Source of the DNA: a virus
DNA length: 64,000 bases
Reading direction: 5' to 3' (one strand)
IMG/VR virus record: IMGVR_UViG_3300020463_000018
Coordinates: 1 to 64,000 of that record
The notes below the pieces were generated by a model. That model did not search any database. It saw only the letters and a program-made list of their open reading frames with translations, and had not been told where the DNA came from. A program made the position numbers and the translations under genes. Of the stretch, positions 1 to 64,000 are shown piece after piece. Position 1 is the stretch's first letter. Each line of letters begins with the position of its first letter.

Positions 1-143
1 TTACCCTGAGGCGTAAGTATGAACGTTTCTACGGGTTCTTTGTCTATATTGTTTATGTTATTAGTGATTAAACCTTGCAAAAATTCTTTTAAATCTTTAC
101 CAATAATTTTAAATTCTACAGGATTTGTTGTGTCAACGAACAT
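1..143 (-). CDS. YgfZ/GcvT-like folate-binding protein, 3' end cut by window
   Basis: An ATG at 143 opens a frame that runs off the left edge (47 complete codons seen). The residues read FKIIGKDLKEFLQG, then LITNNI, then LTPQGK. These match the N-terminal signature of the YgfZ branch of the GcvT folate-binding family (FLQGQ-T-D and LTPQGK). YgfZ proteins use tetrahydrofolate and help maintain Fe-S enzymes, including the radical SAM enzyme MiaB. The start overlaps the upstream phosphoribosyltransferase stop by 11 nt, as in an operon. Only the first part of the protein is visible, so the call rests on one motif block. A GcvT-like protein of other function is possible. Confidence 0.5.
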   Translation of the reverse strand, partial: MFVDTTNPVEFKIIGKDLKEFLQGLITNNINNIDKEPVETFILTPQG

Positions 144-540
144 CTTTTATCTCCGGCATTGTAAACAATGCGTTGATATTTTCCATAGAAGGGATTGTCT
201 TTCTTGCAAATATACACCACTTGTACGCAAACATTGTATGCTTGTTTGTACAGAATTGTCTAAAACTTGTACCAGTTGTATAAACGTCATCGACAACTAA
301 CCAAGGGTGTTCGCCTTCTGTTACATAAGGTTCTAGAGCATATTGTAATGCTAGTCCACCTCGAGGTATACCAACAACTTTACTAAAAGGTTCTTTTTGG
401 TAATCCATTATCATGGTTGCTAATGCTGACCATTGTTCTGGCGATATAGCATCACATTCTATTTTCCATTTTAATGGCAAACCTGCGTGACTTATAAAGT
501 CACCAACTGAAAATAATTTTGCTTCTGTATGATAAGGCAT
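133..540 (-). CDS. Phosphoribosyltransferase-like protein
   Basis: 135 residues. The PRPP-binding loop VVDDVYTTGTS and an upstream pyrophosphate loop GIPRGGL are clear and in the right order for a type I phosphoribosyltransferase. The protein is shorter than orotate phosphoribosyltransferase (about 200 residues), as is common for phage versions, and the base acceptor cannot be told. A likely role is nucleotide salvage during infection. The start is the ATG at 540; a TTG one codon earlier lies inside the upstream gene. The ATG overlaps the stop of the 69-residue gene upstream by one base (TGATG). Confidence 0.75.
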   Translation of the reverse strand: MPYHTEAKLFSVGDFISHAGLPLKWKIECDAISPEQWSALATMIMDYQKEPFSKVVGIPRGGLALQYALEPYVTEGEHPWLVVDDVYTTGTSFRQFCTNKHTMFAYKWCIFARKTIPSMENINALFTMPEIKDVR

Positions 541-749
541 CAATCTATCCCCATATTACTTTTATATTCTTCAAACAATTCTGGATTTGGATCTGGTTTG
601 CCACCAGTTCCATCTACACCAAAGTTACAACTTGCTACGAACAACAAACCTGCAACACAGACGTATGAAAAATATTTTAAAAACTTTAAAAATAAACCAT
701 AGGCTTCGGTCGCTTGTTCTTGTGCAACTTTTCTGACATCATCAGACAT
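540..749 (-). CDS. Small single-span membrane protein or lipoprotein
   Basis: 69 residues. A charged N-terminal helix is followed by one hydrophobic segment at about residues 26-42, ending in FVASC. That could be a weak lipobox (VASC), although the segment starts late for a signal peptide. The hydrophilic tail is rich in Gly, Pro and Asp. It sits between gp46 and the phosphoribosyltransferase in the same minus-strand operon. No family is recognised and no function is proposed. Confidence 0.6.
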   Translation of the reverse strand: MSDDVRKVAQEQATEAYGLFLKFLKYFSYVCVAGLLFVASCNFGVDGTGGKPDPNPELFEEYKSNMGID

Positions 750-758
750 AATATTTCC

Positions 759-2537
759 TTATGTTGTTTCAATTAATTCATCTTCGTTTGAGAACGATGT
801 AAAGCCGTTTTCTTTTATAACATTAAGAACATTTGTTACACGACCATACAATTCATCTCTGTGTGATATCAAGAATATAGAACGATTTCTATCACGTTGC
901 ATTTTCTTCAATACTGCAAGTGATGATTCTACACCGTTTGTGTCCATACCACTATCAATAAGTTCATCGACAAATAGAACATTGATTGTACTGTAAAGTG
1001 ATTCAAATATATCACGGAAACTCCAACTTAGACCCAATATAAGTCTGTTACGTTCACCTCTTGATAAGTTATCAAAGTCTAGTTCACGACCTAGTTCTGT
1101 AATTTCTACAGTTAAGTCACTCATAAATCTAACTTCATGAGGCAACCCAAGTTTATCAAGATAAAATTCTAAACGTGAATTTAGATATGATAAGTTCTGG
1201 TCAATAATCTTTTTACGAATAAATGAGTCTTTGTTTGTTAACAGTTTCATCAAGAAGTCTTGATGTTCACGATAAGAGTTTAGAGCATTCATTTTAGAAT
1301 AGTCTAGTTCTTCAAGTGAACTTTCACGCATTTCTTTTATTTGTTCAGTATAAGGATCTTCTTGTTTCTTTTTAGTTTCGATTTGTTCTTTTAGTACACT
1401 AACTGAGTTTTGATGTTCGTAAGCATCGTTTAGATTATCATAGAATACTGTAGGCTTATCGCCTAGTTCACCTACTTCATCGATTACTTTTGTATGTGTA
1501 TCTAACTTGTCGTAGTTTCCCATTAAGTGTGATTTTGTTTCACCTAATAGTTCTTCTTTTTCTTTTAAGATTTCTTCTTGTTTGCTATCGTGTACTTCTT
1601 GTCCACAAGCAAAACATTTGTGGTCTTTAATTTTTTCAATATCACTTATAACTCTTGTTTCTAAATCAGAAAACTTTTTGTTATCGGTTGAGATACTATC
1701 AACCCAACGTTGTGCTTCTTCTAGTTTAGATTTCTTTTCTGTGTATTCGTTTAGAGTTTGATGATTAGCAATCTCTTGTTTGATATCAACATGAGATAAA
1801 GCATCTAGGGCTTTTTCTAATTCTTGTAATTCTGTATCGTGTTTGTCTTTCCAGATACGTTGTCTACGTTCTATGTCTGTAATGTTTTTAAGAATACGTG
1901 AATTAGCATCTTCGATTGATTTTAGATTGTATTCTTCTTCTTTTATTTCGTCTTTTGTTTCTTTGATTACTTCTTTAAGTGCCTCTGCTTTACGAGACAA
2001 TTCAGTAATACCTAATAATTCTTCGATTAGTTCACGTTGGTCGTTTGCTCTCATACTCAAGAAAGGATCAGTGTATGTGTTTAACGCAACTACGTGTTTG
2101 AACATTGAATGAGAAATACCAATAATCGAATCAACTTCGACTTGCGTTTGTCTCATTTCACCTTGTGCTACATCGTCTGCACCATCATTTAAATCGATAC
2201 CGTCTCTAATGAAACGAAATACGTTTGGTCTACGACCACGTTCAATTCTGTATTGACTTCCGTTGTATTCAAAGTCAATCGTAACAAGCATGTTTTTAGC
2301 ATTTGTCTTGTTAATTAAATTATCTTTTCTGATATTTGTAAGTGCGTTGCCATATATACCATAGGACAAAGCATTGATAAGAGTAGTTTTGCCTGTACCA
2401 TTACGAGAACCGTCACCACCCAAGTCTAAGTTGTTACCAAGAACAAGAGTCAAATTATCCCGTGCAAGGTCAACGGCCTGTGTGACGTTCCCTACACTCA
2501 TAAAGTTTCGGATCGTAATATTTTTAATTTTTAGCAA
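759..2537 (-). CDS. 46: Recombination endonuclease subunit gp46 (SbcC/Rad50-like)
   Basis: 592 residues, close to T4 gp46 (560). The Walker A loop (SRNGTGKTT) lies near residue 44-52 and is followed by a long coiled-coil region. A zinc-hook CFACG lies near residue 307, the ABC signature LSRGERNR near 489, and Walker B VLFVDE near 520. With gp47 it forms the SMC-like nuclease that resects ends for recombination-dependent replication. The start is a TTG preceded at good distance by AGAGAGG; the nearby ATG would stop after three codons. The N-terminus (LKIKNITIRNFMSVGN) fits the family. It is separated from gp47 by a dehydrogenase gene, unlike the direct neighbours in T4. Confidence 0.93.
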   Translation of the reverse strand: MLKIKNITIRNFMSVGNVTQAVDLARDNLTLVLGNNLDLGGDGSRNGTGKTTLINALSYGIYGNALTNIRKDNLINKTNAKNMLVTIDFEYNGSQYRIERGRRPNVFRFIRDGIDLNDGADDVAQGEMRQTQVEVDSIIGISHSMFKHVVALNTYTDPFLSMRANDQRELIEELLGITELSRKAEALKEVIKETKDEIKEEEYNLKSIEDANSRILKNITDIERRQRIWKDKHDTELQELEKALDALSHVDIKQEIANHQTLNEYTEKKSKLEEAQRWVDSISTDNKKFSDLETRVISDIEKIKDHKCFACGQEVHDSKQEEILKEKEELLGETKSHLMGNYDKLDTHTKVIDEVGELGDKPTVFYDNLNDAYEHQNSVSVLKEQIETKKKQEDPYTEQIKEMRESSLEELDYSKMNALNSYREHQDFLMKLLTNKDSFIRKKIIDQNLSYLNSRLEFYLDKLGLPHEVRFMSDLTVEITELGRELDFDNLSRGERNRLILGLSWSFRDIFESLYSTINVLFVDELIDSGMDTNGVESSLAVLKKMQRDRNRSIFLISHRDELYGRVTNVLNVIKENGFTSFSNEDELIETT

Positions 2538-2541
2538 ATCA

Positions 2542-3144
2542 TTACCTCTCTCTTGCGAACTTGCCTGTTTGAACTGGATCTAAACTGATTTCATTTATAT
2601 TAACATATTCTGGTTGTTGAAGCAACCATAAAACTATGTCTGCAATGTATTCTGTATCGATAAGTTTTCTTTCTGGATGTTTTTTCATAACACTAGGAGT
2701 AGTTAAACTACCAGGTGATATCAGTGTTGATTTGATATTAGAACCGCCTTGTGTCATGTAAGTTAAATCACGATTGTAATGTTTTAGTGCTTTCTTTTCT
2801 GTAGGATATCTCCATGTTCTGCCTTTTACACCAGTATCCGCAGTTGAACCAATATTAATAATGTGTGCAGACTTTTTTCTTTCTACACATTTAGAATAAA
2901 CTTGTTCAGCTATCATTACTTGATGAAATTTCCATAATGCAGAATTGTTAATGAATATATCAAAACCTTCATTGACAAAGTATTCAGCTAGTCTTTCTTG
3001 TTCTTCGTTTCTATCTAAAGACCAATCGTTGGTACGACTAGCAGTGCGATAACTAATATTATCCACACTATCAAAAAGATTGCATATCGCTTTGCAAAGC
3101 CCATAGTACTTGTTTCCTGTGATTAATACATATAAATCTTTCAT
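2542..3144 (-). CDS. Short-chain dehydrogenase/reductase-like protein
   Basis: 200 residues with a Rossmann start (VLITGNKYYGL, a TGxxxG type), an NNSA stretch in place of NNAG, a strand ending IINIGS (possible catalytic Ser), and YPTEK giving the YxxxK pair. After it comes SPGSLTTP, matching the SDR PG motif. The overall order is that of a classical SDR, although the protein is shorter than the usual 250. Substrate unknown. It lies between gp47 and gp46 with a 1-nt overlap (TAATG) upstream and 4 nt downstream, so it is translated with the recombination genes. Confidence 0.7.
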   Translation of the reverse strand: MKDLYVLITGNKYYGLCKAICNLFDSVDNISYRTASRTNDWSLDRNEEQERLAEYFVNEGFDIFINNSALWKFHQVMIAEQVYSKCVERKKSAHIINIGSTADTGVKGRTWRYPTEKKALKHYNRDLTYMTQGGSNIKSTLISPGSLTTPSVMKKHPERKLIDTEYIADIVLWLLQQPEYVNINEISLDPVQTGKFARER

Positions 3145-4160
3145 TACAAATTCTGATACAATTCTACTAAAATCTTTCTATTGAAACTTCCACCTTCATC
3201 GATAGAATTTAATTGTGAAATTACGATTTCATCAATCGTTTCAAAATGAAGTTCAGCACCTGTATCGTCTTCATGTTGTGTGTTTTTCATTGGTTGTAAT
3301 GATATATCTCTTAAGTCATATGCCTCAACAAAAGTATCTTTGATGAAGTTTGCTTCTTCGTAAGATATATCAATATCAAGTGTAATTCTTGCCGTTGTTT
3401 TTGGTAATAGATACTCAGCAGTATTTTCAAGCAAAGCAGACAACGTGATATTTTTATATTTAGGAGCATTAGGCCATGCAAAAAACTCAGGCTCTTTGTC
3501 CCATTCCAGGAACATCCAACCTCTTTCGTCATCTCCTGCATCGGAGAAGTTATGTGGGAATGCATTGCCCGTATATATCACGTTGCCCTTAATTTGCCGG
3601 TGATGAAAATGCCCTGAAAAAACGAACTCTTGGTTCGTAAACATCTCACTTTTTAAACCACCATGGTCAGGCATTTCGACCATTGCGTTTAATTTGAACG
3701 TGGGAAGTTCAAAGTGTCCGAACATATATTTACTTTTTATCTTCGGAATTTTTTTCCATTCATCACCAACTAACCAACTGACAAATGTACAATCACCTTC
3801 AGTGTGTACACTGTCTATCAGGATTATGTTGGGTAACTCTTTAACAAACTCTACTGAATTTACATCACGTGTTTCACGATAAAATAAATCATGATTACCT
3901 AGAATAAAATAAACTTTTTCGAAAGCATTGTTTAGTTTACGTAACCCATCTAGTGAATATTTCATTGTTGAAATATTAAGACTAGCACGATTATGATGCC
4001 AGTCTCCACCGAATACACAAGTTTCGCAACCTTTAGCTTTGGCTTCTTCTATAAACCAATCGATAAATTCATCACAATCTTCATTGTGTTGTCTTGCGTT
4101 GTTACGCATTCCATAATGTATGTCAGTAAACCAAGCGGCTTTCTTAAAAAGATTAGTCAT
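3144..4160 (-). CDS. 47: Recombination endonuclease subunit gp47 (SbcD/Mre11-like)
   Basis: 338 residues from the chosen start, matching T4 gp47 (339). Calcineurin-type phosphoesterase motifs are visible: FTDIHYG, GGDWHHNR, LGNHD, and FSGHFHHRQ near the middle, which bind two metals. It is the nuclease partner of gp46. A longer frame begins upstream but would lie inside the sigma-factor gene. The ATG at 4160 overlaps that gene by only 8 nt and gives the expected MTNLFKKAAWFTDIHYG N-terminus. Confidence 0.93.
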   Translation of the reverse strand: MTNLFKKAAWFTDIHYGMRNNARQHNEDCDEFIDWFIEEAKAKGCETCVFGGDWHHNRASLNISTMKYSLDGLRKLNNAFEKVYFILGNHDLFYRETRDVNSVEFVKELPNIILIDSVHTEGDCTFVSWLVGDEWKKIPKIKSKYMFGHFELPTFKLNAMVEMPDHGGLKSEMFTNQEFVFSGHFHHRQIKGNVIYTGNAFPHNFSDAGDDERGWMFLEWDKEPEFFAWPNAPKYKNITLSALLENTAEYLLPKTTARITLDIDISYEEANFIKDTFVEAYDLRDISLQPMKNTQHEDDTGAELHFETIDEIVISQLNSIDEGGSFNRKILVELYQNL

Positions 4161-5025
4161 TATCGGCGTATATCTCTTTGATTGTCTCTGTAGGAATTTG
4201 GTCATCAGTAATACGTGTTTTGATTACTTTCTGCCAACGTTCCTGCGATTTCATTTCATGTTCTAACTGTCTAGTCCAACTTGGCATTTGTCCTGACTTT
4301 TCTAATAAGTCATCACGAATACCTTGATTTTTCTTTTCAGTGTTAAGAACACGTGTAAATGAATTGTTAACTGCCGCGGTGTAATATGCAAATGGGTTAT
4401 CACTTTTAGCTTCGTTGAACTGTAGTCCAATTTGTGTAAGTTGTAAAAGTGCTTGTCCCCTCATTTCGTCAATATATGTATATCCACGCCAGTTACTTCT
4501 CTGAGAATAACGCTCTACTAATTTAATGTACATGTTGGCAAGTTTTGCAGTAATCTTACCACCCTGTAAATCAAATTCTTTGTTTTTATTATGATGTGAA
4601 ATTCCAACTTCTTTGAATTTTCTTCCGTCTAGAACATAATGTTTGAAAGGCGGAAAGTTTAGTTTTACTTTATGGTCAGCTATGGTCTTTGGATTGTTTT
4701 TTCTTCCTGGCTCATCAGGAACATGTTCAAAAGTCATAACTCTAAAAACTAAATCGTTCTTATCTATTGTGTCTAAATCGACTAAAAAATCTGATTGTCT
4801 TTTCTTTTTGTCTTCGTTAAGTTCCCAGGCTTCTTTCTGCATTCTATCTGCCCGGTTTTGTTTTGCTTGGTCTATAGATTCACGAATTTCTTTAACATCA
4901 TTGACAATTATATCATATTGATGATGCTTATCTCTATCTTCAAACCAGCTATAATTAGCTTTAGAAGTGTGAATCTGCCTCAGCATGTCTTTATTATTTA
5001 AATAATTTTGACCTCTACGTGCCAT
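4153..5025 (-). CDS. 55: Late-transcription sigma factor gp55
   Basis: 290 residues, longer than T4 gp55 (185). The core region RSNWRGYTYIDEMRGQAL, NPFAYYTAAVNNSFTRVL and NTEKK matches the gp55 sigma-2-like region that recognises the late promoter. The N-terminal 130 residues are rich in charged residues and are an extension relative to T4. The start is the ATG at 5025, preceded by TAGGAGCAAAACC, a strong ribosome site; a start nine codons earlier has none. It is transcribed from the sigma70-like promoter at 5051-5080 and should switch on the [N]ATAAATA promoters found before the structural operons in this window. Confidence 0.88.
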   Translation of the reverse strand: MARRGQNYLNNKDMLRQIHTSKANYSWFEDRDKHHQYDIIVNDVKEIRESIDQAKQNRADRMQKEAWELNEDKKKRQSDFLVDLDTIDKNDLVFRVMTFEHVPDEPGRKNNPKTIADHKVKLNFPPFKHYVLDGRKFKEVGISHHNKNKEFDLQGGKITAKLANMYIKLVERYSQRSNWRGYTYIDEMRGQALLQLTQIGLQFNEAKSDNPFAYYTAAVNNSFTRVLNTEKKNQGIRDDLLEKSGQMPSWTRQLEHEMKSQERWQKVIKTRITDDQIPTETIKEIYADND

Positions 5026-5050
5026 GGTTTTGCTCCTATTTAATATTATC

Positions 5051-5080
5051 ATTATACACTAAATTTTAACCGGTTGTCAA
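5051..5080 (-). promoter_or_regulatory. Sigma70-type promoter for gp55-gp47-SDR-gp46 operon
   Basis: Read on the minus strand: TTGACA at 5080-5075, an 18-base spacer, then TATAAT at 5056-5051, about 25 nt before the gp55 ATG. Both boxes are perfect consensus. The perfect palindrome AACCGGTT (5068-5075) overlaps the edge of the -35 box and could be an operator. A host-type promoter fits early/middle expression of the late sigma factor. Confidence 0.75.
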
Positions 5081-5099
5081 GCTAAATATTTACTTTTTT

Positions 5100-5129
5100 A
5101 AACTACGAACTTTATATAACGATAAATAC
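5100..5129 (+). promoter_or_regulatory. Late promoter with conserved upstream box
   Basis: GATAAATA at 5121-5128 is a T4-type late promoter core (consensus TATAAATA, NATAAATA in marine relatives), 20 nt before the gp48-like ATG. Five bases upstream lies CGAACTTTAT (5106-5115). The same box with the same 5-base spacer precedes GATAAATA at 16886, so the unit is repeated. Confidence 0.75.
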
Positions 5130-5148
5130 ACAAAAGAAGGAGAATTTA

Positions 5149-5718
5149 ATGAACTTATATGAACGTATGCAACCAGTCTATATCACAGATCCAAGTGGCA
5201 GACTAGGAGCATCTGGATTAGGAACAATACAATTTCCATATACACCAACTCTTAGTGTTATCACACAAACTGGATATAGTTCATATGATTTGACACACTC
5301 AAATTTCCAACAAAGAGCATTTGAAATGGCGTCAAATACAGAATTTAATATGGCGGCACCTATAATAGTTCGTAGTGAAGAAGAGGCTCAAAGTGTATTG
5401 CAAATGGGTCAGTTTATTAGAGGTGCATTAAAAATGAATTTCGGTTGGCGAGATGAAGATGCGGGTCTACCCCCTCCTGTACTAAGACTTTTTGCACATG
5501 GTATATATGAAAATGTACCAATACTTGTAAGAGACTTTACATGGAACTTAGACCAAGACATAGATTACATCAAATTAGCAGATGGTAAAACTAGAGTTCC
5601 TGTACAACAAACATTCGTTCTATCACTAACTACAACATATTCTCCAAAAAACGTAAGAGATAATTTTACAATGAATGATTTCTTAAGTGGTAAACTAAAA
5701 AGTAAGGGGTACATCTAA
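5149..5718 (+). CDS. 48: Baseplate tail tube cap/initiator protein (gp48-like)
   Basis: 189 residues, shorter than T4 gp48 (364) and gp54 (320). The sequence contains IQFPYTPTLSVITQTGY, GLPPPVLRLFAHG, YENVPILVRDFTWNLDQDIDYI, and VPVQQTFVLSLTTTYSP. These resemble the C-terminal half of gp48/gp54-type proteins that cap the baseplate hub and start the tail tube. It is first in the late operon, with ribosome site AAGGAG well placed, and is followed by gp53 with a TAATG overlap. gp54 is the alternative assignment. Confidence 0.6.
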   Translation: MNLYERMQPVYITDPSGRLGASGLGTIQFPYTPTLSVITQTGYSSYDLTHSNFQQRAFEMASNTEFNMAAPIIVRSEEEAQSVLQMGQFIRGALKMNFGWRDEDAGLPPPVLRLFAHGIYENVPILVRDFTWNLDQDIDYIKLADGKTRVPVQQTFVLSLTTTYSPKNVRDNFTMNDFLSGKLKSKGYI

Positions 5719-6011
5719 TGCCTTATGATCCTACATCTCCTTGGAAGAAGACTCCAGTGATTCAAGATAAAGTCTTGGACATAATGAACGATACATTTCT
5801 AGATGTTAGTCCTCTAGATGAAATTTATATTATTCCACAAGAATATAATCAGAGACCTGATTTAGCTAGTTACAAATTGTATAGCACTTCAAAGTATTGG
5901 TGGATTTTTGCAAAGAGAAACCCTGACATAATAGAAGACCCTATTAGAGACTTTACGGCAGGAACAAAAATAGCAATTCCTAGCAAAAATCAAATCGATA
6001 ACATGAAGTAA
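5718..6011 (+). CDS. 53: Baseplate wedge protein gp53
   Basis: 97 residues, about half of T4 gp53 (196). The segment YNQRPDLASYKLYSTSKYWW, then FAKRNPDIIEDPIRDFTAGT and IAIPS, is the typical gp53 LysM-like region. gp53 joins wedges to the hub during baseplate assembly. It overlaps the preceding stop by one base and lies between other baseplate genes, which supports the call. Confidence 0.8.
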   Translation: MPYDPTSPWKKTPVIQDKVLDIMNDTFLDVSPLDEIYIIPQEYNQRPDLASYKLYSTSKYWWIFAKRNPDIIEDPIRDFTAGTKIAIPSKNQIDNMK

Positions 6012-6016
6012 AAACA

Positions 6017-9000
6017 ATGGCTGTAAGAAGTGTAAGAAATAATAATCCAGGAAACATACGAACAAACTCTACCAAATGGAAGGGTAAGACAGGTGACGAT
6101 GGTTCATTTGTTACGTTTGATACACCTGAAAAAGGTGTTAGAGCAATGGCAAAGACTCTGGAAACTTATCAGAACAAACACGGATTAACAACCACTGCCC
6201 AAATCATTAATCGTTACGCACCAACAAGTGAAAATAATACACAAGCATACATAAATGCAGTTGCCAAATCTGCAGGAGTAGATCCGAATCAAGAAATAGA
6301 TTTAAGTGCAAATCCTGCCTTACATAAAAAATTTATTGCCGCAATGATAAAACACGAAGGTGGAGCCGAAGCCGCTGAATATTTTAGTAAAGGCAATATC
6401 ATAGACAATGGTATTAAAATGGCAGTTGATGAAGATTTCGATAATAAAGAATCACCATTAGATGATACTGAGGCAAACAACGCAATGCTAGAAGCCCAAC
6501 GAGAACAAGAGGCTGAAGGTATAGACAAAGTTGATGAAACTACAGAAGACCAACTAGATCCAGCAGAAAGTAAAAGACAGATTTTAAATAGTGCATCAAG
6601 TCTTGCAGAACTCATTGAAAGGATGGAAAAGAAAAATCTATTCTGGGATAATGAATTAGATAAATTTCAACAATTTACTTACAATTTAGAATTGTTTGTT
6701 GTCAATCAACAAGAAGCCGCAAAATTTCTAGCATATGAAAATATACCAACATTACTGAACGATGTTGTAAATGATGCATGGCCTACTGACCAAATTGAAA
6801 AAATAACTATTGCAAAAACTGGTGTGACTACAGAATTAAACATAACAGATTTAAATGTTCAGTCAACAGGTTACGGAAACGTCAACACTTCAAGAATGGC
6901 AGGAACTGCCATTACATTAGATTTTAATATAACTCAAGTTGGTGGTACATCATTGCCTGATATGTTAAACAATACTGCATTACTATGTGGTTATCCTAAT
7001 ACTGCGTCCGCAGTGTATTTTATGAAAATAAAATTTTTAGGATATGACGATAACGACACAGTAACTAGAAATTTTCCAGCAACTAAAGTGTTGCCTTTTA
7101 GACTTAGAAGTTATAGAAATTTACAAACTACTACAGATGCTAGAGGAACAACAACAAGATTAGAAGGTACTATCATTGCAGATACAGTTATTACTGATAC
7201 GAGTGTAGGACAAGTTGACTACAATTTTGAATTTGATATTAAAGACACACTAGGCGAAACACTTGATAGTTTCTTTGAGGCTCTTAATACGTCAGTAAAA
7301 GACAAAGCTATCATAAGTGATCCTAACTTTATCAATGAATACAAATTTGAATTATCAGATGAATTTAAAGAAAAGTTTGGTCAAGCAGAAATGAAAGATC
7401 CAAATAATCCTAATATGGCATCTGGTAATAATAAAACTGACAAAAAGAAATCAATAAAATTAGGAATGCAAACAGGTGTAATAACTCCTGGTGTATCAAT
7501 TTACAATGCGATAGAAAGCATAATAATGAATGCAAAACAAGTCAGAGAAGAACTTCTTGAATCAAAAGATAAAGAAACAGACTTGTTTAACATAAAACCT
7601 CACGGAGAACCAAAACTAAAAGGTTATAATGTTCTTAGTGCATCGTACTGTTACAATATAACATATTTTATTAATCTACACAAAGTTATATTACCAAAAA
7701 ATCAAATTGATAATGCTAATTTGATTTCTAAAACTGCAGGCCTATTAAGAAACATTTTCTTATCTGGTCGTTGTCATAAAAGATATTACTATACATACAC
7801 AGGTAAGAATGACCAGATAATAGATTTTAATGTTCAACTTACAGAACAGTTACAAAAGTCATACTCACAACCTGGCGATGCATATATGGCAAATGTATTC
7901 TTAGACCAAATAGGTGACTATAGAAAAGAAATTGATGAAAAGGCGTTACAAAAATTAACTGAACTTGAAGCAGAGGCAAAAGTACTACAACAAGAATTTG
8001 ATAAAGAAGAACAAGAAGCCGAACAATTAATTAAAGACTTCAAGCAGATGAATACGAAACTTAAAAACGAATTCATGGATAGATTAGTTAATCAGTACGG
8101 TGTTGGCTTTGGTAAACTTGGCAGACTTGATGCTTCCTATATTAGAAAAGCAGATATAAATCAGATAGGAAGTATTCTTCAAACAGATGCAGAATCAGGA
8201 AATGCTAAGGCTGTAGAGGCATATGAAATATTCAATGATATTCTAAAAGGCGAAACAAGAAAAAACTTTAATAAATTAAACAATCAAGTTAGAGATGCTA
8301 AATTAGAATCAAATGCGGCCTTAAAAAAGTTAGAAGAAAATCAAAGAGAAAATGATAATGTTACTAGAGAGGCTTTAGGTCATTTATTATCTAACAAAGC
8401 ACTAGAGGCAACTTCTGCTATACAAGAAAGTTGGCAAGGACTAGGTCTGTCTGATACTAACGGAGATCCAGGAATTGTTCTAACTGAGGAACTAGACAGA
8501 GAGATTGTAGCAAAATTAAGTTTACAACAATTTAGTGCATTGATGAAAACACTTGTAGAAAATCCAATTAACTTTGCAAGAATAACAAAACCTTTATTAG
8601 CTAACCCAACAAAATTAAATGTAGTCAAACATCCTAATCAAGAAGAAGTAGAATTAGCACAAGAAAAATATTACGAAGGTAAAGCAGGAAACCTAAGTAT
8701 GATAAGAGCAACGATGACAATTAAAGGAGATCCTTTTTGGATTGAAACAATGTTACCAGTTGAAGTTGAAAAGGGAAATTTTGGGACAAAGAATTCAAAT
8801 GAAGATTACAAAATGCATTCTACACAATTTAATGGATATAACTATTGTGCAATTATTGTTGACAAAGCAGAAGGAAACTTCTTAAATGATGCAGATAGAA
8901 TTGGTCAAGATGCGGCAAACTCAGATGGAATAAAAAAGACTAGATTAGAAACTATGATATACATGGTCAATTCAATTACTAGTAGCTTTTCTGGAGGACA

Positions 9001-10900
9001 GTTTACACAAACACTAGAAATGGTCAAACAACCTTCGGCTTCAACATTTAAAGAATTTCAACCTAAACTATTTAATGTAGGTGCACCTGAAAATTGGGGT
9101 GACGAATATGGTGTTGTTTATACAAACATTGAAGCAGAGAAAGGCTTAAATGATGACGTAGTTGAAAAAGAAAAACAAAGTGCAGATGCAGATAATATTG
9201 CAGACAGTGCCGTAGGCGCTGGATCAGATGTGTCACAAGATGTTGATGGCGATGGAGTAAATGATAGAATTAATCCTAGTGATCCTTCTACAGGATTTGC
9301 TCAAAGAAATGCCGCATTGACGGCGTCAGTAAATGCTTTTGTTTCTGAATCTCCGTTTGCAACCGAGGCACAGGCAAAAGCAGTAGCTAATGCATTATCT
9401 TATATGGAGGGTGCTTGTTTACAAGGACATGTTGCAAGTTGTAATGCCAAAGATTTAGCATATCAAGATTTGGCAACTTACAGAGGGACATTTACAGATG
9501 CCACAGATGCTAGGGACCAAATAAATGAATTTATAGATAATGGCGGAACAGTATCTCCAGCCACTATTGCGGTAATGGATCAAGCATATGAAGGATTAGG
9601 CCAAGCAAAAATACAAGATGGTGTAGTTAATGTAAATCAAGCTGAAATAGATGCATTCAATGATGAAATAGATAATAATACAAAAGCATATGTAGTAGGC
9701 AACAACGATATGATATTTAATCCTAAAGATGCATTACAAAATATTGAACCAAGCGACAATGGAACTGCTGGTGCAGATGCATTAATCAATGGTGATATAT
9801 CATTAACAGACAAGGGAATTAGAGTAAAAAATTCTTCAACACAAATCACTAATGGCATGATAAGTTCTAGGTCATATGGTTTTGAGATAGATACTAATAC
9901 ATTAACTGAACAAGAAATGAATAATGTAAAATCTTTAAATAATGAGGCACAAGACATTATTGGAAACAAAGGTCTTCATCAATTAACTGATGAAGAATAT
10001 TCAAGAGTGAAAACTATTGAAGATACAATAGATGATATAGAAAGAGGTGCAACAACAGGAACACGTGGTGAAATAAGAGATTCCTTAGAAGCCGACAGAC
10101 TAAAAACACAAATTGAAAAAGATGAGGCAGAACTAAAAGAAAAGAATGATGATTTAGATAGTTGGTATTGGACTGAAAAAGGAAGGCGTGAAGATGAAGA
10201 AAGAAAAGCAGAATTACAACAATCTATTGCAGACAATAGAGAAAAATTACAAGACATAGAACAAGATCCAGTTAGTGGTATTGTATCTTCAAAAGATGCT
10301 AACGGAGAATTAGTTCATACACCAGTAGAAGTAGCAGTAAAAGTTACTGATCCTGATATAGGAAATATTCCTGTAAAAATAGGCGATGATAATCGTGTTG
10401 ATATTGTTACACAAGACGGTATACAAAACTATCAACAAGATGGTGATGGACAATTAACTAATGCCCAAGTTGCTGAATATAAAGGTGCTAGTTCAGTTTA
10501 TAATCAAATAATAGAACAAGCAAACAATAAACCTAAAATTGCACTTACTGATGAATTTGGAACAGAAGAAGTTTTAGATTATTCAAACTTAGACCCTATA
10601 AGCTATCAAGATGAAAATGGAAATACAGTAACTATACAAGATCCTAGTACGCATTTTGGATTAGTTGATACAACTAAAGGCGCAAATGACGTAGAAAGAT
10701 ATCAATTAAATAGTACAACATTAAAAAATAAAGTTGCATCAAGTAGTAATTTTCCAAATGTAGAAACAACAAATGTTAGAATGTCATCTACTGACAGAAA
10801 TGATTCAGATGATGTATTACAAGGAAGAATAGGTAAAAATGATTTTGTAGTAGTTGCACAAGAAAGAGTACAAGAACAAGAGGATGGGCCACAACAATGA
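6017..10900 (+). CDS. Giant baseplate/tail protein with N-terminal muramidase-like domain
   Basis: 1627 residues. Residues 1-135 (RNNNPGNIR, WKGKTGDDGSFVTFDTPEKG, IINRYAP, YINAV, KHEGG) form the NNNPGNIR-type lysozyme-like domain found in several virion-associated murein hydrolases. A long middle part of beta-rich sequence (about 200-650) carries no family I can name with confidence. Coiled-coil stretches occur near 640-700 and 1370-1420. A calcium-loop-like DVDGDGVND lies near residue 1075. Position between gp53 and gp5 suggests a hub or central tail protein. No gp27 or gp29 homology could be confirmed by eye. The stop overlaps the next start by 4 nt (ATGA). Confidence 0.65.
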   Translation: MAVRSVRNNNPGNIRTNSTKWKGKTGDDGSFVTFDTPEKGVRAMAKTLETYQNKHGLTTTAQIINRYAPTSENNTQAYINAVAKSAGVDPNQEIDLSANPALHKKFIAAMIKHEGGAEAAEYFSKGNIIDNGIKMAVDEDFDNKESPLDDTEANNAMLEAQREQEAEGIDKVDETTEDQLDPAESKRQILNSASSLAELIERMEKKNLFWDNELDKFQQFTYNLELFVVNQQEAAKFLAYENIPTLLNDVVNDAWPTDQIEKITIAKTGVTTELNITDLNVQSTGYGNVNTSRMAGTAITLDFNITQVGGTSLPDMLNNTALLCGYPNTASAVYFMKIKFLGYDDNDTVTRNFPATKVLPFRLRSYRNLQTTTDARGTTTRLEGTIIADTVITDTSVGQVDYNFEFDIKDTLGETLDSFFEALNTSVKDKAIISDPNFINEYKFELSDEFKEKFGQAEMKDPNNPNMASGNNKTDKKKSIKLGMQTGVITPGVSIYNAIESIIMNAKQVREELLESKDKETDLFNIKPHGEPKLKGYNVLSASYCYNITYFINLHKVILPKNQIDNANLISKTAGLLRNIFLSGRCHKRYYYTYTGKNDQIIDFNVQLTEQLQKSYSQPGDAYMANVFLDQIGDYRKEIDEKALQKLTELEAEAKVLQQEFDKEEQEAEQLIKDFKQMNTKLKNEFMDRLVNQYGVGFGKLGRLDASYIRKADINQIGSILQTDAESGNAKAVEAYEIFNDILKGETRKNFNKLNNQVRDAKLESNAALKKLEENQRENDNVTREALGHLLSNKALEATSAIQESWQGLGLSDTNGDPGIVLTEELDREIVAKLSLQQFSALMKTLVENPINFARITKPLLANPTKLNVVKHPNQEEVELAQEKYYEGKAGNLSMIRATMTIKGDPFWIETMLPVEVEKGNFGTKNSNEDYKMHSTQFNGYNYCAIIVDKAEGNFLNDADRIGQDAANSDGIKKTRLETMIYMVNSITSSFSGGQFTQTLEMVKQPSASTFKEFQPKLFNVGAPENWGDEYGVVYTNIEAEKGLNDDVVEKEKQSADADNIADSAVGAGSDVSQDVDGDGVNDRINPSDPSTGFAQRNAALTASVNAFVSESPFATEAQAKAVANALSYMEGACLQGHVASCNAKDLAYQDLATYRGTFTDATDARDQINEFIDNGGTVSPATIAVMDQAYEGLGQAKIQDGVVNVNQAEIDAFNDEIDNNTKAYVVGNNDMIFNPKDALQNIEPSDNGTAGADALINGDISLTDKGIRVKNSSTQITNGMISSRSYGFEIDTNTLTEQEMNNVKSLNNEAQDIIGNKGLHQLTDEEYSRVKTIEDTIDDIERGATTGTRGEIRDSLEADRLKTQIEKDEAELKEKNDDLDSWYWTEKGRREDEERKAELQQSIADNREKLQDIEQDPVSGIVSSKDANGELVHTPVEVAVKVTDPDIGNIPVKIGDDNRVDIVTQDGIQNYQQDGDGQLTNAQVAEYKGASSVYNQIIEQANNKPKIALTDEFGTEEVLDYSNLDPISYQDENGNTVTIQDPSTHFGLVDTTKGANDVERYQLNSTTLKNKVASSSNFPNVETTNVRMSSTDRNDSDDVLQGRIGKNDFVVVAQERVQEQEDGPQQ

Positions 10901-11808
10901 TTTCTAATGAATTTTCAGTACTATCAGATTTTTCATGGGCAAGTCATAGAAAAGGTAGACCTGTAGGAGTACATCTAGATAATAAATTTAATCACATAAA
11001 TGAAGTGTGGGAAAATGAATATCCTACTAGAACTAATATTAATGACATAGAAAAGTTTGATAATATCGTTCCAATATTTGGTGATAGTTTTATGTTTTGT
11101 GCAGGTTTGCCTAGAGAATATGAAACTTCAAATTTATTAAACGTAAAATATTCAGATGTGAAATTTGTAAATTTTTCAAGACCGGGTTCAGGCAATACAA
11201 GAATAATAACAGGAATAGAACAATGGGTAAACGATAAATTGTCTAAAAAAACTAAAACAATAGTAGTAGGACTTTCATCGATGTACAGATTTGATTATTA
11301 TATGGACACCGATTATCCTACATCTATATCTGCACACAATTCTATATATAATCCTGAAGCACATAAGTGGTTAAGAGCATTTGATATCATGCCACAGATG
11401 AATCCAAGAGAATTATACGATACTGAAAAACCAGAAATGCAAAGAAAAATACAAACCAACATATCAAAAGTTTGGGCACATATGGTTGAACAAGAAACAA
11501 GTTATACAAACGTTTGGTTAAAAAATGTAGAGACAAGTATTAGAAGATTAGATTGGATAACAAAGGCTATGAATTGGAATATAATCTTTGTTGACAATCT
11601 TTCATGGCACGAAAATATACATCCTGATGATAGAAATGTCTTTAATAAATATCAAGAAGATATGGACATGCCACAAAGAAGATTTAAACATATTACTATG
11701 TGGGAAGAAAACAAAAGTGTTGAAGATAGATGTGATTGTGGGCATTGGGGCGTACAAACAATTAAAAACATGACAAGGAATATACAAAAGGCATACGATG
11801 AAATCTAG
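10897..11808 (+). CDS. SGNH-hydrolase-like protein
   Basis: 303 residues. IFGDSFMF (GDS at residues 62-64) resembles SGNH block I, NFSRPGSGNTRI the Gly block, and CDCGHWG near the C-terminus the block V His. The fold would be an esterase or acyltransferase, but the substrate is unknown. It is embedded between virion genes, with a 4-nt overlap upstream and 11 nt downstream, so it is made late. It is a distant relative of five other SGNH-like genes in the window (43542, 51366, 59690, 60684, 61691). Confidence 0.6.
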   Translation: MISNEFSVLSDFSWASHRKGRPVGVHLDNKFNHINEVWENEYPTRTNINDIEKFDNIVPIFGDSFMFCAGLPREYETSNLLNVKYSDVKFVNFSRPGSGNTRIITGIEQWVNDKLSKKTKTIVVGLSSMYRFDYYMDTDYPTSISAHNSIYNPEAHKWLRAFDIMPQMNPRELYDTEKPEMQRKIQTNISKVWAHMVEQETSYTNVWLKNVETSIRRLDWITKAMNWNIIFVDNLSWHENIHPDDRNVFNKYQEDMDMPQRRFKHITMWEENKSVEDRCDCGHWGVQTIKNMTRNIQKAYDEI

Positions 11809-13633
11809 AACTACAGAAACATTTGCCAAGAATCTTATTGAAGGTAGAAGACATCAAGAAAACCCTATCATCAAATCTATTCAAAGTGGCATATACAAAG
11901 CTATAACAGTTGGTGGATTTCCTGACCCTGAGGGCAGAGGAAGAATAGCGGCCTATGTTCCTAAACTAGGAGGGGAACCTGATAATCCTATGTTCTTTAT
12001 GTATGCAAGTTCTTTTGGTGGTGCAAACAAGCAAGGACCATATGGAATGTTTGCAGTCCCACCAGATGCTGGAGTTACTATATTAGTTTTCTTTGCAGAG
12101 AACGGAGATTTAAATGAAGGATATTGGTTCGCAGTATCACAAGAAGTTCCAGATGTAGTTGGCGGAGCATCATCAAAAGCAAAAGCAGACGGAACAGGAC
12201 AAGGCGAAGGTGTATTTACAGATGTACCTTCTTCGAAAATTAAACCAGTTTCAGTTAGAGATGCGGCAAATGTAGAAGATGTAGAACAAGACAATACTAA
12301 TAAAAATGCCAATACTGCAAATCAAGGAATTTATACAGACCCATTACGAGGACAAACAACTGCAAGTCCAGGCAGAGATGCAAACTATGAGAAAACAGGA
12401 CACTCAAAAGTATATGGTTGGAGTACACCAGGTGGAAATTATATTTCTATGGACGATGGTTCAGTAGGAGATGATGGTACAATTCATCCTAATCAAATAA
12501 GAGTTACATCAGGTTCAGGAGCACAAGTTATCGTAGATGGAACAAATGATTTTATATATGCGATTAATAGTTCGGGTTCTGGTTGGGTAGAGATAGGTGC
12601 TAAAGGCGAAGTAATGGTTTATGCTGAAGGCAATATGTCTATTCGTACTGAAAAAGATTTTAATTTACGTGCAGATAAAAATATCAATTTAGAAGCCGCT
12701 GAAAAAATTAACATACGTAGTGGTGAAAACACAAACTTGAATGTTGGTGACCAACTACATGCAAAAACTAAAGGCAGTATGTTCTTTGAAAGTGGTGGAG
12801 CAAATCATACAAAAGTAAAAACAAATATGTTCGTATCAACTGATGGGCATTTACATCTTAATGGACCAATGGCTTCTATCGCTTTTGATATACCTTTATC
12901 AGCACAACCTGATATGCAAAACTTGGAAGCAGGTTTAATTGAAGATACTATTATTCCTAAAATACCAACACATGAACCTTTCTTAAGAGGAACTACTGCA
13001 ACAATGCCTAGTTCTTCAGGTGATACACCAACACAAGAAACTGATACACAAAAAGCAGGTAATGAAATTGCTCCAGACCCATCTAGTGCAGAAGGCCAAA
13101 TAGAAGCAGACAATCAGGCACAAGAAGCCAATGAAGATGTTCCAGGATTACCAGACGGTGAAGGTCTTGGAACTATAAGAGCAAGTAATGGTGTAGGTTG
13201 TCAAGTTGCAGAAATCTTTGTTAAAAACTTTCAAGGTCTTATCAATGATTTGGAAGCAACAGGATATGAAATTAGAACATTACATGGATATTGTAAACGA
13301 ACAACAAGAGGCGGTAACAAACCTAGTTTCCATGCTATGGGAGCCGCAATAGATATTAACGCATATGCACCAAATGGATATGCCCAAAATGCGCCAGCTG
13401 GTTGGGATCCAAGTGGAAGCAGAGGTACAAACTTTGGTTGTGACTTACCATTGAATATTGGTACAATCGCCGCTAGACATGGATTAGGTTGGGGCGGTAA
13501 CTGGTCTAGACCTTGGGATCCTATGCACTTCTCAGCCGCAAGTGTTGAACGTGGTGCATATAGATTAAATCGTTCATATAAAGTTGCAGACAATTCAGAT
13601 GTTACTGGAACAACAACTGTGAGATTAGCATAA
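11798..13633 (+). CDS. 5: gp5-like baseplate spike fused to M15 peptidase
   Basis: 611 residues. Residues 30-125 form the gp5 OB-fold (GGFPDPEGRGRIAAYVPKLG; GPYGMFAVPPDAG). Residues 205-370 have the spike region with GHSKVYGWSTPGGNYISMDDG and a beta-helix-like repeat (MSIRTEKDFNLRADKNINLE). After a Ser/Thr/Glu-rich linker, residues 460-595 carry an M15 peptidase: SFHAMGAAIDIN (His512, Asp519) and DPMHFS (His577), the zinc and catalytic set of the L-Ala-D-Glu/D-Ala-D-Ala peptidase fold. T4 gp5 instead has a lysozyme domain between OB-fold and helix. It likely pierces and cuts host murein on entry. The start overlaps the preceding gene by 11 nt. Confidence 0.88.
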   Translation: MKSRTTETFAKNLIEGRRHQENPIIKSIQSGIYKAITVGGFPDPEGRGRIAAYVPKLGGEPDNPMFFMYASSFGGANKQGPYGMFAVPPDAGVTILVFFAENGDLNEGYWFAVSQEVPDVVGGASSKAKADGTGQGEGVFTDVPSSKIKPVSVRDAANVEDVEQDNTNKNANTANQGIYTDPLRGQTTASPGRDANYEKTGHSKVYGWSTPGGNYISMDDGSVGDDGTIHPNQIRVTSGSGAQVIVDGTNDFIYAINSSGSGWVEIGAKGEVMVYAEGNMSIRTEKDFNLRADKNINLEAAEKINIRSGENTNLNVGDQLHAKTKGSMFFESGGANHTKVKTNMFVSTDGHLHLNGPMASIAFDIPLSAQPDMQNLEAGLIEDTIIPKIPTHEPFLRGTTATMPSSSGDTPTQETDTQKAGNEIAPDPSSAEGQIEADNQAQEANEDVPGLPDGEGLGTIRASNGVGCQVAEIFVKNFQGLINDLEATGYEIRTLHGYCKRTTRGGNKPSFHAMGAAIDINAYAPNGYAQNAPAGWDPSGSRGTNFGCDLPLNIGTIAARHGLGWGGNWSRPWDPMHFSAASVERGAYRLNRSYKVADNSDVTGTTTVRLA

Positions 13634-14271
13634 TGATATTTGATAAACGAAAAGGATCATTGTTAAATTATATTCAAATGCCGTTGAATGTTACTACACC
13701 AAACGGTACACATTTAGGTGTTGGATATAAAGAAGACAACACACCTACTTACATATTATCACACATACGACTTACGACTTTTAATATAGAAGATTTGATA
13801 TTTTCTTCTTTAAGTAAAGATGCTATTATAGAAACAGAAGAACCTATACTTGAATTGACAGATGATAATAAAATAGGTTATGGATATAATGTAACACCAA
13901 CAGAAATTAAGTTTGGTTTTGTTACTGTAGAATCTCAGAGAATAGATATTTCTAGTAAAAAGATTACAAAACAAATGGCTAAGTTTATACTAGATAAACA
14001 ACTTAGAAATATTGGAAATGTTTTAGAAAGATTTATATTCAGAGAATTAGCACAAACACAATTTGATGCATTATGTTATTATTTTTACAAACAAGGTGTA
14101 GACAAAATAGAAAAACACCCTATAGTTTCACTGATTAATAACGATAAGTGGTATGATATTACAGATGAAATTCAAACTAATATCAAAAAGAATAACGGCC
14201 AGTTCGATGAAGAACTAGCCGCTATGAAAATTCGTACTGCTAAAATGTGGAGTTTAGTTCCAGGATTTTAG
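13633..14271 (+). CDS. GH24 lysozyme-like protein, possibly degenerate
   Basis: 212 residues. The order KIGYGYN, KQMAKFILDKQLRNI and QTQFDALCYYFYKQG parallels T4-lysozyme family proteins (T-x-G-x-GH, then a helix, then QFDAL). The catalytic T-x-G-x-GH motif reads K-I-G-Y-G-Y here, losing Thr and His, so muramidase activity is doubtful. It starts on the last base of the gp5 stop (TAATG) and may be a structural or plug protein of the hub. It meets the convergent minus-strand gene with a 4-nt overlap. Confidence 0.55.
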   Translation: MIFDKRKGSLLNYIQMPLNVTTPNGTHLGVGYKEDNTPTYILSHIRLTTFNIEDLIFSSLSKDAIIETEEPILELTDDNKIGYGYNVTPTEIKFGFVTVESQRIDISSKKITKQMAKFILDKQLRNIGNVLERFIFRELAQTQFDALCYYFYKQGVDKIEKHPIVSLINNDKWYDITDEIQTNIKKNNGQFDEELAAMKIRTAKMWSLVPGF

Positions 14272-14462
14272 AATTCGTAAATTGATTTAGTATAACCGCG
14301 AGTTGGTTCTACATTTACAATTTCGACTTTAGACTCAGGATTCATTTGAGTCATAAGTTTTTGTACACGATATGCATCGTCTACACTTGTGTCTCTGGTA
14401 ACGTCTGTACCATTAACTTTTACCCTTACAGGGTTCCTTAAAACTTCTTCTTTTTTGCTCAT
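14268..14462 (-). CDS. Small hypothetical protein (64 aa)
   Basis: 64 residues, charged, no signal or membrane segment and no Cys. It starts in an ATGA overlap with the upstream 80-residue gene, and its 3' end overlaps the convergent lysozyme-like gene by 4 nt. It is the last of a run of small minus-strand genes. Function unknown. Confidence 0.65.
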   Translation of the reverse strand: MSKKEEVLRNPVRVKVNGTDVTRDTSVDDAYRVQKLMTQMNPESKVEIVNVEPTRGYTKSIYEF

Positions 14463-14701
14463 AGTGCCTCCAAGTATTGTTTATTATTAGTTTCTAAGGT
14501 TACAAAACTACCAAAGTAGTTTTCAAAAGTCTTAAGAAGATTTATATAATCTCCAGACTTCATTTCGTTAATTATTTTTTCACCATCTAATCCCAAGTCA
14601 CGACTAAATTGTTGAGCCGTACCTAAAAGATAAAAAGCATTTCCGTTAGGACCATCAAGGTCGATTATAAGTTCTTCAACAGATTTTTCACGAACAGCCA
14701 T
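14459..14701 (-). CDS. Small conserved phage protein (80 aa)
   Basis: 80 residues from the ATG at 14701, preceded by GAGAGGT; a TTG five codons earlier also exists. The pattern IDLDGPNGNAFYLLGTA, LGLDGEKIINEMKSGDY and FENYFGSF resembles a small uncharacterised protein seen in many large phages. No catalytic residues can be pointed to. It lies in a compact early-type operon with the neighbouring small genes. Confidence 0.7.
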   Translation of the reverse strand: MAVREKSVEELIIDLDGPNGNAFYLLGTAQQFSRDLGLDGEKIINEMKSGDYINLLKTFENYFGSFVTLETNNKQYLEAL

Positions 14702-14712
14702 TATTTTACCTC

Positions 14713-14910
14713 TCAATCTAAATCACATTGCCAATAAGTGCCGTCAAACCAAGCACGTAGACCACCTAATGGATAATCTTTATGCTCAAAGAATATAAAA
14801 GGACGACCCTTTGCATCTATTTTTTGTTCTATGATACTGGCTTCTTCTAAAGGTATTAGACGTTCATCACCAGTATCTTCATAGTAGGCACTATTAAAAA
14901 TACGTATCAT
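14713..14910 (-). CDS. Small hypothetical protein (65 aa)
   Basis: 65 residues from the ATG at 14910, which has AGGAGG nearby upstream and shares one base with the preceding stop (TAATG). A longer reading from 14943 would lie inside the upstream gene and lacks this ribosome site. It is rich in aromatic residues (FNSAYYEDTGDE, FFEHKDYPLGG, WFDGTYWQCD). Function unknown. Confidence 0.65.
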   Translation of the reverse strand: MIRIFNSAYYEDTGDERLIPLEEASIIEQKIDAKGRPFIFFEHKDYPLGGLRAWFDGTYWQCDLD

Positions 14911-15260
14911 TATGCTACCTCCTGCCAACCAATTGATGCACAAACAAATTGTTTGCCATCTTCATTTTCAACTACGTCACTAACACTAACAGAATACATA
15001 GGAGCCAATCGCTGAATGTTTTCTTCTGGACCAATGTTACCTATTTCGAATACTTTTTCTAAACCATCGGCAGTAATGTTTGATACATGAGTGTACCAAT
15101 TATTATCCATTGCCTTTTTAGCTAACGAACCTACTTCATCTTTAGCAAAAGACATATCCAACTTAGTTAAATGCTTAGGAACACTATTATGTCCTTCTGC
15201 ATTTACTTTGTCAACTTCTGCATCAGTAAGATGAATTTGATATAATTTAAATTTTTGCAT
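14910..15260 (-). CDS. Hypothetical protein (116 aa)
   Basis: 116 residues, soluble, with AGGAGG seven bases before the ATG. No motif is recognised. The middle (NNWYTHVSNITADGLEKVFEIGN) and tail (FVCASIGWQEVA) look like a folded small domain. It is second in the operon led by the 156-residue gene at 15274. Confidence 0.65.
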   Translation of the reverse strand: MQKFKLYQIHLTDAEVDKVNAEGHNSVPKHLTKLDMSFAKDEVGSLAKKAMDNNWYTHVSNITADGLEKVFEIGNIGPEENIQRLAPMYSVSVSDVVENEDGKQFVCASIGWQEVA

Positions 15261-15273
15261 TAGTGCCTCCTAA

Positions 15274-15744
15274 TTAAAGAGTTGTACGTTCATCGCCCTC
15301 GATTTTGAGAACGCATTTACCTGTAGACAAATTATCTACGTTACCTACAAACTTACCAACAAGATATTCGTATTCGGTTCCTTTTTGAAATCCGCCTACT
15401 ATATAACCTCGTTTCATGTACCAGTCACCTGACTTCTTACCCTTACGAACAACTTTGTCGAGATACAGAGTATCCCAACCGTCAGTGTCGTATTCTTTTT
15501 GAGATTTAAGAAATTCAGATTGAAAATTATCATCACAAGAAAAGAAATCTAAAAAGTTTTCTTCAAATGAATTGTTAGAATCTGTAACTAAAGGGATAAC
15601 AGTTTTAGCCTCTTCGGCTGTTTCTGCCTCAACAATATAAGTGTTGCCACCTTTGTTTTTCCAATATTCGGAAACACCATCCCAATCAGAATTATGCGAT
15701 GCATAGTTTTCACGAATTTGTGTTTCGATAACAAATTTACTCAT
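15274..15744 (-). CDS. Hypothetical protein (156 aa)
   Basis: 156 residues from the ATG at 15744, which follows AAGGAGAGAG. Acidic and aromatic, starting MSKFVIETQIRENYASHNSD. No catalytic motif is seen. It is the first gene after the sigma70-type promoter at 15769-15796, so it is probably expressed early together with the four smaller genes downstream. Function unknown. Confidence 0.65.
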   Translation of the reverse strand: MSKFVIETQIRENYASHNSDWDGVSEYWKNKGGNTYIVEAETAEEAKTVIPLVTDSNNSFEENFLDFFSCDDNFQSEFLKSQKEYDTDGWDTLYLDKVVRKGKKSGDWYMKRGYIVGGFQKGTEYEYLVGKFVGNVDNLSTGKCVLKIEGDERTTL

Positions 15745-15768
15745 ATCTCTCTCCTTCATCATGATTCT

Positions 15769-15796
15769 AATATAGCACAGATCCTGAATCTGTCAA
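15769..15796 (-). promoter_or_regulatory. Sigma70-type promoter, extended -10 family
   Basis: Minus strand: TTGACA (15796-15791), 16-base spacer, TATATT (15774-15769), with TG one base before the -10. The spacer contains CAGAT-N5-ATCTG. It belongs to a family of four similar promoters (also at 16178, 57369 and 59646). Confidence 0.75.
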
Positions 15797-15801
15797 GTTT
15801 T

Positions 15802-16149
15802 TTAGTCTAACCTTGATCCTGAATATGCTTTAAAACCATATGACTTCATTACGTTAGCATAAACTTGTGCGCCTTCTTCTTTGGCATCTATATTTTGACC
15901 TGCATATTTCCCAGGATTCCACAACTGCCAGGCTTTTCCTGTCCAGTCTTTCTTAAAACCAATAGATTCTAGCCCAGCCCTTTCAGCTTTGCCTAGTTTA
16001 GTATTACCTTTATTTTCAGGATAAACAGTAACCCATGCAAAACCACAGGCATATTGGTCTTCACCTTTTAAAACATTATTGAAAAATATATCAACAGCCG
16101 ACGTTGCTTTTGTAGTGGCTTCTTGATGAACTTCTGCGTATGTAGTCAT
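15802..16149 (-). CDS. Conserved phage hypothetical protein (115 aa)
   Basis: 115 residues. The stretch YACGFAWVTVYPENKGNTKLGKAERAG followed by KKDWTGKAWQLWNPG (cited here in two parts) is of a type repeatedly seen as a small uncharacterised protein in marine myoviruses. No signal peptide or membrane span. It forms a single-gene unit with its own promoter at 16178-16205 and a second promoter (15769-15796) just downstream for the next group. Confidence 0.65.
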   Translation of the reverse strand: MTTYAEVHQEATTKATSAVDIFFNNVLKGEDQYACGFAWVTVYPENKGNTKLGKAERAGLESIGFKKDWTGKAWQLWNPGKYAGQNIDAKEEGAQVYANVMKSYGFKAYSGSRLD

Positions 16150-16177
16150 AATCCCTCTCTTTCTTGATTATGTAACT

Positions 16178-16205
16178 ACTATATCATGATTCTCGATTCT
16201 GTCAA
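16178..16205 (-). promoter_or_regulatory. Sigma70-type promoter overlapping end of clpP
   Basis: Minus strand: TTGACA (16205-16200), 16-base spacer, TATAGT (16183-16178), TG-n before the -10. The -35 box overlaps the stop codon of clpP, showing how tightly units are packed. It drives the 115-residue gene. Confidence 0.7.
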
Positions 16206-16801
16206 GTTTTTGGTCTTGATTCAAGGATTTCGTCAATTAACCCGTAATCTAGCGATTCTTTAGGATCCATGAAGTTATCACGTTCCATATCAGCATGTAA
16301 TTCTGCGTATTTTTTCGCTTTAGAGTTGTGTTTTACATAGAGATTAATTAGACGTTCTTTTACTTTTACAATTTCTTTGACTTGTATTTCCATGTCAGTT
16401 GCTTGACCACCTGCACCACCGCTAGGTTGATGAATCATGTGTCTAGCATTAGGTAACATATATCTCTTACCTTTTGCTCCAGCAGTTGCTAAAAGAGAAC
16501 CCATAGAACATGCTTGTCCTATGACCATTGTAGAAACATCTGGTTTGATAAATTGCATTGTGTCATATATAGCCATGCCTGCCGTAACTGCCCCACCAGG
16601 AGAATTGATATAAAAATGTATATCTTTTGATGGATTTTCTGCTTCCAAGAACAGAAGTTGGGCACAAATTAAATCAGATTGATAGTCATTTACTTCACCT
16701 GTAAGAAATATGACTCGTTCTTTGAGCAAACGAGAGAAGATATCGAAACTACGTTCTCCATTTGCAGTTTGGTCAATGACCATAGGTACTAAATTAGGCA
16801 T
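16202..16801 (-). CDS. clpP: ATP-dependent Clp protease proteolytic subunit ClpP
   Basis: 199 residues, full family length. The catalytic triad is intact: Ser99 in GQACSMGS, His124 in HMIHQPSGG and Asp175 in [14 protein letters not shown] and GLIDEIL are also conserved. No propeptide of the E. coli type is obvious. No ClpA/ClpX ATPase is present in the window, so it would need the host unfoldase or act as a modified peptidase core. It could change host protein turnover or process phage proteins. It has its own strong promoter at 16832-16860 and a ribosome site AAGGAG about 13 bases before the ATG. Confidence 0.93.
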
Positions 16802-16831
16802 AACTTTGTTTACACTCCTTAAATTACTACA

Positions 16832-16860
16832 ATTATAGATTATTTCAGAATATAAGTCAA
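16832..16860 (-). promoter_or_regulatory. Sigma70-type promoter for clpP
   Basis: Minus strand: TTGACT (16860-16855), exactly 17-base spacer, TATAAT (16837-16832), about 30 nt before the clpP ATG. One mismatch from consensus. Back to back with the late promoter for gp25. Confidence 0.8.
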
Positions 16861-16864
16861 CCTA

Positions 16865-16894
16865 AAACTTCGAACTTTATAAGATGATAAATAC
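16865..16894 (+). promoter_or_regulatory. Late promoter with conserved upstream box
   Basis: GATAAATA at 16886-16893 with CGAACTTTAT at 16871-16880, spacer 5 bases. The 30-base unit matches 5100-5129 at 26 of 30 positions. It lies 26 nt before the gp25 ATG and would drive the gp25-gp6-gp7-like operon. Confidence 0.75.
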
Positions 16895-16919
16895 TCTTAA
16901 TATACAGAGAGAATTTAAA

Positions 16920-17276
16920 ATGGCAAGATTTGTAGGTTTTAGTACTAAAAATAAGTTGGCAATTAATCACACTCTAACAGGAAAAGAGTTAGTTGTTGAA
17001 GATTTAATGAACAACATAATGACACGTAAAGGTGAAAGAGTCATGATGCCTACGTATGGTTCGATTATACATGAATTAGTCTTTGAGCCGTTGACCTCTG
17101 ATATAAAACAAATTATAGAAGATGATTTGACAGAAATAGTCAATGATGATCCTAGAGTTATATTGAAACAAATTAACTTGTCAGAGACAGACCACACAGT
17201 AACGGCGTCTATATTGGTAGATTTACTACCAGAAAAAGAACCAGTGACTTTAACTATAGACCTACAGAGAGAATAA
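16920..17276 (+). CDS. 25: Baseplate wedge protein gp25
   Basis: 118 residues, close to T4 gp25 (132). The core TRKGERVMMPTYGS followed by LVFEPL is the hallmark of the gp25/lysozyme-like baseplate wedge family, conserved in all contractile tail systems. It nucleates sheath assembly at the baseplate. The start at 16920 is preceded by GAGAGAA; a longer frame from 16884 would begin inside the promoter and is rejected. gp6 follows after one base. Confidence 0.92.
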   Translation: MARFVGFSTKNKLAINHTLTGKELVVEDLMNNIMTRKGERVMMPTYGSIIHELVFEPLTSDIKQIIEDDLTEIVNDDPRVILKQINLSETDHTVTASILVDLLPEKEPVTLTIDLQRE

Positions 17277-17277
17277 A

Positions 17278-20200
17278 ATGAGTTACCAAGAAAGAATAGA
17301 CAATTTATTTGCTAGTGAAACGTGGAGTTCAGTTTATACTGCTTTCACAAACGTTAGCTTAAAAGCATATGACTTTGACACTATACGTGAAAGTCTACTT
17401 GCTTATGTACAAAAAACATATCCAGAAAAATTTAATGATTTTATCGCAAGTTCTGAATTCATAGCAATCTTAGACCTTGTTGCATACCTAGGTCATTCTC
17501 TAGCATTTAGAAATGACATGAACACACGTGAAAACTTTATGGATACTGCGGAACGCCGTATCAGTATTTTACGTATGGCACAAACATTAGGTTATATCAA
17601 AACAAGACCTATCAATGCACGTGGTATGATGAAAATCACAAGTATCTCAACTACAGAAGATGTCGCAGACAACGAAGGTAATTCTCTCGCCGGTACAGTT
17701 GTTAACTGGAACGACACTAACGATGTTGATTGGTACGAAAAGTTTGTTACAATTCTAAACGCATCTTTTAACAAGAATACAAAAATTCAAGATCCAAGTG
17801 CATCATTAACTGTAGGTAATATTGAAAACTATCTTTATGAAGTAAACGAAAATCAAACTTCAAAATCTTTAGCATATGCATTCTCTACAAATCTAGCAGG
17901 TGCTAACAGAAGACTTGAGGCAGTTCGTACAGTTATTGAAAATAAAAAAATTATTGAAGGCGAACCTATTCAAGCTAAGAACTTTACAATCTTAAACAGA
18001 AATGATAACTTAGGTCCTGCATCAGACAGAACAGGTTTCTTTGTTACTGCAAAATCAGGTCAATTAAAAAGTCAGTTATTTTCATATCTAACAAAAATTT
18101 CAAATAGAACAGAATTAATTGACGATGTAAATATTTCTAACTCAGATGTTTGGATTCAAAAATTTGATACACAAGCAGGCACGTATCTTTCATCAGTAAC
18201 AAAAGTTGATAACGATACACGTGAGACTGCGATTTACAATTCACTACGAACAGGTAGTGGTGACATGGCTAGTGTTCACACTAATACAGATAACTCTATT
18301 GAAATTAGATATCCTGATGGTATATTCGGCAATGCGGCATTTGGTGATTATCGTGTTTGGTATAGAACATGTGATAACGAAAATTATACAGTAAACTCAG
18401 GCGATATTGAAAATGCAAATATTTCAATTCCTTATATTGGTGCAGACGAAAGAGCATACAGATTAGTTTTAACTTTAGCAAGTACACGTGACTTTGCTGA
18501 AAACTTTACGGCAGAAACATTTACAAGTGTTAGACGTATTGCACAAAAGGCTTACTATTCTCAAGATAGAATGGTGAACGCACAAGATTATAACATATAT
18601 CCTTTAACTTTAGGAAACAATGTAATTCAAAAAATAAAATCAGTCAATACATCTTTTGCTGGTAATTCACGTTACTTTGAAATGGATGATGTTACAGGAC
18701 ATCATTCTGATTTAAGTATCACAGGAACAGATGGTTCAATATACATAGAAGACGAAGGTGGAAGTCAACCAGATTATACTGGTGTTGGCAATATTCCTCC
18801 TGTGTTTCCTAACTGGACTGACTCAATTCAAATAGCATTAAGTTTTAACAGAGACCATGGCAATGCATCAGACTTTGTTAGAAATGAAGTTGTAAAAGCA
18901 ATATCACACCCTGCATTACTAACTCAATATTTTTATCAATATAAAGATGATGCAAGTGTTAATATTGCAGTTGCTCCAGCCGATGGTGCTTATACAAAAA
19001 GCCCTTTAAATAACTTACAAATAGAAACTACAAATCCTTTAGATGTAGAGACTGGCGACTATATAAGAATAAAAGGTCAATCAGACACAATATATCATGC
19101 TAGAGTAATTAGAGTTGGATCAGGTGATCCTAGTGAACTTATCTTAGATAAAGTTATCACTGAAACAGGAACGATTGAATTAATTACCAGGGACATGAGA
19201 AAGAAATTCACAGATGCAGAAATACTTGCAATTAAAACTGCTAAAATAGATGATGCAAATGTTGAATCATTTACACTTTTCTATGACTTAGTTTCTGGTA
19301 CAACTACGAAATGGGAATGGAAAATATGGGATGGTACAACTGATATCACAGGAAAGATACAAGTATTTTTAAAATATGATCCAGGTTTAAGAACAAGCGA
19401 AGCACAATATACTGCACACGTAAAAGGTAAAAGAATAGTATTTGAAAGTCTTGACCAAGTTAAATTTTATTATGGCAATGCAGAATTGATTGTTGATAAT
19501 GAAACTAACTTAGCAGAAAGAGACCAACTATTAATTAACTATTATAACCCAAGTGATGCAACACCGTCTTCATCAAGCACAATTGGTTCAGATGACATAA
19601 CAATCGGTTATGCTCCAGTTAATACATATGCAGATGACGGAACAGGTGGTGCAACATTCAAAGCAAAATTTAAATATACAGGTGCAGAAGATACACTTGA
19701 ATTTGTAGAGAACAATCCTGCACAAATAGGTAGTCCTACATATAAACATTTCTTAGTTTCACCTGATGGTATAACTTATGAATTAGCGGCTAGTACAATA
19801 ACTGCTCCAGCTTCTCCAGACAATATTATAGGTGCTACACCTGAATATGAATTAGAATTCGCAGTACCAGATATTTCACAATTCGTTGCAACAACAACTG
19901 AGGTGTCACTCAATAATACAGTGGCAGATTCTACAGAAATAAATATTTCTCCAGACCAGATGCCAGTTGTAACAGAAACAGGTGCGGCAAATGTTGCATC
20001 AGCGGAAGCATCTTACAGTACAGTATCATTTGAAAACTTATCTAATACATATGGGTTCAAAGGTAAAGCATCAGCATCATACTTTAGTTCTGCTCCTACA
20101 ACAGGAAACTTTATGTGGGTTGATGGAAGTGATTTACCAACAGGCGAAACATACACAACTGCAACACCAGGAATGACAGGTGTACAAACAGATTTTATAT

Positions 20201-21690
20201 CACTATTTGATTCAAATTTAAATCAATGGAAATTTACATATCCAATTCAAAGTTGGGGTGTTATCGAAAGTGCAGATAACGTACAAAACGATGTTAGATT
20301 TAAACAAGTAGCTTTTTCAGAAATATCATTTAGTTCAAATGAAACAGTTACACAATCAACTTTGATATTAAGAGATTCAAATGGAGTTATCTTAGATAAA
20401 GACCATGCAGAACTTACAAGTACCGCAGGTACAGGTGGTATTACTAACTATGTTATATATTTCTGGACAATAGATCCAGGTGAAGGAAGTCAGATTGATG
20501 TACTATCAGGTGACGGAAGTTCTACAACATCGTTAGGTACATTCACAGTTAAAGTCGTAGCAAACGTAAACTTGATTAGTTCAGTAACAAGTGTAACAAC
20601 ATCTTATGAAACTAAAAGTGCATACGTACACGATGACTTTATGACAAGATTTGGATACATAGATCCATCGAAAGTTAAACTATTACCATTCGATGTCAAT
20701 GATAATCCTTACGGTATTTTAGATATATTCAGACCAACTGGCAATACATCTAAAATCGTTATAGAAGAATATCAAGATAGTGTCACATACTATGAACGTA
20801 TTTCAACACGTGCAACTGCAGGTGCAAACATAGGCGGTGCAAACTACATGCCGTCTGATACTAAACCTCAGTATACATTGTGGTTTAATACTGATAGCGA
20901 TGCTAATGGTCAAAAATGGTATCTATATACTGATGGTATATGGCGTGCATTGACGGCCGCTGAATTCAGTCAACCGGATCCTAGTGATCCTACATGTATA
21001 TACTTTGGTCCTACAAAATACAAAGTAGTAGAAGGAAGAAGTTTTGTTGAAGATGAGTTCATGAGTTTTAGATGGGATCATTATACAGACTTAGATAAGA
21101 GAATAGATCCTAGCACAAGTAACATTGTTGATGTTTATGTTCTTACAAGTGATTACGTAAGACAAGTTAACAAATGGATTGCTAGTAAGTTTGTTAACCC
21201 TACTCCTACTGCTCCAAACAATTTTGAATTAAAATCATTAATGGGTTCTATAGAACCAAAGGCGGCAATCGCAGACCATATTAGTTATATTCCAGTTAAG
21301 TTTAAATATCTATTTGGTGCATTTGCAAAACCTGAAAATCAAGCATGTTTCAAAGTTGTCAAAAAAGCAGGTACATCTTATACAGAAAGCGAAATCAAAA
21401 CCGCAGTATCGGCAAAAGTTAATGAATATTTTGATTTAAATAATTGGGACTTTGGTGATACATTTTATTTCTCAGAGTTAGCATCATACTTACATCAACA
21501 ACTTGGTGAGTATATTGCTAGTGTTGTTATAACACCTAAATTCTCAACGAGTGGTTTTACAGACTTGCTAAGTATTACTAGTGAACCAAATGAAATTTTC
21601 TTAAGTGTTACAACATCATCAGATGTGAAAATTATTTCGGCAATATCACAAACAGAATTACAAGGCGAGGAAGTAACAAACTATGTCTAA
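17278..21690 (+). CDS. 6: Baseplate wedge protein gp6, enlarged
   Basis: 1470 residues against 660 in T4. The N-terminal 130 residues (FNDFIASSEFIAILDLVAYL; AFRNDMNTRENFMDTAERR; LGYIKTRPINARG) are the typical gp6/J-like start. The C-terminal part (LFGAFAKPENQACFKVVKKA; YFDLNNWDFGDTFYFSELASY) is also gp6-like. The extra roughly 600 residues in the middle (about 500-1130) are beta-rich and Ser/Thr-rich and may be surface-exposed insertions. gp6 forms the inner baseplate ring. Its end overlaps the next gene by 8 nt. Confidence 0.88.
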   Translation: MSYQERIDNLFASETWSSVYTAFTNVSLKAYDFDTIRESLLAYVQKTYPEKFNDFIASSEFIAILDLVAYLGHSLAFRNDMNTRENFMDTAERRISILRMAQTLGYIKTRPINARGMMKITSISTTEDVADNEGNSLAGTVVNWNDTNDVDWYEKFVTILNASFNKNTKIQDPSASLTVGNIENYLYEVNENQTSKSLAYAFSTNLAGANRRLEAVRTVIENKKIIEGEPIQAKNFTILNRNDNLGPASDRTGFFVTAKSGQLKSQLFSYLTKISNRTELIDDVNISNSDVWIQKFDTQAGTYLSSVTKVDNDTRETAIYNSLRTGSGDMASVHTNTDNSIEIRYPDGIFGNAAFGDYRVWYRTCDNENYTVNSGDIENANISIPYIGADERAYRLVLTLASTRDFAENFTAETFTSVRRIAQKAYYSQDRMVNAQDYNIYPLTLGNNVIQKIKSVNTSFAGNSRYFEMDDVTGHHSDLSITGTDGSIYIEDEGGSQPDYTGVGNIPPVFPNWTDSIQIALSFNRDHGNASDFVRNEVVKAISHPALLTQYFYQYKDDASVNIAVAPADGAYTKSPLNNLQIETTNPLDVETGDYIRIKGQSDTIYHARVIRVGSGDPSELILDKVITETGTIELITRDMRKKFTDAEILAIKTAKIDDANVESFTLFYDLVSGTTTKWEWKIWDGTTDITGKIQVFLKYDPGLRTSEAQYTAHVKGKRIVFESLDQVKFYYGNAELIVDNETNLAERDQLLINYYNPSDATPSSSSTIGSDDITIGYAPVNTYADDGTGGATFKAKFKYTGAEDTLEFVENNPAQIGSPTYKHFLVSPDGITYELAASTITAPASPDNIIGATPEYELEFAVPDISQFVATTTEVSLNNTVADSTEINISPDQMPVVTETGAANVASAEASYSTVSFENLSNTYGFKGKASASYFSSAPTTGNFMWVDGSDLPTGETYTTATPGMTGVQTDFISLFDSNLNQWKFTYPIQSWGVIESADNVQNDVRFKQVAFSEISFSSNETVTQSTLILRDSNGVILDKDHAELTSTAGTGGITNYVIYFWTIDPGEGSQIDVLSGDGSSTTSLGTFTVKVVANVNLISSVTSVTTSYETKSAYVHDDFMTRFGYIDPSKVKLLPFDVNDNPYGILDIFRPTGNTSKIVIEEYQDSVTYYERISTRATAGANIGGANYMPSDTKPQYTLWFNTDSDANGQKWYLYTDGIWRALTAAEFSQPDPSDPTCIYFGPTKYKVVEGRSFVEDEFMSFRWDHYTDLDKRIDPSTSNIVDVYVLTSDYVRQVNKWIASKFVNPTPTAPNNFELKSLMGSIEPKAAIADHISYIPVKFKYLFGAFAKPENQACFKVVKKAGTSYTESEIKTAVSAKVNEYFDLNNWDFGDTFYFSELASYLHQQLGEYIASVVITPKFSTSGFTDLLSITSEPNEIFLSVTTSSDVKIISAISQTELQGEEVTNYV

Positions 21691-24600
21691 GATTTATGAT
21701 TTTTTACCAGGACATTTAAAAAGTAGTGAATTAGAAACTATCTTTGAAACTACACTTGAACGTGTCTTCTCTAAAGGAGACATGGAGAAAGTAAGAGCAT
21801 ATGTCGGTAGAAAAGAAAAAGGAATAAATTCAGAAAAAGATATATATCTAAACTTCCCACCTCACGCATTTACACGTGAAAATTACGGTCTAGAACCAAC
21901 ATATTCAAGTGACGACCAAAAAGTTTTTTATGAAGATTTACTTAATTCACTTTTTAATAAAGGTGCATTAACAAATGACCACAGAAGATTATTCGAAACA
22001 GACAAGAAAACTATAAACTTACCTATTGACTTAGATAAGTTTGTAAACTGGTCTATGTATTATTGGGTAAGTCCTGGGTTTGTTACTGATAACTCTTTAG
22101 TTCAAAATGCTAACAAACATTATATTACTGTTGGCAGAGGTGGCACAGATTGGTGGAGTACTAAAAACTCTTGGTATCACTACGATGACATTAGAGATAA
22201 AATTACAGATGACAACTTCAAACTTATTGCACAAGCAAAAAGACCTATTATAGAATTTGATAAAAGACTTGAACTATCAGATGCTAGTCAGGCTTTAGCC
22301 GCAAATGCTGATTGGACATATCCTTTATTTAAAATTTATATTAATGAAAATCCAGACGAGGCTTACTTAAAAGATGCAAAAATATTTTGCTATACATTAG
22401 GTGATTCAACATTATACGAATCAGATATAGAACTTGGTTTTACTCCTTTAGTGAAATCAGGAGACTATGTAAGTGAATATTGTTTTGAAACAGATATACC
22501 TGATAATGCAAAAATGAAACTTGTCGTTCCAAACGTAAGTATTGAGTTTAGAGAAATTTATATTAAAACAGAATTCGATTACCGAAACTTTAGACAAGAG
22601 TTCGGTAGAGATGCAACGAATGTATTAACACTATCACAGACACCTAAGAATGAAAATGCCATTGATGTTTATATTGACGGGATAAAACAAATAAACAATT
22701 ACTCTGTCAACGGTAGTGTTATTACGTTTAATGTTAGCAGTAACCCAGAAGGGTTCGTATACGTTGACTACTGCACAAACGGACCTGTCGTAAGTGACGG
22801 AGATAAAGGCTTTCAAAGAATACATCACTCATTAGAGTATAACCCAGAAAATAAAACTTACAATCAAGTACAAATACCTTACTCAACTTGGTATGAACAT
22901 TTTGTAAGAATTATAGAAACAACACCTGGGCTATCTGGTGAACCTAATGGTGTTAACAATTACAGACAAAGAGGTGACAACACTGATAAGTTTAGACACA
23001 ACAATCAAGGAAGTGTTTTAGTAACTAACAGTATTGATGTATCAGATGGATATTTCTCTTTATCAAGAAATGATTACGATCCTATAGATGCATTTGAGTT
23101 TTTATCTACTGCATATCAAGGTTATAAAAATAAATTTGTTACTACAGTAATAGAAATTTTACAAACTTCAGGTTCACAATCAAAAACAGATTTACAAATA
23201 TTAGAAGAAGCAATCGACACTATTGGATTATCAAAAAGACAAAGCATTAGTATATTTGATAATCTATTTAAAATAAATTACGGTGAAATATTTTCGCACT
23301 ATCAAGAAGAACAGTTAACAATAAATGCTGGCGAGGCCGAACCTTTCTTTCCTAGTAACATAAGTTCTGTAGTTAATGACAATGAATTAACTGTTATACA
23401 AAATGGCAAAGTGTTAAAACTTGATATAGATTACACTATTGGTACTGGAGGTAATAGTATTAAATGGACAGTATTACCAGATGTAAATGATGTCGTTATA
23501 CTTAGAAAATATGATAGTGTTAAAGAAGCATATATTCCACCTAGTTCTACTTTCTTAAATATAAACCCTGCGTTTATACCAGGAATAGTTGTAGACAGAA
23601 TGTATACGACTAACCCACCTTCAGCAACAACTGATTTCATTCAAGGCCATGATGGTTCTATAACTCCTATGTTTGGAGATAGAACAGATGACATTTTAAT
23701 TATGTTTGAAACTCTTATTTGGAATAGTTTACCTAATGCAATAACTGATACAAACGTTGACAGATATAACTATGGTCCGTATCAACAAGCTAATACAGAG
23801 TGGGAACTGTACGAAAAGAATTACACGATGTATCCTTTCTTTAAGAAATGGATGATTAGAAATAACATCGACAACTTACAAAATACTGCATATGATCCTA
23901 ATGATTGGACAACGTGGAACTATAGAACAATAAATGCAGATTCTCCAGGACATTGGAGAGGCATATATGAGTATGCATACAATACTGATAGACCTCTTGA
24001 AGAACCTTGGAAGACAGTAGGCTTTTCACAAGAGCCAAATGATTTTAAAAACAAACACGGTTTTCATTTTAATACTATTACATTTTGGAATAACTTATTT
24101 GCTTATTATAATATAACAGGCATACCAGTTCCAGTAGATGCTAACGGTGATTTAAAAGAACCTAATGTGTTGTTCTTTAATAACAGTATTACAACTGCCG
24201 AAATAGCATTAATGAAAGAAGATTTTGAATTTGGAGATGGCTCTCCTGCTGAAATGGCATGGAGACGTTCAAGTGAATATCCATTTATCGAATTTATATT
24301 AATGATGTTAACAAAACCATTTAAAGTTTTCTTTGAATATAACGAACAAGTAGCACAAGGTATTACAATTTATAATTCAAGAGAAGGCTTTAATACTCAA
24401 GATATACTTGCAGAAAAGAATTTATATGAATTTAAACTAGGTTCTAAACTAGGTGGCTTTGTTAATAACTTTAGATTATTAGCAGAAAATACTTCTCTTA
24501 ACAATAGCAGATTTACAGATATACCAAAAGACAACTTTGATTTAGTTATTCATTCTGGTGAGCCAAATAGAAGTGAATTTTTTAGTGCGATACTAGTTGA

Positions 24601-27600
24601 AAAAGTTTCGTTAGATAGTTCTTATCCTACATATTCTTTAGGTGAAACACCTAACTATGTCGCAGGCGATATTGTTCTAAACACAAGTGATGAGAAATTC
24701 TATAGAAGAAAGGCAACTGGACAAAGTACAGCCGAGGCTAGTGGCAACATTACTTTTGATTATAGTTCATGGGTAATGATATCTCAACCTAAAACAAGAA
24801 AGTATGGTTACAGAATTCAAGGTTATGATGATTTTAATCCTACGTTCTTTGCAATGGAATGGGATAAGTCTAGTGGCGAGAAAGCATTTAGCACAAAAGG
24901 TGATAGAGAAAATCTTAATGAATGGCAACAGGGTTCTTTCTATCGTCAAAATGCATATATGAAATATCAAGGTCAGCCTTATATTTGTTTAAGAGAACAC
25001 ACTTCATCAACACTACTTGATGAGAATATAGAAGATTGGAAACAGTTAGTAGAATGGCCTAGAACAAATATTGTTACTACACATGGCTATAACAAATTTT
25101 CAAATGACCAAATTAAATCTTATAACTATGGTCAAATTTTAGAAAGTTTAGATGACGTTACACATTTAATGTTAGGTTATCAAAAGTATCTAGAGTTTAT
25201 TGGTTGGGGATTTACAGACGTAGATGAAGTAGGTCAAACAATAGATTTCGAACAACTGCTATATAAATTTTTAGAGTGGGAATCAGAAGACCACGGACCA
25301 AGTGAGTTTATAACTTTATCTCCAATGTTATTAACAGGTAGCTTTACTGCACCATATGGAGTTGCATCAGTTCGTAAAGAAACACATAAAAACTTTTATC
25401 GTGTTGTAGATGCATCAGGTAGACTTATATCAAGCAAAGAAATTAACTTTACTACAGATGGTAAAACAATAAATTTCAGAAGTAGTGTACCTATATTTGG
25501 AATAAAAATAGATGTTCAAGATGTAGAACATGCTTTTGTTGTTGACCAAGTTGATAGTTTTGGAGATGTGATTTACGATCCTTTCTTACACAATAGAAAT
25601 TTAAGAATGCAAATTGATTGTAACAGAAGTGCAAATTGGGATGGAACATTAACTATAGACGGTTTCTTACCGTTCGGTGATGAATTACTTCCTAACTTTG
25701 AAACTTTAACAAGTGACAGTAAATTTTACAGAGATACATTAGTAGACCAAAACTTAGAAATCACAAACAGATTAAAAGAAAGTCAAATAGGTTATAGTAA
25801 AAGAGATTACTTAAGAAATCACGGTATCGAAAGAGAATCACAATTAGAATTCTACAAAGGGTTCTTATCTCATAAAGGTACTAACTCCGCAGTTAACAGA
25901 ATTGTTAACAACAACGGAAACTTTAAAGATATTAAACATCATAACATATGGGCATTTAAACGTGCAGAGTATGGTAAACTCAACACAGGATTTAAAGCAA
26001 TACAATCTGTAAACACAGTTGACATGATAAGTGATCCTCATGTTGTACAGTTCGATGGCATTGTTAACTCTCTTGTTTACAGAAAAACTCCAAAAGCATT
26101 CCCTATCAAAACAACAGGTTATGTTGATGGCAGAGATGTCACATATACAGTTAACACAGAAAATTCTTTACAAAATTTAAGCGGAATACTAACTGAAGGC
26201 GAAACTGCATGGGTTCAATTTGATCCTGTGAGAGAATGGGACGTTAGAAGATTAAGTGAAATCGCAGAGATAGGATATATCGGAGAAACGGCTGATAATC
26301 AACTATATGTAGGGTTAACTAATTCAATAGACACTATAGATAGTGTATACTTAAAAATTAAAAATACAGACATAGAACCAGAGATTGCAGATTACTATTA
26401 TCTAGTTGATAACGGTACTAGAGAAGTTGACGGTACAACTATTTTTGAATATCTAGTATTTGAACTTAACTACGAACCACTTATTGTTGAAATAGATAGT
26501 TCTACTACAGATAGTTTATTTGTTCCAACAGGAAGTGAATCTAGAATTGAAGCAATCGGTACAGTAAGTTTCCCTGCATTTGCATCAGGCGATGCGTTAG
26601 TTATTGATGGTGAACAGTTTACATATACACCAGGTACAGGTGGAGGATCTACAGGAATAGTATTAGGTGGATCAACTGCTACAGTAGACCCTGTAGTTGA
26701 TGAGGGTGAACAAGCAAGAATCGTTGTTTATGATACTAACGGTTCTCCAGTTAACTCAAATACACTAATAACATTTGATGGTACTTCTGCTAGAGGAAGT
26801 AACGGAGTTACTGCAAACGATGGTGATAAATTTACAATCAACGGTGATGAAATTACAGTAGCATTTGCATCAACACAAAGTATTGAAGCAATATCACAAA
26901 TAACTACAAGTGATAATCTTACAACAGGTGGTACTTTAGTATTTGATAGTACAGGAGAAGTACAAGAAACTGTAACTGCACAAAATATACAATTTGTAGG
27001 TAACATTGCAGATCCTACATTGAGTGCCACAAAATCTTTATCAGTAAATGGTACACTAATTACATTTAATGTTGGTGCATCACCAATGACAACAACAGAA
27101 ATTATTAATACTATTAATTCTTCTAGTGCATCAATTACTGCATCACAAGATGCATCAAACTTTTTAGTAATTGACTCATCAGATAGTCAAGTAACATTAT
27201 CTGGTTCAATACTAGTAGACCTAGGTTTATTAGCAAGTGGATCATCACTTTCTGAAAGTAAACTAAATTTATTAGCGATAGATATAAATGCAATATCATA
27301 TTTGACTGCATTTATAAATGCTAACAATCAATTAGAAATAGAAACTGCAAATGATGATTTACAAATTAGTGGTACATTGCGTTCACCTATGGGATTCCTA
27401 GGAACTTATGATGCTACTGATGACCCAACTGCAATATCTATTGTTAATCAGATTAATGCAAATAATATTTCTGGTATATCAGCAACTAGAGTAGGTAGTA
27501 ATATTAAAATTACGTCAAGTACAAATCAATTAGATATTGAAGAAGTAACTACAGGAGCAATGAGTAGATTAGGATTTGCAACTAATCCAGTTGAAGTTGA

Positions 27601-30517
27601 TTCAGTTACTACAATTAAGGATAATATTAACGAAGCATTATTAAATCTTCCAAATACAAATGCTACTATTGTTAACAGACAAATAGTTATAACATCAGAC
27701 CAATCAAGTATTGTTTTAGAAAACGTTTCAGGCAACCCATGGAATGATATTGGTATTGCAGTTGGTACTTACAATTCTAGTGGCGGTGGTACAGTAAGTT
27801 CTGCTACAGAATTTAAAGACCAAATCAATGCGGCTACTAGCAACGTTCTTGTAAGTATTACAAGTGATGGCAGAATGGTCTTCTCAAACAATAACGTATC
27901 GTTAAGTTTTAATGGTACATCACAAGATATATTAGATAGAATAGGAATATTTGAAGTCTACAGTGCAGTAACAAGTAATCCAAACTTTAAAGCAATGCGT
28001 TGGAAGTCAGTTAGATATACACCGTTCTTCTTATTTGATACATTCGATAGTTTCTATAATGACTTGGGTCTTAATGCACAAGCACTAGTATGGGCAGATG
28101 ATTATTCAAACAATGGTTGGGCTGTTTTAAATCGTGATGCAACAGGTACATTAAGTATTAAAGGCAGACAAGCAGATGTTATAGAACCTGATTTCATGAA
28201 ACGAGTTATACTACAAGATGGCGAAAGCTATAACTTGTATCAACTATTTGATCCACTGAACTTAAAGTTCCCTGGTGAGATTATGAAGAATTTAGATTAC
28301 GTATCTTGGGAAGATCCTGCAAGTTACGACAAAGCAACATCAAAAGACCTTTGGTTAGACCAATACTTAGGTGAGACTTGGTGGGATACATCACTTGCAA
28401 GATACTATAGATACAATGATTATGGTGATGAAAATGGAACATTAATAGAAAGTTTTGCATCAAGATATTGGGGCAAACTAGTTCCTGGTTCAGAAATCAA
28501 TGTTAAGAAATGGACTAAGAGTGAAAAGCTACCAGAAAATATTACAACATTTAATAGTAAAGTTAGATTTGATACTGATAAAAATAAATCTATTACAGAA
28601 TACTTTTATTGGAGTGAAGAAGGTGCAGACCCTACACACGGCAAGACAACTAGTATTGAAGAAATAAAAATGTTACTAGAGAGTGGCAACATAAGAAATA
28701 AATTTATTCCTATCAGTGCAGACAAAATTCTTATAAGCAACAATTCTTATATATTTGAAAATCCTGTAGTTAGTGTTTGTCTTGAATACAATACATCAGA
28801 TGATATAGATAAGAGCCATGCAGATTGGGAATTGATACAAGAATATACAGAAAGAAAACCTCATCAGTTTTTAATAGTAAAACTTATCGAGTCATTATCT
28901 AATATCAAATACAAACATTACAATCAACAATCTATTAATCAAGCTATGTTAGGTGATCCAGATAATACGAGAGTTAACGTATCTTTCATTGATGCAAGTG
29001 GCGGAGCCTCAGATGCATCAATAGATGACACAGTTGTTACAATTAATAATAATATTGTTGATGCACAATATCTTACTTTCTTTACTGATGGTAATCCTAA
29101 CAACGCACAAGTTTGGATAAGCAAAGAGTATCAAGTTATTGTAGGTGATATCATTCGTGTATATAGAATGGAACCGTGTGAAGATAATTGGTTTACAGAT
29201 TTACAATCAGCTAGAGAAAACTTTGCATCATCTATTAATTCTTATTTTTCTAGCAGACATTTAGTTACAACATATCCTAACTATCAAGATTATATACAAG
29301 CAGACAATCTTGCATTAAGTTTAGGAGATTGGTATCTAACAGATGAATATAAAAAGATAGAAAGATTTCAATACTTGTCTAAGACACGTAACTTTGATAT
29401 GTTAAAACTTTATAACACTGATGGTGTTACATCATTTAAATTAGAATTACCAACAGGCAATGAATACTATTTTGAACACGAAGGTTCACTGAGACTTGTC
29501 AATCACAAAAATCGTGCATTGAAAGTTTCATTCAATGATATTGTATTCCCAGAAAATGGGGAAGCAACAAAAAAATATTATGAAAATGCAATGGGAGTTC
29601 AGATACAAGAACTATTTGGATTATTGCTAAATCAAAATAAAAGCGAAGCAAATGACAGATTATTAAATAGAATTTTCTTTGATATGATAAACTATCTGTT
29701 TACAGAAAAATCATATCCAGACTTTATATTCAAAACAAGTTATATCGATTTGAATATGTTCAATAGAAATCTAAGAAAGTATGCAATCTATCAACGTGAT
29801 AGTTATGACGATGTTATTGAATACATCAACGAGGCAAAACCTTATCATACTAAGATTAGAGAAGTTTGGAGATACTACGGCAAAGAAGAAGAAGTAAATG
29901 CAGATGTAGATATCGATGAGAATATGAATATAACACTTGACTTTGGTAACAATAAGAGATATTCTGATAATATATTAGACGGTGGTAATCCTGAATTAGA
30001 TGATCCAACAGAGTATCCAGAAGATGGAACATATGAAGCAGGAAGATTACTAAGAACAAGATATACACAATCAGACGGCACAGGAGCAGATGAGTTTGAC
30101 ACAGGCCTAATTAAAGCAGGCTTTAGAGATTCATCAATCGTTTTTGTTGACCAATTCACAGATGCTAACAAGACTGTACATGAAAAAACTTTTATATACA
30201 TATATGACATGTTCGGTAGAGGTTACAAAGTTGATGTTAAGGGCGAATCTACAGTATCATCATTTGATGGTGACACATTGATAGTAGATACATCATCAAT
30301 TTTTGATGAAGTTGGCGAGTCTGACAAGAAATTAATAGCCCTAAGAAACGAAACAACAGGTGATATAGAGTTTATGGCCTACGACAAGAAGAATACAGTA
30401 AACTTATCTATTGCTGACAGAGGTCTATATACAGGCTACTCAACAGGCTTAGGAACAACAAATAAAGCATACTCACTCGGTACTCCGTTAGAAATAGTGC
30501 TACATGAGATGGTTTAG
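21683..30517 (+). CDS. Giant virion protein, baseplate wedge gp7-like by position
   Basis: 2944 residues, one of the longest frames expected in such a phage (T4 gp7 is 1032). It begins KIYDFLPGHLKSSELETIFE and carries many Trp/Tyr-rich stretches typical of large wedge proteins. Position directly after gp6 equals T4 gene 7. Residues about 1626-2090 hold a series of Ser/Thr/Asn-rich beta units that look inserted (see repeat entry). I saw no enzyme motif. The assignment to gp7 rests mainly on gene order and size trend; it is certainly structural in style. Confidence 0.6.
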   Translation: MSKIYDFLPGHLKSSELETIFETTLERVFSKGDMEKVRAYVGRKEKGINSEKDIYLNFPPHAFTRENYGLEPTYSSDDQKVFYEDLLNSLFNKGALTNDHRRLFETDKKTINLPIDLDKFVNWSMYYWVSPGFVTDNSLVQNANKHYITVGRGGTDWWSTKNSWYHYDDIRDKITDDNFKLIAQAKRPIIEFDKRLELSDASQALAANADWTYPLFKIYINENPDEAYLKDAKIFCYTLGDSTLYESDIELGFTPLVKSGDYVSEYCFETDIPDNAKMKLVVPNVSIEFREIYIKTEFDYRNFRQEFGRDATNVLTLSQTPKNENAIDVYIDGIKQINNYSVNGSVITFNVSSNPEGFVYVDYCTNGPVVSDGDKGFQRIHHSLEYNPENKTYNQVQIPYSTWYEHFVRIIETTPGLSGEPNGVNNYRQRGDNTDKFRHNNQGSVLVTNSIDVSDGYFSLSRNDYDPIDAFEFLSTAYQGYKNKFVTTVIEILQTSGSQSKTDLQILEEAIDTIGLSKRQSISIFDNLFKINYGEIFSHYQEEQLTINAGEAEPFFPSNISSVVNDNELTVIQNGKVLKLDIDYTIGTGGNSIKWTVLPDVNDVVILRKYDSVKEAYIPPSSTFLNINPAFIPGIVVDRMYTTNPPSATTDFIQGHDGSITPMFGDRTDDILIMFETLIWNSLPNAITDTNVDRYNYGPYQQANTEWELYEKNYTMYPFFKKWMIRNNIDNLQNTAYDPNDWTTWNYRTINADSPGHWRGIYEYAYNTDRPLEEPWKTVGFSQEPNDFKNKHGFHFNTITFWNNLFAYYNITGIPVPVDANGDLKEPNVLFFNNSITTAEIALMKEDFEFGDGSPAEMAWRRSSEYPFIEFILMMLTKPFKVFFEYNEQVAQGITIYNSREGFNTQDILAEKNLYEFKLGSKLGGFVNNFRLLAENTSLNNSRFTDIPKDNFDLVIHSGEPNRSEFFSAILVEKVSLDSSYPTYSLGETPNYVAGDIVLNTSDEKFYRRKATGQSTAEASGNITFDYSSWVMISQPKTRKYGYRIQGYDDFNPTFFAMEWDKSSGEKAFSTKGDRENLNEWQQGSFYRQNAYMKYQGQPYICLREHTSSTLLDENIEDWKQLVEWPRTNIVTTHGYNKFSNDQIKSYNYGQILESLDDVTHLMLGYQKYLEFIGWGFTDVDEVGQTIDFEQLLYKFLEWESEDHGPSEFITLSPMLLTGSFTAPYGVASVRKETHKNFYRVVDASGRLISSKEINFTTDGKTINFRSSVPIFGIKIDVQDVEHAFVVDQVDSFGDVIYDPFLHNRNLRMQIDCNRSANWDGTLTIDGFLPFGDELLPNFETLTSDSKFYRDTLVDQNLEITNRLKESQIGYSKRDYLRNHGIERESQLEFYKGFLSHKGTNSAVNRIVNNNGNFKDIKHHNIWAFKRAEYGKLNTGFKAIQSVNTVDMISDPHVVQFDGIVNSLVYRKTPKAFPIKTTGYVDGRDVTYTVNTENSLQNLSGILTEGETAWVQFDPVREWDVRRLSEIAEIGYIGETADNQLYVGLTNSIDTIDSVYLKIKNTDIEPEIADYYYLVDNGTREVDGTTIFEYLVFELNYEPLIVEIDSSTTDSLFVPTGSESRIEAIGTVSFPAFASGDALVIDGEQFTYTPGTGGGSTGIVLGGSTATVDPVVDEGEQARIVVYDTNGSPVNSNTLITFDGTSARGSNGVTANDGDKFTINGDEITVAFASTQSIEAISQITTSDNLTTGGTLVFDSTGEVQETVTAQNIQFVGNIADPTLSATKSLSVNGTLITFNVGASPMTTTEIINTINSSSASITASQDASNFLVIDSSDSQVTLSGSILVDLGLLASGSSLSESKLNLLAIDINAISYLTAFINANNQLEIETANDDLQISGTLRSPMGFLGTYDATDDPTAISIVNQINANNISGISATRVGSNIKITSSTNQLDIEEVTTGAMSRLGFATNPVEVDSVTTIKDNINEALLNLPNTNATIVNRQIVITSDQSSIVLENVSGNPWNDIGIAVGTYNSSGGGTVSSATEFKDQINAATSNVLVSITSDGRMVFSNNNVSLSFNGTSQDILDRIGIFEVYSAVTSNPNFKAMRWKSVRYTPFFLFDTFDSFYNDLGLNAQALVWADDYSNNGWAVLNRDATGTLSIKGRQADVIEPDFMKRVILQDGESYNLYQLFDPLNLKFPGEIMKNLDYVSWEDPASYDKATSKDLWLDQYLGETWWDTSLARYYRYNDYGDENGTLIESFASRYWGKLVPGSEINVKKWTKSEKLPENITTFNSKVRFDTDKNKSITEYFYWSEEGADPTHGKTTSIEEIKMLLESGNIRNKFIPISADKILISNNSYIFENPVVSVCLEYNTSDDIDKSHADWELIQEYTERKPHQFLIVKLIESLSNIKYKHYNQQSINQAMLGDPDNTRVNVSFIDASGGASDASIDDTVVTINNNIVDAQYLTFFTDGNPNNAQVWISKEYQVIVGDIIRVYRMEPCEDNWFTDLQSARENFASSINSYFSSRHLVTTYPNYQDYIQADNLALSLGDWYLTDEYKKIERFQYLSKTRNFDMLKLYNTDGVTSFKLELPTGNEYYFEHEGSLRLVNHKNRALKVSFNDIVFPENGEATKKYYENAMGVQIQELFGLLLNQNKSEANDRLLNRIFFDMINYLFTEKSYPDFIFKTSYIDLNMFNRNLRKYAIYQRDSYDDVIEYINEAKPYHTKIREVWRYYGKEEEVNADVDIDENMNITLDFGNNKRYSDNILDGGNPELDDPTEYPEDGTYEAGRLLRTRYTQSDGTGADEFDTGLIKAGFRDSSIVFVDQFTDANKTVHEKTFIYIYDMFGRGYKVDVKGESTVSSFDGDTLIVDTSSIFDEVGESDKKLIALRNETTGDIEFMAYDKKNTVNLSIADRGLYTGYSTGLGTTNKAYSLGTPLEIVLHEMV
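26560..27960 (+). repeat. Degenerate protein repeats resembling flagellin/hook IN motifs
   Basis: Inside the giant gene, encoded residues about 1626-2092 show about five to seven degenerate units of roughly 55-80 residues. A typical unit reads T-x-I-x-x-x-I-N, then a short V/A-containing strand, a Gly turn, I-x-I-x-S and I-x-L, often ending LG. Examples are ISIVNQINANN, KITSSTNQLDI, TIKDNINEALL, QIVITSDQSSIVL, EFKDQINAATS and DGRMVFSNNNVSLSF. This resembles the IN motif of flagellin and hook-cap proteins. The DNA is too diverged to be a recent tandem duplication. Confidence 0.5.
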
Positions 30518-30536
30518 CCGTCATAGATAGAAATAT

Positions 30537-30544
30537 GATAAATA
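30537..30544 (+). promoter_or_regulatory. Late promoter core GATAAATA
   Basis: GATAAATA 26 nt before the ATG at 30571, in a 53-base gap. It lacks the CGAACTTTAT box found at the two other GATAAATA promoters. A good ribosome site (AGAGAG) follows. Confidence 0.65.
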
Positions 30545-30570
30545 GTTAAGATTACTAAAGAGAGAAAAAC

Positions 30571-31245
30571 ATGTTTAAAGACAAAATAAATGTACAAGCT
30601 ATCGGAACACTCAAAATTTCAGATAAGGAGACTGGTACCGTACTTGTAGATAAAAGAAATGCGATCCATCCAGGGAATATGGCGTATATCTTGGCATCAG
30701 CATTAGGTGGTAAGCCAACTAGTGTTAATAGTTCAGGGTCATCTCCATTTATCAATTGGATGGCGTTCGGTAATGGCGGAAGTAGTTCAACTACTACACT
30801 TTCTTATCGTTCTCCGAGAGTTTTCACTACATATGACGGGTTACCAATTACATCCAGTAACTCGACATTGTACTCCAAAACATATCAACAAGAGGTAGCA
30901 TCAACAGTATTTGCTCCAGGAGAAGATATGGGAGGAGGGAATTTAGTTCCAGATAATACGTCAAAGGTAAATTTCAAAGTAGAAATGTCACACTCAGAAT
31001 ATGAGGCGATGCAACAACTTCAGGATCCATCGATTACTACACCGGAAACTGATAGTTCAACTGACACCACTAGTGTAACGGCATTCACATTCGATGAAAT
31101 TGGCTTAATGGCTGGGGTATCCACTCCATCAGGCATGGATGAAACAAAAACTTTGATGGTCACACATGTAACTTTTCATCCTGTGTTACTATCAGCGAAC
31201 AGAACTATTGTAGTTGATTACACAATAACTGTTCAACTTAGCTAA
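30571..31245 (+). CDS. Virion structural protein (tail/baseplate associated)
   Basis: 224 residues. The pattern NWMAFGNGGSSS, SKTYQQEV, FTFDEIGLMAG, MVTHVTFHPVLLSANRTI and VDYTITVQLS is of a type found next to baseplate genes in marine T4-like phages. Mostly beta structure is expected. No enzyme motif. It is the first gene of its own late unit and lies between the gp7-like giant and the paralogous pair at 31319/32263, in the place of T4 genes 8-10. No specific T4 counterpart can be assigned. Confidence 0.6.
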   Translation: MFKDKINVQAIGTLKISDKETGTVLVDKRNAIHPGNMAYILASALGGKPTSVNSSGSSPFINWMAFGNGGSSSTTTLSYRSPRVFTTYDGLPITSSNSTLYSKTYQQEVASTVFAPGEDMGGGNLVPDNTSKVNFKVEMSHSEYEAMQQLQDPSITTPETDSSTDTTSVTAFTFDEIGLMAGVSTPSGMDETKTLMVTHVTFHPVLLSANRTIVVDYTITVQLS

Positions 31246-31246
31246 A

Positions 31247-31270
31247 GGGGTTTCCGGAAAATCTTTTTTG
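31247..31270 (+). terminator. Weak candidate rho-independent terminator
   Basis: Just after the stop at 31245: GGTTT pairs with AAATC (31249-31253 with 31259-31263, one G-T pair), loop CCGGA, followed by TTTTTT. The stem is short, so readthrough would be expected. Confidence 0.35.
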
Positions 31271-31290
31271 TTAAGTATAAAATTTTAAAC

Positions 31291-31302
31291 TTGACTAGTC
31301 AA
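31291..31302. promoter_or_regulatory. 12-base perfect palindrome before virion gene
   Basis: TTGACTAGTCAA is a perfect inverted repeat, ending 16 bases before the ATG at 31319 and directly ahead of the ribosome site TAGGAG. It could be an operator or an mRNA hairpin affecting translation. No use is proven. Confidence 0.4.
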
Positions 31303-31318
31303 ATTTAGGAGTAAGACA

Positions 31319-32224
31319 ATGGCATTGGTACAAACAACTGACTTAAGTACGCTAAGAGATACTTTGAATTCCGCTCTGAACGGAACGGGTGTCGGAGGCG
31401 GCTATAATCAGTCACATACGGTAGCTAGTAACCCAGCAGTAGGCGACACGATTGACGATTCTTATATGGATTCAATATTCTCAGCGGCGGCTAAATTAGC
31501 AAATTATTATAATATAACAAATCCGTTTACGGCGGTTAATGCAGGCGATGTGGTTGATGAACCACAATACTTTGACCACGCGGCATCATTCACAACCTCA
31601 GTAAACGACAGAATTTCTGACCCATGGGATTATTCATCAACATGGGATATGACAACTGCTACAGAAACTACAGAAAGTGTTTCAAACTGGAACAGTTCAC
31701 GTGAACAAACAGTTGCAGTAGCTTTCGCGGACACGGCAACAATGGACGCATGGTTTTCAGCAGGCGGTGAAATTAGAGTTTCAGCATCACACAGTGATAC
31801 AACAAACAATCAACAAGGAACTTCTTGGGAGCAATTAACGGCAGAATTAGGTATATTTAGAATATCTTTAAGACCAGAAGATTCAAGTAACGTTGGTGAT
31901 AGAACTAGAGTTAAGTACTCAGACCTAACATCTTCTTTTGTAAAATATAAAGAAGAATACGCAGACGATTCAGATTACAGTGCAAACTATATTTGTATTG
32001 ACGTACAAAAATCAGGAAGCACAATTAACGTGAAAATTGGATTACACGATGCTCACACGGCAAGAAGTGATTCAGGTTCAGGTTATGGTGGCCCATGGTC
32101 ATGGTCTGGAGACGACCAAGCGGTTGGTACTTCAACAGTCAATGTAACATCACTTAAATTAAGTAATGCATCAGGCTCTGTGAACATAACAAACCCTTCT
32201 TTCACGGTAACGGATAATCTATAA
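31319..32224 (+). CDS. Virion fibre-type structural protein, paralogue A
   Basis: 301 residues, rich in Ser, Thr, Gly and Asp. It shares order and motifs with the next gene: GVGGGYNQ near the start, then AVAFADTATMDAWFSAGGEI and RVSASH, then KIGLHDAH with GGPWSWSGDDQAVGTSTVNV towards the end. The pair probably arose by duplication and diverged strongly. No peptidase or enzyme motif. Context after baseplate genes suggests an external tail or head decoration protein, with receptor contact as an untested possibility. Confidence 0.6.
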   Translation: MALVQTTDLSTLRDTLNSALNGTGVGGGYNQSHTVASNPAVGDTIDDSYMDSIFSAAAKLANYYNITNPFTAVNAGDVVDEPQYFDHAASFTTSVNDRISDPWDYSSTWDMTTATETTESVSNWNSSREQTVAVAFADTATMDAWFSAGGEIRVSASHSDTTNNQQGTSWEQLTAELGIFRISLRPEDSSNVGDRTRVKYSDLTSSFVKYKEEYADDSDYSANYICIDVQKSGSTINVKIGLHDAHTARSDSGSGYGGPWSWSGDDQAVGTSTVNVTSLKLSNASGSVNITNPSFTVTDNL

Positions 32225-32262
32225 GATTAAGATATCCATACAATGGACGAGGTAAAAGTTAA

Positions 32263-33234
32263 ATGGCACCACAGAGTTACTTATTAGGAGGAAAAGTCCG
32301 TGCAACCGACTACAATGGATTTGCAAATGATATCAATGAAATTGTGGGGATCGGTGCTGGAGACTCTGGCTATGGCCAGAACCAATTAGTAATTCCAACA
32401 GTTGCCTCAGGCACAAAAGTCAATGCATCACATATGCAGTTACTCCTAACTGCACTAAAGTTTGCGGGAAGGCATCAGGGAACAACTATTGTATCACCAG
32501 AAGATACTAATAGCCCTGATTTCCCAGCAATCGGACAGTTAATTAAAATTATTCCAGATTTAGAATCAGACATTACAAATGTTCGTTCTAATAAATTAAA
32601 TTTTGACATTGCGTTTATGACGGTTAATCAAAATGTCATTTCTTCCACAAGAACTTACGTACCTACAGGACAGGTCGGAGATACTTGGGACTCAACCGTC
32701 ACATATGAAGTATCTGTTATCTTTACAGATTCAGATGCTAGAAGACACTATTTCAATACAGGTGGGGACTTAAGAGTCAATGCATCATTTGTTGCATCTG
32801 GCACTGACTCCCAAAGTTTAGACTGGCAGGCTTTATTTCAAGCAGTAGGTATGGTAAAAATCAGTCATAATGTTACGGAAGCTACCGGCGGTGTCGGTAC
32901 TCCTGCAGGCGGTTTTACTAGTCTAACTTCAACGTATCAAAAACTATACGAGAAAGCAGGTGGCGTCGGAGGTTCGGGCTACTATGCGAATAACAAATAT
33001 GAAGTAAATGCTAGACTAAACGGATCTAATGCCATTGATTTACGTTTAGATTTTAAAGATACACACATTGCTGACACTGGTAATTTCTTTCCCAGTGGAC
33101 CGTGGACTGGTCAAGACTACGTAGCAGGCACATTATCCGCACAAATTGATTTAAGTCGTGCAGATGATAATGATGCATCTGGCAATGGTGTTGTAATCCC
33201 AGCTCCTACATTCTCTCATATTTCACAACTTTAG
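32263..33234 (+). CDS. Virion fibre-type structural protein, paralogue B
   Basis: 323 residues, paralogous to the 31319 gene: GDSGYGQNQ in the N-terminal third, SVIFTDSDARRHYFNTGGDL and RVNASF in the middle, and RLDFKDTHIAD with GPWTGQDYVAGTLSAQI near the end. Ser/Gly/Thr-rich and beta in character. A ribosome site (GAGG) lies about 11 bases before the ATG. It closes the structural block; a sigma70 promoter begins 3 bases after its stop. Confidence 0.6.
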   Translation: MAPQSYLLGGKVRATDYNGFANDINEIVGIGAGDSGYGQNQLVIPTVASGTKVNASHMQLLLTALKFAGRHQGTTIVSPEDTNSPDFPAIGQLIKIIPDLESDITNVRSNKLNFDIAFMTVNQNVISSTRTYVPTGQVGDTWDSTVTYEVSVIFTDSDARRHYFNTGGDLRVNASFVASGTDSQSLDWQALFQAVGMVKISHNVTEATGGVGTPAGGFTSLTSTYQKLYEKAGGVGGSGYYANNKYEVNARLNGSNAIDLRLDFKDTHIADTGNFFPSGPWTGQDYVAGTLSAQIDLSRADDNDASGNGVVIPAPTFSHISQL

Positions 33235-33236
33235 TA

Positions 33237-33265
33237 TTGACAATCGTTGATTTTTCCTGTATTAT
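33237..33265 (+). promoter_or_regulatory. Near-consensus sigma70 promoter opening the accessory island
   Basis: TTGACA (33237-33242), exactly 17-base spacer, TATTAT (33260-33265), then AAGGAG before the ATG at 33290. It is the only such host-type plus-strand promoter I found between 5 kb and 53 kb, and it sits at the border between virion genes and the glycan/radical SAM genes. Confidence 0.75.
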
Positions 33266-33289
33266 TAAAAGAATACAAGGAGTATAACC

Positions 33290-33667
33290 ATGTCTAATAA
33301 TACTACACCCTCTCCTGAACAATTAGAGAGGCTAGAGAATGCATTGAATTTTTCTAATACAATGCAGACTTTTAATTTAAATAAGAACAATCTAAAAGTA
33401 AAAACTCAAAATCTTCTTAACTTTAGTGCTTATGGTGGTACATTTAAAGTATCACAAGAACTAATAGGATTTATGAAATTTGTTGTAGACTCTGAAAAAG
33501 ATACAACTGTAATCCTAGATAAGAATGATATACCAATTAGAATTGAAGATACAAAGAAATTTCTTGAAGATATATCAAGTCTATACTTTGAATCTGTTAA
33601 TGAATACTATAATGACTATCAGAAACTAAGAAGTTCAAGAAAGATTGAGAAGGTACTAGAAATTTAA
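33290..33667 (+). CDS. Hypothetical protein (125 aa), first gene of accessory operon
   Basis: 125 residues, mainly helical by composition, no Cys, no membrane span. It ends YQKLRSSRKIEKVLEI. It has a strong ribosome site (AAGGAG) and lies directly after the sigma70 promoter. The next start follows after one base. No family is recognised. Its place at the head of the operon could mean a small accessory or substrate protein, but this is speculation. Confidence 0.65.
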   Translation: MSNNTTPSPEQLERLENALNFSNTMQTFNLNKNNLKVKTQNLLNFSAYGGTFKVSQELIGFMKFVVDSEKDTTVILDKNDIPIRIEDTKKFLEDISSLYFESVNEYYNDYQKLRSSRKIEKVLEI

Positions 33668-33668
33668 T

Positions 33669-34544
33669 ATGAGCAAAGGTATTATAATCTTTGCATCAAA
33701 TAATGGTCTTATTGATTACATAAAAATAGCTTGTGCAAGTTCAGGGTTTGCTAGAAAAAATTTATCAGGATTTGACGAAATCTGTTTAATAACAGATAGC
33801 TTTTCATTAAAAAATAATAAAGAACTTATCGAAAAATATTTCGATAGAACCATTGTTCAAGATGCAGTAGAACAAGAAGGAAATATTCGTTTGTTTAAAG
33901 ATGGCGGCACTGGTAATTCAGAGTACGCACCATTTATAAACAAGACAAGAGGAGATGTATATTCTTTATCTCCTTACGATGAAAGTTTGGTTATCGATTG
34001 TGATTACTTTATAATGAGTAACACACTTGACCAAGTATGGGGTAGTGAAAACGACTTCATGATTAATTGTCAGTATAGGGATGTTGCCGGGAGACATGGC
34101 GGTAACGTTTCCTATATTGACGATTTTTCGATTCCAATGTATTGGGCAACAGTTTTCTATTTTAGAAAATCTGATTATACAAAGAACTTGTTTTCGCTAA
34201 TTGAACATATCAAAGACAATTACAAATACTATTATTTCTTATATAATTGTGCAGGCACTTTATATAGAAATGACTTTTCATTTTCTATGGCAATACATAT
34301 CATTAATGGAACAGTAACATCTAATGCACCTTCATTGCCTATTGACTATCTTAATAATAGTTTTGACTTAGATGAAGTGTTTAGAGTAAACAACAATAAA
34401 GATATTCTTATGTTTTGTGCTAAACCTGAAAACACAAATCAACATATACTTGCAAAGTTTAATAACACAGATATTCATATAATGAATAAAAAATCTATTG
34501 AAAGAGTTATTGATGATTTCTTAGATAATGGGAGTACCATATGA
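33669..34544 (+). CDS. Glycosyltransferase-like protein (GT-A type)
   Basis: 291 residues. The N-terminus KGIIIFASNNGLIDYIKIA starts a Rossmann-like fold, and VIDCDYF (Asp110-Cys-Asp112) is in the position of the metal-binding DxD of GT-A enzymes. It resembles the following gene in overall layout (SRGYIAIAQNN... ILDTDMVF). Donor and acceptor are unknown. The stop overlaps the next start by 4 nt (ATGA). Confidence 0.5.
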   Translation: MSKGIIIFASNNGLIDYIKIACASSGFARKNLSGFDEICLITDSFSLKNNKELIEKYFDRTIVQDAVEQEGNIRLFKDGGTGNSEYAPFINKTRGDVYSLSPYDESLVIDCDYFIMSNTLDQVWGSENDFMINCQYRDVAGRHGGNVSYIDDFSIPMYWATVFYFRKSDYTKNLFSLIEHIKDNYKYYYFLYNCAGTLYRNDFSFSMAIHIINGTVTSNAPSLPIDYLNNSFDLDEVFRVNNNKDILMFCAKPENTNQHILAKFNNTDIHIMNKKSIERVIDDFLDNGSTI

Positions 34545-35401
34545 GTAGAGGTTATATAGCTATCGCACAAAACAATAGAGAGCATGACTATTTAAAACTA
34601 GCATATGCAATGGCTTTAAGTTTGAAAGCAACACAAAAAGAAAATCAATTCTGTATTTGTGTAGACGAAGCTACAAAGTCTTCTATGCCTGACAAGTACA
34701 AAGAAGTGTTTGACCATGTTGTTGATATCCCATGGAACGATGATGCTGGTTCAAATCAATGGAAGATTCATAACAAGTGGAAGTATGTACACATGACACC
34801 TTTCAAAGAATCTATTATACTAGATACAGACATGGTGTTTACTCATTCAGTAGACCATTGGTGGGATTATCTTTCTAAGAAAGATGTATGGGTATGTACA
34901 AATGTAAAAACATTTAGAAATGAAGATGTAGATAGTGATTACTACAGAAAGAAGTTTACAGAATTAAATTTACCAAACGTATATAGTAACTTTACATATT
35001 TTAAAGAGTCGCAAATGACTTTTGAGTTCTTTCGTATGGTAGAAATTATCATGACACATTGGAATGTATATTATGATAAGTTTATGAAAGGTGTAGGACA
35101 AAACTGGATGAGTGCAGATTTGGCTTATGCGTTAGCAGTAAGATTATTAGATATTGAAGATGATGTTTGTGATTATGATATCAAAGATGTCCCTACATTT
35201 ATACACATGAAAAGTTTTATACAGAATATTCCTAGTCACAAGATATCTAGTAACTGGACACAAAATATAACAAGTCATTTATCAAATGATTTAAGAGTTA
35301 GAGTAGCTAACTTTGAACAATCTTTGCCTTTTCATTACGTTGAAAAGTCTTGGATGACTGATACAAAAATAGAACAGTACGAAAGGTTTTTAAACATATG
35401 A
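34541..35401 (+). CDS. Glycosyltransferase-like protein (GT-A/GT8-like)
   Basis: 286 residues. IAQNNREHDYLKLAYAMALS begins the fold and SIILDTDMVF holds a clear DxD at Asp95/Asp97. A Trp-rich middle and an HMKS motif near the C-terminal third could complete the donor site. It probably transfers a sugar from an NDP-donor in the host cytoplasm. A divergent paralogue of the gene just upstream. The next start overlaps its stop by 4 nt. Confidence 0.6.
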   Translation: MSRGYIAIAQNNREHDYLKLAYAMALSLKATQKENQFCICVDEATKSSMPDKYKEVFDHVVDIPWNDDAGSNQWKIHNKWKYVHMTPFKESIILDTDMVFTHSVDHWWDYLSKKDVWVCTNVKTFRNEDVDSDYYRKKFTELNLPNVYSNFTYFKESQMTFEFFRMVEIIMTHWNVYYDKFMKGVGQNWMSADLAYALAVRLLDIEDDVCDYDIKDVPTFIHMKSFIQNIPSHKISSNWTQNITSHLSNDLRVRVANFEQSLPFHYVEKSWMTDTKIEQYERFLNI

Positions 35402-35982
35402 AAATTTTAAGTACAAAATATGAAGAAAATAAAAAGTTAAGAGTAGTAACTTTCGATAGTACTGGTAAGATAATTGAAATATCTTCACGTGAACCAAAAG
35501 ATGACAATCTATTATTTGCATACTTTGAACTAGATGATGTCAAAGACTTTATGACAGGTGAAGCAAGATTATCAGACCACTTGATTAAAAAGACAGACGA
35601 TGTTTTTACTTACGAAATAATTAAAACAAAAGTTACTATCAAAAAAAGAATTGTTGAAAGTCAATTATACATGATTGACAAACAAGAAAAAGCAGAATTA
35701 GATATTACATTTGATGGTGAGTATCTAGTTTTTAAACCTAGTAAAGAATTAAAAGAAAGTACCGACGTAGATGCATCACAAAATGTAACAATCGCAGGAA
35801 AAGATTCTCATGTATTTTTTATTACATACGAAGGAAAGCCTGAACATTTAATACAAACAATACGTATTCCTTTTTCTGAATTGCTTTCGTCCTCAGTTTC
35901 TATTAAATTCGACTATAATAAATACAGTATAAGTTTATACACCCAGAAGTTTCTGGAAACATATTCATTCAGGAGATTATAA
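35398..35982 (+). CDS. Hypothetical protein (194 aa)
   Basis: 194 residues, charged, with alternating hydrophobic strands (KVTIKKRIVESQLYM; AELDITFDGEYLVF; SVSIKFDYNKYSISLYTQKF). A beta-sandwich is likely. No enzyme motif or export signal. It is coupled by overlap to the glycosyltransferase-like genes on both sides, so it may bind or assist them. Not recognised. Confidence 0.6.
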   Translation: MKILSTKYEENKKLRVVTFDSTGKIIEISSREPKDDNLLFAYFELDDVKDFMTGEARLSDHLIKKTDDVFTYEIIKTKVTIKKRIVESQLYMIDKQEKAELDITFDGEYLVFKPSKELKESTDVDASQNVTIAGKDSHVFFITYEGKPEHLIQTIRIPFSELLSSSVSIKFDYNKYSISLYTQKFLETYSFRRL

Positions 35983-36956
35983 TGAAACTTGAAATTGGCG
36001 AACTAGATGTATTCTATTTAAGCTATGACGAACCCAATAAAGAAGAACATTGGGCAGATATTATCAGTAAATTTCCTTTTGCTAAAAGAGTAGATGGCGT
36101 AAAGGGATTTGACAATGCACACAAAGAATGTGCAAAACAAAGTGACACAGATAGATTTATTACTATCGATGGTGACAATATTGTTGAAGAAAAATTCTTT
36201 GACATTGAACTAACATTCCCAGAAGAAACAGACTTAGCAAATTCTGTTGTTTCTTGGTCAGCTAAAAACATGACTAACGGTCTTGTCTATGGTAACGGAG
36301 GCATTAAGTGTTGGCCTGTGCAGTTAGTTTTAGATATGAAGACCCATGAAAATGCAGAAGACGAAACAAAGAAAGTAGACTTTTGTTGGGACTTGAATTA
36401 TATTCAGATGAATAACATTTATTCACGTGTGTTTAATTCAGGGTCTCCTTTTCAAGCCTTTCGTGCAGGATATCGTGAAGGTGTTAAGATGTCACTTGAC
36501 GAAGGTAAAAGAGTACCTATTGAAGAATTTAAGAAACGTATATGGCCTAAAAACTATGAACGTTTGATTACATGGTGCAACATCGGTGCAGATGTAGAGA
36601 ACGGTTTATGGGCATGTTATGGTGCAAGACTAGGTGCATATGACGTAAATCTAAACAATGATTTTATACTTGAATGGATTTCAAGCTATGATTGGTTCAA
36701 AGAATATTTTGAAAACACAATATTTCCTAAGTTCGAAGGCGGAGATATGAAGTGTGATAAGACTAAATTAGTTTGGGACTATGATAAATTATTTGATGAA
36801 AGTGTAAGAATAGGCGACATACTTGAAGATAAAATCGGTATGGAACTTTGCGATCCTACTCCTGAGGTTGCAAGATTCTTTAAACGTGTATATGTCAACC
36901 CTCCAAGAGTAAACAATCCACTAGCAACAGAAAAGCAAACTGGATGGGATAAGTAA
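35982..36956 (+). CDS. Glycosyltransferase-like protein with DGD motif
   Basis: 324 residues. DVFYLSYDEPN, RVDGVKGFDNAHKECAKQS, then RFITIDGDNIV (Asp63-Gly-Asp65) follow the order of small GT-A folds: strand, recruiting helix, metal DxD. The rest is rich in Trp, Tyr and Cys (about 10 Trp and 6 Cys). The acceptor is unknown. The start overlaps the upstream stop by one base (TAATG), and six bases separate it from the first radical SAM gene. Confidence 0.5.
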   Translation: MKLEIGELDVFYLSYDEPNKEEHWADIISKFPFAKRVDGVKGFDNAHKECAKQSDTDRFITIDGDNIVEEKFFDIELTFPEETDLANSVVSWSAKNMTNGLVYGNGGIKCWPVQLVLDMKTHENAEDETKKVDFCWDLNYIQMNNIYSRVFNSGSPFQAFRAGYREGVKMSLDEGKRVPIEEFKKRIWPKNYERLITWCNIGADVENGLWACYGARLGAYDVNLNNDFILEWISSYDWFKEYFENTIFPKFEGGDMKCDKTKLVWDYDKLFDESVRIGDILEDKIGMELCDPTPEVARFFKRVYVNPPRVNNPLATEKQTGWDK

Positions 36957-36962
36957 TTTTCA

Positions 36963-38531
36963 ATGGCTAATTATGATGATGATGCGGTAGTTACCAGAGA
37001 TAAACTAAACGCATTATCTCCATCAATGTGTATGGCCAAGTGGCTACAAGTTAGTTTACACTTACCACAAGGCAGAACACATAGTTGTTATCATCCACCG
37101 ACACATCCTATTCCTTTAGCTGAACTTAAAAAGGATGTTAATGCATTACACAATACCACATTCAAACTAGAAGAAAGAAAGCAAATGAAATGTGGCGACC
37201 GTCCTGAAGGTTGTCAATATTGCTGGAACGTTGAAGATGCACCTGATGCCCCAAAGGGTGGTAGACTAAGTGATAGACATTATCGTTCAAGTGAATGGTG
37301 GGTAAAAGAAGTATGGGATGAAGTAGTTAATAATCCATGGGATCATAACATAACTCCTAGATATGTTGAGGTAAACTTTAATCAAGCATGTAATCTAAAG
37401 TGTAGTTATTGTTCACCGCACTTATCTACTGCATGGGAAGATGATATCAAAAAGCATGGAGGCTTTCGTTTTAGCAACGGCACAGGTCATAATGATATAG
37501 ATTATTTGCGTAAGACTGGTCTTATGCCTTTAGAAGTAGCACGTAAAGACAATCCTTATATCGAAGCATTTTGGAAATGGTTTCCACAGATATACAGAGA
37601 CTTAAAAGTTTTTCGTATGACAGGCGGCGAACCGTTAATGGATAAAAACACTTTTAAAGTATTTGATTATGTAAATCAAAATCCAAATCCTTTTTTAGAT
37701 TTAAGCATTACATCAAATATGTCTCCTCCACAGGATGCATTGTTTGAAAAATTTATTGATAAAATAAAAGCATGTGAAGAACCTCGTGTATGGGAAGATC
37801 CAGAAAGATTTAATCCTGATAGTGGTAATCATTGGTATGTTGCTCCTGCATACAAACATTTTAGTTTATATGTTAGTGTTGATGGTGTAGGAAAACAAGC
37901 TGAATACATGCGTGATGGTTTAGACTTTGACAAAATGTACAATAATTGTCGCAGAGTATTAAGTGAAACTGATGGTACAGAGATTTCTTTTATTAATACT
38001 TTTCAATTATTAAGTATACCAAACTTACGTGGGTTTTTACAAATGGTCTTAGACTTACGTGAAGAATTTGGATATGAAAATCAACAAGACAAAATTATAC
38101 AACCGCCTGACCATCATGGTTACAAACACCCACCTTTTGTTAGAAAGAAACGTCAACGTATTTGGTTTGATATTCCGTATCTAAGATACCCTGATTGGAT
38201 GACGATACAGTTAGCAGACCACGAAATGTTAGATAGCATAGAAAAAAACGTTGAGTTCATGAAAGAAAATGTTTTACCTAATGATTTGTATGGTAGAAAG
38301 TATACAGGATTTAAAAACTATGAAGTTTTAAAGCTAGAACGAGATTTGGCATGGGCTCGACAAGGGCTAAATATGAATGATGATGAGTTAACAACCCAGC
38401 TGGTACGTTTCTATGAATATTTTACAGAATATGATAGACGTAGAGGTTTAAACTTTTTAGAAGCCTTTCCAAATATGAAAGATTTTTGGAACGAAGCTAA
38501 AGAATTGTATGAGGAAAAATATGGATCTTAA
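36963..38531 (+). CDS. Radical SAM protein with N-terminal twitch-type domain (1)
   Basis: 522 residues. The radical SAM triad is Cys143, Cys147, Cys150 (ACNLKCSYC), and TGGEP lies at 220-224, the SAM amino-group site. Before the core, Cys23, Cys42 (SCYHPP), Cys77, Cys84 and Cys87 (CQYCW) form an N-terminal auxiliary Fe-S region, as in twitch-domain radical SAM proteins of uncharacterised function. It is closely paralogous to the gene at 39928 (shared AKW, CxHPPxH, IPLxELK, YCW, STAW). It would make a carbon-centred radical on a peptide or sugar substrate, which is unknown. It shares 11 nt with the next gene. Confidence 0.82.
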   Translation: MANYDDDAVVTRDKLNALSPSMCMAKWLQVSLHLPQGRTHSCYHPPTHPIPLAELKKDVNALHNTTFKLEERKQMKCGDRPEGCQYCWNVEDAPDAPKGGRLSDRHYRSSEWWVKEVWDEVVNNPWDHNITPRYVEVNFNQACNLKCSYCSPHLSTAWEDDIKKHGGFRFSNGTGHNDIDYLRKTGLMPLEVARKDNPYIEAFWKWFPQIYRDLKVFRMTGGEPLMDKNTFKVFDYVNQNPNPFLDLSITSNMSPPQDALFEKFIDKIKACEEPRVWEDPERFNPDSGNHWYVAPAYKHFSLYVSVDGVGKQAEYMRDGLDFDKMYNNCRRVLSETDGTEISFINTFQLLSIPNLRGFLQMVLDLREEFGYENQQDKIIQPPDHHGYKHPPFVRKKRQRIWFDIPYLRYPDWMTIQLADHEMLDSIEKNVEFMKENVLPNDLYGRKYTGFKNYEVLKLERDLAWARQGLNMNDDELTTQLVRFYEYFTEYDRRRGLNFLEAFPNMKDFWNEAKELYEEKYGS

Positions 38532-39924
38532 GGCACACATGAATTCAAATACTTTCTGTGCATTGACATGGATGCATACAAGTTCCGAACCATATGGAAC
38601 TTGTAGAAGTTGTTGTATTGCCCGTGAACATATTAAAGATGATAAGGGTAATATCTTGTCTTTAGCAGATTACAGTATTACAGAAGTTCTTAATAGTCCT
38701 TATATGCAAAAATTACGTACTGATATGTTAAGAGGACAAAAGCCTAAGCAGTGTCAGACATGTTGGGAAGACGAAGATAACGGCAAAGAAAGTAAAAGAC
38801 TTTTATATAATAGAATGATAAAAGACTTTGGATTTAAAATTAACAATGCAGTTGATAATTGTAGACCAAGAGATGTACAAATTAATATAGGTAATACTTG
38901 TAATTTAAAATGTAGAACATGTTCGCCTGTTTGTTCATCTAAGTGGGTAAAAGAATGGAAAGATAGAGACAGAAAGATTTGGAAACCTGAAATAAATGTT
39001 AACATGAATGATTATGATAATAGTAAGTTCTGGTTAGATATTGATGGCTGGTCAAAGACAGTGCAAAGAATGGAAATAATGGGTGGTGAGCCTTTCTACA
39101 ACAAGAGTTTTAAAAGACTTGTACATAGATTAATTGATAATGGTTCAAGTAAGAATATTAGTTTAAATCTAAGTACAAATGGTACAATATATGATGATGA
39201 GTTGATGAGACTTATGCTGAAAAACTTTAAAGCAATAGGTGTAAATGTAAGTATTGATGGTGTATATGAACACTTTGATTATATAAGACATGGTGTTGCA
39301 TGGGAAAAAGTGAAACAAAACTTAGATGACTTTTTTAAATTGTATGCAGACCAACATCAGTATAAAGAACCTAATGGTTATTGGAAAATGAATATGAGTT
39401 ATACAGTAACTATAGGATTATTAAACGTACATTACTTGAGAGACATACACGAATTTTTTGAAAAGAATTACATAAACAAAACTGGAATAGCTAATCATTA
39501 TCGTGGGCAAAAAGAAAATGCTTTAGAAGGAGATAGGCAAGTTCCTAGACTTGAGATATGGAACAATGTTGTATACTATCCAAGTTACTATAGTTCAAAT
39601 AATATGCCAGAAGAAATTAAAGATAAAGTATTACATAGAGTTACTAACCCAGAAGATTATGGGTTAAGAAAATGGCACCCTGATACGTACAATAATAATA
39701 TTGTACCAATCATAAATCACACTAAAAGAAAAGGCGGTGACAAAGAATGGATGGCATTTGTAAACGAAACGATACACACAGATTCATATAGAAAAGAAAA
39801 GTTTGAAACAACATTTAAAGAATTATTTAAGATATATAAGCCCTATTGGTTAGAGGCTATGAAAGAAATAACAACTCCCCAGGCTCAATTTAAAATTGAA
39901 GCACTAGCTGAGAATAAAGGATAG
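38521..39924 (+). CDS. Radical SAM protein with N-terminal twitch-type domain (2)
   Basis: 467 residues from the ATG at 38521, chosen because GAGG precedes it; another ATG lies four codons earlier. Auxiliary Cys13, Cys28, Cys31, Cys32, Cys78, Cys81 (CQTCW) precede the SAM triad Cys127, Cys131, Cys134 (TCNLKCRTC). GGEP starts at about residue 188. It belongs to the subgroup with 42173 and 45406 (FCxxxxxH start and CC in the auxiliary region). Substrate unknown. Confidence 0.82.
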   Translation: MDLKAHMNSNTFCALTWMHTSSEPYGTCRSCCIAREHIKDDKGNILSLADYSITEVLNSPYMQKLRTDMLRGQKPKQCQTCWEDEDNGKESKRLLYNRMIKDFGFKINNAVDNCRPRDVQINIGNTCNLKCRTCSPVCSSKWVKEWKDRDRKIWKPEINVNMNDYDNSKFWLDIDGWSKTVQRMEIMGGEPFYNKSFKRLVHRLIDNGSSKNISLNLSTNGTIYDDELMRLMLKNFKAIGVNVSIDGVYEHFDYIRHGVAWEKVKQNLDDFFKLYADQHQYKEPNGYWKMNMSYTVTIGLLNVHYLRDIHEFFEKNYINKTGIANHYRGQKENALEGDRQVPRLEIWNNVVYYPSYYSSNNMPEEIKDKVLHRVTNPEDYGLRKWHPDTYNNNIVPIINHTKRKGGDKEWMAFVNETIHTDSYRKEKFETTFKELFKIYKPYWLEAMKEITTPQAQFKIEALAENKG

Positions 39925-39927
39925 TAA

Positions 39928-41475
39928 ATGCCAAGGCAGTGGAATAAAGGCGAAACGTTAGAGCAATACAAAGAACGTATGATTGATTCGATAAGCGAAT
40001 CATATTGTGCGGCTAAATGGTATAATGCTACTATCTGGCTAGGTCATGGACAGACTGCTAGTTGTCACCACCCACCAGGTCATTGGATTCCTTTAGAAGA
40101 ACTTAAAGACAACTATACTGCTATTCATAATACAAAGCATAAGAAACTTATGCGTAAGTATATGCAAGAAGGCAAGCGTCCTGCTGAGTGTGAGTATTGT
40201 TGGAAAGTTGAAGACATGGGTAAAGGCCATGTATCAGACCGTACATTTAAAACAGAAATTTTCAAAGACGAAGATATTCATAAGAGTGCAGAAATGCCAT
40301 GGGACGAAAACGTTATGTTACGTACCTTAGAAATATCTTTTGATAGAGCATGTAACTTTTCTTGTTCGTATTGTAATCCTGCATTTAGTACTGCATGGGT
40401 AAAAGACATTAACACATATGGCGGATATGAAAATATACAGAGTGACGGAAGAGGTCACTTTGTTGATACGGCAGAATGGGCAAAACCAGCCGCAAAACAC
40501 GAAGAAGATAATCCTTATATTCAAGCCTTTCACAAATGGTGGGAGAATGGATTAGCAGATAATCTTGAAGAAATTCGTATTACAGGTGGTGAGCCTATAA
40601 TGCACAAAGGTACTTGGAAAATGTTTGATTGGTTTGAACAAAATCCTGATAGAGGTAGAAACATGCGTTTCGCAATCAATTCAAATCTTTGTCCTGCAAA
40701 ACCAAAACTACTTGAAAGACTTATTGAGAAATCATGGTTTATTCCTAACTTAGAAATATATACTTCAATGGAAGCCACTAAGGATCAAGCAGAATATATT
40801 CGTGATGGTCTCGATTATGATTACTGGATAGAAAATATACATACAGTATTGAAAAAAGGAAACATACATAAGATGCACATGATGATGACTATCAATTCAT
40901 TGTGCTTAACAACTATTACAGAATTCATGGACGAAATGTTAGAGATACGTGATGAGTATGGGCAAAGGGCTCCTAGTATGACATTAAACATTTTACGTTT
41001 CCCATCTTTTCAGAGTGCGGCTATACTTCCTGAACACATTAAAACTTTCTACAAAGACAAGTTATATCGTTGGTTCAATAGCCCTAGACCACAGATGAAA
41101 TTACATGACGGTGAGAAAGCAAGTGTACAAAGACTTATTGATTATCTTGATATCGTCAAAACTCCACACAAGAACACGGCAGAAACACCTAAACTCTATC
41201 ACGACTTTAAAACGTTTTTTGAACAATACGATGTAAGAAGAAATAAAGATTTCAAAGAAACATTTAAGGGACCTATCGCAGATTGGTATGAAACATTACA
41301 AGCAGACGTACCAACTAAAGAAGATATTCTTATCAAGAAAGATACAATAAAAATTTACAATAGAGCAGGTGACCCGGCAACTACTGAATCATATGAAGGC
41401 GGCGATGACGTACATGAAAAAATAGGCGGATGGGATACTAAGAATGATGCTCTTGGTGGGGTGAAAGTTGAATGA
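39928..41475 (+). CDS. Radical SAM protein with N-terminal twitch-type domain (3)
   Basis: 515 residues. Auxiliary Cys27, Cys46 (SCHHPP), Cys88, Cys91 (CEYCW), SAM triad Cys142, Cys146, Cys149 (ACNFSCSYC), and TGGEP about 65 residues later. Clear paralogue of the gene at 36963 along its whole length. The C-terminal tail is acidic and Gly-rich and without Cys pairs, so there is no C-terminal SPASM set. It overlaps the sulfotransferase-like gene by 4 nt (ATGA). Confidence 0.82.
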   Translation: MPRQWNKGETLEQYKERMIDSISESYCAAKWYNATIWLGHGQTASCHHPPGHWIPLEELKDNYTAIHNTKHKKLMRKYMQEGKRPAECEYCWKVEDMGKGHVSDRTFKTEIFKDEDIHKSAEMPWDENVMLRTLEISFDRACNFSCSYCNPAFSTAWVKDINTYGGYENIQSDGRGHFVDTAEWAKPAAKHEEDNPYIQAFHKWWENGLADNLEEIRITGGEPIMHKGTWKMFDWFEQNPDRGRNMRFAINSNLCPAKPKLLERLIEKSWFIPNLEIYTSMEATKDQAEYIRDGLDYDYWIENIHTVLKKGNIHKMHMMMTINSLCLTTITEFMDEMLEIRDEYGQRAPSMTLNILRFPSFQSAAILPEHIKTFYKDKLYRWFNSPRPQMKLHDGEKASVQRLIDYLDIVKTPHKNTAETPKLYHDFKTFFEQYDVRRNKDFKETFKGPIADWYETLQADVPTKEDILIKKDTIKIYNRAGDPATTESYEGGDDVHEKIGGWDTKNDALGGVKVE

Positions 41476-42176
41476 GAAAACATCTAATAGTCTTTTATGG
41501 ACGAACAGGAAGTACTCTTGTAGACCATCATGTATCAAGAAACAAATGCGATCCAGTATTTGAATTCTGGAATAACGGATTTGAATCAAGTGAAATACAT
41601 GCAGATGAATATCAAATGTATTTTGATAAACTCAAACCTTTACAAATAGAATGGTCTATGAAGTATCATGTTATGACAGGTGCTCATGTTAAAGGTCTCC
41701 CTAAAAAAGATTACAAGATTAATTTAGATGAGTCAGATACATTTTTTAAAAAACTAAAAGTTACAAATTTACATTTTAGTTTTAGATTAGATTGTGTAGA
41801 TACGATTTGTAGTCATATGATTGCAGATTTAGATAATACTTGGGTTGTTACAGATAACCAAGTAAAAACACATAAGAAAAGACATATAGATCCTGAATAC
41901 GTTAAGAATGTATGTAACGGATATAATCTTAGTTATAAACTTTATAATGAGTATGTAAAAAGATTTAAAGATGAATATGAAATTGAATTCTATCCTTATG
42001 AAAAATTATATACAAAAATTGATATTGATAATGATCCTAGAGGAATGAGAAAACAATTAACGAAAGAAGAAAAAAGAAATTTAATTGAAAACTATGATGA
42101 AGTAGTTAAGATTGCTAAAGACTATCCTTTCTATCATGGTAAGATAAATGAAAACACTGGAGTGTTAGAAGTATGA
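41472..42176 (+). CDS. Sulfotransferase-like protein
   Basis: 234 residues. The N-terminal LIVFYGRTGSTLV (GRTGSTL at 10-16) is the PAPS 5'-phosphosulfate-binding loop type of sulfotransferases, and FRLDCVDTICSHM in the middle could supply the 3'-phosphate-binding Arg/Ser. Smaller than most (about 250-300 residues). It would move sulfate from PAPS to a sugar or protein hydroxyl. It is sandwiched between radical SAM genes with 4-nt overlaps on both sides. A general P-loop kinase fold cannot be excluded. Confidence 0.55.
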   Translation: MRKHLIVFYGRTGSTLVDHHVSRNKCDPVFEFWNNGFESSEIHADEYQMYFDKLKPLQIEWSMKYHVMTGAHVKGLPKKDYKINLDESDTFFKKLKVTNLHFSFRLDCVDTICSHMIADLDNTWVVTDNQVKTHKKRHIDPEYVKNVCNGYNLSYKLYNEYVKRFKDEYEIEFYPYEKLYTKIDIDNDPRGMRKQLTKEEKRNLIENYDEVVKIAKDYPFYHGKINENTGVLEV

Positions 42177-43573
42177 CAACAAAGAAGGTGATACCTATCT
42201 GGAAGAGCGACGGAAGTTGTGCAGAAGAAAGCGATAATAAAGTTTTCTGTATGGCTCCATGGTCTCATACCTATATATCGCCTCAAGGTGAACGTAGACT
42301 TTGTTGTGCATCACGTGAAGAACACTCATTCCAAAAACAATACATAGATGCATCAAACGATGAACGATATGGAAAAGTAAAAGATTCAAAAACAGATGCA
42401 GATGATTTTAATCCATTGACGTTAGATGAGCATTGGAATAGTTCTTACATGAAAGACATTAGAAAAAAACTAATGGCTGGAGAACGTATACCTCAATGCG
42501 ATGTTTGTAATGATGATATTCTAAGTTTATCATCTTATCGTAAATGGTTTACTGGTGTGTTATTCAGAGATAAGATACAAGAAGCATTTGATAATACAGA
42601 CGAAGATGGGCATACATCAATGCCTGCTATATCTTTTGATTATAGATATTCAAACTTATGTAATTTCAAATGTCGTATGTGTGGTGAACAGTTATCAAGT
42701 TCATGGGAAGCAGAAAAGAAGAAACATGGAATGTGGTCTATTGAAAATCAACCATTCATGCAACCTACTGTAAAACAAAAGATGGTTAAGTTTCAACGTA
42801 CTGTAGTTGAGCCTGAATTTAAAAAAGCAATCAGCGATGGTATAGTAGAAGAAATCTATTGGGTAGGAGGAGAACCATTAATGTATGATATACATTGGTG
42901 GGCTTTAAATGAAATGGTTGCTAATGGCTCAGCAAAGAATTGTCATTTAAGATATAACTCTAACTTGTCAAGAACTACATTTAAAGGTATGGAGTTATTT
43001 GATTATCTACCTAAGTTTAAAAACTGGTTGATGTGTGCAAGTATTGATGGCACAGGAGATATCGTAGAGTTTATTCGTAAAGGTATTGTATGGGACGAGT
43101 GGTTAGCTAACTTTAAGAAAGGACTAGCGGCACCTCATGGTAAAGAAAGAATGTTATTTGACTTGACTATTACAGGACCAGGCATGTTTAGTATTAAAGA
43201 TTTATTTGATTTGAGTTTAGAATTAGATGTAAGGATAGAAACAAAGATTATGTTCGCCTTTCATGCTGACATTGTGATGAGTCCTTTTGCATGGCCTAAA
43301 CATATATTGACTAGACACTTAGATGAATTATTAGCTTATATTGAGCCAAAGGCTACTCCTAAGCAACAAACTCTAGTGAATACGTTGAAGGGTATGAAAG
43401 AAAGACAAACGTTTGGAGAACAATGGCCTGAGACACATGAACAACAATTTTTTAATGGTAGAAACTATCAAGAGCAATTAGACCGAATCAGACAAGAACA
43501 ATTTAGATTAGAAGATATCTATAAAAGGGATCCAGAATTATATGAGTGGTGGACAAGACAGAAAAAGAATTAG
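42173..43573 (+). CDS. Radical SAM protein with N-terminal twitch-type domain (4)
   Basis: 466 residues. Auxiliary Cys26 (FCMAPW), Cys44-Cys45, Cys109 and Cys112 (CDVC) come before the SAM triad Cys163, Cys167, Cys170 (LCNFKCRMC). VGGEP follows about 60 residues later. CASIDG in the core matches the usual IDG strand of radical SAM peptide/sugar enzymes. It overlaps the SGNH-like gene by 32 nt, the longest same-strand overlap in the island. Confidence 0.8.
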   Translation: MTTKKVIPIWKSDGSCAEESDNKVFCMAPWSHTYISPQGERRLCCASREEHSFQKQYIDASNDERYGKVKDSKTDADDFNPLTLDEHWNSSYMKDIRKKLMAGERIPQCDVCNDDILSLSSYRKWFTGVLFRDKIQEAFDNTDEDGHTSMPAISFDYRYSNLCNFKCRMCGEQLSSSWEAEKKKHGMWSIENQPFMQPTVKQKMVKFQRTVVEPEFKKAISDGIVEEIYWVGGEPLMYDIHWWALNEMVANGSAKNCHLRYNSNLSRTTFKGMELFDYLPKFKNWLMCASIDGTGDIVEFIRKGIVWDEWLANFKKGLAAPHGKERMLFDLTITGPGMFSIKDLFDLSLELDVRIETKIMFAFHADIVMSPFAWPKHILTRHLDELLAYIEPKATPKQQTLVNTLKGMKERQTFGEQWPETHEQQFFNGRNYQEQLDRIRQEQFRLEDIYKRDPELYEWWTRQKKN

Positions 43574-44411
43574 AGCATTTGGTTGCAGTCATACCGCACA
43601 ACATCAATGGTTGTGGTTGTGTGCTAACATACCTGCGGATAAATTTACCACTAAACAATTTTGGGCTGAACTTAAAAATGAATACAGACTAGGCAAACAT
43701 CTAGGTATCAGTATTGATAGCGATTATAATCCGTGTTCATGGTCATCAGAAAATATAGATATGCAAAGTTGGGCAATGAGTGGATCTGGATTTGATGCAC
43801 AAGTAAGTATGTGGAATACTTTACTACTCAATGATGATATTGATAAAGATGATATAATAATATTTCAGTTAACAAGTCCTCACAGATTTACTATACCCAT
43901 TAATGGTGATAGTACTAACTACTATGGAGCAAGACTGAGAGATAGTTATAATAACGGCACACTAGAGAAACACGGTTGTTTTCAGCTTATCGAAGATGAA
44001 TACTTTACTGGAAAGCCAACATATGGATTTGATCCTTCTTGTTCAAATGTATTAGACATATCAAAACTAACAATGAATAACAAACATAATATATATGGGC
44101 AGACAGGTAGACTATCAGAATTTGATCCATTTAGAATGCACATGATATTATCATCATTGCTATCAATTAAATCTTTTAATAAAAAATTATTAGTGCTTGT
44201 AGGACATGAAGGTTCATTTTGGAGAAAGTCGCTTAGTAGATTATACGATGCGTTTGATAAATTTGATATTGATTATATGAAAGTAGGTATTGTAGAATTT
44301 GCTAAAGACAACAAGTACGGTGTAGAAAAAGATGGGCATAGTACACAACAAGGATATCAAGCATATTCAAATAATGTAAAAGCAAAGCTAAGACAAAAGG
44401 AATGGTTATAA
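43542..44411 (+). CDS. SGNH-hydrolase-like protein
   Basis: 289 residues. AFGCSHT (Gly14-Cys-Ser16-His) near the N-terminus is the nucleophile block, with Cys in place of the Asp of GDS. AMSGSGFDAQ matches the Gly block, IIIFQLTSPHRF block III, and DGHSTQQGYQAY the D-x-H end motif (DGH). A cytosolic esterase or O-acyltransferase is possible. It starts inside the preceding radical SAM gene; no better start is seen because the GCSH motif begins 14 codons in. Confidence 0.6.
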   Translation: MSGGQDRKRIRAFGCSHTAQHQWLWLCANIPADKFTTKQFWAELKNEYRLGKHLGISIDSDYNPCSWSSENIDMQSWAMSGSGFDAQVSMWNTLLLNDDIDKDDIIIFQLTSPHRFTIPINGDSTNYYGARLRDSYNNGTLEKHGCFQLIEDEYFTGKPTYGFDPSCSNVLDISKLTMNNKHNIYGQTGRLSEFDPFRMHMILSSLLSIKSFNKKLLVLVGHEGSFWRKSLSRLYDAFDKFDIDYMKVGIVEFAKDNKYGVEKDGHSTQQGYQAYSNNVKAKLRQKEWL

Positions 44412-45406
44412 TGAGTACACTTAGAATTATATTTTCCAGAAACCCTGCTAAGTCACCATTAAGAGGCGAATACAATTTACGTAAGCCTAATCCAAAAGAT
44501 GATATCTATATACTTGATTGGAAATTGACAGACGGGTGTGCAACTACTGATAAGTTTATATCTTTAATGCAGGAAACATTTAGATTAGGTGCAATAAAAC
44601 AATCGCCTGAGCATGATAGTAATGGTGTAAGAATTAATTATAATCTCTATCCTTCTATATCTCCTGATGAGTTTCGTCTTATGAAAGAACGTTTAAATTC
44701 TGTAGTTAAAAAATGTGGTGAAATAGAAGGAGTTCCAAAAGCTGATACATCATTAGAATTAGATACAAGTACAACTGATTTAGAATTAGATAAACTAAAT
44801 GCATTACATTTATATTTCGAAGATGTTTCAAATGACAAATCAGTAAACCTAAGAGAAGATTATCTTGATGGTGATATACAAACATACTTAGAAGAAATTA
44901 ATCAGTTAGTACATACAATGGAAGATTGGAGAGAACAAGATTGGGACGAATACTTTGGATCTGTCAGACTTGCTCCTAGACATGGAGAAACATCAGAAGA
45001 ATTAACGATGCCATTGCAAAAAGAAGATTATGCAAGATTTACAACCGACGCATACTTTGGAGATTTGATGCTTGACTATTTTAGAATTGGAAAAGACTTA
45101 GATGCATGTAGATTGACAAACGATACTAAGCTAGTTCGAACTAGAGGATTAGCACAACAAAATACAGTACATACTTGCTTTTCGTTTTTATTTCATAAGT
45201 ATCTTAATGGTTTTACTTGGCAATGGAAGGGCATTGATGAGTGGATTGAAGAAAATAATCTAGGAGAGTATTATGATTATACTGCTCCTGAGTTTACTAA
45301 AGGTAGAGTATGTTTAGGAAAATTAGATATGCGAGGGAAAACAATAGAACAACTTATGCCTGAAGTTATGAAAATTACAGGTATAATAAACGTGGAAATA
45401 ATTTAA
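44411..45406 (+). CDS. Hypothetical protein (331 aa)
   Basis: 331 residues from the ATG at 44411, which shares one base with the preceding stop (TAATG); a start three codons earlier is possible. The start LRIIFSRNPAKSPLRGEYN resembles FTRNPAKRFSYGL in the 47838 fusion, but the rest does not follow. A long acidic helical middle (DTSTTDLELDKLNALHL) and a Trp-rich C-terminus (FTWQWKGIDEWIEE) are visible. No catalytic motif. Between two radical SAM units, same operon. Confidence 0.6.
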   Translation: MSTLRIIFSRNPAKSPLRGEYNLRKPNPKDDIYILDWKLTDGCATTDKFISLMQETFRLGAIKQSPEHDSNGVRINYNLYPSISPDEFRLMKERLNSVVKKCGEIEGVPKADTSLELDTSTTDLELDKLNALHLYFEDVSNDKSVNLREDYLDGDIQTYLEEINQLVHTMEDWREQDWDEYFGSVRLAPRHGETSEELTMPLQKEDYARFTTDAYFGDLMLDYFRIGKDLDACRLTNDTKLVRTRGLAQQNTVHTCFSFLFHKYLNGFTWQWKGIDEWIEENNLGEYYDYTAPEFTKGRVCLGKLDMRGKTIEQLMPEVMKITGIINVEII

Positions 45407-46593
45407 TGAATGATACTTTTTGTCCATTACTGTTTCAGCATTTAGCAACACACCCACATGGTGGGGTGACACATTGTTGTATTGCGGATCACAGAAATGC
45501 ATTAAGTAGTTCACGTGACGATAATAGATATTATAATTTAAATCGTGATACTGTTCAAGACACGATGAATTCTTTATCGTTTCGTAAAGCAAGATTAGAA
45601 GTATTAGATAATAAGAAACCACAAGCATGTGCTAGATGTTACGTAGAAGAATCAAAAGGCATGGCATCCAAACGTATAGAAGAAATTAAAAACTATCCTG
45701 AGTATACTCTAGAAGTCGCTAGGAACGCCACTGATAGCGATGGCTACATCAAAGACGTACAACTAGACTTTGTTGAATTAAGATTAGGTAATGTATGTAA
45801 TGTTGCATGTCGTACTTGTAACCCTGCGAGTTCAAGTAAGTGGAGAAATGATTATAATGAGTTACAAAAGAAAACTACTTTTCAATTAACAAGCTATGAC
45901 ACAATGGAAGGATTTAGATGGCCAGAACGTGAAGGATTCTGGGAAGATTTATTAAAACATTGTGACCATGTTAAAACATTTTACATCAACGGTGGTGAGC
46001 CAACTTTAATCAAACAACACTTTAAGTTTTTAGAAAAACTTGTAGAGATGGGTAAAACAGATATCAAACTATGGTATAATATCAACATGACTAATATGAA
46101 TGATAAAGTTATAGACTTGTGGAGAAAGTTTGATAAAGTAAAAGTAAGTTGCAGTATTGATGACTTAGGAGATAGAAATCATTACATCAGATATCCTACA
46201 CAATGGGAATCAGTAATTAAAAACTTCTTGAGATTAAAAGAAGAAGGCTTTGAATTAGATGTAACACAAACAGTATCATGGATGAACTATTCTACACTAG
46301 GAGATTTTTATAACTTCTTTAATAGAGAACACGGTGTTCATGTACATCACAACTATGTATATGATCCTGATATTTTATCTCCAGCAGTGTTACCAAAAGA
46401 ATTAAGAGAACGTATACATAATAAGTTTTCAAACGTATTTGATAAATGGAAACTAGATGAATTTAAAAATATGTTTGGAAATGCTGATAGAAAAAACAAA
46501 TGGCAACAAGCTATAGAATATACAAAGAACTTAGACGAGATAAGAAAGCAAGATATAAAAGACTATCTGCCTGAGTTTAAGGAGTACTTCTAA
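45406..46593 (+). CDS. Radical SAM protein with N-terminal twitch-type domain (5)
   Basis: 395 residues, the shortest of the group. Auxiliary Cys6, Cys24-Cys25, Cys75, Cys78 (CARCY), SAM triad Cys131, Cys135, Cys138 (VCNVACRTC), NGGEP about 65 residues later and CSIDD in place of SIDG. The closest relative in the window is 38521 (both have CxxC followed by SKR). It shares one base with each neighbour (TAATG), indicating coupled translation. Confidence 0.8.
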   Translation: MNDTFCPLLFQHLATHPHGGVTHCCIADHRNALSSSRDDNRYYNLNRDTVQDTMNSLSFRKARLEVLDNKKPQACARCYVEESKGMASKRIEEIKNYPEYTLEVARNATDSDGYIKDVQLDFVELRLGNVCNVACRTCNPASSSKWRNDYNELQKKTTFQLTSYDTMEGFRWPEREGFWEDLLKHCDHVKTFYINGGEPTLIKQHFKFLEKLVEMGKTDIKLWYNINMTNMNDKVIDLWRKFDKVKVSCSIDDLGDRNHYIRYPTQWESVIKNFLRLKEEGFELDVTQTVSWMNYSTLGDFYNFFNREHGVHVHHNYVYDPDILSPAVLPKELRERIHNKFSNVFDKWKLDEFKNMFGNADRKNKWQQAIEYTKNLDEIRKQDIKDYLPEFKEYF

Positions 46594-47831
46594 TGTATTT
46601 CTATAATGATATTCTTCATGTAGACTTAGAGATGAGTAGTCTTTGCAATCTCAAATGTCCTATATGCAATAGAAGAAACGGAGGTGGAATCAAGAATACC
46701 GGATACAAAGAAACGTATCTATCTCTTGAAAGGTTCAAAGAATGGTTTGATGAATCATTTATAGAACAGTTATATTCTATGCAAATGTGTGGCAACTATG
46801 GCGATGCTATGACTAATCCTCAATTAGTACCTGTACTACAGTTTATAAAAGAAAGAAACCCTACTATAGGGTTGACAATGAATTCAAATGCAAGTGGTAG
46901 AAATGAAAAATTCTGGGCAGACTTAGGAGTGTTATTTTCTGATAATAAAAAATCTTTATTGACATTTAGTGTAGATGGGTTAGAAGATACTAATCACATA
47001 TACAGAAGAGGAACACATTGGTCTAAGATAATGACTGCTATGAAATCTTTTATAGGTGCAGGTGGACAAGCCGCATGGGAGTTTCTAGTATTCAAACACA
47101 ATCAGCATCAAGTAGAAGAAGCAAGACAAATGGCGTTAGATATGGGGTTTGCACACTTCTATGCTAAAGAACCACTAGGCTTTGTAAATAGACCTATGTC
47201 AGAGCATGGTAAAAATTATAATTCATGGATGCGAGTATTTAAAGATAACGGAGACTTAGATTATATTATTGAACCTAAAGACAAAACAAAAAACACAAGC
47301 GAGATAAAATTATATCTAAAAGAATCTGGGTTTACTAAATCAGATGAAGATGTTGACTCTTTAGCTTTAGCTAAGAAATTTAATGATCCAAATATATTCA
47401 GACAATTACCTACTGAAAAAGCAACTATCAAAAAAGATAGAGTGTTGTCTGAATGGGAACAAAAGTTAGGAAGAACAAAAATCGATTGTATAGTGATTAA
47501 ACCTAGAAGTATATTTGTAGGACATGATGGTTTAGTTTTCCCATGTTGTTTCACGGCGAGTAAATACTATGGTAATCCTAACTCACATGAGGTATCACAA
47601 CTACAAGATTTTATAAATGATTATGGACCAAGAAATATAAGTCTAGAACACAATCATCTAAGAGACATAATTGATGGCGATATGTTTCAAGGAAGATGGG
47701 TAGACAACTTCAACGATAATGATATAAGAAATAAAAGACTTATCACTTGTTCTTTATTCTGTGGCAAAGAGACAAACGAAAATTACATGAACACAAGAAA
47801 GAGTGTACAACTAGATAGGAATTTAATTTAG
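46593..47831 (+). CDS. Radical SAM protein with C-terminal SPASM-type cysteines (6)
   Basis: 412 residues. The SAM triad is at the very N-terminus: Cys18, Cys22, Cys25 (LCNLKCPIC), with no N-terminal auxiliary domain. FSVDG matches the radical SAM core. The C-terminal part has DCIVIKPRSIFVGHDGLVFP followed by CC, and later CSLFCG, which is the layout of SPASM/twitch auxiliary clusters at the C-terminus. This makes it a different architecture from the other five. Substrate unknown; peptide or sugar enzymes of this layout are both known. Confidence 0.82.
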   Translation: MYFYNDILHVDLEMSSLCNLKCPICNRRNGGGIKNTGYKETYLSLERFKEWFDESFIEQLYSMQMCGNYGDAMTNPQLVPVLQFIKERNPTIGLTMNSNASGRNEKFWADLGVLFSDNKKSLLTFSVDGLEDTNHIYRRGTHWSKIMTAMKSFIGAGGQAAWEFLVFKHNQHQVEEARQMALDMGFAHFYAKEPLGFVNRPMSEHGKNYNSWMRVFKDNGDLDYIIEPKDKTKNTSEIKLYLKESGFTKSDEDVDSLALAKKFNDPNIFRQLPTEKATIKKDRVLSEWEQKLGRTKIDCIVIKPRSIFVGHDGLVFPCCFTASKYYGNPNSHEVSQLQDFINDYGPRNISLEHNHLRDIIDGDMFQGRWVDNFNDNDIRNKRLITCSLFCGKETNENYMNTRKSVQLDRNLI

Positions 47832-47837
47832 GGAACA

Positions 47838-50504
47838 ATGTTTTATAATAAGAAAACACTAAGAACAGATAGAATAAAAACAACTTGGCATCACCCGAAA
47901 GGTGCTATTACAGGCAATGTATATGATTACGATATGTATGAAAATTACATTGACGAAATAGATCCTAGTGCCAGATATGAAAAGTATTATTTTATTTCAC
48001 CTTTTATTGCAGTTAGACAATATGAAGAACGTCTTAACAAAATGGGCGAGCCATATAACTATCATAAAGCTATTGATATGATAGTTAGTGATGCAATTAA
48101 ATCACAGACAATAAATGACGATTTAGAAGAAGGTAATACTTGTGTTATCTTTGATATGGGTGTTGAACATATTGAAAGAGAAGTGTATGATAAAATTAAC
48201 GCACACTTCAAGAAAAGCAAACATAGTAACAATGTCAAGTATTGGACAATGATTGAAAATTGTAACTGGACAGATGTTATAGAAATTGTTAGTGCATCAA
48301 GTAGTACTTGTAGATTTGCAGATTGGGATTATGAAAAAGGTATAGCACAAGCAGATCCAGAATACTTTGAAACACATTATGCACCAGAGATAGAAAGTTT
48401 AATACCTAAACATGTTCTATTTCTAAACAGGAGATTAAGAAGTCATAGAGTTTTACTTATGGCAGAATTCTTATACAGAAAAGAAAATATTAATAAAAAC
48501 TTCCATTTGAGTTTTCTAGGTTCAGAGAATGAAAACATTACAAAAGAAATGGAAAAGAAAACATTGTTAGGATATTCATGGAACTTTGAGCATCTTGACA
48601 AAAAAGTTTTTGAAGAATTATGGGACGATTGGTATGGCAACAAACTTCCATATTCGCTAGAAACAAGCAGAGATGAATGGTTAGCAGGTTCTAACTTGAA
48701 TAGAGTTACAGAGATGTTACCTTTTAGAAGAAAGTCGTATGTAGAACTTATTACAGAGTTTACTACGACAAATGATGGTTACGTTTGTGTAAGTGAGAAA
48801 TTATCACAAGCTATTTTATCTAAGAAGCCATTCATCATTGCTGGCGATAAACATTATATAAAAGTACTAAAGACATTAGGATTCAAAACGTTCAGTGATT
48901 TCTGGGACGAAGGGTATGATGAATTAGATTACAATGATAGATTACTTTCTATTGTTGACACAGTACAAGACATTATTAAAAATACTGAAATAAAAACAGA
49001 TAGTGACAACAATATTATCTATTCAGATAAGATGCAAGAAATACTAGAATACAATTATAATCATTACAAAAAAGTATATGCACCTAATGTATATAAAAGA
49101 ATATTTAGGTCTTTATCTGTAGGCAATGTATATGTAGATAAACCAGGACTTACTAAAGAAAATATTGGCAAGTACGAATGGACTAATAGTCAAGTCTGGT
49201 ATCAAGAGTCAAGTAACATCGTATATATTCCTGTATATGGAATTGCTGATTATTTTTTCTACGATGTGATTGCTCCTGAGTTAGGATTTAGATTAATGGA
49301 TAAAAAGTTTTTAGACTTAACTAAAACAAGAAACTTAGTATTCACTAGAAATCCTGCAAAGAGATTTAGTTACGGGTTAAGTAAGTTAGAAAACAAAGAT
49401 AATTTTTCTTTAAGCAATTTATACTTACAGCCTCAAACATCATTCTATGACCAAAATCATATTCATTGTACTATAGACATAGATGCACCTAATACTAATG
49501 GATTACATGTAGGTACTAATTGGGGCTATGGCAAAGAAGAAGGATTCGGTGAAAGAGAATTAGTACGAGATATATACCTATTGTTTGAAAAGTATTATAC
49601 ACCCGAAGAATTTCCTGAAGTAATAATGTCAGATGAAGTAAAAGAATATTATAAGAAAGACTTTATGTATTACTATAAAAGAGGTTCTTGGAGATTTAAA
49701 AAAGCAAACAATCAAGATAATATATCATCGAAGTTTAAAGAATATATGAAAAACTTCAATGTCGAATTTAAAGATGAATTAAAAAAGATATCTGCTACAA
49801 CACATTCTGAATATTTTAAAGGTAGTTTAAAAGAAGGTTACTGGTTAAATCATCAAATGATAATGGACAATCTAGGATTGTGCTTTGCACCTAAAGATAT
49901 AAAGATACTAGATGTAGGAACACACTTTGGTTTTATACCTCACTTTTTAAAACGAGAAGGATTTACAAATGTTAATTGTTGTAACTCATATAAAGAAGCA
50001 GGTGATACATTACCAGAGTTAAAAAATATATGGAACATAATGGGAATTAGACCATATGATTTACATATACATACTAAAAAACGATTTGAATTAGACCAAA
50101 AATATGATATAATATTCATTACTATGTCAAATATATTTTGGAGATCCGATAAGATTGTTAGATTACACGGAGGAAGTGTCAATCAAGCATGGGAAATTGT
50201 GGATAAAAAAGGAGAGAAGAATACGTTCTTTACACCTTACGAAGTAGGAGATTTAGATTTCTTTATAAAAAATATATATGAGTTTCTTACTCCAGGAGGA
50301 GTAGCAGTAGTTCAACCTTATCCTTACGTATATAATATGTTTGAAGGATTTAAAGATGAACAATCAATGTTACAGTTTTATCAAAATCCTGAGATAGCAC
50401 ATGAAACTCCTAGGTCTACAGAACACAACCCTAATAAAGAACTAAATGACTTCTTTGTTATACAACGAGAAGGTAATAGAGATGATGAAGGCCCGATATG
50501 GTAA
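47838..50504 (+). CDS. Multidomain glycosyltransferase/sulfotransferase/methyltransferase-like protein
   Basis: 888 residues. Residues about 190-430 contain PKHVLFLNRRLRSHR and CVSEKLSQAILSKKPFI-x-AGD, then LGFKTFSDFWDEGYDE, a pattern of fucosyltransferase-like phage glycosyltransferases. Residues about 470-620 hold FTRNPAKRFSYGLSK (Arg near 504) and LQPQTSFYDQNHIHCTIDID, resembling a sulfotransferase 3'-phosphate site. Residues about 688-860 have ILDVGTHFGF, then FLTPGGVAVVQPYP, a SAM-dependent methyltransferase. Each domain call is by motif only. The protein could assemble and cap one glycan in a single chain. It overlaps the next gene by 7 nt. Confidence 0.55.
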   Translation: MFYNKKTLRTDRIKTTWHHPKGAITGNVYDYDMYENYIDEIDPSARYEKYYFISPFIAVRQYEERLNKMGEPYNYHKAIDMIVSDAIKSQTINDDLEEGNTCVIFDMGVEHIEREVYDKINAHFKKSKHSNNVKYWTMIENCNWTDVIEIVSASSSTCRFADWDYEKGIAQADPEYFETHYAPEIESLIPKHVLFLNRRLRSHRVLLMAEFLYRKENINKNFHLSFLGSENENITKEMEKKTLLGYSWNFEHLDKKVFEELWDDWYGNKLPYSLETSRDEWLAGSNLNRVTEMLPFRRKSYVELITEFTTTNDGYVCVSEKLSQAILSKKPFIIAGDKHYIKVLKTLGFKTFSDFWDEGYDELDYNDRLLSIVDTVQDIIKNTEIKTDSDNNIIYSDKMQEILEYNYNHYKKVYAPNVYKRIFRSLSVGNVYVDKPGLTKENIGKYEWTNSQVWYQESSNIVYIPVYGIADYFFYDVIAPELGFRLMDKKFLDLTKTRNLVFTRNPAKRFSYGLSKLENKDNFSLSNLYLQPQTSFYDQNHIHCTIDIDAPNTNGLHVGTNWGYGKEEGFGERELVRDIYLLFEKYYTPEEFPEVIMSDEVKEYYKKDFMYYYKRGSWRFKKANNQDNISSKFKEYMKNFNVEFKDELKKISATTHSEYFKGSLKEGYWLNHQMIMDNLGLCFAPKDIKILDVGTHFGFIPHFLKREGFTNVNCCNSYKEAGDTLPELKNIWNIMGIRPYDLHIHTKKRFELDQKYDIIFITMSNIFWRSDKIVRLHGGSVNQAWEIVDKKGEKNTFFTPYEVGDLDFFIKNIYEFLTPGGVAVVQPYPYVYNMFEGFKDEQSMLQFYQNPEIAHETPRSTEHNPNKELNDFFVIQREGNRDDEGPIW

Positions 50505-51376
50505 AATATTATATAGCTGGAGACAGAGGTCTAGTAGGAACTTGGTATAAGAAAAAGTATCCAGATGCAATAGGTGGTAACACTTCAAATACTGATTATA
50601 CGAAAGATGTAAATTTAAATAATCCAAGTCATGTTATAATCAATGCCGCTACAGTAGGTGGTCTACAAGAAGACATGGATAAAAGTTTTGAATTGATGTT
50701 GAGAAACTTAACGATACAAAACAATTTATTTTTAGCTTGTAAGAATGAAAAAGTAGATAGAGTATTGTTACAAGGAAGTACTTGTAGCTATCCAGAAGAA
50801 GGTGAACAACCTTATAAAGAAACACAACTTATGCAAGGTGAACCTTACCCTGTATATTTTCCAACTGCATTGCCTAAACTAATGGGCATGTATCAATGCA
50901 GAGCAAGTAATGAAAAGTACGACACACATTGGCGTACTGCAATAAACACTAATATGTTTGGTCCACATGACAGAACAGGAGAACACGCACATGTAATAGG
51001 TGCGTTAATGCAAAAGTTTGTTGATGCATGTATGCACAATACAAACAAAATTGAAATATGGGGATCCGGTAATCAAAGTAGAGATATTTTATATATTGAA
51101 GATGCCGTAGATGCCATGGATATTATTTTGAATAACGACAAGTATGATACTGTAAATGTATCAAGTGGTTATGAAGTATCTATCAGAGAGATAGCTGAAC
51201 TGTTAATTAAAGTGAGTGGATATAAAGGCAATCTATGGTTTAATAAAGATAGACCAGAAGGCATCAAGAACAGAGCGATTGATAATACAAGACTAAAAGA
51301 ATTAGGTTGGAAACCTAAATTTAGTTTAGAAGATGCGTTTGCAAAAACATACGAGTGGTATTGCGATGCGATATGA
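50498..51376 (+). CDS. GDP-L-fucose synthase-like epimerase/reductase, catalytic Tyr missing
   Basis: 292 residues. GDRGLVG (8-14) binds NADP. GSTCSYP gives Ser94 and Cys96, and NMFGPHDR gives His157, matching the Ser107, Cys109 and His179 of E. coli GDP-fucose synthase. At the YxxxK site the sequence reads FPTALPK, so Lys127 is present but the Tyr is Thr123. Cys and His perform the 3,5-epimerisation; Tyr helps the final reduction. It may epimerise only, or use another acid. It overlaps the preceding gene by 7 nt. Confidence 0.75.
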   Translation: MVKYYIAGDRGLVGTWYKKKYPDAIGGNTSNTDYTKDVNLNNPSHVIINAATVGGLQEDMDKSFELMLRNLTIQNNLFLACKNEKVDRVLLQGSTCSYPEEGEQPYKETQLMQGEPYPVYFPTALPKLMGMYQCRASNEKYDTHWRTAINTNMFGPHDRTGEHAHVIGALMQKFVDACMHNTNKIEIWGSGNQSRDILYIEDAVDAMDIILNNDKYDTVNVSSGYEVSIREIAELLIKVSGYKGNLWFNKDRPEGIKNRAIDNTRLKELGWKPKFSLEDAFAKTYEWYCDAI

Positions 51377-52277
51377 TTTTGCATACATCGGTCCTAGTTG
51401 GGCAGTGCAAAGTTATTCATCTCCCCTTGGTTTAGAAGATAAAATAAAAGTTAACATAGGTGAAATGTTTTCACAAGAGTTTGGCTATGGGTTAGGTCAT
51501 AATCAAAAACTTTGGTTAGCTTGTATGAGTGTAAGTAACTTCTGGTGTATAGAAGAAGTAAAAAGAAATCTAAAAGAATATCCTAACGTTCCAATTATAT
51601 GGCTGACATGTGAACCACTAGGTGATTGTTATTATAATTCTAGTGAACATAGAATGTCTTGGCCTCATTACGAAGAAAAAGAAATACTAGATGATGGATC
51701 TAGTGTTGAAGAATTCATTGAGACACTATTATGTTCAGGTGATTGGCGTACTGCACGTTTGAAATTATTTGATATGTCATTGAAACGAATGAATGAGTTA
51801 GGTAATCCAATCGGAATATTAGGAAGTCATAGTGATATATTTCCTGAACAAGTAGAGCAATACGAAAACTTAACTGTAATAGAATCTAGTTGGCAAAAAC
51901 ATATAGCAGAAAAGTGTGACATAGATCCTTTAGAAAATTATATAGGTCCAGATTTCTATCATCAGACTATAAAGATATTCTTGAAAGATAAAGAAATTGT
52001 AGAACACATGAGTAAACATAATATTGATAAGCACATACACGATCCTGATAAAAGTGGAAAGTTAATGGACATGATTATGAATAGAAAGAAAATCGATTGG
52101 GAAAGTAAGATAGATAGCGACTTGATAAATACAGTATACGATGTTTATAATCATTGGGAACGTTTTGAAGAAAACAAACTCTTTAATTGGGTACATCCAA
52201 GTATACAAGGAAACAAAATATTTTACAATAAAGTGAAATACAAGATAAAAGAATTTATAGATGATAACAAAAAATAG
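51366..52277 (+). CDS. SGNH-hydrolase-like protein
   Basis: 303 residues from the ATG at 51366; a longer frame from 51333 lies further inside the upstream gene. FAYIGPSWAVQSYS (GPS at 9-11) is a block I variant and HPSIQGNKIFYNKV near the C-terminus fits the block V His with its usual HPSxxGN follow-up; the preceding Asp is not at the canonical place (NWVHPS). A deacylase or acyltransferase of the glycan pathway is a reasonable guess. It overlaps the upstream gene by 11 nt. Confidence 0.55.
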   Translation: MRYDFAYIGPSWAVQSYSSPLGLEDKIKVNIGEMFSQEFGYGLGHNQKLWLACMSVSNFWCIEEVKRNLKEYPNVPIIWLTCEPLGDCYYNSSEHRMSWPHYEEKEILDDGSSVEEFIETLLCSGDWRTARLKLFDMSLKRMNELGNPIGILGSHSDIFPEQVEQYENLTVIESSWQKHIAEKCDIDPLENYIGPDFYHQTIKIFLKDKEIVEHMSKHNIDKHIHDPDKSGKLMDMIMNRKKIDWESKIDSDLINTVYDVYNHWERFEENKLFNWVHPSIQGNKIFYNKVKYKIKEFIDDNKK

Positions 52278-53334
52278 CCATATGAACCCTGTGTATGGGA
52301 AAGAAGAAGTCGATAGTGTAACAGACTATATAAACTCTGGCGGCTGGATTATGGAACATACAAAAACCAGAGAACTAGAATCTTTGATTTGTAAGTTTAC
52401 TGGTGCCAAGTATGCACATATGGTTACAAGTGCTACTACGGGTCTCCTGTGTGCGTCTATGGTAGCTAAAATAAAGCCTGGAGAGAAGTTTGCCGTTAGT
52501 GCATATACACAGGCCGCTACATGTAATGGTGCTATACTTATGGGAGGTATCCCAGTTATTGTTGATGTTGACCCAGTATCTTTCTGTATTAATTTTGATA
52601 AGATACCTGATGATTGTAGAGTTATATTTGTATCTGCAATCAATGGTAGATATCCAGGAGATATCGAAAAGAGAATTAAGTCTTTAAGAGAACAAGGCAA
52701 AATTGTTATTGAAGATTCTGCACAAGCATTAGGAAGTAGAACTGACGGTGACTTGCATTGCGGAACTATAGGTGATATGGGTGTGTTTAGTTTTGGTGCA
52801 CCTAAGATTATAACAACAGGACAAGGTGGTTGTATAGTTACTAATGATGAAAACATCAGCAAAGAAATACATGCTATAAAAAACTTTGGTAGAACTGTAG
52901 GTGTAGGCGAAGTATATAACGTGATGGGTTCTAACTTTAAGTTTACAGACTTACAAGCATCATTCGGTATTGCACAAATGAAAAAATTACCTTTCATTGT
53001 TTTACACAAGAAAGAATTGTTTCGTTGGTATAAAAGACATCTAAAAAGAGTTGCAGAGTTTATCCCTACAAACTTAGACCGTGTAACTCCTACATATCCT
53101 GAGATACTAATTAGTAAACGTGATGAACTTGCGTTAGAGTTACGTCAAGAGGGTATAGGCTGTCGTGCAGTTTACGATAGTTTATGTAATCAACCTTTTC
53201 ATAGACAATGGAAAACACCTACTCCAGTCGCAGACGAATTAGGCAAAAGAGGATTGCATCTTCCTGCACAGTTTGATTTACGTGAAAATGATGTTAAAAA
53301 GATTTGCGATATAATTAAAAATCACGCCGCTTGA
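52261..53334 (+). CDS. DegT/DnrJ/EryC1-type sugar aminotransferase
   Basis: 357 residues. Asp152 (IEDSAQALGS) and Lys182 (FSFGAPKIITTGQGG) are the PLP-binding pair of the family, with SATTGL near 57-62 for phosphate binding. It would transfer an amino group to a keto-sugar nucleotide. The family's N-terminus fits best at the ATG at 52282 (MNPVYGKEEVDSV), four bases after the preceding stop; the frame is open from 52261. Neither has a clear ribosome site. It ends convergent with the epimerase gene, overlapping 13 nt. Confidence 0.88.
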   Translation: MITKNSHMNPVYGKEEVDSVTDYINSGGWIMEHTKTRELESLICKFTGAKYAHMVTSATTGLLCASMVAKIKPGEKFAVSAYTQAATCNGAILMGGIPVIVDVDPVSFCINFDKIPDDCRVIFVSAINGRYPGDIEKRIKSLREQGKIVIEDSAQALGSRTDGDLHCGTIGDMGVFSFGAPKIITTGQGGCIVTNDENISKEIHAIKNFGRTVGVGEVYNVMGSNFKFTDLQASFGIAQMKKLPFIVLHKKELFRWYKRHLKRVAEFIPTNLDRVTPTYPEILISKRDELALELRQEGIGCRAVYDSLCNQPFHRQWKTPTPVADELGKRGLHLPAQFDLRENDVKKICDIIKNHAA

Positions 53335-54215
53335 TATAGTTTAACTAAACTAGCAATACCATCTTCAAGAGACTCGGTAGCTTCAAATCCAATGTTTCTA
53401 ATTTTTGTATAGTCAACAAAGTAATCTCTACCATCTTTATCATGTGATAGTTTATCATTAATAATGAGTTCATAATCTACTTTTTGTTTAATAATATTAG
53501 CGATATCTAACTTTGTATGATTAAGTTTTTCATCGCCTACATTCCATTTTTGACCTTTCATAATATCATATTTTTCTAACGCCCATCTAAATGAACGTGC
53601 TAAGTCATTGATACTTAGGAATGTACGTTTAAAATGTTTCTCAAATAATACTAGTTTCTTTTCAGCTATAGCTTTGTATGTAAAGTCGTTTACAAGCAAG
53701 TCTTGTCGTAATCTGTTACTAACACCAAACGCAGTTGCTGGTCTTAGTATTACTGCATCAGAACCTTCTAGATATCTTTCTCCTGCAAGTTTATATACAC
53801 TGTATGTACTGATAGGATTAGTATCACATTCTTCATCACATGTTTTACCAAGTTCACCATATACACTTCCTGTACTTGCATATATAAAAGGTTTATCTTT
53901 TGATGCATCTATTACTCTATTAGTTCCTTCTACATTAACACGATATGCTAAGTCTGGTTCTCTGTCACATGACGGATAACCTACGATACCTGCTAAGTGA
54001 ATAACTGCATCTGCTTTATCAATTACTTTATCTACATATGGATCACAGATATCCATTTTGTGTAAATGAAATTCTTTTCTATCTAATATGTTTAGTATGG
54101 GTTGTACTCCGTACTTCAACCAATCAATACAGATAACCTCATGTCCTCTGTTTAATAGTTGTTCACTTAGTCTACAACCAACATAACCTGCTCCGCCTGT
54201 TATAGCAATTTTCAT
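53322..54215 (-). CDS. NAD-dependent sugar epimerase/dehydratase
   Basis: 297 residues. TGGAGYVG (residues 6-13) is the NAD loop, STGSVYG the Ser/Thr site and YSVYK the catalytic Tyr-Lys pair, so the active site is intact. LRPATAFG and FLSINDLA fit the extended SDR sugar-epimerase group. It likely acts on an NDP-hexose made for the same glycan as the neighbouring C-methyltransferase and cupin. It starts in an ATGA overlap with the methyltransferase gene. Confidence 0.88.
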   Translation of the reverse strand: MKIAITGGAGYVGCRLSEQLLNRGHEVICIDWLKYGVQPILNILDRKEFHLHKMDICDPYVDKVIDKADAVIHLAGIVGYPSCDREPDLAYRVNVEGTNRVIDASKDKPFIYASTGSVYGELGKTCDEECDTNPISTYSVYKLAGERYLEGSDAVILRPATAFGVSNRLRQDLLVNDFTYKAIAEKKLVLFEKHFKRTFLSINDLARSFRWALEKYDIMKGQKWNVGDEKLNHTKLDIANIIKQKVDYELIINDKLSHDKDGRDYFVDYTKIRNIGFEATESLEDGIASLVKLYQAA

Positions 54216-55411
54216 TCTTTATCTCCGTGTACTACACTTACTTCTGGCATTGCGAATATCATTCTGCCGCCATTATTTAAAAACTCTTTTTCTTTTTCAA
54301 CAAACATATCTCTGAAACCAAAGTTAGGTACAAAGAATATATCAGCATTCTTTCTGGCTTCATCTTCACTTACAATAGGTATCTTTGTTCCTACTGTATA
54401 TCTTCCTATTTTATCTGGATGAATTTCAGCCGCTCCTTCAAATAGTCCTTCAAGTTTCCAAAACTGTAACATTGTATTCCCTTTTGTACTTGCTCCATAT
54501 ACATATGCTTTGCTTCCCTGTGCTTTAGCATCTTTTAAAACAGTACGTAATAATGTTCCATTTCTTTCTACATTATACATGAAAGTTTCTAGACTTGCAA
54601 TGTCTTCTGCGTATTCCATACTGCCTTTGTTTAACTTTCTTGCCCATATCTGATAACTTCCACCTTGTATATCGTTTCTTTCAACATGATATATTTCTAA
54701 ACCATTTTGCTCATATAACTTTACTAGACTTTTATAACTGTAATATTCTAAATGCTCATGACATATGTTACCTAAGTCTTTCATTTCAAGCATAGGTGCT
54801 AGTGTCATTAACTGTGCAATGAATATACCATCATCATGTAAACTCTCGTTTACACTATAGATAAACTTATTAGGGTTATCTAAATCATAAAACATTCCTA
54901 TAGCAGTAATAAACTTTGCTTTTCTACCTTCCATTAGTTTGTAATGCCACATATCATTTATAACTGCATCACATTCTTTAGATAGTTTTCTAATTAGATT
55001 AGGTGCTGGTTCACAACCAATTCTATATCTATCAGTTTTTATTCCACTGAGTAATGTTCCATCGTTTGCACCAATGTCTAATACGATATCACCAGGGTCT
55101 GTATGTTCATTACCATAACTAGCAATGTCTAATAGATTATCTTTTAGTTTCTGATTAAGACCACTTTCATACCAATAGTGTTCACCATATAATACTTTGG
55201 GATTTACTGTATGTCTTAGTTGAACTAACTGACATTCCTCACATTGGTCTAATACCATAGGAGCAACGCCACGTGAAAACTCAGGATCTTCTGGAAAATC
55301 ATTTATATGTATGTTACCAAAATCAGCAATATGTTTTATACTGCCTCCACATACCCTACAACTGGTACGTTCATTAAGTATCATCTTACCTGTCTTTTTC
55401 TTTTTAAACAT
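54212..55411 (-). CDS. NDP-hexose C-methyltransferase-like protein
   Basis: 399 residues. An N-terminal zinc set Cys18, Cys21, Cys57, Cys60, a SAM loop LDIGANDGT (111-119), and HEHLEYYS (His218, His220) match the sugar 3-C-methyltransferase family (TylC3/TcaB9), and a C-terminal Rossmann-like half (AYVYGASTKGNT) is also typical. It would add a methyl branch to a keto-deoxysugar nucleotide. Translation is coupled at both ends (1-nt and 4-nt overlaps). Confidence 0.82.
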   Translation of the reverse strand: MFKKKKTGKMILNERTSCRVCGGSIKHIADFGNIHINDFPEDPEFSRGVAPMVLDQCEECQLVQLRHTVNPKVLYGEHYWYESGLNQKLKDNLLDIASYGNEHTDPGDIVLDIGANDGTLLSGIKTDRYRIGCEPAPNLIRKLSKECDAVINDMWHYKLMEGRKAKFITAIGMFYDLDNPNKFIYSVNESLHDDGIFIAQLMTLAPMLEMKDLGNICHEHLEYYSYKSLVKLYEQNGLEIYHVERNDIQGGSYQIWARKLNKGSMEYAEDIASLETFMYNVERNGTLLRTVLKDAKAQGSKAYVYGASTKGNTMLQFWKLEGLFEGAAEIHPDKIGRYTVGTKIPIVSEDEARKNADIFFVPNFGFRDMFVEKEKEFLNNGGRMIFAMPEVSVVHGDKE

Positions 55412-55803
55412 TATTGTACAGTTTCTTTATCTACTCTAGTCAATGGTTCAACACAATCGTCCCACTTCTTTGTAATGAGAGCAATAGCTTTTGAATCAGA
55501 CGTTGGGTAAAATGTATGAGGTGTAAACTTAGGAATAAAAATACAATCACCTGTAGCAACAGGAGTAACCAATTCTTGATAACCTTCTGTCAATTCTGTA
55601 TACACACCACTGCCTTCTACAAACATAATGTATTCATCAAACTCTTTATGATAGTGGTGCCCTCTAACAGAACCTTTGAGAGTTACAATATAACTCCATT
55701 CTTTTATATCTTCTGTCTGAGGATAAAACGTGCTTATTATTCCTCTGCCGTCTTTCACTGTTATTGGATTTATATCTGGATCTAATTTAATAATCTTTTT
55801 CAT
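55411..55803 (-). CDS. Cupin-type sugar epimerase/isomerase (WxcM/FdtA-like)
   Basis: 130 residues. RGHHYHKEFDEYIMFVEG and GDCIFIPKFTPHTF give the two cupin motifs of the small RmlC/FdtA-like enzymes that isomerise or epimerise dTDP-keto-deoxysugars. It is the first gene of a three-gene sugar operon with the C-methyltransferase and epimerase. A late-promoter-like CATAAATA lies about 35 nt upstream on this strand. Confidence 0.72.
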   Translation of the reverse strand: MKKIIKLDPDINPITVKDGRGIISTFYPQTEDIKEWSYIVTLKGSVRGHHYHKEFDEYIMFVEGSGVYTELTEGYQELVTPVATGDCIFIPKFTPHTFYPTSDSKAIALITKKWDDCVEPLTRVDKETVQ

Positions 55804-55837
55804 ATAATTCTACTTTATTATTATTAACTACATACTT

Positions 55838-55845
55838 TATTTATG
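55838..55845 (-). promoter_or_regulatory. Late-promoter-like CATAAATA before sugar operon
   Basis: On the minus strand the sequence reads CATAAATA, one base from TATAAATA, 35 nt before the cupin ATG and just after the terminator. No sigma70 pair was found here, so late expression of this operon is suggested. Confidence 0.45.
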
Positions 55846-55852
55846 CATAAAA

Positions 55853-55874
55853 AAAGCCCCATTCCTGGGGCTTT
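55853..55874 (-). terminator. Strong rho-independent terminator
   Basis: AAAGCCCCA and TGGGGCTTT form a perfect 9-bp stem with a 4-base loop. On the minus strand seven T follow directly, so it ends the FG-GAP gene transcript and isolates it from the sugar operon. It could also work weakly in the other direction. Confidence 0.9.
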
Positions 55875-55898
55875 CAATTTTGTTATATTTTGTTTAGT

Positions 55899-57338
55899 TT
55901 ACTTCATCCAGTGAACATACTTTGACATTTCTTCTGGCTTCTTAATCTCAAAGTTCATGTTACCTTTGTTTAGAAGAAACAGATTAGCACTTTTGATGTC
56001 CTGTCTTGTGTTAGAACACATTGCGTCCATTAGACCATCACTGTTAACATCAATAAGAATGCTTTCGTTACAGTATGTATTCCAAGGGTGTGAGAATTCA
56101 TCTTTAATCATTGAACCCCAAACTTTAGGATTTTGCCATTCAGCTAACGGCTCAAGTAACATGTTGACAGATTTGATATTGAATTTACCACCAACGTTTT
56201 CATACATAACCCAAGCAGAACCTGTGTAGTAAGGACCTACTGCACTAGTTAGAATATCAACGTCACCATCGTTATCAAAGTCAAATGAAGTCATTTCTGC
56301 CATAGTTGAGAAAGCAAACTTACCATGCATTGCAGGCTTTAGTTCTTGTGCTTTCTTAAACTTACCTTTACCATTACCATATAGTAATACAGTTTTCTCA
56401 TTCTGCTTACTTGACCATTTCTCTGGAGCATACTTGGCATACTTAGGATTGTAGAAGTTGTGTGAAGTAACAACATCTAAGTTACCATCGTTGTTGTAAT
56501 CTCCTACAGTAATTGAAAGACCATTCTGTTTATTACATAGTACAGACTTGAAGTTACCTTTACCATCATTGAAGTGACATACTACACCTTTGAAGTGTGA
56601 AGTAAGAACATCGATGTCACCATCATTGTCAATGTCACCTGCATCAGCACCATGAGAAAATCCCATATATGTTTTGTGCTTACTGTTAGTCAAGAAACCT
56701 GTGTGATAACCTTGAACCCAACTTTTAGGTCCGTTTGAAATCAAAACATTGTTAACACTTTCATATGAGTGTTTACCATTTCTAATTTGAACAGATGCAT
56801 TAGGAACAAAGAAATCATCGATACCGTCACCGTTGAAATCTTCAACTATCATTCTTTGTAGAGTGGCCGCATAACCCCAATCATCAGATGAACCAAAGTC
56901 AAATACTTTATTGTTATTCATCTTGAAGTAATGAAAAGTAGAATCAATACTAAAAGGAATCATAGGATTGTACATTGCATTATCGTCTTTACAACCTTGC
57001 CTTCCTCCTACAGTAGTATATGATCCACCAGTACCACCAGAACCACATCTATGACCTGCACCGAAGCCTAGATAATCTAAATCACCATCACCATTCCAAT
57101 CACCGAATGCTGAACCTGTTTTATAAAAAACACCCTTATCAGAATTGATATGGGCTCCAAACCATTGATTGCTTGGTAATACATACTTACCAATCTTGTT
57201 TTTCATTGTTTCGTCAATGTAATGACCTGACAATGTAACGCCTAAGTCATTAGCTTTTTTCTCTACACTATTAGCAGATGCAGTTGATATCGTACCAACT
57301 ACAACAAGTATACTAGCGATAAGTGTTTTGATATTCAT
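55899..57338 (-). CDS. Exported FG-GAP/VCBS repeat protein
   Basis: 479 residues from the ATG at 57338, which has AGAGAGG upstream. A signal peptide is clear: MNIKTLIASILVVVGTISTA then SAN. At least six calcium-binding FG-GAP/VCBS repeats follow: DWNGDGDLDYLGFG, DFNGDGIDDFFV, DIDNDGDIDVLTSH, DYNNDGNLDVVTSH, DFDNDGDVDILTSA, DVNSDGLMDAMC. These predict a seven-bladed beta-propeller outside the cytoplasm that may bind carbohydrate or protein. It has its own sigma70 promoter and its own strong terminator, like a moron cassette. Signal-peptide export would be unusual for a tail protein. Confidence 0.85.
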   Translation of the reverse strand: MNIKTLIASILVVVGTISTASANSVEKKANDLGVTLSGHYIDETMKNKIGKYVLPSNQWFGAHINSDKGVFYKTGSAFGDWNGDGDLDYLGFGAGHRCGSGGTGGSYTTVGGRQGCKDDNAMYNPMIPFSIDSTFHYFKMNNNKVFDFGSSDDWGYAATLQRMIVEDFNGDGIDDFFVPNASVQIRNGKHSYESVNNVLISNGPKSWVQGYHTGFLTNSKHKTYMGFSHGADAGDIDNDGDIDVLTSHFKGVVCHFNDGKGNFKSVLCNKQNGLSITVGDYNNDGNLDVVTSHNFYNPKYAKYAPEKWSSKQNEKTVLLYGNGKGKFKKAQELKPAMHGKFAFSTMAEMTSFDFDNDGDVDILTSAVGPYYTGSAWVMYENVGGKFNIKSVNMLLEPLAEWQNPKVWGSMIKDEFSHPWNTYCNESILIDVNSDGLMDAMCSNTRQDIKSANLFLLNKGNMNFEIKKPEEMSKYVHWMK

Positions 57339-57368
57339 AATTACCTCTCTCATTTCAGTTATACGATT

Positions 57369-57396
57369 AATATAACACGAATCGTGGATTTGTCAA
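57369..57396 (-). promoter_or_regulatory. Sigma70-type promoter with dyad spacer for FG-GAP gene
   Basis: Minus strand: TTGACA (57396-57391), 16-base spacer, TATATT (57374-57369), extended -10 TG-n. The spacer holds CACGATTCGTG, an inverted repeat around one base, also present in the promoter at 59646-59673. Confidence 0.8.
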
Positions 57397-57408
57397 GTTT
57401 TTGAGGGT

Positions 57409-58182
57409 TTATTTTCGCTGAATATCTTCTTCTTCACATTTATCACCATATTGTACTTCTAATATGTGTGCTGGTTTTTTGCCGATATTTGATGTTTTAT
57501 GCCATATTTCTTGGGGTATTGTAAACGTATCGTGGGCTGTAAGATATAGGGATTCTTTATGGTCTGCAAATTCTAGTTCTATCATGATATCTCCTTCTAG
57601 GATATACCAAAACTCACTACGAAATATATGCTTTTGATTTGATAAACTCTTGCCTGGATTGATAACTAGTTCTTTTACCTTTTGCCCAACCCTAGGTTGT
57701 TTATCATCTAGTACTCTCCAATATCCCCAGGTTCTGTGAGTTCTTTGAGTTTTCCATTCATCAAGTATCCAACTACTTGAGTTTAGTTTACTATCACCAC
57801 CTACACCAAATTCAAACTCTACCCATGGATAGTTATTATATAATCTATATTCAGGAGTCCATGCTTGGCTTCTATCACCACCATTAGCAAATATAAGTTT
57901 ATCATCTTTGTCTAACGTAGAACCTACTTTATAGATTGCATGGTTGGCAGTATCATCAGTATCATCAAAGTCTACAACTTTATCTACCATTTTTAATGAT
58001 TCAATAATAGATTTTCGTTCTTTGAAATTCATAAATGGCTTACCCTTTTTACGAGTTAGCCAATCATCTGAATTGAGACCTACAACTAATTCATCACCGA
58101 AACTTTTCGCTGAGTTGAAATATTCAATATGTCCTGAGTGTATCGGGTCGAACCCTCCAGTTACTAAAACTATACGTTTCAT
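57409..58182 (-). CDS. Cytidylyltransferase-like domain fused to cupin
   Basis: 257 residues. GGFDPIHSGH (residues 9-18, HxGH type) and VGLNSDDWLTRKKG place the first 140 residues in the nucleotidyltransferase family of RfaE/TagD type, which activates sugar or polyol phosphates with CTP or ATP. Residues about 185-250 form a cupin (SEFWYILEGDIMIEL; IPQEIWHKTSN; GKKPAHILEVQYG) like the C-terminal part of type II mannose phosphate isomerases. The fusion would make and prepare an activated sugar. It lies 4 bases downstream of speD in a minus-strand operon. Confidence 0.75.
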   Translation of the reverse strand: MKRIVLVTGGFDPIHSGHIEYFNSAKSFGDELVVGLNSDDWLTRKKGKPFMNFKERKSIIESLKMVDKVVDFDDTDDTANHAIYKVGSTLDKDDKLIFANGGDRSQAWTPEYRLYNNYPWVEFEFGVGGDSKLNSSSWILDEWKTQRTHRTWGYWRVLDDKQPRVGQKVKELVINPGKSLSNQKHIFRSEFWYILEGDIMIELEFADHKESLYLTAHDTFTIPQEIWHKTSNIGKKPAHILEVQYGDKCEEEDIQRK

Positions 58183-58186
58183 ACTA

Positions 58187-58573
58187 TTACTTATCTGTAA
58201 CTAGTAGGTCTTTAAATTCTGTTTCTCTATCTAAAAATTTATAATCTATTTTGACTGGATCCATTTGATTTAAAAATGGTAAAACTTTTTCTGGGTCTAG
58301 AGGGGCACAGGAGTAGACATCTAATTGTACTAGTGCAGGATTTGGTTCATCCCATATATGCATTGCAATGTGTGAAGTTTCAATGATAGCAAATGCAGTT
58401 ACACCTCTATTGCCTGGCATCTTACAATAAGATGCAGTAGGTCCGTACATTGCTTTCATATCTATTGCTTTGATTAATTTTCGCAAAAACTTAATGGTAC
58501 GACTCCTATTCACTAGAGGCTTTTTAACCTCTGCACGAATTAACAGGTGCTTATGGACCAGTACGTTTGCCAT
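58187..58573 (-). CDS. speD: S-adenosylmethionine decarboxylase proenzyme
   Basis: 128 residues, full length for the small bacterial type. IETSHIAMHIW corresponds to the self-cleavage site: Ser67 (future pyruvoyl) and His68 are present, but the residue before Ser is Thr66 where Glu is usual. Cys89 in DVYSCA is conserved. The product, decarboxylated SAM, feeds spermidine synthesis; no speE is in the window. speD genes are known in several marine phages. It follows two mini-genes in the same operon. Confidence 0.88.
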   Translation of the reverse strand: MANVLVHKHLLIRAEVKKPLVNRSRTIKFLRKLIKAIDMKAMYGPTASYCKMPGNRGVTAFAIIETSHIAMHIWDEPNPALVQLDVYSCAPLDPEKVLPFLNQMDPVKIDYKFLDRETEFKDLLVTDK

Positions 58574-58581
58574 GATGATAT

Positions 58582-58719
58582 TTAGTCTTCTGCCTCATAA
58601 ACAAGTACATACCATCGAATTCCGAGGTCTTTACATGTTTCTAAAATTTCTAGTAGTTCTTCTTTTGGAAAGTCGTGTGTGATATATTCTTGCGGAGACT
58701 TATAACAAATTATTCTCAT
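58582..58719 (-). CDS. Mini-gene, 45 aa soluble peptide
   Basis: A 45-residue frame from ATG 58719 to TAA 58582: starts MRIICYKSPQEYITHDF, with a charged helix PKEELLEILETCKDLG, and ends with a strand RWYVLVYEAED. It begins in an ATGA overlap with the stop of the 32-residue gene, and speD follows 8 bases after its stop. The tight coupling supports that it is real. Function unknown. Confidence 0.6.
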   Translation of the reverse strand: MRIICYKSPQEYITHDFPKEELLEILETCKDLGIRWYVLVYEAED

Positions 58720-58814
58720 TCAACCTTTTCGTTGTCCCACATAATTAGCAGTAAGATAATAAATCCGTATACACCGGCAAGAAACAACAGGGATAATAAT
58801 AGTTCTGTTATCAT
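58716..58814 (-). CDS. Mini-gene, 32 aa single-span membrane peptide
   Basis: A 32-residue frame that starts MITELLLSLLFLAGVYG and ends MWDNEKVE. One hydrophobic helix covers residues 5-25. It has ATGA overlaps with both neighbours, in an unbroken chain from the 59638 gene to the 45-residue gene. A small membrane peptide with unknown role; it could affect the host membrane. Confidence 0.6.
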   Translation of the reverse strand: MITELLLSLLFLAGVYGFIILLLIMWDNEKVE

Positions 58815-59638
58815 ATAATCTTTACGTAGTTTAGCCTTGTCTCAGCAATATGCTCCTTCTTCCATACTTGACCATGAGATTTTACTTTAGCCTCTATTTT
58901 GAAAGACTTTTCTTTTGAGTCTCTCCAATCTTCTTTAGAAGAATAGAAACTTATTCTATTGCCTTCGGTGGTCATAGCAGACACATTATAACCACCGTAG
59001 ACTTGAGAGATACTCACTCTTATTACTTCTATATCTAAAAATACTTTATTATCTTTCCTATCACTTGTTATGTGTACAGAGTTCTCACTTTTGTCAGATA
59101 TTTGCCTATCGATAGCTTTCTTAACAGTATATGTAGGAAGATACGCACAAGTACCCCAATACCTTCTATCTAGCTTACTATCATCAGATGAAAGAATACC
59201 TGCAATAGATTGTTCAAATTCGTTCATGTCCTCACTTAGTATCTTGAACATGAAATCAACTTCTAGTTCAGTTAAGATTTCTTTAGCACTATCTAAATGC
59301 TTTTGCTTTATAAGATGCGGATATGAATGTAGAATACCTTCAACGATAGTTCTATTAGATATTTTATTCTGTAGATATCTAGAACCTTCGGCTGTTTCAT
59401 GAAATTCGTATACGCCACCATTAACTTTTACATATTGTTGTTCATTAAATTCGTTTGCAACTACTGAGGCCGCAATTACTTGTAACTTAGCAAAACCAAT
59501 GTCTTCACGTGCTTTGACCTCTTTATAATCTAAAGAATTGATATCAAAGTTGTACTTGTGAAAATATATCACATTCCTTTCAGAATGCGTGTGTTGTGGT
59601 CCTGTGTGTTCCAATTGATATGCCTCTAATGTTGTCAT
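58811..59638 (-). CDS. Hypothetical protein (275 aa)
   Basis: 275 residues from the ATG at 59638; a frame from 59695 would run through the promoter. Charged, no export signal, a single Cys in WGTCAYLP. A helical middle (SAKEILTELEVDFMFKILSE) and a beta C-terminal part are likely. It is first after the sigma70-type promoter at 59646-59673 and heads the operon with two mini-genes, speD and the cytidylyltransferase fusion. Not recognised. Confidence 0.65.
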   Translation of the reverse strand: MTTLEAYQLEHTGPQHTHSERNVIYFHKYNFDINSLDYKEVKAREDIGFAKLQVIAASVVANEFNEQQYVKVNGGVYEFHETAEGSRYLQNKISNRTIVEGILHSYPHLIKQKHLDSAKEILTELEVDFMFKILSEDMNEFEQSIAGILSSDDSKLDRRYWGTCAYLPTYTVKKAIDRQISDKSENSVHITSDRKDNKVFLDIEVIRVSISQVYGGYNVSAMTTEGNRISFYSSKEDWRDSKEKSFKIEAKVKSHGQVWKKEHIAETRLNYVKII

Positions 59639-59645
59639 GCTTATT

Positions 59646-59673
59646 AATATAGCACGATTCGTGATTTTGTCAA
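59646..59673 (-). promoter_or_regulatory. Sigma70-type promoter with dyad spacer for speD operon
   Basis: Minus strand: TTGACA (59673-59668), 16-base spacer, TATATT (59651-59646), TG-n before the -10. The spacer holds CACGAATCGTG, the same dyad as in the FG-GAP promoter. The -10 box ends 8 bases before the ATG, so the leader would be very short or absent. Confidence 0.75.
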
Positions 59674-59676
59674 GTT

Positions 59677-59684
59677 TATAAATA
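59677..59684 (+). promoter_or_regulatory. TATAAATA late promoter core for SGNH triplet
   Basis: A perfect TATAAATA, but only 5 bases before the ATG at 59690. If used, transcription would start at or near the A of the start codon, giving a leaderless mRNA. No ribosome site is present. Confidence 0.5.
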
Positions 59685-59689
59685 CAGAT

Positions 59690-60703
59690 ATGCAAAAACA
59701 GATAGATTGGGACAATGGCGAAGAAAACTTTAGGGATTTAGGTTTAACCTGGATGTCTCTGTATAATCGTATGAACTTTTGTACAGACTATCCAAATATG
59801 TCACACAATGAAATTCAAGACCTTACCCGTGACCAATTGGAAGTTATTAATCCAACAGGGTTGACAGATAAAGTTTATATCAAACAGTTTTATAAAACTT
59901 TGCCAGACTACTGGAGATTTCATAAAGATGAAGTCAATTACAAGTTTAACTCAGATGGGTTTAGAGCGCCTGAGTTTGACAAAGTTGATTGGAAAAATAG
60001 TTATGTTATATTAGGTTGTAGTCATGTGTTTGGCACAGGCAATCCAGATAACGAAACCATAGGTGCTTACATATCAAATAAATTGAATGAGCCAGTTATA
60101 AATCTAGGTGTTGGTGGAACAGGATTTGAAACGACATATAATAACTTGTTAAAGCAAATACATACATATGGGTTTGCTAAAGGATACTTTATTCATTGGA
60201 GTTATGCATCAAGAAAAATGTTAACTTATAATCATACAAGCGAAGAAGGCAAAAAGTCGTTTTGGAATAGACGAGATTATATTCCAGCTAATGCTCCAAA
60301 GGACTTATACTCAAAAGATTTCTTAACTGATTTGATGTATAGAAGAAACATTATTCAACATAGTGTTAGACAAATCTTAAAGGGCATACCTTATGCAGAT
60401 ATACAAGACCCACGTGACTGGTGTATTAGAAGTGAAAAAGATATAAAGAGAACTGAAGGCGAAGACAAATATTCTATAACTATTAAGGTACCTACTCCTG
60501 TGTTAGGAGAGTTTGATGGTGTTCATGGTGGATATATTAAATGGGATCAATATCCTGTTGCATATAAAAAGTGGTGGCTTAATGAAATACAGGCAAGAGA
60601 TATTAAAAAATACAATCCCCAAACTGGACCTAGAGGTGGGCATTGGGGTAGACTAGTGAACAAATATATAGCGGAGCATTTAATTGATAAAAGCAGGCAA
60701 TAA
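59690..60703 (+). CDS. SGNH-hydrolase-like protein, tandem copy 1
   Basis: 337 residues. ILGCSHVFGTG (Gly109-Cys-Ser111-His112) is the nucleophile block, VINLGVGGTGFET the Gly block, and GPRGGHWG near the C-terminus has the likely catalytic His. A conserved N-terminal region (NFRDLGLTWMS; YKFNSDGFRAPEFDKVDWKN) is shared by all three tandem copies. Cytosolic; it may be an acyl esterase or acyltransferase. It is not clear that the GCSH form is active, since Asp of GDS is Cys. The next gene overlaps by 20 nt. Confidence 0.65.
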   Translation: MQKQIDWDNGEENFRDLGLTWMSLYNRMNFCTDYPNMSHNEIQDLTRDQLEVINPTGLTDKVYIKQFYKTLPDYWRFHKDEVNYKFNSDGFRAPEFDKVDWKNSYVILGCSHVFGTGNPDNETIGAYISNKLNEPVINLGVGGTGFETTYNNLLKQIHTYGFAKGYFIHWSYASRKMLTYNHTSEEGKKSFWNRRDYIPANAPKDLYSKDFLTDLMYRRNIIQHSVRQILKGIPYADIQDPRDWCIRSEKDIKRTEGEDKYSITIKVPTPVLGEFDGVHGGYIKWDQYPVAYKKWWLNEIQARDIKKYNPQTGPRGGHWGRLVNKYIAEHLIDKSRQ

Positions 60704-61694
60704 ATTTAAAAGCAGAATTATAAACTTCTATGATAGACTAGAAGAATTAGAGTTTAGAGATATACCTTTAAACTGGATGTCTAATATCAATAGTCATAAC
60801 TTTGCAGAAGAACACCCTGATGTAGAAAAGCATGTTCCTTTCTTTGAATACTCTTCCGATACAAAAGAAAACTTTGAACATATAATGGGTAAGATGCCAA
60901 ACTACTGGTGTTGGCAAACAGATACAATAGATTATTATATAAACCGACAGGGATTTAGAAACCCATTTAACTTTGATAATGTAGATTGGAAGAACAGTTA
61001 TGTTCTATTTGGTTGCAGTATGATAGCTGGTGTTGGTAATAAACTAGAAAATACTGTAGGTCATTATGTACAAGAAGAACTTGATGCTCCTGTAATCAAT
61101 ATGGGATCAGCAGGTGGCTCCGCTGAAACTGTATTCAATAATCTTATGAAGATTGTAGAAGAACACGGTGTTCCAAAAGGTTGCTTGTTCTTATGGCCTC
61201 AAAGTACTAGACAGTTAGATGAATTAGTATACAAAGAACATTCAGAGTTTGAAAACGATTGGCGTAGAGTAGATGTACATCCAGCAATAGCAAATACACA
61301 TCACGTATCTTATTATACTTCCTTTTACCGAAAACACCTTATTCGCCACACTGTACGTGCTTTGTTAAAAGGTACATACATGTCTGAAATAACTGATAAT
61401 GAAATATGGGTTGCAGATGGTGATAAGCCTGCTGAATATAATGATAGAGGAATGTTAGTAATGTATCAACCTCATCCTGAGTGGTTACACGAAGATATGA
61501 TAATGACTCAAGGTTACTTCCCTAACAAATGGCAAAAGATAAATCAAAGAAGTAAAGAATGGTTCTTTAATGAGTTTACTGCTAGAGATATAGAAGATTA
61601 TAGTATACACAATGGACCCAATGGCGGACATCATGGGCCGTTTGTTAACAGAGCGATTGCTAAAACTTTAGTACAAAGATTGAAAAAGATATGA
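60684..61694 (+). CDS. SGNH-hydrolase-like protein, tandem copy 2
   Basis: 336 residues. The start is a TTG at 60684 with GGAG upstream; the next ATG is 32 codons in and would cut the shared N-terminal region. LFGCSMIAGVG (Cys111-Ser112-Met113) keeps Ser but has Met where copies 1 and 3 have His. VINMGSAGGSAETVFNN and GPNGGHHGPFVNRAIAK are conserved. It overlaps copy 1 by 20 nt and copy 3 by 4 nt. Confidence 0.65.
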   Translation: MIKAGNKFKSRIINFYDRLEELEFRDIPLNWMSNINSHNFAEEHPDVEKHVPFFEYSSDTKENFEHIMGKMPNYWCWQTDTIDYYINRQGFRNPFNFDNVDWKNSYVLFGCSMIAGVGNKLENTVGHYVQEELDAPVINMGSAGGSAETVFNNLMKIVEEHGVPKGCLFLWPQSTRQLDELVYKEHSEFENDWRRVDVHPAIANTHHVSYYTSFYRKHLIRHTVRALLKGTYMSEITDNEIWVADGDKPAEYNDRGMLVMYQPHPEWLHEDMIMTQGYFPNKWQKINQRSKEWFFNEFTARDIEDYSIHNGPNGGHHGPFVNRAIAKTLVQRLKKI

Positions 61695-62716
61695 TCCATA
61701 AGAAAGTAAGAGATAATATAAATTGGGATAAGCCAGAAGAATACGAAAACTTAGGTATAAACTTTTTTCAAGTTGGTCAACCTAACAAAACGATAGCATT
61801 TACTGGTCCACAAGAACAACTAGAGTTCACACAGGCTCTGGCTATGGCAGAGTTAATCGATTGGCGTTATAGAAAAGAACAGATATCTTATACATTTAAT
61901 ACAGAAGGATTTAGAAATGATTTCGATTTTGATAATGTAGACTGGCACAAATCTGTTGGTGTAATTGGTTGTAGTCATATATTCGGTAAAGGTGTTAATC
62001 AAAGACATACAGTACCTAGCTATATAGGTAAAGAGTTAGAAATGCAAACAGTTAATCTAGGCTGTGAGGGTGCAAGTATAAGAACAGTATTCAATAATGT
62101 AATACATCTTATAGAGAAGTATAATCCAAAAGCAATAGCTATACTATGGCCTCGTATCAATAGAGTATCGTTATCTTATAAATGGGATACTATAGAAAAC
62201 GGTTGGAGTAATCTAGATATGACTGGTACAGAAAAAGAAGTCAGTTTGTTTAGACCTAAAGAACCTGACCAATATGGATTGATATCTAACGAAGAAGTTC
62301 AATTAAGATTCAGAGACCTATGGCCAAGACTTGATGAAAGTCACTTTATAGAAAATCAAGACATGGTATATCAATTAAACTTGTATAGACAAACTCTAAA
62401 ACTGTTGGCACATGCAAAAAATATAGACCTTTATGACTTTGCTCTTGATAAGATAGTTGGTAAAAAGATGAATCAACTAGACCAAGTTAAGGCTCCTTAC
62501 CCTGAGTTTATGAAAGCAAACTTTAATTATCGAGGTGACTTTGATAAACAAAATCCAGGCTGGATTAATATGCCTAAAGAACATAGACAATGGTGGGTTG
62601 ATAATGTTTGTGCTAGAGATATTGTATCAATAAAAGACGGACCTGCTGGTGCTCATTTTGGGCCAGTACTGAATAAAGCAATAGCTAAATTGATTATTGA
62701 GAATAAATTAGTGTAA
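61691..62716 (+). CDS. SGNH-hydrolase-like protein, tandem copy 3
   Basis: 341 residues. VIGCSHIFGKG (Cys94-Ser95-His96), TVNLGCEGASIRTVFNN and DGPAGAHFGPVLNKAIAK follow the same order as copies 1 and 2. The ATG lies in a 4-nt overlap with copy 2. The copies are clearly paralogous but diverged, so the duplication is old or selection has driven different substrates. Its 3' end overlaps the convergent gene by 9 nt. Confidence 0.65.
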   Translation: MIHKKVRDNINWDKPEEYENLGINFFQVGQPNKTIAFTGPQEQLEFTQALAMAELIDWRYRKEQISYTFNTEGFRNDFDFDNVDWHKSVGVIGCSHIFGKGVNQRHTVPSYIGKELEMQTVNLGCEGASIRTVFNNVIHLIEKYNPKAIAILWPRINRVSLSYKWDTIENGWSNLDMTGTEKEVSLFRPKEPDQYGLISNEEVQLRFRDLWPRLDESHFIENQDMVYQLNLYRQTLKLLAHAKNIDLYDFALDKIVGKKMNQLDQVKAPYPEFMKANFNYRGDFDKQNPGWINMPKEHRQWWVDNVCARDIVSIKDGPAGAHFGPVLNKAIAKLIIENKLV

Positions 62717-62905
62717 AGATTGAGGATCTCTTTCCATATGAGTGAAGTAATATTCTTCTGCATCAAACTCATATTCAGGTTCTATCAATTCTAATTCGAT
62801 TGCTCTATAGAATCCTGGAGTTCCCCACTCTGGAAAACCAAAATGACTAATCATTTCGATAAAGTCTTCTTGACTAATTTTTTCAGTTAATAAACTAACG
62901 TCCAT
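62708..62905 (-). CDS. Small hypothetical protein (65 aa)
   Basis: 65 residues from the ATG at 62905, with AAAGGA seven bases upstream; two earlier ATG codons (62944, 62923) lack such a site. Acidic, with a segment EFIDEM-like helix (SQEDFIEMISHFGFPEWG) and no membrane span. Function unknown. Last of the minus-strand run at the right end. Confidence 0.6.
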   Translation of the reverse strand: MDVSLLTEKISQEDFIEMISHFGFPEWGTPGFYRAIELELIEPEYEFDAEEYYFTHMERDPQSLH

Positions 62906-62953
62906 AACTTTTCCTTTATACATTATTATCTTGAAATTTTTCATTGTATATCA

Positions 62954-63265
62954 TTACCAAATATCTTCATACTTACTAGGCGCTTGTGCGTCCTCGTATT
63001 TAAATGTCCCGTCCCATGTTTTAAATGTTTCTGCTTTTTTAAATGTAGCAACTGTTACTACTATTGCTAGAATGATTATAAAGTGTGCCACGGCAGTATA
63101 TCCGAATACTACAAATGATCCAAAGTATAGTGAAAATGTAATACACCACATCCATGCTAGTAATTGTAATACCAAGTGTCTTACGTTTGTATCCTTTATA
63201 TGTCTTAATGGATTCCATTTGACATCCATTAAACCGTTCCAACTGTCAAAAATAAGTTCTCTCAT
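62954..63265 (-). CDS. Membrane protein with two spans (103 aa)
   Basis: 103 residues. Hydrophobic segments at about 31-55 (VLQLLAWMWCITFSLYFGSF) and 58-73 (AHFIIILAIVVTVATF) suggest a two-span inner-membrane protein with soluble ends. The N-terminal DSWNGLMDVKWNPLRHIKD recalls a conserved small membrane protein of marine T4-like phages. Role unknown; not an obvious holin by sequence. Confidence 0.62.
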   Translation of the reverse strand: MRELIFDSWNGLMDVKWNPLRHIKDTNVRHLVLQLLAWMWCITFSLYFGSFVVFGYTAVAHFIIILAIVVTVATFKKAETFKTWDGTFKYEDAQAPSKYEDIW

Positions 63266-63271
63266 TGTATA

Positions 63272-63667
63272 TTATTTGGTCGCAATGCGACACACCCCTC
63301 CTGTTTGAAGTTTCTTCCCCATAGTATTTATTGTAAATATAATCTCATATTCTAAATTATATCTGTTAATATAATATGAATTATAACCTGTTTCATGTTG
63401 AATTATTATAACATATTCTTCTGGCATTTTCAAGAGATATCCTCCTAGAGGTGAATCCCATGTGATATGCTTGATAATAGCTTTGTATTCATCTGGGTTG
63501 ATACCTATTGCATAAAAGTCTTCTTCTGAGAATCCACATAATAAGTAAATCTCTTTTTTAGTTTCCGTGGTTTCTTCTGCCGTAGCCTTAATGGTGTTGG
63601 CAAAAACAAAGCCCCACATAGTTACTAGTAGGGCTCCAACTAAAATGTTTCGTAATGTTCTATTCAT
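63272..63667 (-). CDS. Exported small protein (131 aa)
   Basis: 131 residues. The N-terminus MNRTLRNILVGALLVTMWGF then VFANTIKA looks like a signal peptide with possible cleavage after VFA. The mature part is rich in Tyr and Ile (EYVIIIQHETGYNSYYINRY) and has two Cys (CGF; GGVCR) that could pair. Probable periplasmic protein. Function unknown. Confidence 0.6.
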   Translation of the reverse strand: MNRTLRNILVGALLVTMWGFVFANTIKATAEETTETKKEIYLLCGFSEEDFYAIGINPDEYKAIIKHITWDSPLGGYLLKMPEEYVIIIQHETGYNSYYINRYNLEYEIIFTINTMGKKLQTGGVCRIATK

Positions 63668-63680
63668 AAATTTTCTGTAT

Positions 63681-63863
63681 TTAGTTTAGGAACAGAATAA
63701 CAAGTCCTAACACTACAATCCAGGGTGCTAACCTCCAACCAATTTTAATTGATGCAAATATAACTGCCAACACAACGCCGGCAGTTATTCCAATGATGAT
63801 AAGTGGTTCTAGTACAGACCAAAACATTGAGAATTGATTTATACTGGTTGCTCCGATGTCCAC
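63681..63863 (-). CDS. Small membrane protein with two spans (60 aa)
   Basis: 60 residues from a GTG at 63863, one base after the upstream stop and with GGAAAGG upstream; a TTG at 63881 is an alternative. Two hydrophobic stretches (LEPLIIIGITAGVVLAVIFA and LAPWIVVLGLVILFLN) separated by SIKIGWR. A small two-span membrane protein of holin-like size, but no lysis genes are adjacent, so that role is not claimed. Confidence 0.55.
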   Translation of the reverse strand: MDIGATSINQFSMFWSVLEPLIIIGITAGVVLAVIFASIKIGWRLAPWIVVLGLVILFLN

Positions 63864-63864
63864 G

Positions 63865-64000
63865 TTAGGCCACCTTTCCAAGTATCATAGAATTTTGAAT
63901 TTTAGTGACAGTACGTCCAAAAGGATTAGCACCAGCATCAACTACTTCTGTAGTCTTTTGATTCATCTTTTGAATGATACCCTGTCGTACAAGACCTCGA
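63865..64000 (-). CDS. C-terminal end of a gene cut by the window edge
   Basis: An open frame enters from the right edge and stops at TAA 63865. The visible 44 residues include VRQGIIQKMNQKTTEVVDAG and NPFGRTV, with end ILGKVA. The GTG start of the 60-residue membrane gene follows one base later, as in an operon. The fragment is too short for a family call. Confidence 0.55.
   Translation of the reverse strand, partial: RGLVRQGIIQKMNQKTTEVVDAGANPFGRTVTKIQNSMILGKVA

Follow-up and report, generated by a model that had tools for sequence, protein, structure and literature searches.

In pelagimyophages, tail-fibre genes share a variable host-recognition cluster with genes for GT8 glycosyltransferases and with cassettes of radical SAM genes (Zaragoza-Solas et al. 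2020, PMC7029224). Twelve radical SAM genes, along with Fe-S assembly genes, were reported for a T4-like marine viral genome (Nishimura et al. 2017, PMC5332604), and the Campylobacter phages CP220 and CPt10 carry, close to baseplate genes, an exchangeable module in which five radical SAM genes are joined by two for nucleotide-sugar transferases (Timms et al. 2010, PMC2853527). In the cultured Vibrio phage K566 (OZ196521), four N-twitch enzymes are interleaved with two GT8 genes, with PagP adjoining.

Here we analysed a stretch of 64,000 nucleotides (the window) from a marine, jumbo-like phage, in which an array encoding five N-twitch radical SAM proteins (A–E, Table 1) sits just behind tail genes. 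The pelagimyophage combination of tail-fibre, GT8 and radical SAM genes in one region recurred here, as judged by position and weak GT8 similarity. In contrast to pelagimyophages, the baseplate protein (gp6) was nearest to those of RaK2-like phages and Salicola phage SCTP-2; no pelagimyophage was among the matches listed, and a pelagimyophage identity was rejected. The T4-like genome resembles this phage in being marine and in its multi-copy radical SAM genes. Its description gives no subfamily, order or domain architecture, and neither Fe-S assembly genes like those it carries nor other Fe-S supply genes were found among the window ORFs scanned. No gene in the stretch read of CP220 and CPt10 had the N-twitch layout (best A6 scores of 27 and 21 bits). 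Phage K566 encodes members of the CC type only (see below), with neither A nor C and about 24% identity to E, and its pairing of N-twitch enzymes with GT8 genes is independent of this phage lineage.

Cysteine architecture of the radical SAM proteins

All five proteins were encoded by complete ORFs. The ORF of B opens at 38509; the start at 38521 given in the initial annotation is a later in-frame ATG. Each protein had the N-terminal layout C..[S/C]C..CxxC, followed after 46–56 residues by the CX3CX2C triad, with GGEP starting a further 54–71 residues beyond the triad. These ranges are close to those first noted (50–65 and 55–75). The four N-terminal cysteines, the triad and GGEP were invariant across A–E (5/5), and the four-cysteine pattern was retained in 457 of the 479 relatives with a subfamily label. 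Among the labelled relatives, those of A and C were of the SC type and those of B, D and E of the CC type.

The proteins exceeded the curated whole-protein cut-off of NF033640 ('N_Twi_rSAM', 170 bits) by at least 129 bits over nearly the full profile. They matched this family far better than any named enzyme, and no cofactor-pathway equivalog was among their family matches. B, D and E matched the Pfam SPASM family PF13186 N-terminally, above its gathering score, while A and C formed a distinct SC subgroup without a Pfam SPASM match. Since the NF033640 scores were far over the cut-off and PF13186 was found at three N-termini, the cysteine architecture is not a chance pattern. In SPASM/twitch proteins the auxiliary cysteine domain follows the core, whereas in A–E it precedes the core, so that the reverse order initially noticed was real. 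This architecture is not new: it is catalogued as NF033640, whose name gives neither function nor subfamilies. A literature search for NF033640 by name retrieved no paper.

A sixth radical SAM protein (F), missed in the initial annotation, was encoded directly adjacent to the array. Its cysteine set lies after the core in the conventional order. It alone among the six radical SAM proteins had a C-terminal auxiliary cysteine domain, and its NF033640 score was below the cut-off.

The AlphaFold2 model of C (pLDDT 85) matched anSME, SuiB and viperin in the PDB. It had the core fold in common with these and with BlsE and MoaA, all solved structures in which the auxiliary domain, unlike that of C, is at the opposite end or absent. 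Taken over the entire query, their TM-scores reached no more than about 0.3, and none of the solved chains aligned with the N-terminal domain at the sequence level. Proteins, peptides and nucleotides are all among the substrates of the closest solved structures.

Table 1. Features of the radical SAM array and its surroundings, with positions in the window.
Feature	Position	Strand	N-terminal Cys	NF033640 (bits)	Description
f4 and two f2 proteins	30571..33234	+			Upstream virion (tail-fibre-position) module
f3	33290..33667	+			Conserved 125-aa protein opening the gapless operon; 56 loci; 1-base gap to GTs
f0 copy 1	33669..34544	+			Glycogenin/GT8-like glycosyltransferase, DxD (DCD)
f0 copy 2	34541..35401	+			Glycogenin/GT8-like glycosyltransferase, DxD (DTD); 66 loci
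f5	35398..35982	+			Between GTs and f1; no function assigned; 37 loci
f1	35982..36956	+			GT-A-like protein directly upstream of A
A	36963..38531	+	23/42/84/87	299	N-twitch radical SAM, SC subgroup; CX3CX2C at 143, GGEP at 221; own clade
B	38509..39924	+	17/35-36/82/85	310	N-twitch radical SAM, CC subgroup; PF13186 at residues 17-86
C	39928..41475	+	27/46/88/91	308	N-twitch radical SAM, SC subgroup; usual direct partner of A
Interspersed gene	41472-42176	+			Sulfotransferase-like P-loop, by eye
D	42173..43573	+	26/44-45/109/112	330	N-twitch radical SAM, CC subgroup; PF13186 at residues 26-113
Interspersed gene	43542-44411	+			SGNH-like, by eye
f8	44402-45406	+			Interspersed gene; no function assigned
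E	45406..46593	+	6/24-25/75/78	365	N-twitch radical SAM, CC subgroup; PF13186 at residues 6-79
F	46593..47831	+		61	Sixth radical SAM; core at 18-25; Cys set 299/318-319/386/390 at C-terminus
Downstream region	47838..58182				Many nucleotide-sugar genes
Epimerases	50498, 53322				Downstream of array
DegT aminotransferase	52261				Downstream of array
C-methyltransferase	54212				Downstream of array
Cupin	55411				Downstream of array
Cytidylyltransferase/MannoseP-isomerase	57409				Downstream of array

Subfamilies and gene order in phages and bacteria

In a phylogenetic tree, A grouped with C (support 0.98), B with E (0.94) and B with D and E (0.85). A second tree supported the split between A/C and B/D/E at 100/100, which, with the SC and CC types, bears out the two subgroups proposed earlier. 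The paralogues were separated by 2.8–5.5 substitutions per site. Each fell into its own clade spanning dozens of contigs and was nearer to counterparts elsewhere than to its sister copies. Recent tandem duplication in this phage was thus ruled out, as every copy belonged to an old clade of its own. Separate acquisition from unrelated families was ruled out as well, since all five passed NF033640. Of the repeated duplication suggested in the initial annotation, the relatedness of the five held, but duplication within this phage did not. A–E are ancient subfamilies of NF033640 and not fresh copies.

Hundreds of contigs from uncultured phages encoded proteins of this family, as did 30 of the 114 sampled genomes of the phylum Bdellovibrionota. 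In 52 of 78 loci C came directly after A, often with an overlap of 4 or 11 bases, and in 56 of 77 the first A was preceded by f1. In this window and a few relatives, B lies between A and C. The order was A-C-D-E-D'-B in phage L068 and C-D-E-D'-B-A-C on chromosome L107 of a predatory Bacteriovoracaceae bacterium. The two share C-D-E-D'-B, with the members falling in matching clades, and because of this collinearity A–E most likely act as a set; together they probably constitute a single pathway. The predicted conservation of each subgroup as a set across phages was supported, and it extended to one bacterial chromosome. Successive reactions on a single substrate, as proposed at the outset, are plausible from the collinear set; no substrate emerged from the analysis.

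Operon context

The array belongs to a single gapless operon (33290 to about 53334) that follows the virion-module genes and is headed by a pair of glycogenin/GT8-like proteins and a GT-A-like protein. The profile match of the former to glycogenin-1 was weak (best E=0.0014), and no Pfam GT family matched them. The AlphaFold2 model of the GT-A-like protein f1 (pLDDT 87) had the glycosyltransferase SunS as its best PDB match (E=5e-4, TM only about 0.3). The top PDB matches were largely GT-A enzymes, also at TM about 0.3, and a DGD motif was present. Profile searches of the PDB yielded nothing useful for f1 or f2. A, f0 and f1 had no match among 50,697 GenBank phages, and f3 had none in GenBank phages either. 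No Pfam family scored above its cut-off in the three genes interspersed within the array. Sister loci carried NeuB, a UDP-sugar dehydrogenase and a carbamoyltransferase as cargo. Transmembrane-like segments were absent from every protein from 30571 to 52277, which fits cytosolic work. RNA families and tRNAs were not found.

Candidate roles of the set

As the best explanation, held tentatively, we propose that the set performs radical modification of a glycan, or a glycosylated fibre, in the host-recognition region. A and C would work as an adjacent pair, followed by D, E and the accessory B, and together they would supply the modifying part of an accessory operon that comes directly after the virion genes. 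The two glycogenin/GT8-like glycosyltransferases and f1 would lay down or handle a sugar. The radical SAM enzymes would next modify the glycan or glycosylated virion protein via hydrogen abstraction by the 5'-deoxyadenosyl radical, with the N-terminal auxiliary cluster as a putative electron relay or substrate holder. The likeliest purpose would be to diversify what the virion or infected cell displays in host recognition. The GT8/glycogenin similarity, the GT-A-like f1, the sister-locus cargo and the downstream nucleotide-sugar genes argue for this proposal, as do the gene pairing in phage K566 and the pelagimyophage clusters.

The weak fold match of f1, the E value of only about 1e-3 for f0 and the mixed substrates of the solved structures nearest to C count against it, and so does the context of the bacterial arrays. 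Where loci were read completely (L104, L105, L107, L110 and L154), these stood among housekeeping genes, with no glycosyltransferase directly beside the array and no recognisable fibre gene. In a controlled test, Pfam GT2 was no commoner beside bacterial arrays (3/127) than farther off (4/126), a lack of glycan-gene enrichment that weakens the glycan reading. Furthermore, three Bacteriovoracaceae-type genomes (G014–G016) were tested for f1 and lacked it.

The main rival, which we consider rather unlikely, is that the enzymes directly alter side chains of the upstream virion or fibre proteins (f2/f4 type) while the glycosyltransferases glycosylate independently. The array adjoins the f4–f2 module, whose homologues in Pseudomonas phage Paride come after the giant virion protein without glycosyltransferase or radical SAM genes, as expected if the modification is optional. 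Moreover, the model of C matched anSME and SuiB, enzymes with protein or peptide substrates. Gly-Tyr repeats in six of the f2 proteins fetched also favour this rival; with no more than six carriers, they were rejected as a general substrate, and their lack in f2 of this window counts against it. Against direct protein modification also stand the absence of an RRE/PqqD domain in the family-profile searches and of a recognisable fibre gene by the bacterial arrays.

Alteration of the host surface (LPS or capsule), leading to superinfection exclusion, seems improbable. It was proposed for the glycosyltransferases of the pelagimyophage clusters with their GT8 genes and radical SAM cassettes (PMC7029224), and PagP beside the K566 array would suit it. 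However, the operon encodes no membrane-bound glycosyltransferase or flippase, and the glycosyltransferase and radical SAM genes form a gapless run ending the virion module. Synthesis of a RiPP-like ribosomal peptide or small-molecule natural product is highly improbable. Multiple radical SAM enzymes do share one operon and the best fold match of f1, SunS, is a peptide S-glycosyltransferase, but the genes overlap or almost touch, leaving no space for a precursor gene, no RRE was found, and among the conserved genes f3 alone is small; a RiPP maturation cluster was rejected on these grounds. The least credible reading is a broad stimulation of host metabolism, the role put forward for the 11–12 radical SAM genes per phage in CP220 and CPt10 (PMC2853527), given the missing cofactor-pathway equivalog and the tail-adjacent position and fixed set, which argue for a specific task.

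Finding the subfamilies as an ordered set in phages and on a bacterial chromosome makes a candidate pathway of what was an anonymous family; its minimal unit comprises A, C, D and E, together with D' and B. The cultured Vibrio phage with four members and the predatory bacteria with the set are tractable test systems. Prey recognition by Bdellovibrio uses phage-tail-fibre-like MAT proteins (PMC10769870). A bolder, quite unlikely proposal is that the collinear set constitutes a dedicated, previously undescribed multi-step pathway of large marine phages and predatory Bdellovibrionota, which may chemically modify recognition fibres, or glycans on them, and thereby tune target-cell recognition. If this is true, the stepwise alteration of recognition fibres by radical chemistry would represent a novel type of post-translational system.

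Gene content and spacing of the array

The initial annotation had described five paralogous radical SAM genes with an N-terminal Cys set (A–E), and all five were found in the window. The proposed division into two subgroups also held, as A and C were placed apart from B, D and E in a tree of 229 representatives. All of A–E exceeded the cut-off of NF033640 (NCBIfam N_Twi_rSAM), and in B, D and E the N-terminus also matched Pfam SPASM. Directly after E, with an overlap of 1 base, came a sixth radical SAM gene (F) whose Cys set was C-terminal to the core, the conventional domain order; both domain orders adjoined within one operon. In an AlphaFold2 prediction for C (pLDDT 85), the core matched anSME, SuiB, viperin, BlsE and MoaA; these fold matches do not settle substrate choice.

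From 33290 to about 53334, all genes lay on one strand with intergenic gaps of −44 to +6 bases, spacing that suggests a single transcript. The upstream virion-type genes (30571–33234) were separated by 38–73 bases. The run comprised, in this order, f3 (125 aa), two f0 genes for glycogenin/GT8-like proteins, f5, f1, A–F with interspersed genes, and nucleotide-sugar genes. The f1 protein, modelled at pLDDT 87, matched GT-A enzymes weakly, and E-values were weak for both f0 and f1. No protein encoded in 30571–52277 had a transmembrane-like segment.

Features of the phage loci and placement of the radical SAM genes of L107, a Bacteriovoracaceae chromosome locus, in the careful tree
Feature	Position	Description or placement	Support
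A	36963–38531	N-twitch radical SAM	
B	38509–39924	N-twitch radical SAM	
C	39928–41475	N-twitch radical SAM	
D	42173–43573	N-twitch radical SAM	
E	45406–46593	N-twitch radical SAM	
F	46593–47831	radical SAM	
Window gene	41472	sulfotransferase-like (by eye)	
Window gene	43542	SGNH-like (by eye)	
Window gene	55899–57353	FG-GAP repeats and transmembrane-like segment in one protein	
Window gene	58187–58573, minus strand	S-adenosylmethionine decarboxylase-like (PF02675)	
Vibrio phage K566 array (L183)	8467–20436	four N-twitch radical SAM genes	
L107_7288		within C clade	99/97
L107_8652		within D clade	100/100
L107_9983		within E clade	100/99
L107_11234		pairs with D' gene of L068	100/98
L107_12456		pairs with B gene of L068	100/99
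L107_14107		within A clade	99/88

Relatives in viruses and identity of the phage

Two scans of IMG/VR yielded 18 and 79 loci, with at least 599 stretches matching C; the main results were drawn from metagenome contigs. Each window gene had its own clade in the 229-representative tree, with broad labels that were transferred to near copies, low support for the A clade (0.32) and a D label spanning two distinct lines, D and D'. A widely recurring order was virion genes, f3, f0, f0, an f5-like gene, f1, A and C, with D and then E further on. The first A was immediately preceded by f1 in 56/77 loci and A immediately followed by C in 52/78 (most commonly overlapping by 4 or 11 bases), although these are not independent events because many contigs are closely related. 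Variable cargo of the phage arrays included NeuB-like and NodU-type carbamoyltransferase genes (L084, L085, L092, L093, L024 and others). In six loci (L048, L057, L059, L063, L064 and L067), f2, a virion-module protein encoded upstream of the array, carried Gly-Tyr repeats (GYGYGYGY).

Among 50,697 GenBank phages, A, f0, f1 and f3 had no match, and E had distant relatives, mostly in Vibrio phages. Pseudomonas phage Paride had the giant virion protein and f4- and f2-like genes with no annotated glycosyltransferase or radical SAM gene behind them; the glycosyltransferase–radical SAM module is therefore optional. Multi-copy radical SAM genes were previously noted in CP220/CPt10 phages (PMC2853527), but unlike A–E these were not N-twitch in the stretch examined. 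A marine T4-like genome has 12 radical SAM genes (PMC5332604). A literature search for NF033640 by name found no paper. The following appear to be new: the division into subfamilies, the pairing of A and C together with f1, an array order collinear with that in the chromosome of a predatory bacterium, and an A/C type without a GenBank phage match at the sensitivity used.

The window covers 64 kb of a 66,382-bp IMG/VR virus record. It was assigned to a T4-like myovirus from genes for a baseplate wedge protein, a late sigma factor, SbcCD-like proteins and ClpP. Since the baseplate protein was nearest to those of Salicola phage SCTP-2 and RaK2-like Klebsiella phages, and the giant virion protein to PA5oct/Paride-type Pseudomonas phages, the phage was grouped with large phages rather than with pelagimyophages. 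The S-adenosylmethionine decarboxylase-like gene might affect SAM supply.

Relatives in bacteria

In a scan of genome contigs, arrays occurred mainly in Bdellovibrionota, of which 30/114 sampled genomes had a match at E ≤ 1e-50. Matches to NF033640 at E ≤ 0.001 reached 33 in a bacterial genome and 21 in a virus record (198 kb). The order C-D-E-D'-B-A-C in L107, beside RlmH-, RsfS- and ObgE-like genes (named by eye), has the stretch C-D-E-D'-B in common with A-C-D-E-D'-B in the phage locus L068, and their members fell in matching clades. Phage and bacterial members interleaved in the careful tree with at least 12 label changes, and genes have therefore moved repeatedly between phages and bacteria.

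Possible modification of glycans or of fibre proteins

A link to glycans rests on f0 and f1, the sugar-nucleotide cargo, a published pelagimyophage host-recognition cluster (PMC7029224) and Vibrio phage K566, whose radical SAM genes lay among two GT8 genes and one GT4-like gene, adjoining PagP. Vibrio phage K566 is cultured and usable for tests. Two results count against this link: bacterial arrays showed no excess of glycan genes beside them (GT2 in 3/127 close by, compared with 4/126 farther away within those loci), and f1 was not found in the three Bacteriovoracaceae-type genomes tested. Direct modification of fibre proteins is therefore a serious rival. The strongest result is the conservation of the genes as an ordered set, which argues for one multi-step task.

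Follow-up and report, generated by a model that had tools for sequence, protein, structure and literature searches.

A fixed slot for exchanged FG-GAP propellers, related to a protein family of HIMB59-order bacteria, in a marine phage

Marine alphaproteobacteria of the streamlined order HIMB59 carry a chromosomal family of presumably exported FG-GAP proteins, two types of which offer the closest comparisons to the phage protein described here. Type A lies in the gene order rho - FG-GAP - mnmE - mnmG - rsmG. Our protein is collinear with it over the full length and has the same loops, with 63 to 65% identity to the nearest type-A proteins, but the bacterial gene is chromosomal, has no noted phage promoter or terminator and begins with a different signal-peptide sequence. 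The phage gene does not lie between rho and mnmE, and we regard it as a phage-borne relative of type A, not as an orthologous locus. Type B, which is linked to the gene for RseP, belongs to the same family and is the nearest bacterial match of three sister phage alleles (L083, L084, and L167), but it is only 34% identical to our protein. More distantly, the lectins PVL and AAL2, CRTAC1, UmbA4, and the heads of integrin alpha chains share the propeller fold and calcium-type loops, but sequence identity in the fold alignments is only 9 to 16%. With respect to function, the protein would resemble P22 SieA and the Ltp lipoproteins if it is an exported phage product that acts in the host envelope; these come from temperate phages according to the abstracts that describe them. 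For the present protein, exclusion is a proposed role.

The gene lies in a 64,000-nucleotide stretch of viral DNA (the window) taken from a virus record of 66,382 bases. The original prediction described a promoter-gene-terminator layout here, and all three parts are in place, as follows.

55849-57396, minus strand: FG-GAP cassette, with promoter, gene, and terminator all confirmed in place
55899-57338, minus strand: gene for an exported FG-GAP beta-propeller of 479 aa (Pfam, signal peptide, loops, and predicted fold)
57344-57350, minus strand: Shine-Dalgarno sequence AGAGAGG, kept in relatives
57273-57338, minus strand: signal peptide MNIKTLIASILVVVGTISTASA, cleavage site placed by eye
55849-55874, minus strand: terminator, 9-pair stem plus T7 (sequence and RNA fold)
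57369-57396, minus strand: promoter, TTGACA, 16-base spacer, and TATATT preceded by TG (conservation and phage-wide class)
57376-57386, minus strand: spacer palindrome CACGATTCGTG, also present in the promoter at 59646-59673; possible operator
55853-57310, minus strand: exchanged block, starting near codon 10 and including the terminator stem; relatives differ here although their flanks are alike; borders approximate
57409-58182, minus strand: upstream neighbor, a nucleotidyltransferase fused to a mannose-6-phosphate-isomerase-type cupin
55411-55803, minus strand: downstream neighbor, a cupin, used as the anchor for testing the site in other phages
54212-55411, minus strand: C-methyltransferase adjoining the cupin; co-occurs with the propeller gene (7/7 versus 0/19)

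The open frame begins at 57353, but ATG 57338 is the preferred start because AGAGAGG lies at 57350 to 57344 and because this start is common to all three sisters. The first codons of the signal peptide are like those of the phage relatives and unlike those of the bacterial homologs. Codon use is closer to phage than to bacterial genes, which for a single gene carries little weight. The perfect 9-bp stem followed by seven T was also confirmed (three of the T lie within the stem); its RNA fold reached -16.2 kcal/mol (z, -3.19), and 1 of 200 shuffles was as stable.

The FG-GAP identity of the product is firm, with a match to PF13517 (FG-GAP_3) at an E value of 1.8e-25 and 89.7 bits against a curated cutoff of 26.9. 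The protein has six loops of the DxDxDGxxD type and six cysteines; it is thus of the calcium type by sequence, as had been claimed, and calcium binding is predicted. The claimed export signal is also present: the best 12 residues of the signal peptide have a hydropathy of 2.8, while the remainder of the protein does not exceed 0.93. A structure model (pLDDT, 83.9; pTM, 0.86), which superseded an earlier one with a pLDDT of 63.5, predicts a propeller. Foldseek with this model returned CRTAC1, the GlcNAc lectins PVL and AAL2, UmbA4, and integrin heads (best E value, 1.7e-9), and a structure comparison returned many propellers, with Z up to 20.3; from these matches the fold is clear. VCBS, integrin, and tachylectin propellers have been assigned to one supercluster (PMC8023676). 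Two phage proteins of like fold in BFVD (E < 1e-12), one of them named for VCBS repeats, provide a precedent for phage propellers of a similar kind.

We considered whether the protein might be a GlcNAc lectin and rejected this reading, as the likeness lies in the fold only. The AAL2 pocket motif (N/D-x5-G-x-W-x4-H, from the pocket residues given in PMC4483166) has no match in our protein, which contains a single W-x4-H, at residue 207. PVL-type lectins were also absent among the 50 matches listed by VIA-align.

In a Gram-negative cell, Sec signals direct proteins into the periplasm. The related alleles also point to the envelope: an N-terminal PG_binding_1 domain is found in sister L167 and in the bacterial protein L008 (E values of 1.3e-6 and 3.6e-7, respectively), and the phage allele L173 begins with an apparent lipobox (by eye). 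Given the Sec signal and the peptidoglycan-binding domain of L167, the suggestion that the propeller coats the host surface is doubtful as worded. A role in the envelope or in glycan binding is plausible, and it is possible that the protein blocks other phages.

The cassette has a promoter of its own, as predicted, and this promoter is kept in the three sisters. It is not autonomous: its class is phage-wide and has many copies. The window has four sites matching TTGACA-N12-18-TATAWT where 0.85 would be expected, a count that none of 100 shuffles reached, while weak promoter-like sites between 50000 and 64000 were not enriched over chance (63 seen, 69.9 expected). With up to three mismatches allowed, the class itself, TTGACA-N6-CGAWTCGTG-N-TATAKT, is found 6 times in the window's record and 7, 9, 17, 3, and 6 times in the relatives G164, G165, G166, G167, and G168, 8 of the 17 copies in G166 being exact. 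At this threshold, G169 and G170, which carry L173 and L174, had none. Copies lie on a single strand within each contig, and the reversed pattern, used as a control, gave none in any of the eight contigs. The promoter spacers contain a palindrome, CACGAWTCGTG (57376-57386 and 59651-59661), that promoters in these phages have in common and to which a phage regulator may bind.

Other members of the class indicate the company that the propeller keeps. In G166, exact copies precede a secreted polysaccharide lyase (PF14099) and an AAA protein, and a copy with one mismatch precedes a cell-wall hydrolase (PF07486); in G164, an exact copy precedes an ORF whose start nearly equals that of the lyase. 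The lyase family was found in four of the eight contigs, several of which are short fragments. These four include the window's record, where the lyase gene lies just past the window (64226-65218, minus strand) and encodes an N-terminal hydrophobic stretch; no class promoter stands directly ahead of it there. PF14099 is also present in 74 of 162 HIMB59-order genomes.

The phage itself is probably large. Its SbcC-like protein is closest (51%) to those of PA5oct-like Pseudomonas phages, whose genomes measure about 286 kb, and a syntenic relative (L085) comes from a 342,607-base contig, from which we infer that the window phage is equally large. The propeller protein had no match in INPHARED (tblastn), PHROGs, NCBIfam, or PDB sequences, nor in IMG/VR by single sequence or by alignment, and the L084 and L173 alleles had none in INPHARED. 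Relatives were reached only via neighboring genes (the upstream gene, an epimerase, and the cupin). A further alignment scan returned the contig of L083 again and seven distant loci (L321 to L327; 26 to 34% identity), which we left out of our conclusions.

Among 26 cupin loci, the C-methyltransferase lies directly behind the cupin in 7, and all 7 have an FG-GAP gene in front; the remaining 19 have none. At 77 of the 80 listed loci with the nucleotidyltransferase-cupin gene, the gene order differs. The seven IMG/VR contigs with the cupin/C-methyltransferase pair represent five distinct alleles (L083, L084, L167, L173, and L174): L085 differs from L084 at 4 of 20,771 compared positions, and L168 has the same gene map as L167. 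L174/L259 has one ORF between the FG-GAP gene and the cupin. With the window, this makes six alleles, all of which end in a hairpin and a T run, and each of the eight contigs has a single FG-GAP gene of this kind (that of L167/L168 is reported in two pieces). None of the seven contigs offered an empty site. The check proposed at the outset, presence or absence of the cassette in close relatives, thus found a propeller gene in all seven; the variable part is the identity of the propeller.

That variation is confined. Between the window and the three sisters, the flanking genes are mostly 70 to 88% identical and the promoter and start region about 65 to 75%, but identity over the stretch that starts near codon 10 and includes the terminator stem falls to mostly 28 to 62%, and lower still at the extra domain of L167 and at the longer C terminus of the sisters; directly behind the terminator it is back up to 79 to 86%. 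At the protein level, the neighbors are 69 to 91% identical and the propellers 33 to 36%. In a tree of 41 rows (56 were gathered, and 15 were merged as repeats over the compared part), the window allele fell within the HIMB59 type-A clade (support, 95/86), the three sisters grouped with type B (98/96), and L173/L174 were placed elsewhere on long branches. Forcing the window and the three sisters into one clade cost 228.9 log-likelihood units (AU test, p 4.7e-55). On a reduced set that lacks signal peptides and eight long or distant rows, the cost was 228.4 units (p 8e-46), and the window's type-A fork had support of 83/82 and 89/89 in a tree for which the tool warned that long branches meet. 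The AU tests reject a single phage origin of the four propeller alleles (p 8e-46 or lower). For the pair L083 and L084, propeller dS is 0.83 and dN 0.207, against 0.16 to 0.52 and 0.011 to 0.037 for five neighbors; with both rates raised, the slot also recombines or evolves fast between close sisters.

The bacterial kin were found by a pattern-based scan of GTDB genome contigs, of which the best 80 loci were kept. Among these, 14 were full length or nearly so, with 50 to 65% identity to the window protein; the other 66 (L016 to L081) were partial, weak FG-GAP matches (23 to 43%) and were dropped. At 13 of the 14 loci (L008 is the exception), the FG-GAP gene lies directly after rho and is followed by mnmE and mnmG, and by rsmG and a parA-like gene where the contig extends. 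Gene names were assigned by NCBIfam for L003 only (parA-like below the cutoff) and by eye from near-identical protein starts elsewhere. At 3 of the 13 (L002, L005, and L010), a reversed ORF of 428 to 444 aa lies between the FG-GAP gene and mnmE. One locus, L014, comes from the single-cell genome AG-891-K05, listed as a HIMB59-order reference genome in PMC10734472, and on this basis the kin are assigned to the order. A search of that order gave some match in 53 of 162 genomes, including all 13 rho-linked ones, and at least 50% identity in 19; the other 109, many of them incomplete, had none. The type-B paralog (L224) lies one ORF away from the RseP gene and is 46 to 53% identical to the sister phage proteins. 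We also observed a third paralog in the order (L227, L228, and L230 to L232), of about 665 aa with a C-terminal extension, beside membrane-protein-like ORFs.

At the level of sequence, then, the anatomy of the cassette, its fixed slot, the exchange of its contents, its kinship with a bacterial family, and its promoter class were all established. The fixed chromosomal site of the bacterial genes suggests that transfer ran from bacterium to phage. A top match of only 64% among bacteria speaks against recent transfer and leaves HIMB59 unproven as the host. By title, we found no literature on a phage infecting HIMB59, and none on this subject under FG-GAP or VCBS plus phage.

Our preferred reading, to which we give a probability of about 0.5, is that a fixed, regulated slot exports exchanged propellers of the HIMB59 family, likely to remodel or occupy the envelope against competing phages. 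The cassette would be one slot in a regulated, envelope-directed set of genes in this large marine phage. The probable host is an alphaproteobacterium from this order or close to it, and the promoter type suggests early expression. The genomic site and the phage-type promoter, ribosome-binding site, and first codons stay constant, while recombination has swapped the mature, Sec-exported calcium-type propeller for other paralogs drawn from the order's own exported family, an exchange that would follow host type. The product would presumably fold in the periplasm, where its six conserved cysteines and calcium loops would serve it, and may attach to the same envelope glycan or partner as its host counterpart, acting beside the exported lyase and (in a relative) the cell-wall hydrolase of the same promoter class. 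As decoy, remodeler, or superinfection-exclusion factor, it would most likely benefit the phage by changing or filling the envelope and so keeping competitors out. A narrower version, in which a recombined stand-in for a host paralog tracks the host and titrates a receptor, anchor, or glycan needed by rival phages, seems to us unlikely.

The main rival is that the phage copy is a plain stand-in that only maintains an envelope function (as a periplasmic scaffold, or by binding calcium or glycans) during the shutoff of host synthesis and has no antiphage role. Full-length kinship to chromosomal proteins and the single copy in each phage contig favor this, but upkeep needs no exchange between paralogs, and the function looks dispensable given the many order genomes without a match (109 of 162, many incomplete); we consider this reading unlikely, though it deserves to be taken seriously. 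A part in the virion, such as a tail or fiber tip that binds host glycans, is less likely than the stand-in and in our view improbable. Propellers often bind glycans, and phage propellers are represented in BFVD; against this, the protein has a signal peptide, its bacterial homologs lie among housekeeping genes, and the gene is far from, and on the opposite strand to, the large ORFs at 6017 to 33667 (putative tail genes by size and place).

The original prediction had favored a moron, a cassette gained independently with its own promoter and terminator and present or absent at the site. Its layout and the lack of an FG-GAP gene at 19 of 26 cupin loci agree with this, but promoters of the same class occur across the phage and all seven contigs with the same neighbors carry the propeller; with no empty site among the relatives seen, the moron reading fails, and we hold out little hope for it. 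A last alternative dispenses with exchange and posits one phage gene that diverges very fast under diversifying selection. Although dN/dS between sisters is higher for the propeller (0.18 to 0.25) than for five neighbors (0.02 to 0.09), synonymous divergence between L083 and L084 is raised as well, and the single clade that this scenario needs costs 228 log-likelihood units with both data sets and fails the AU tests under the model that we applied, which makes it very improbable indeed.

A fixed phage slot with exchanged paralogs of one bacterial family suggests that FG-GAP proteins have a part in the encounter of phage and host, and it may serve as a marker linking large marine phages with hosts of the HIMB59 type. 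It also opens the way to a direct test of a role for these propellers in phage entry or exclusion. Two minor observations concern the surroundings of these genes. SGNH-hydrolase-like ORFs (by eye, without Pfam support) occur near FG-GAP genes in the window (59690-62716) and at L174, L322, L324, and L325. On other phage contigs (L260 to L263), a distant cupin is followed, after a few genes, by a lipoprotein-like ORF of 794 aa that has three FG-GAP-type loops.
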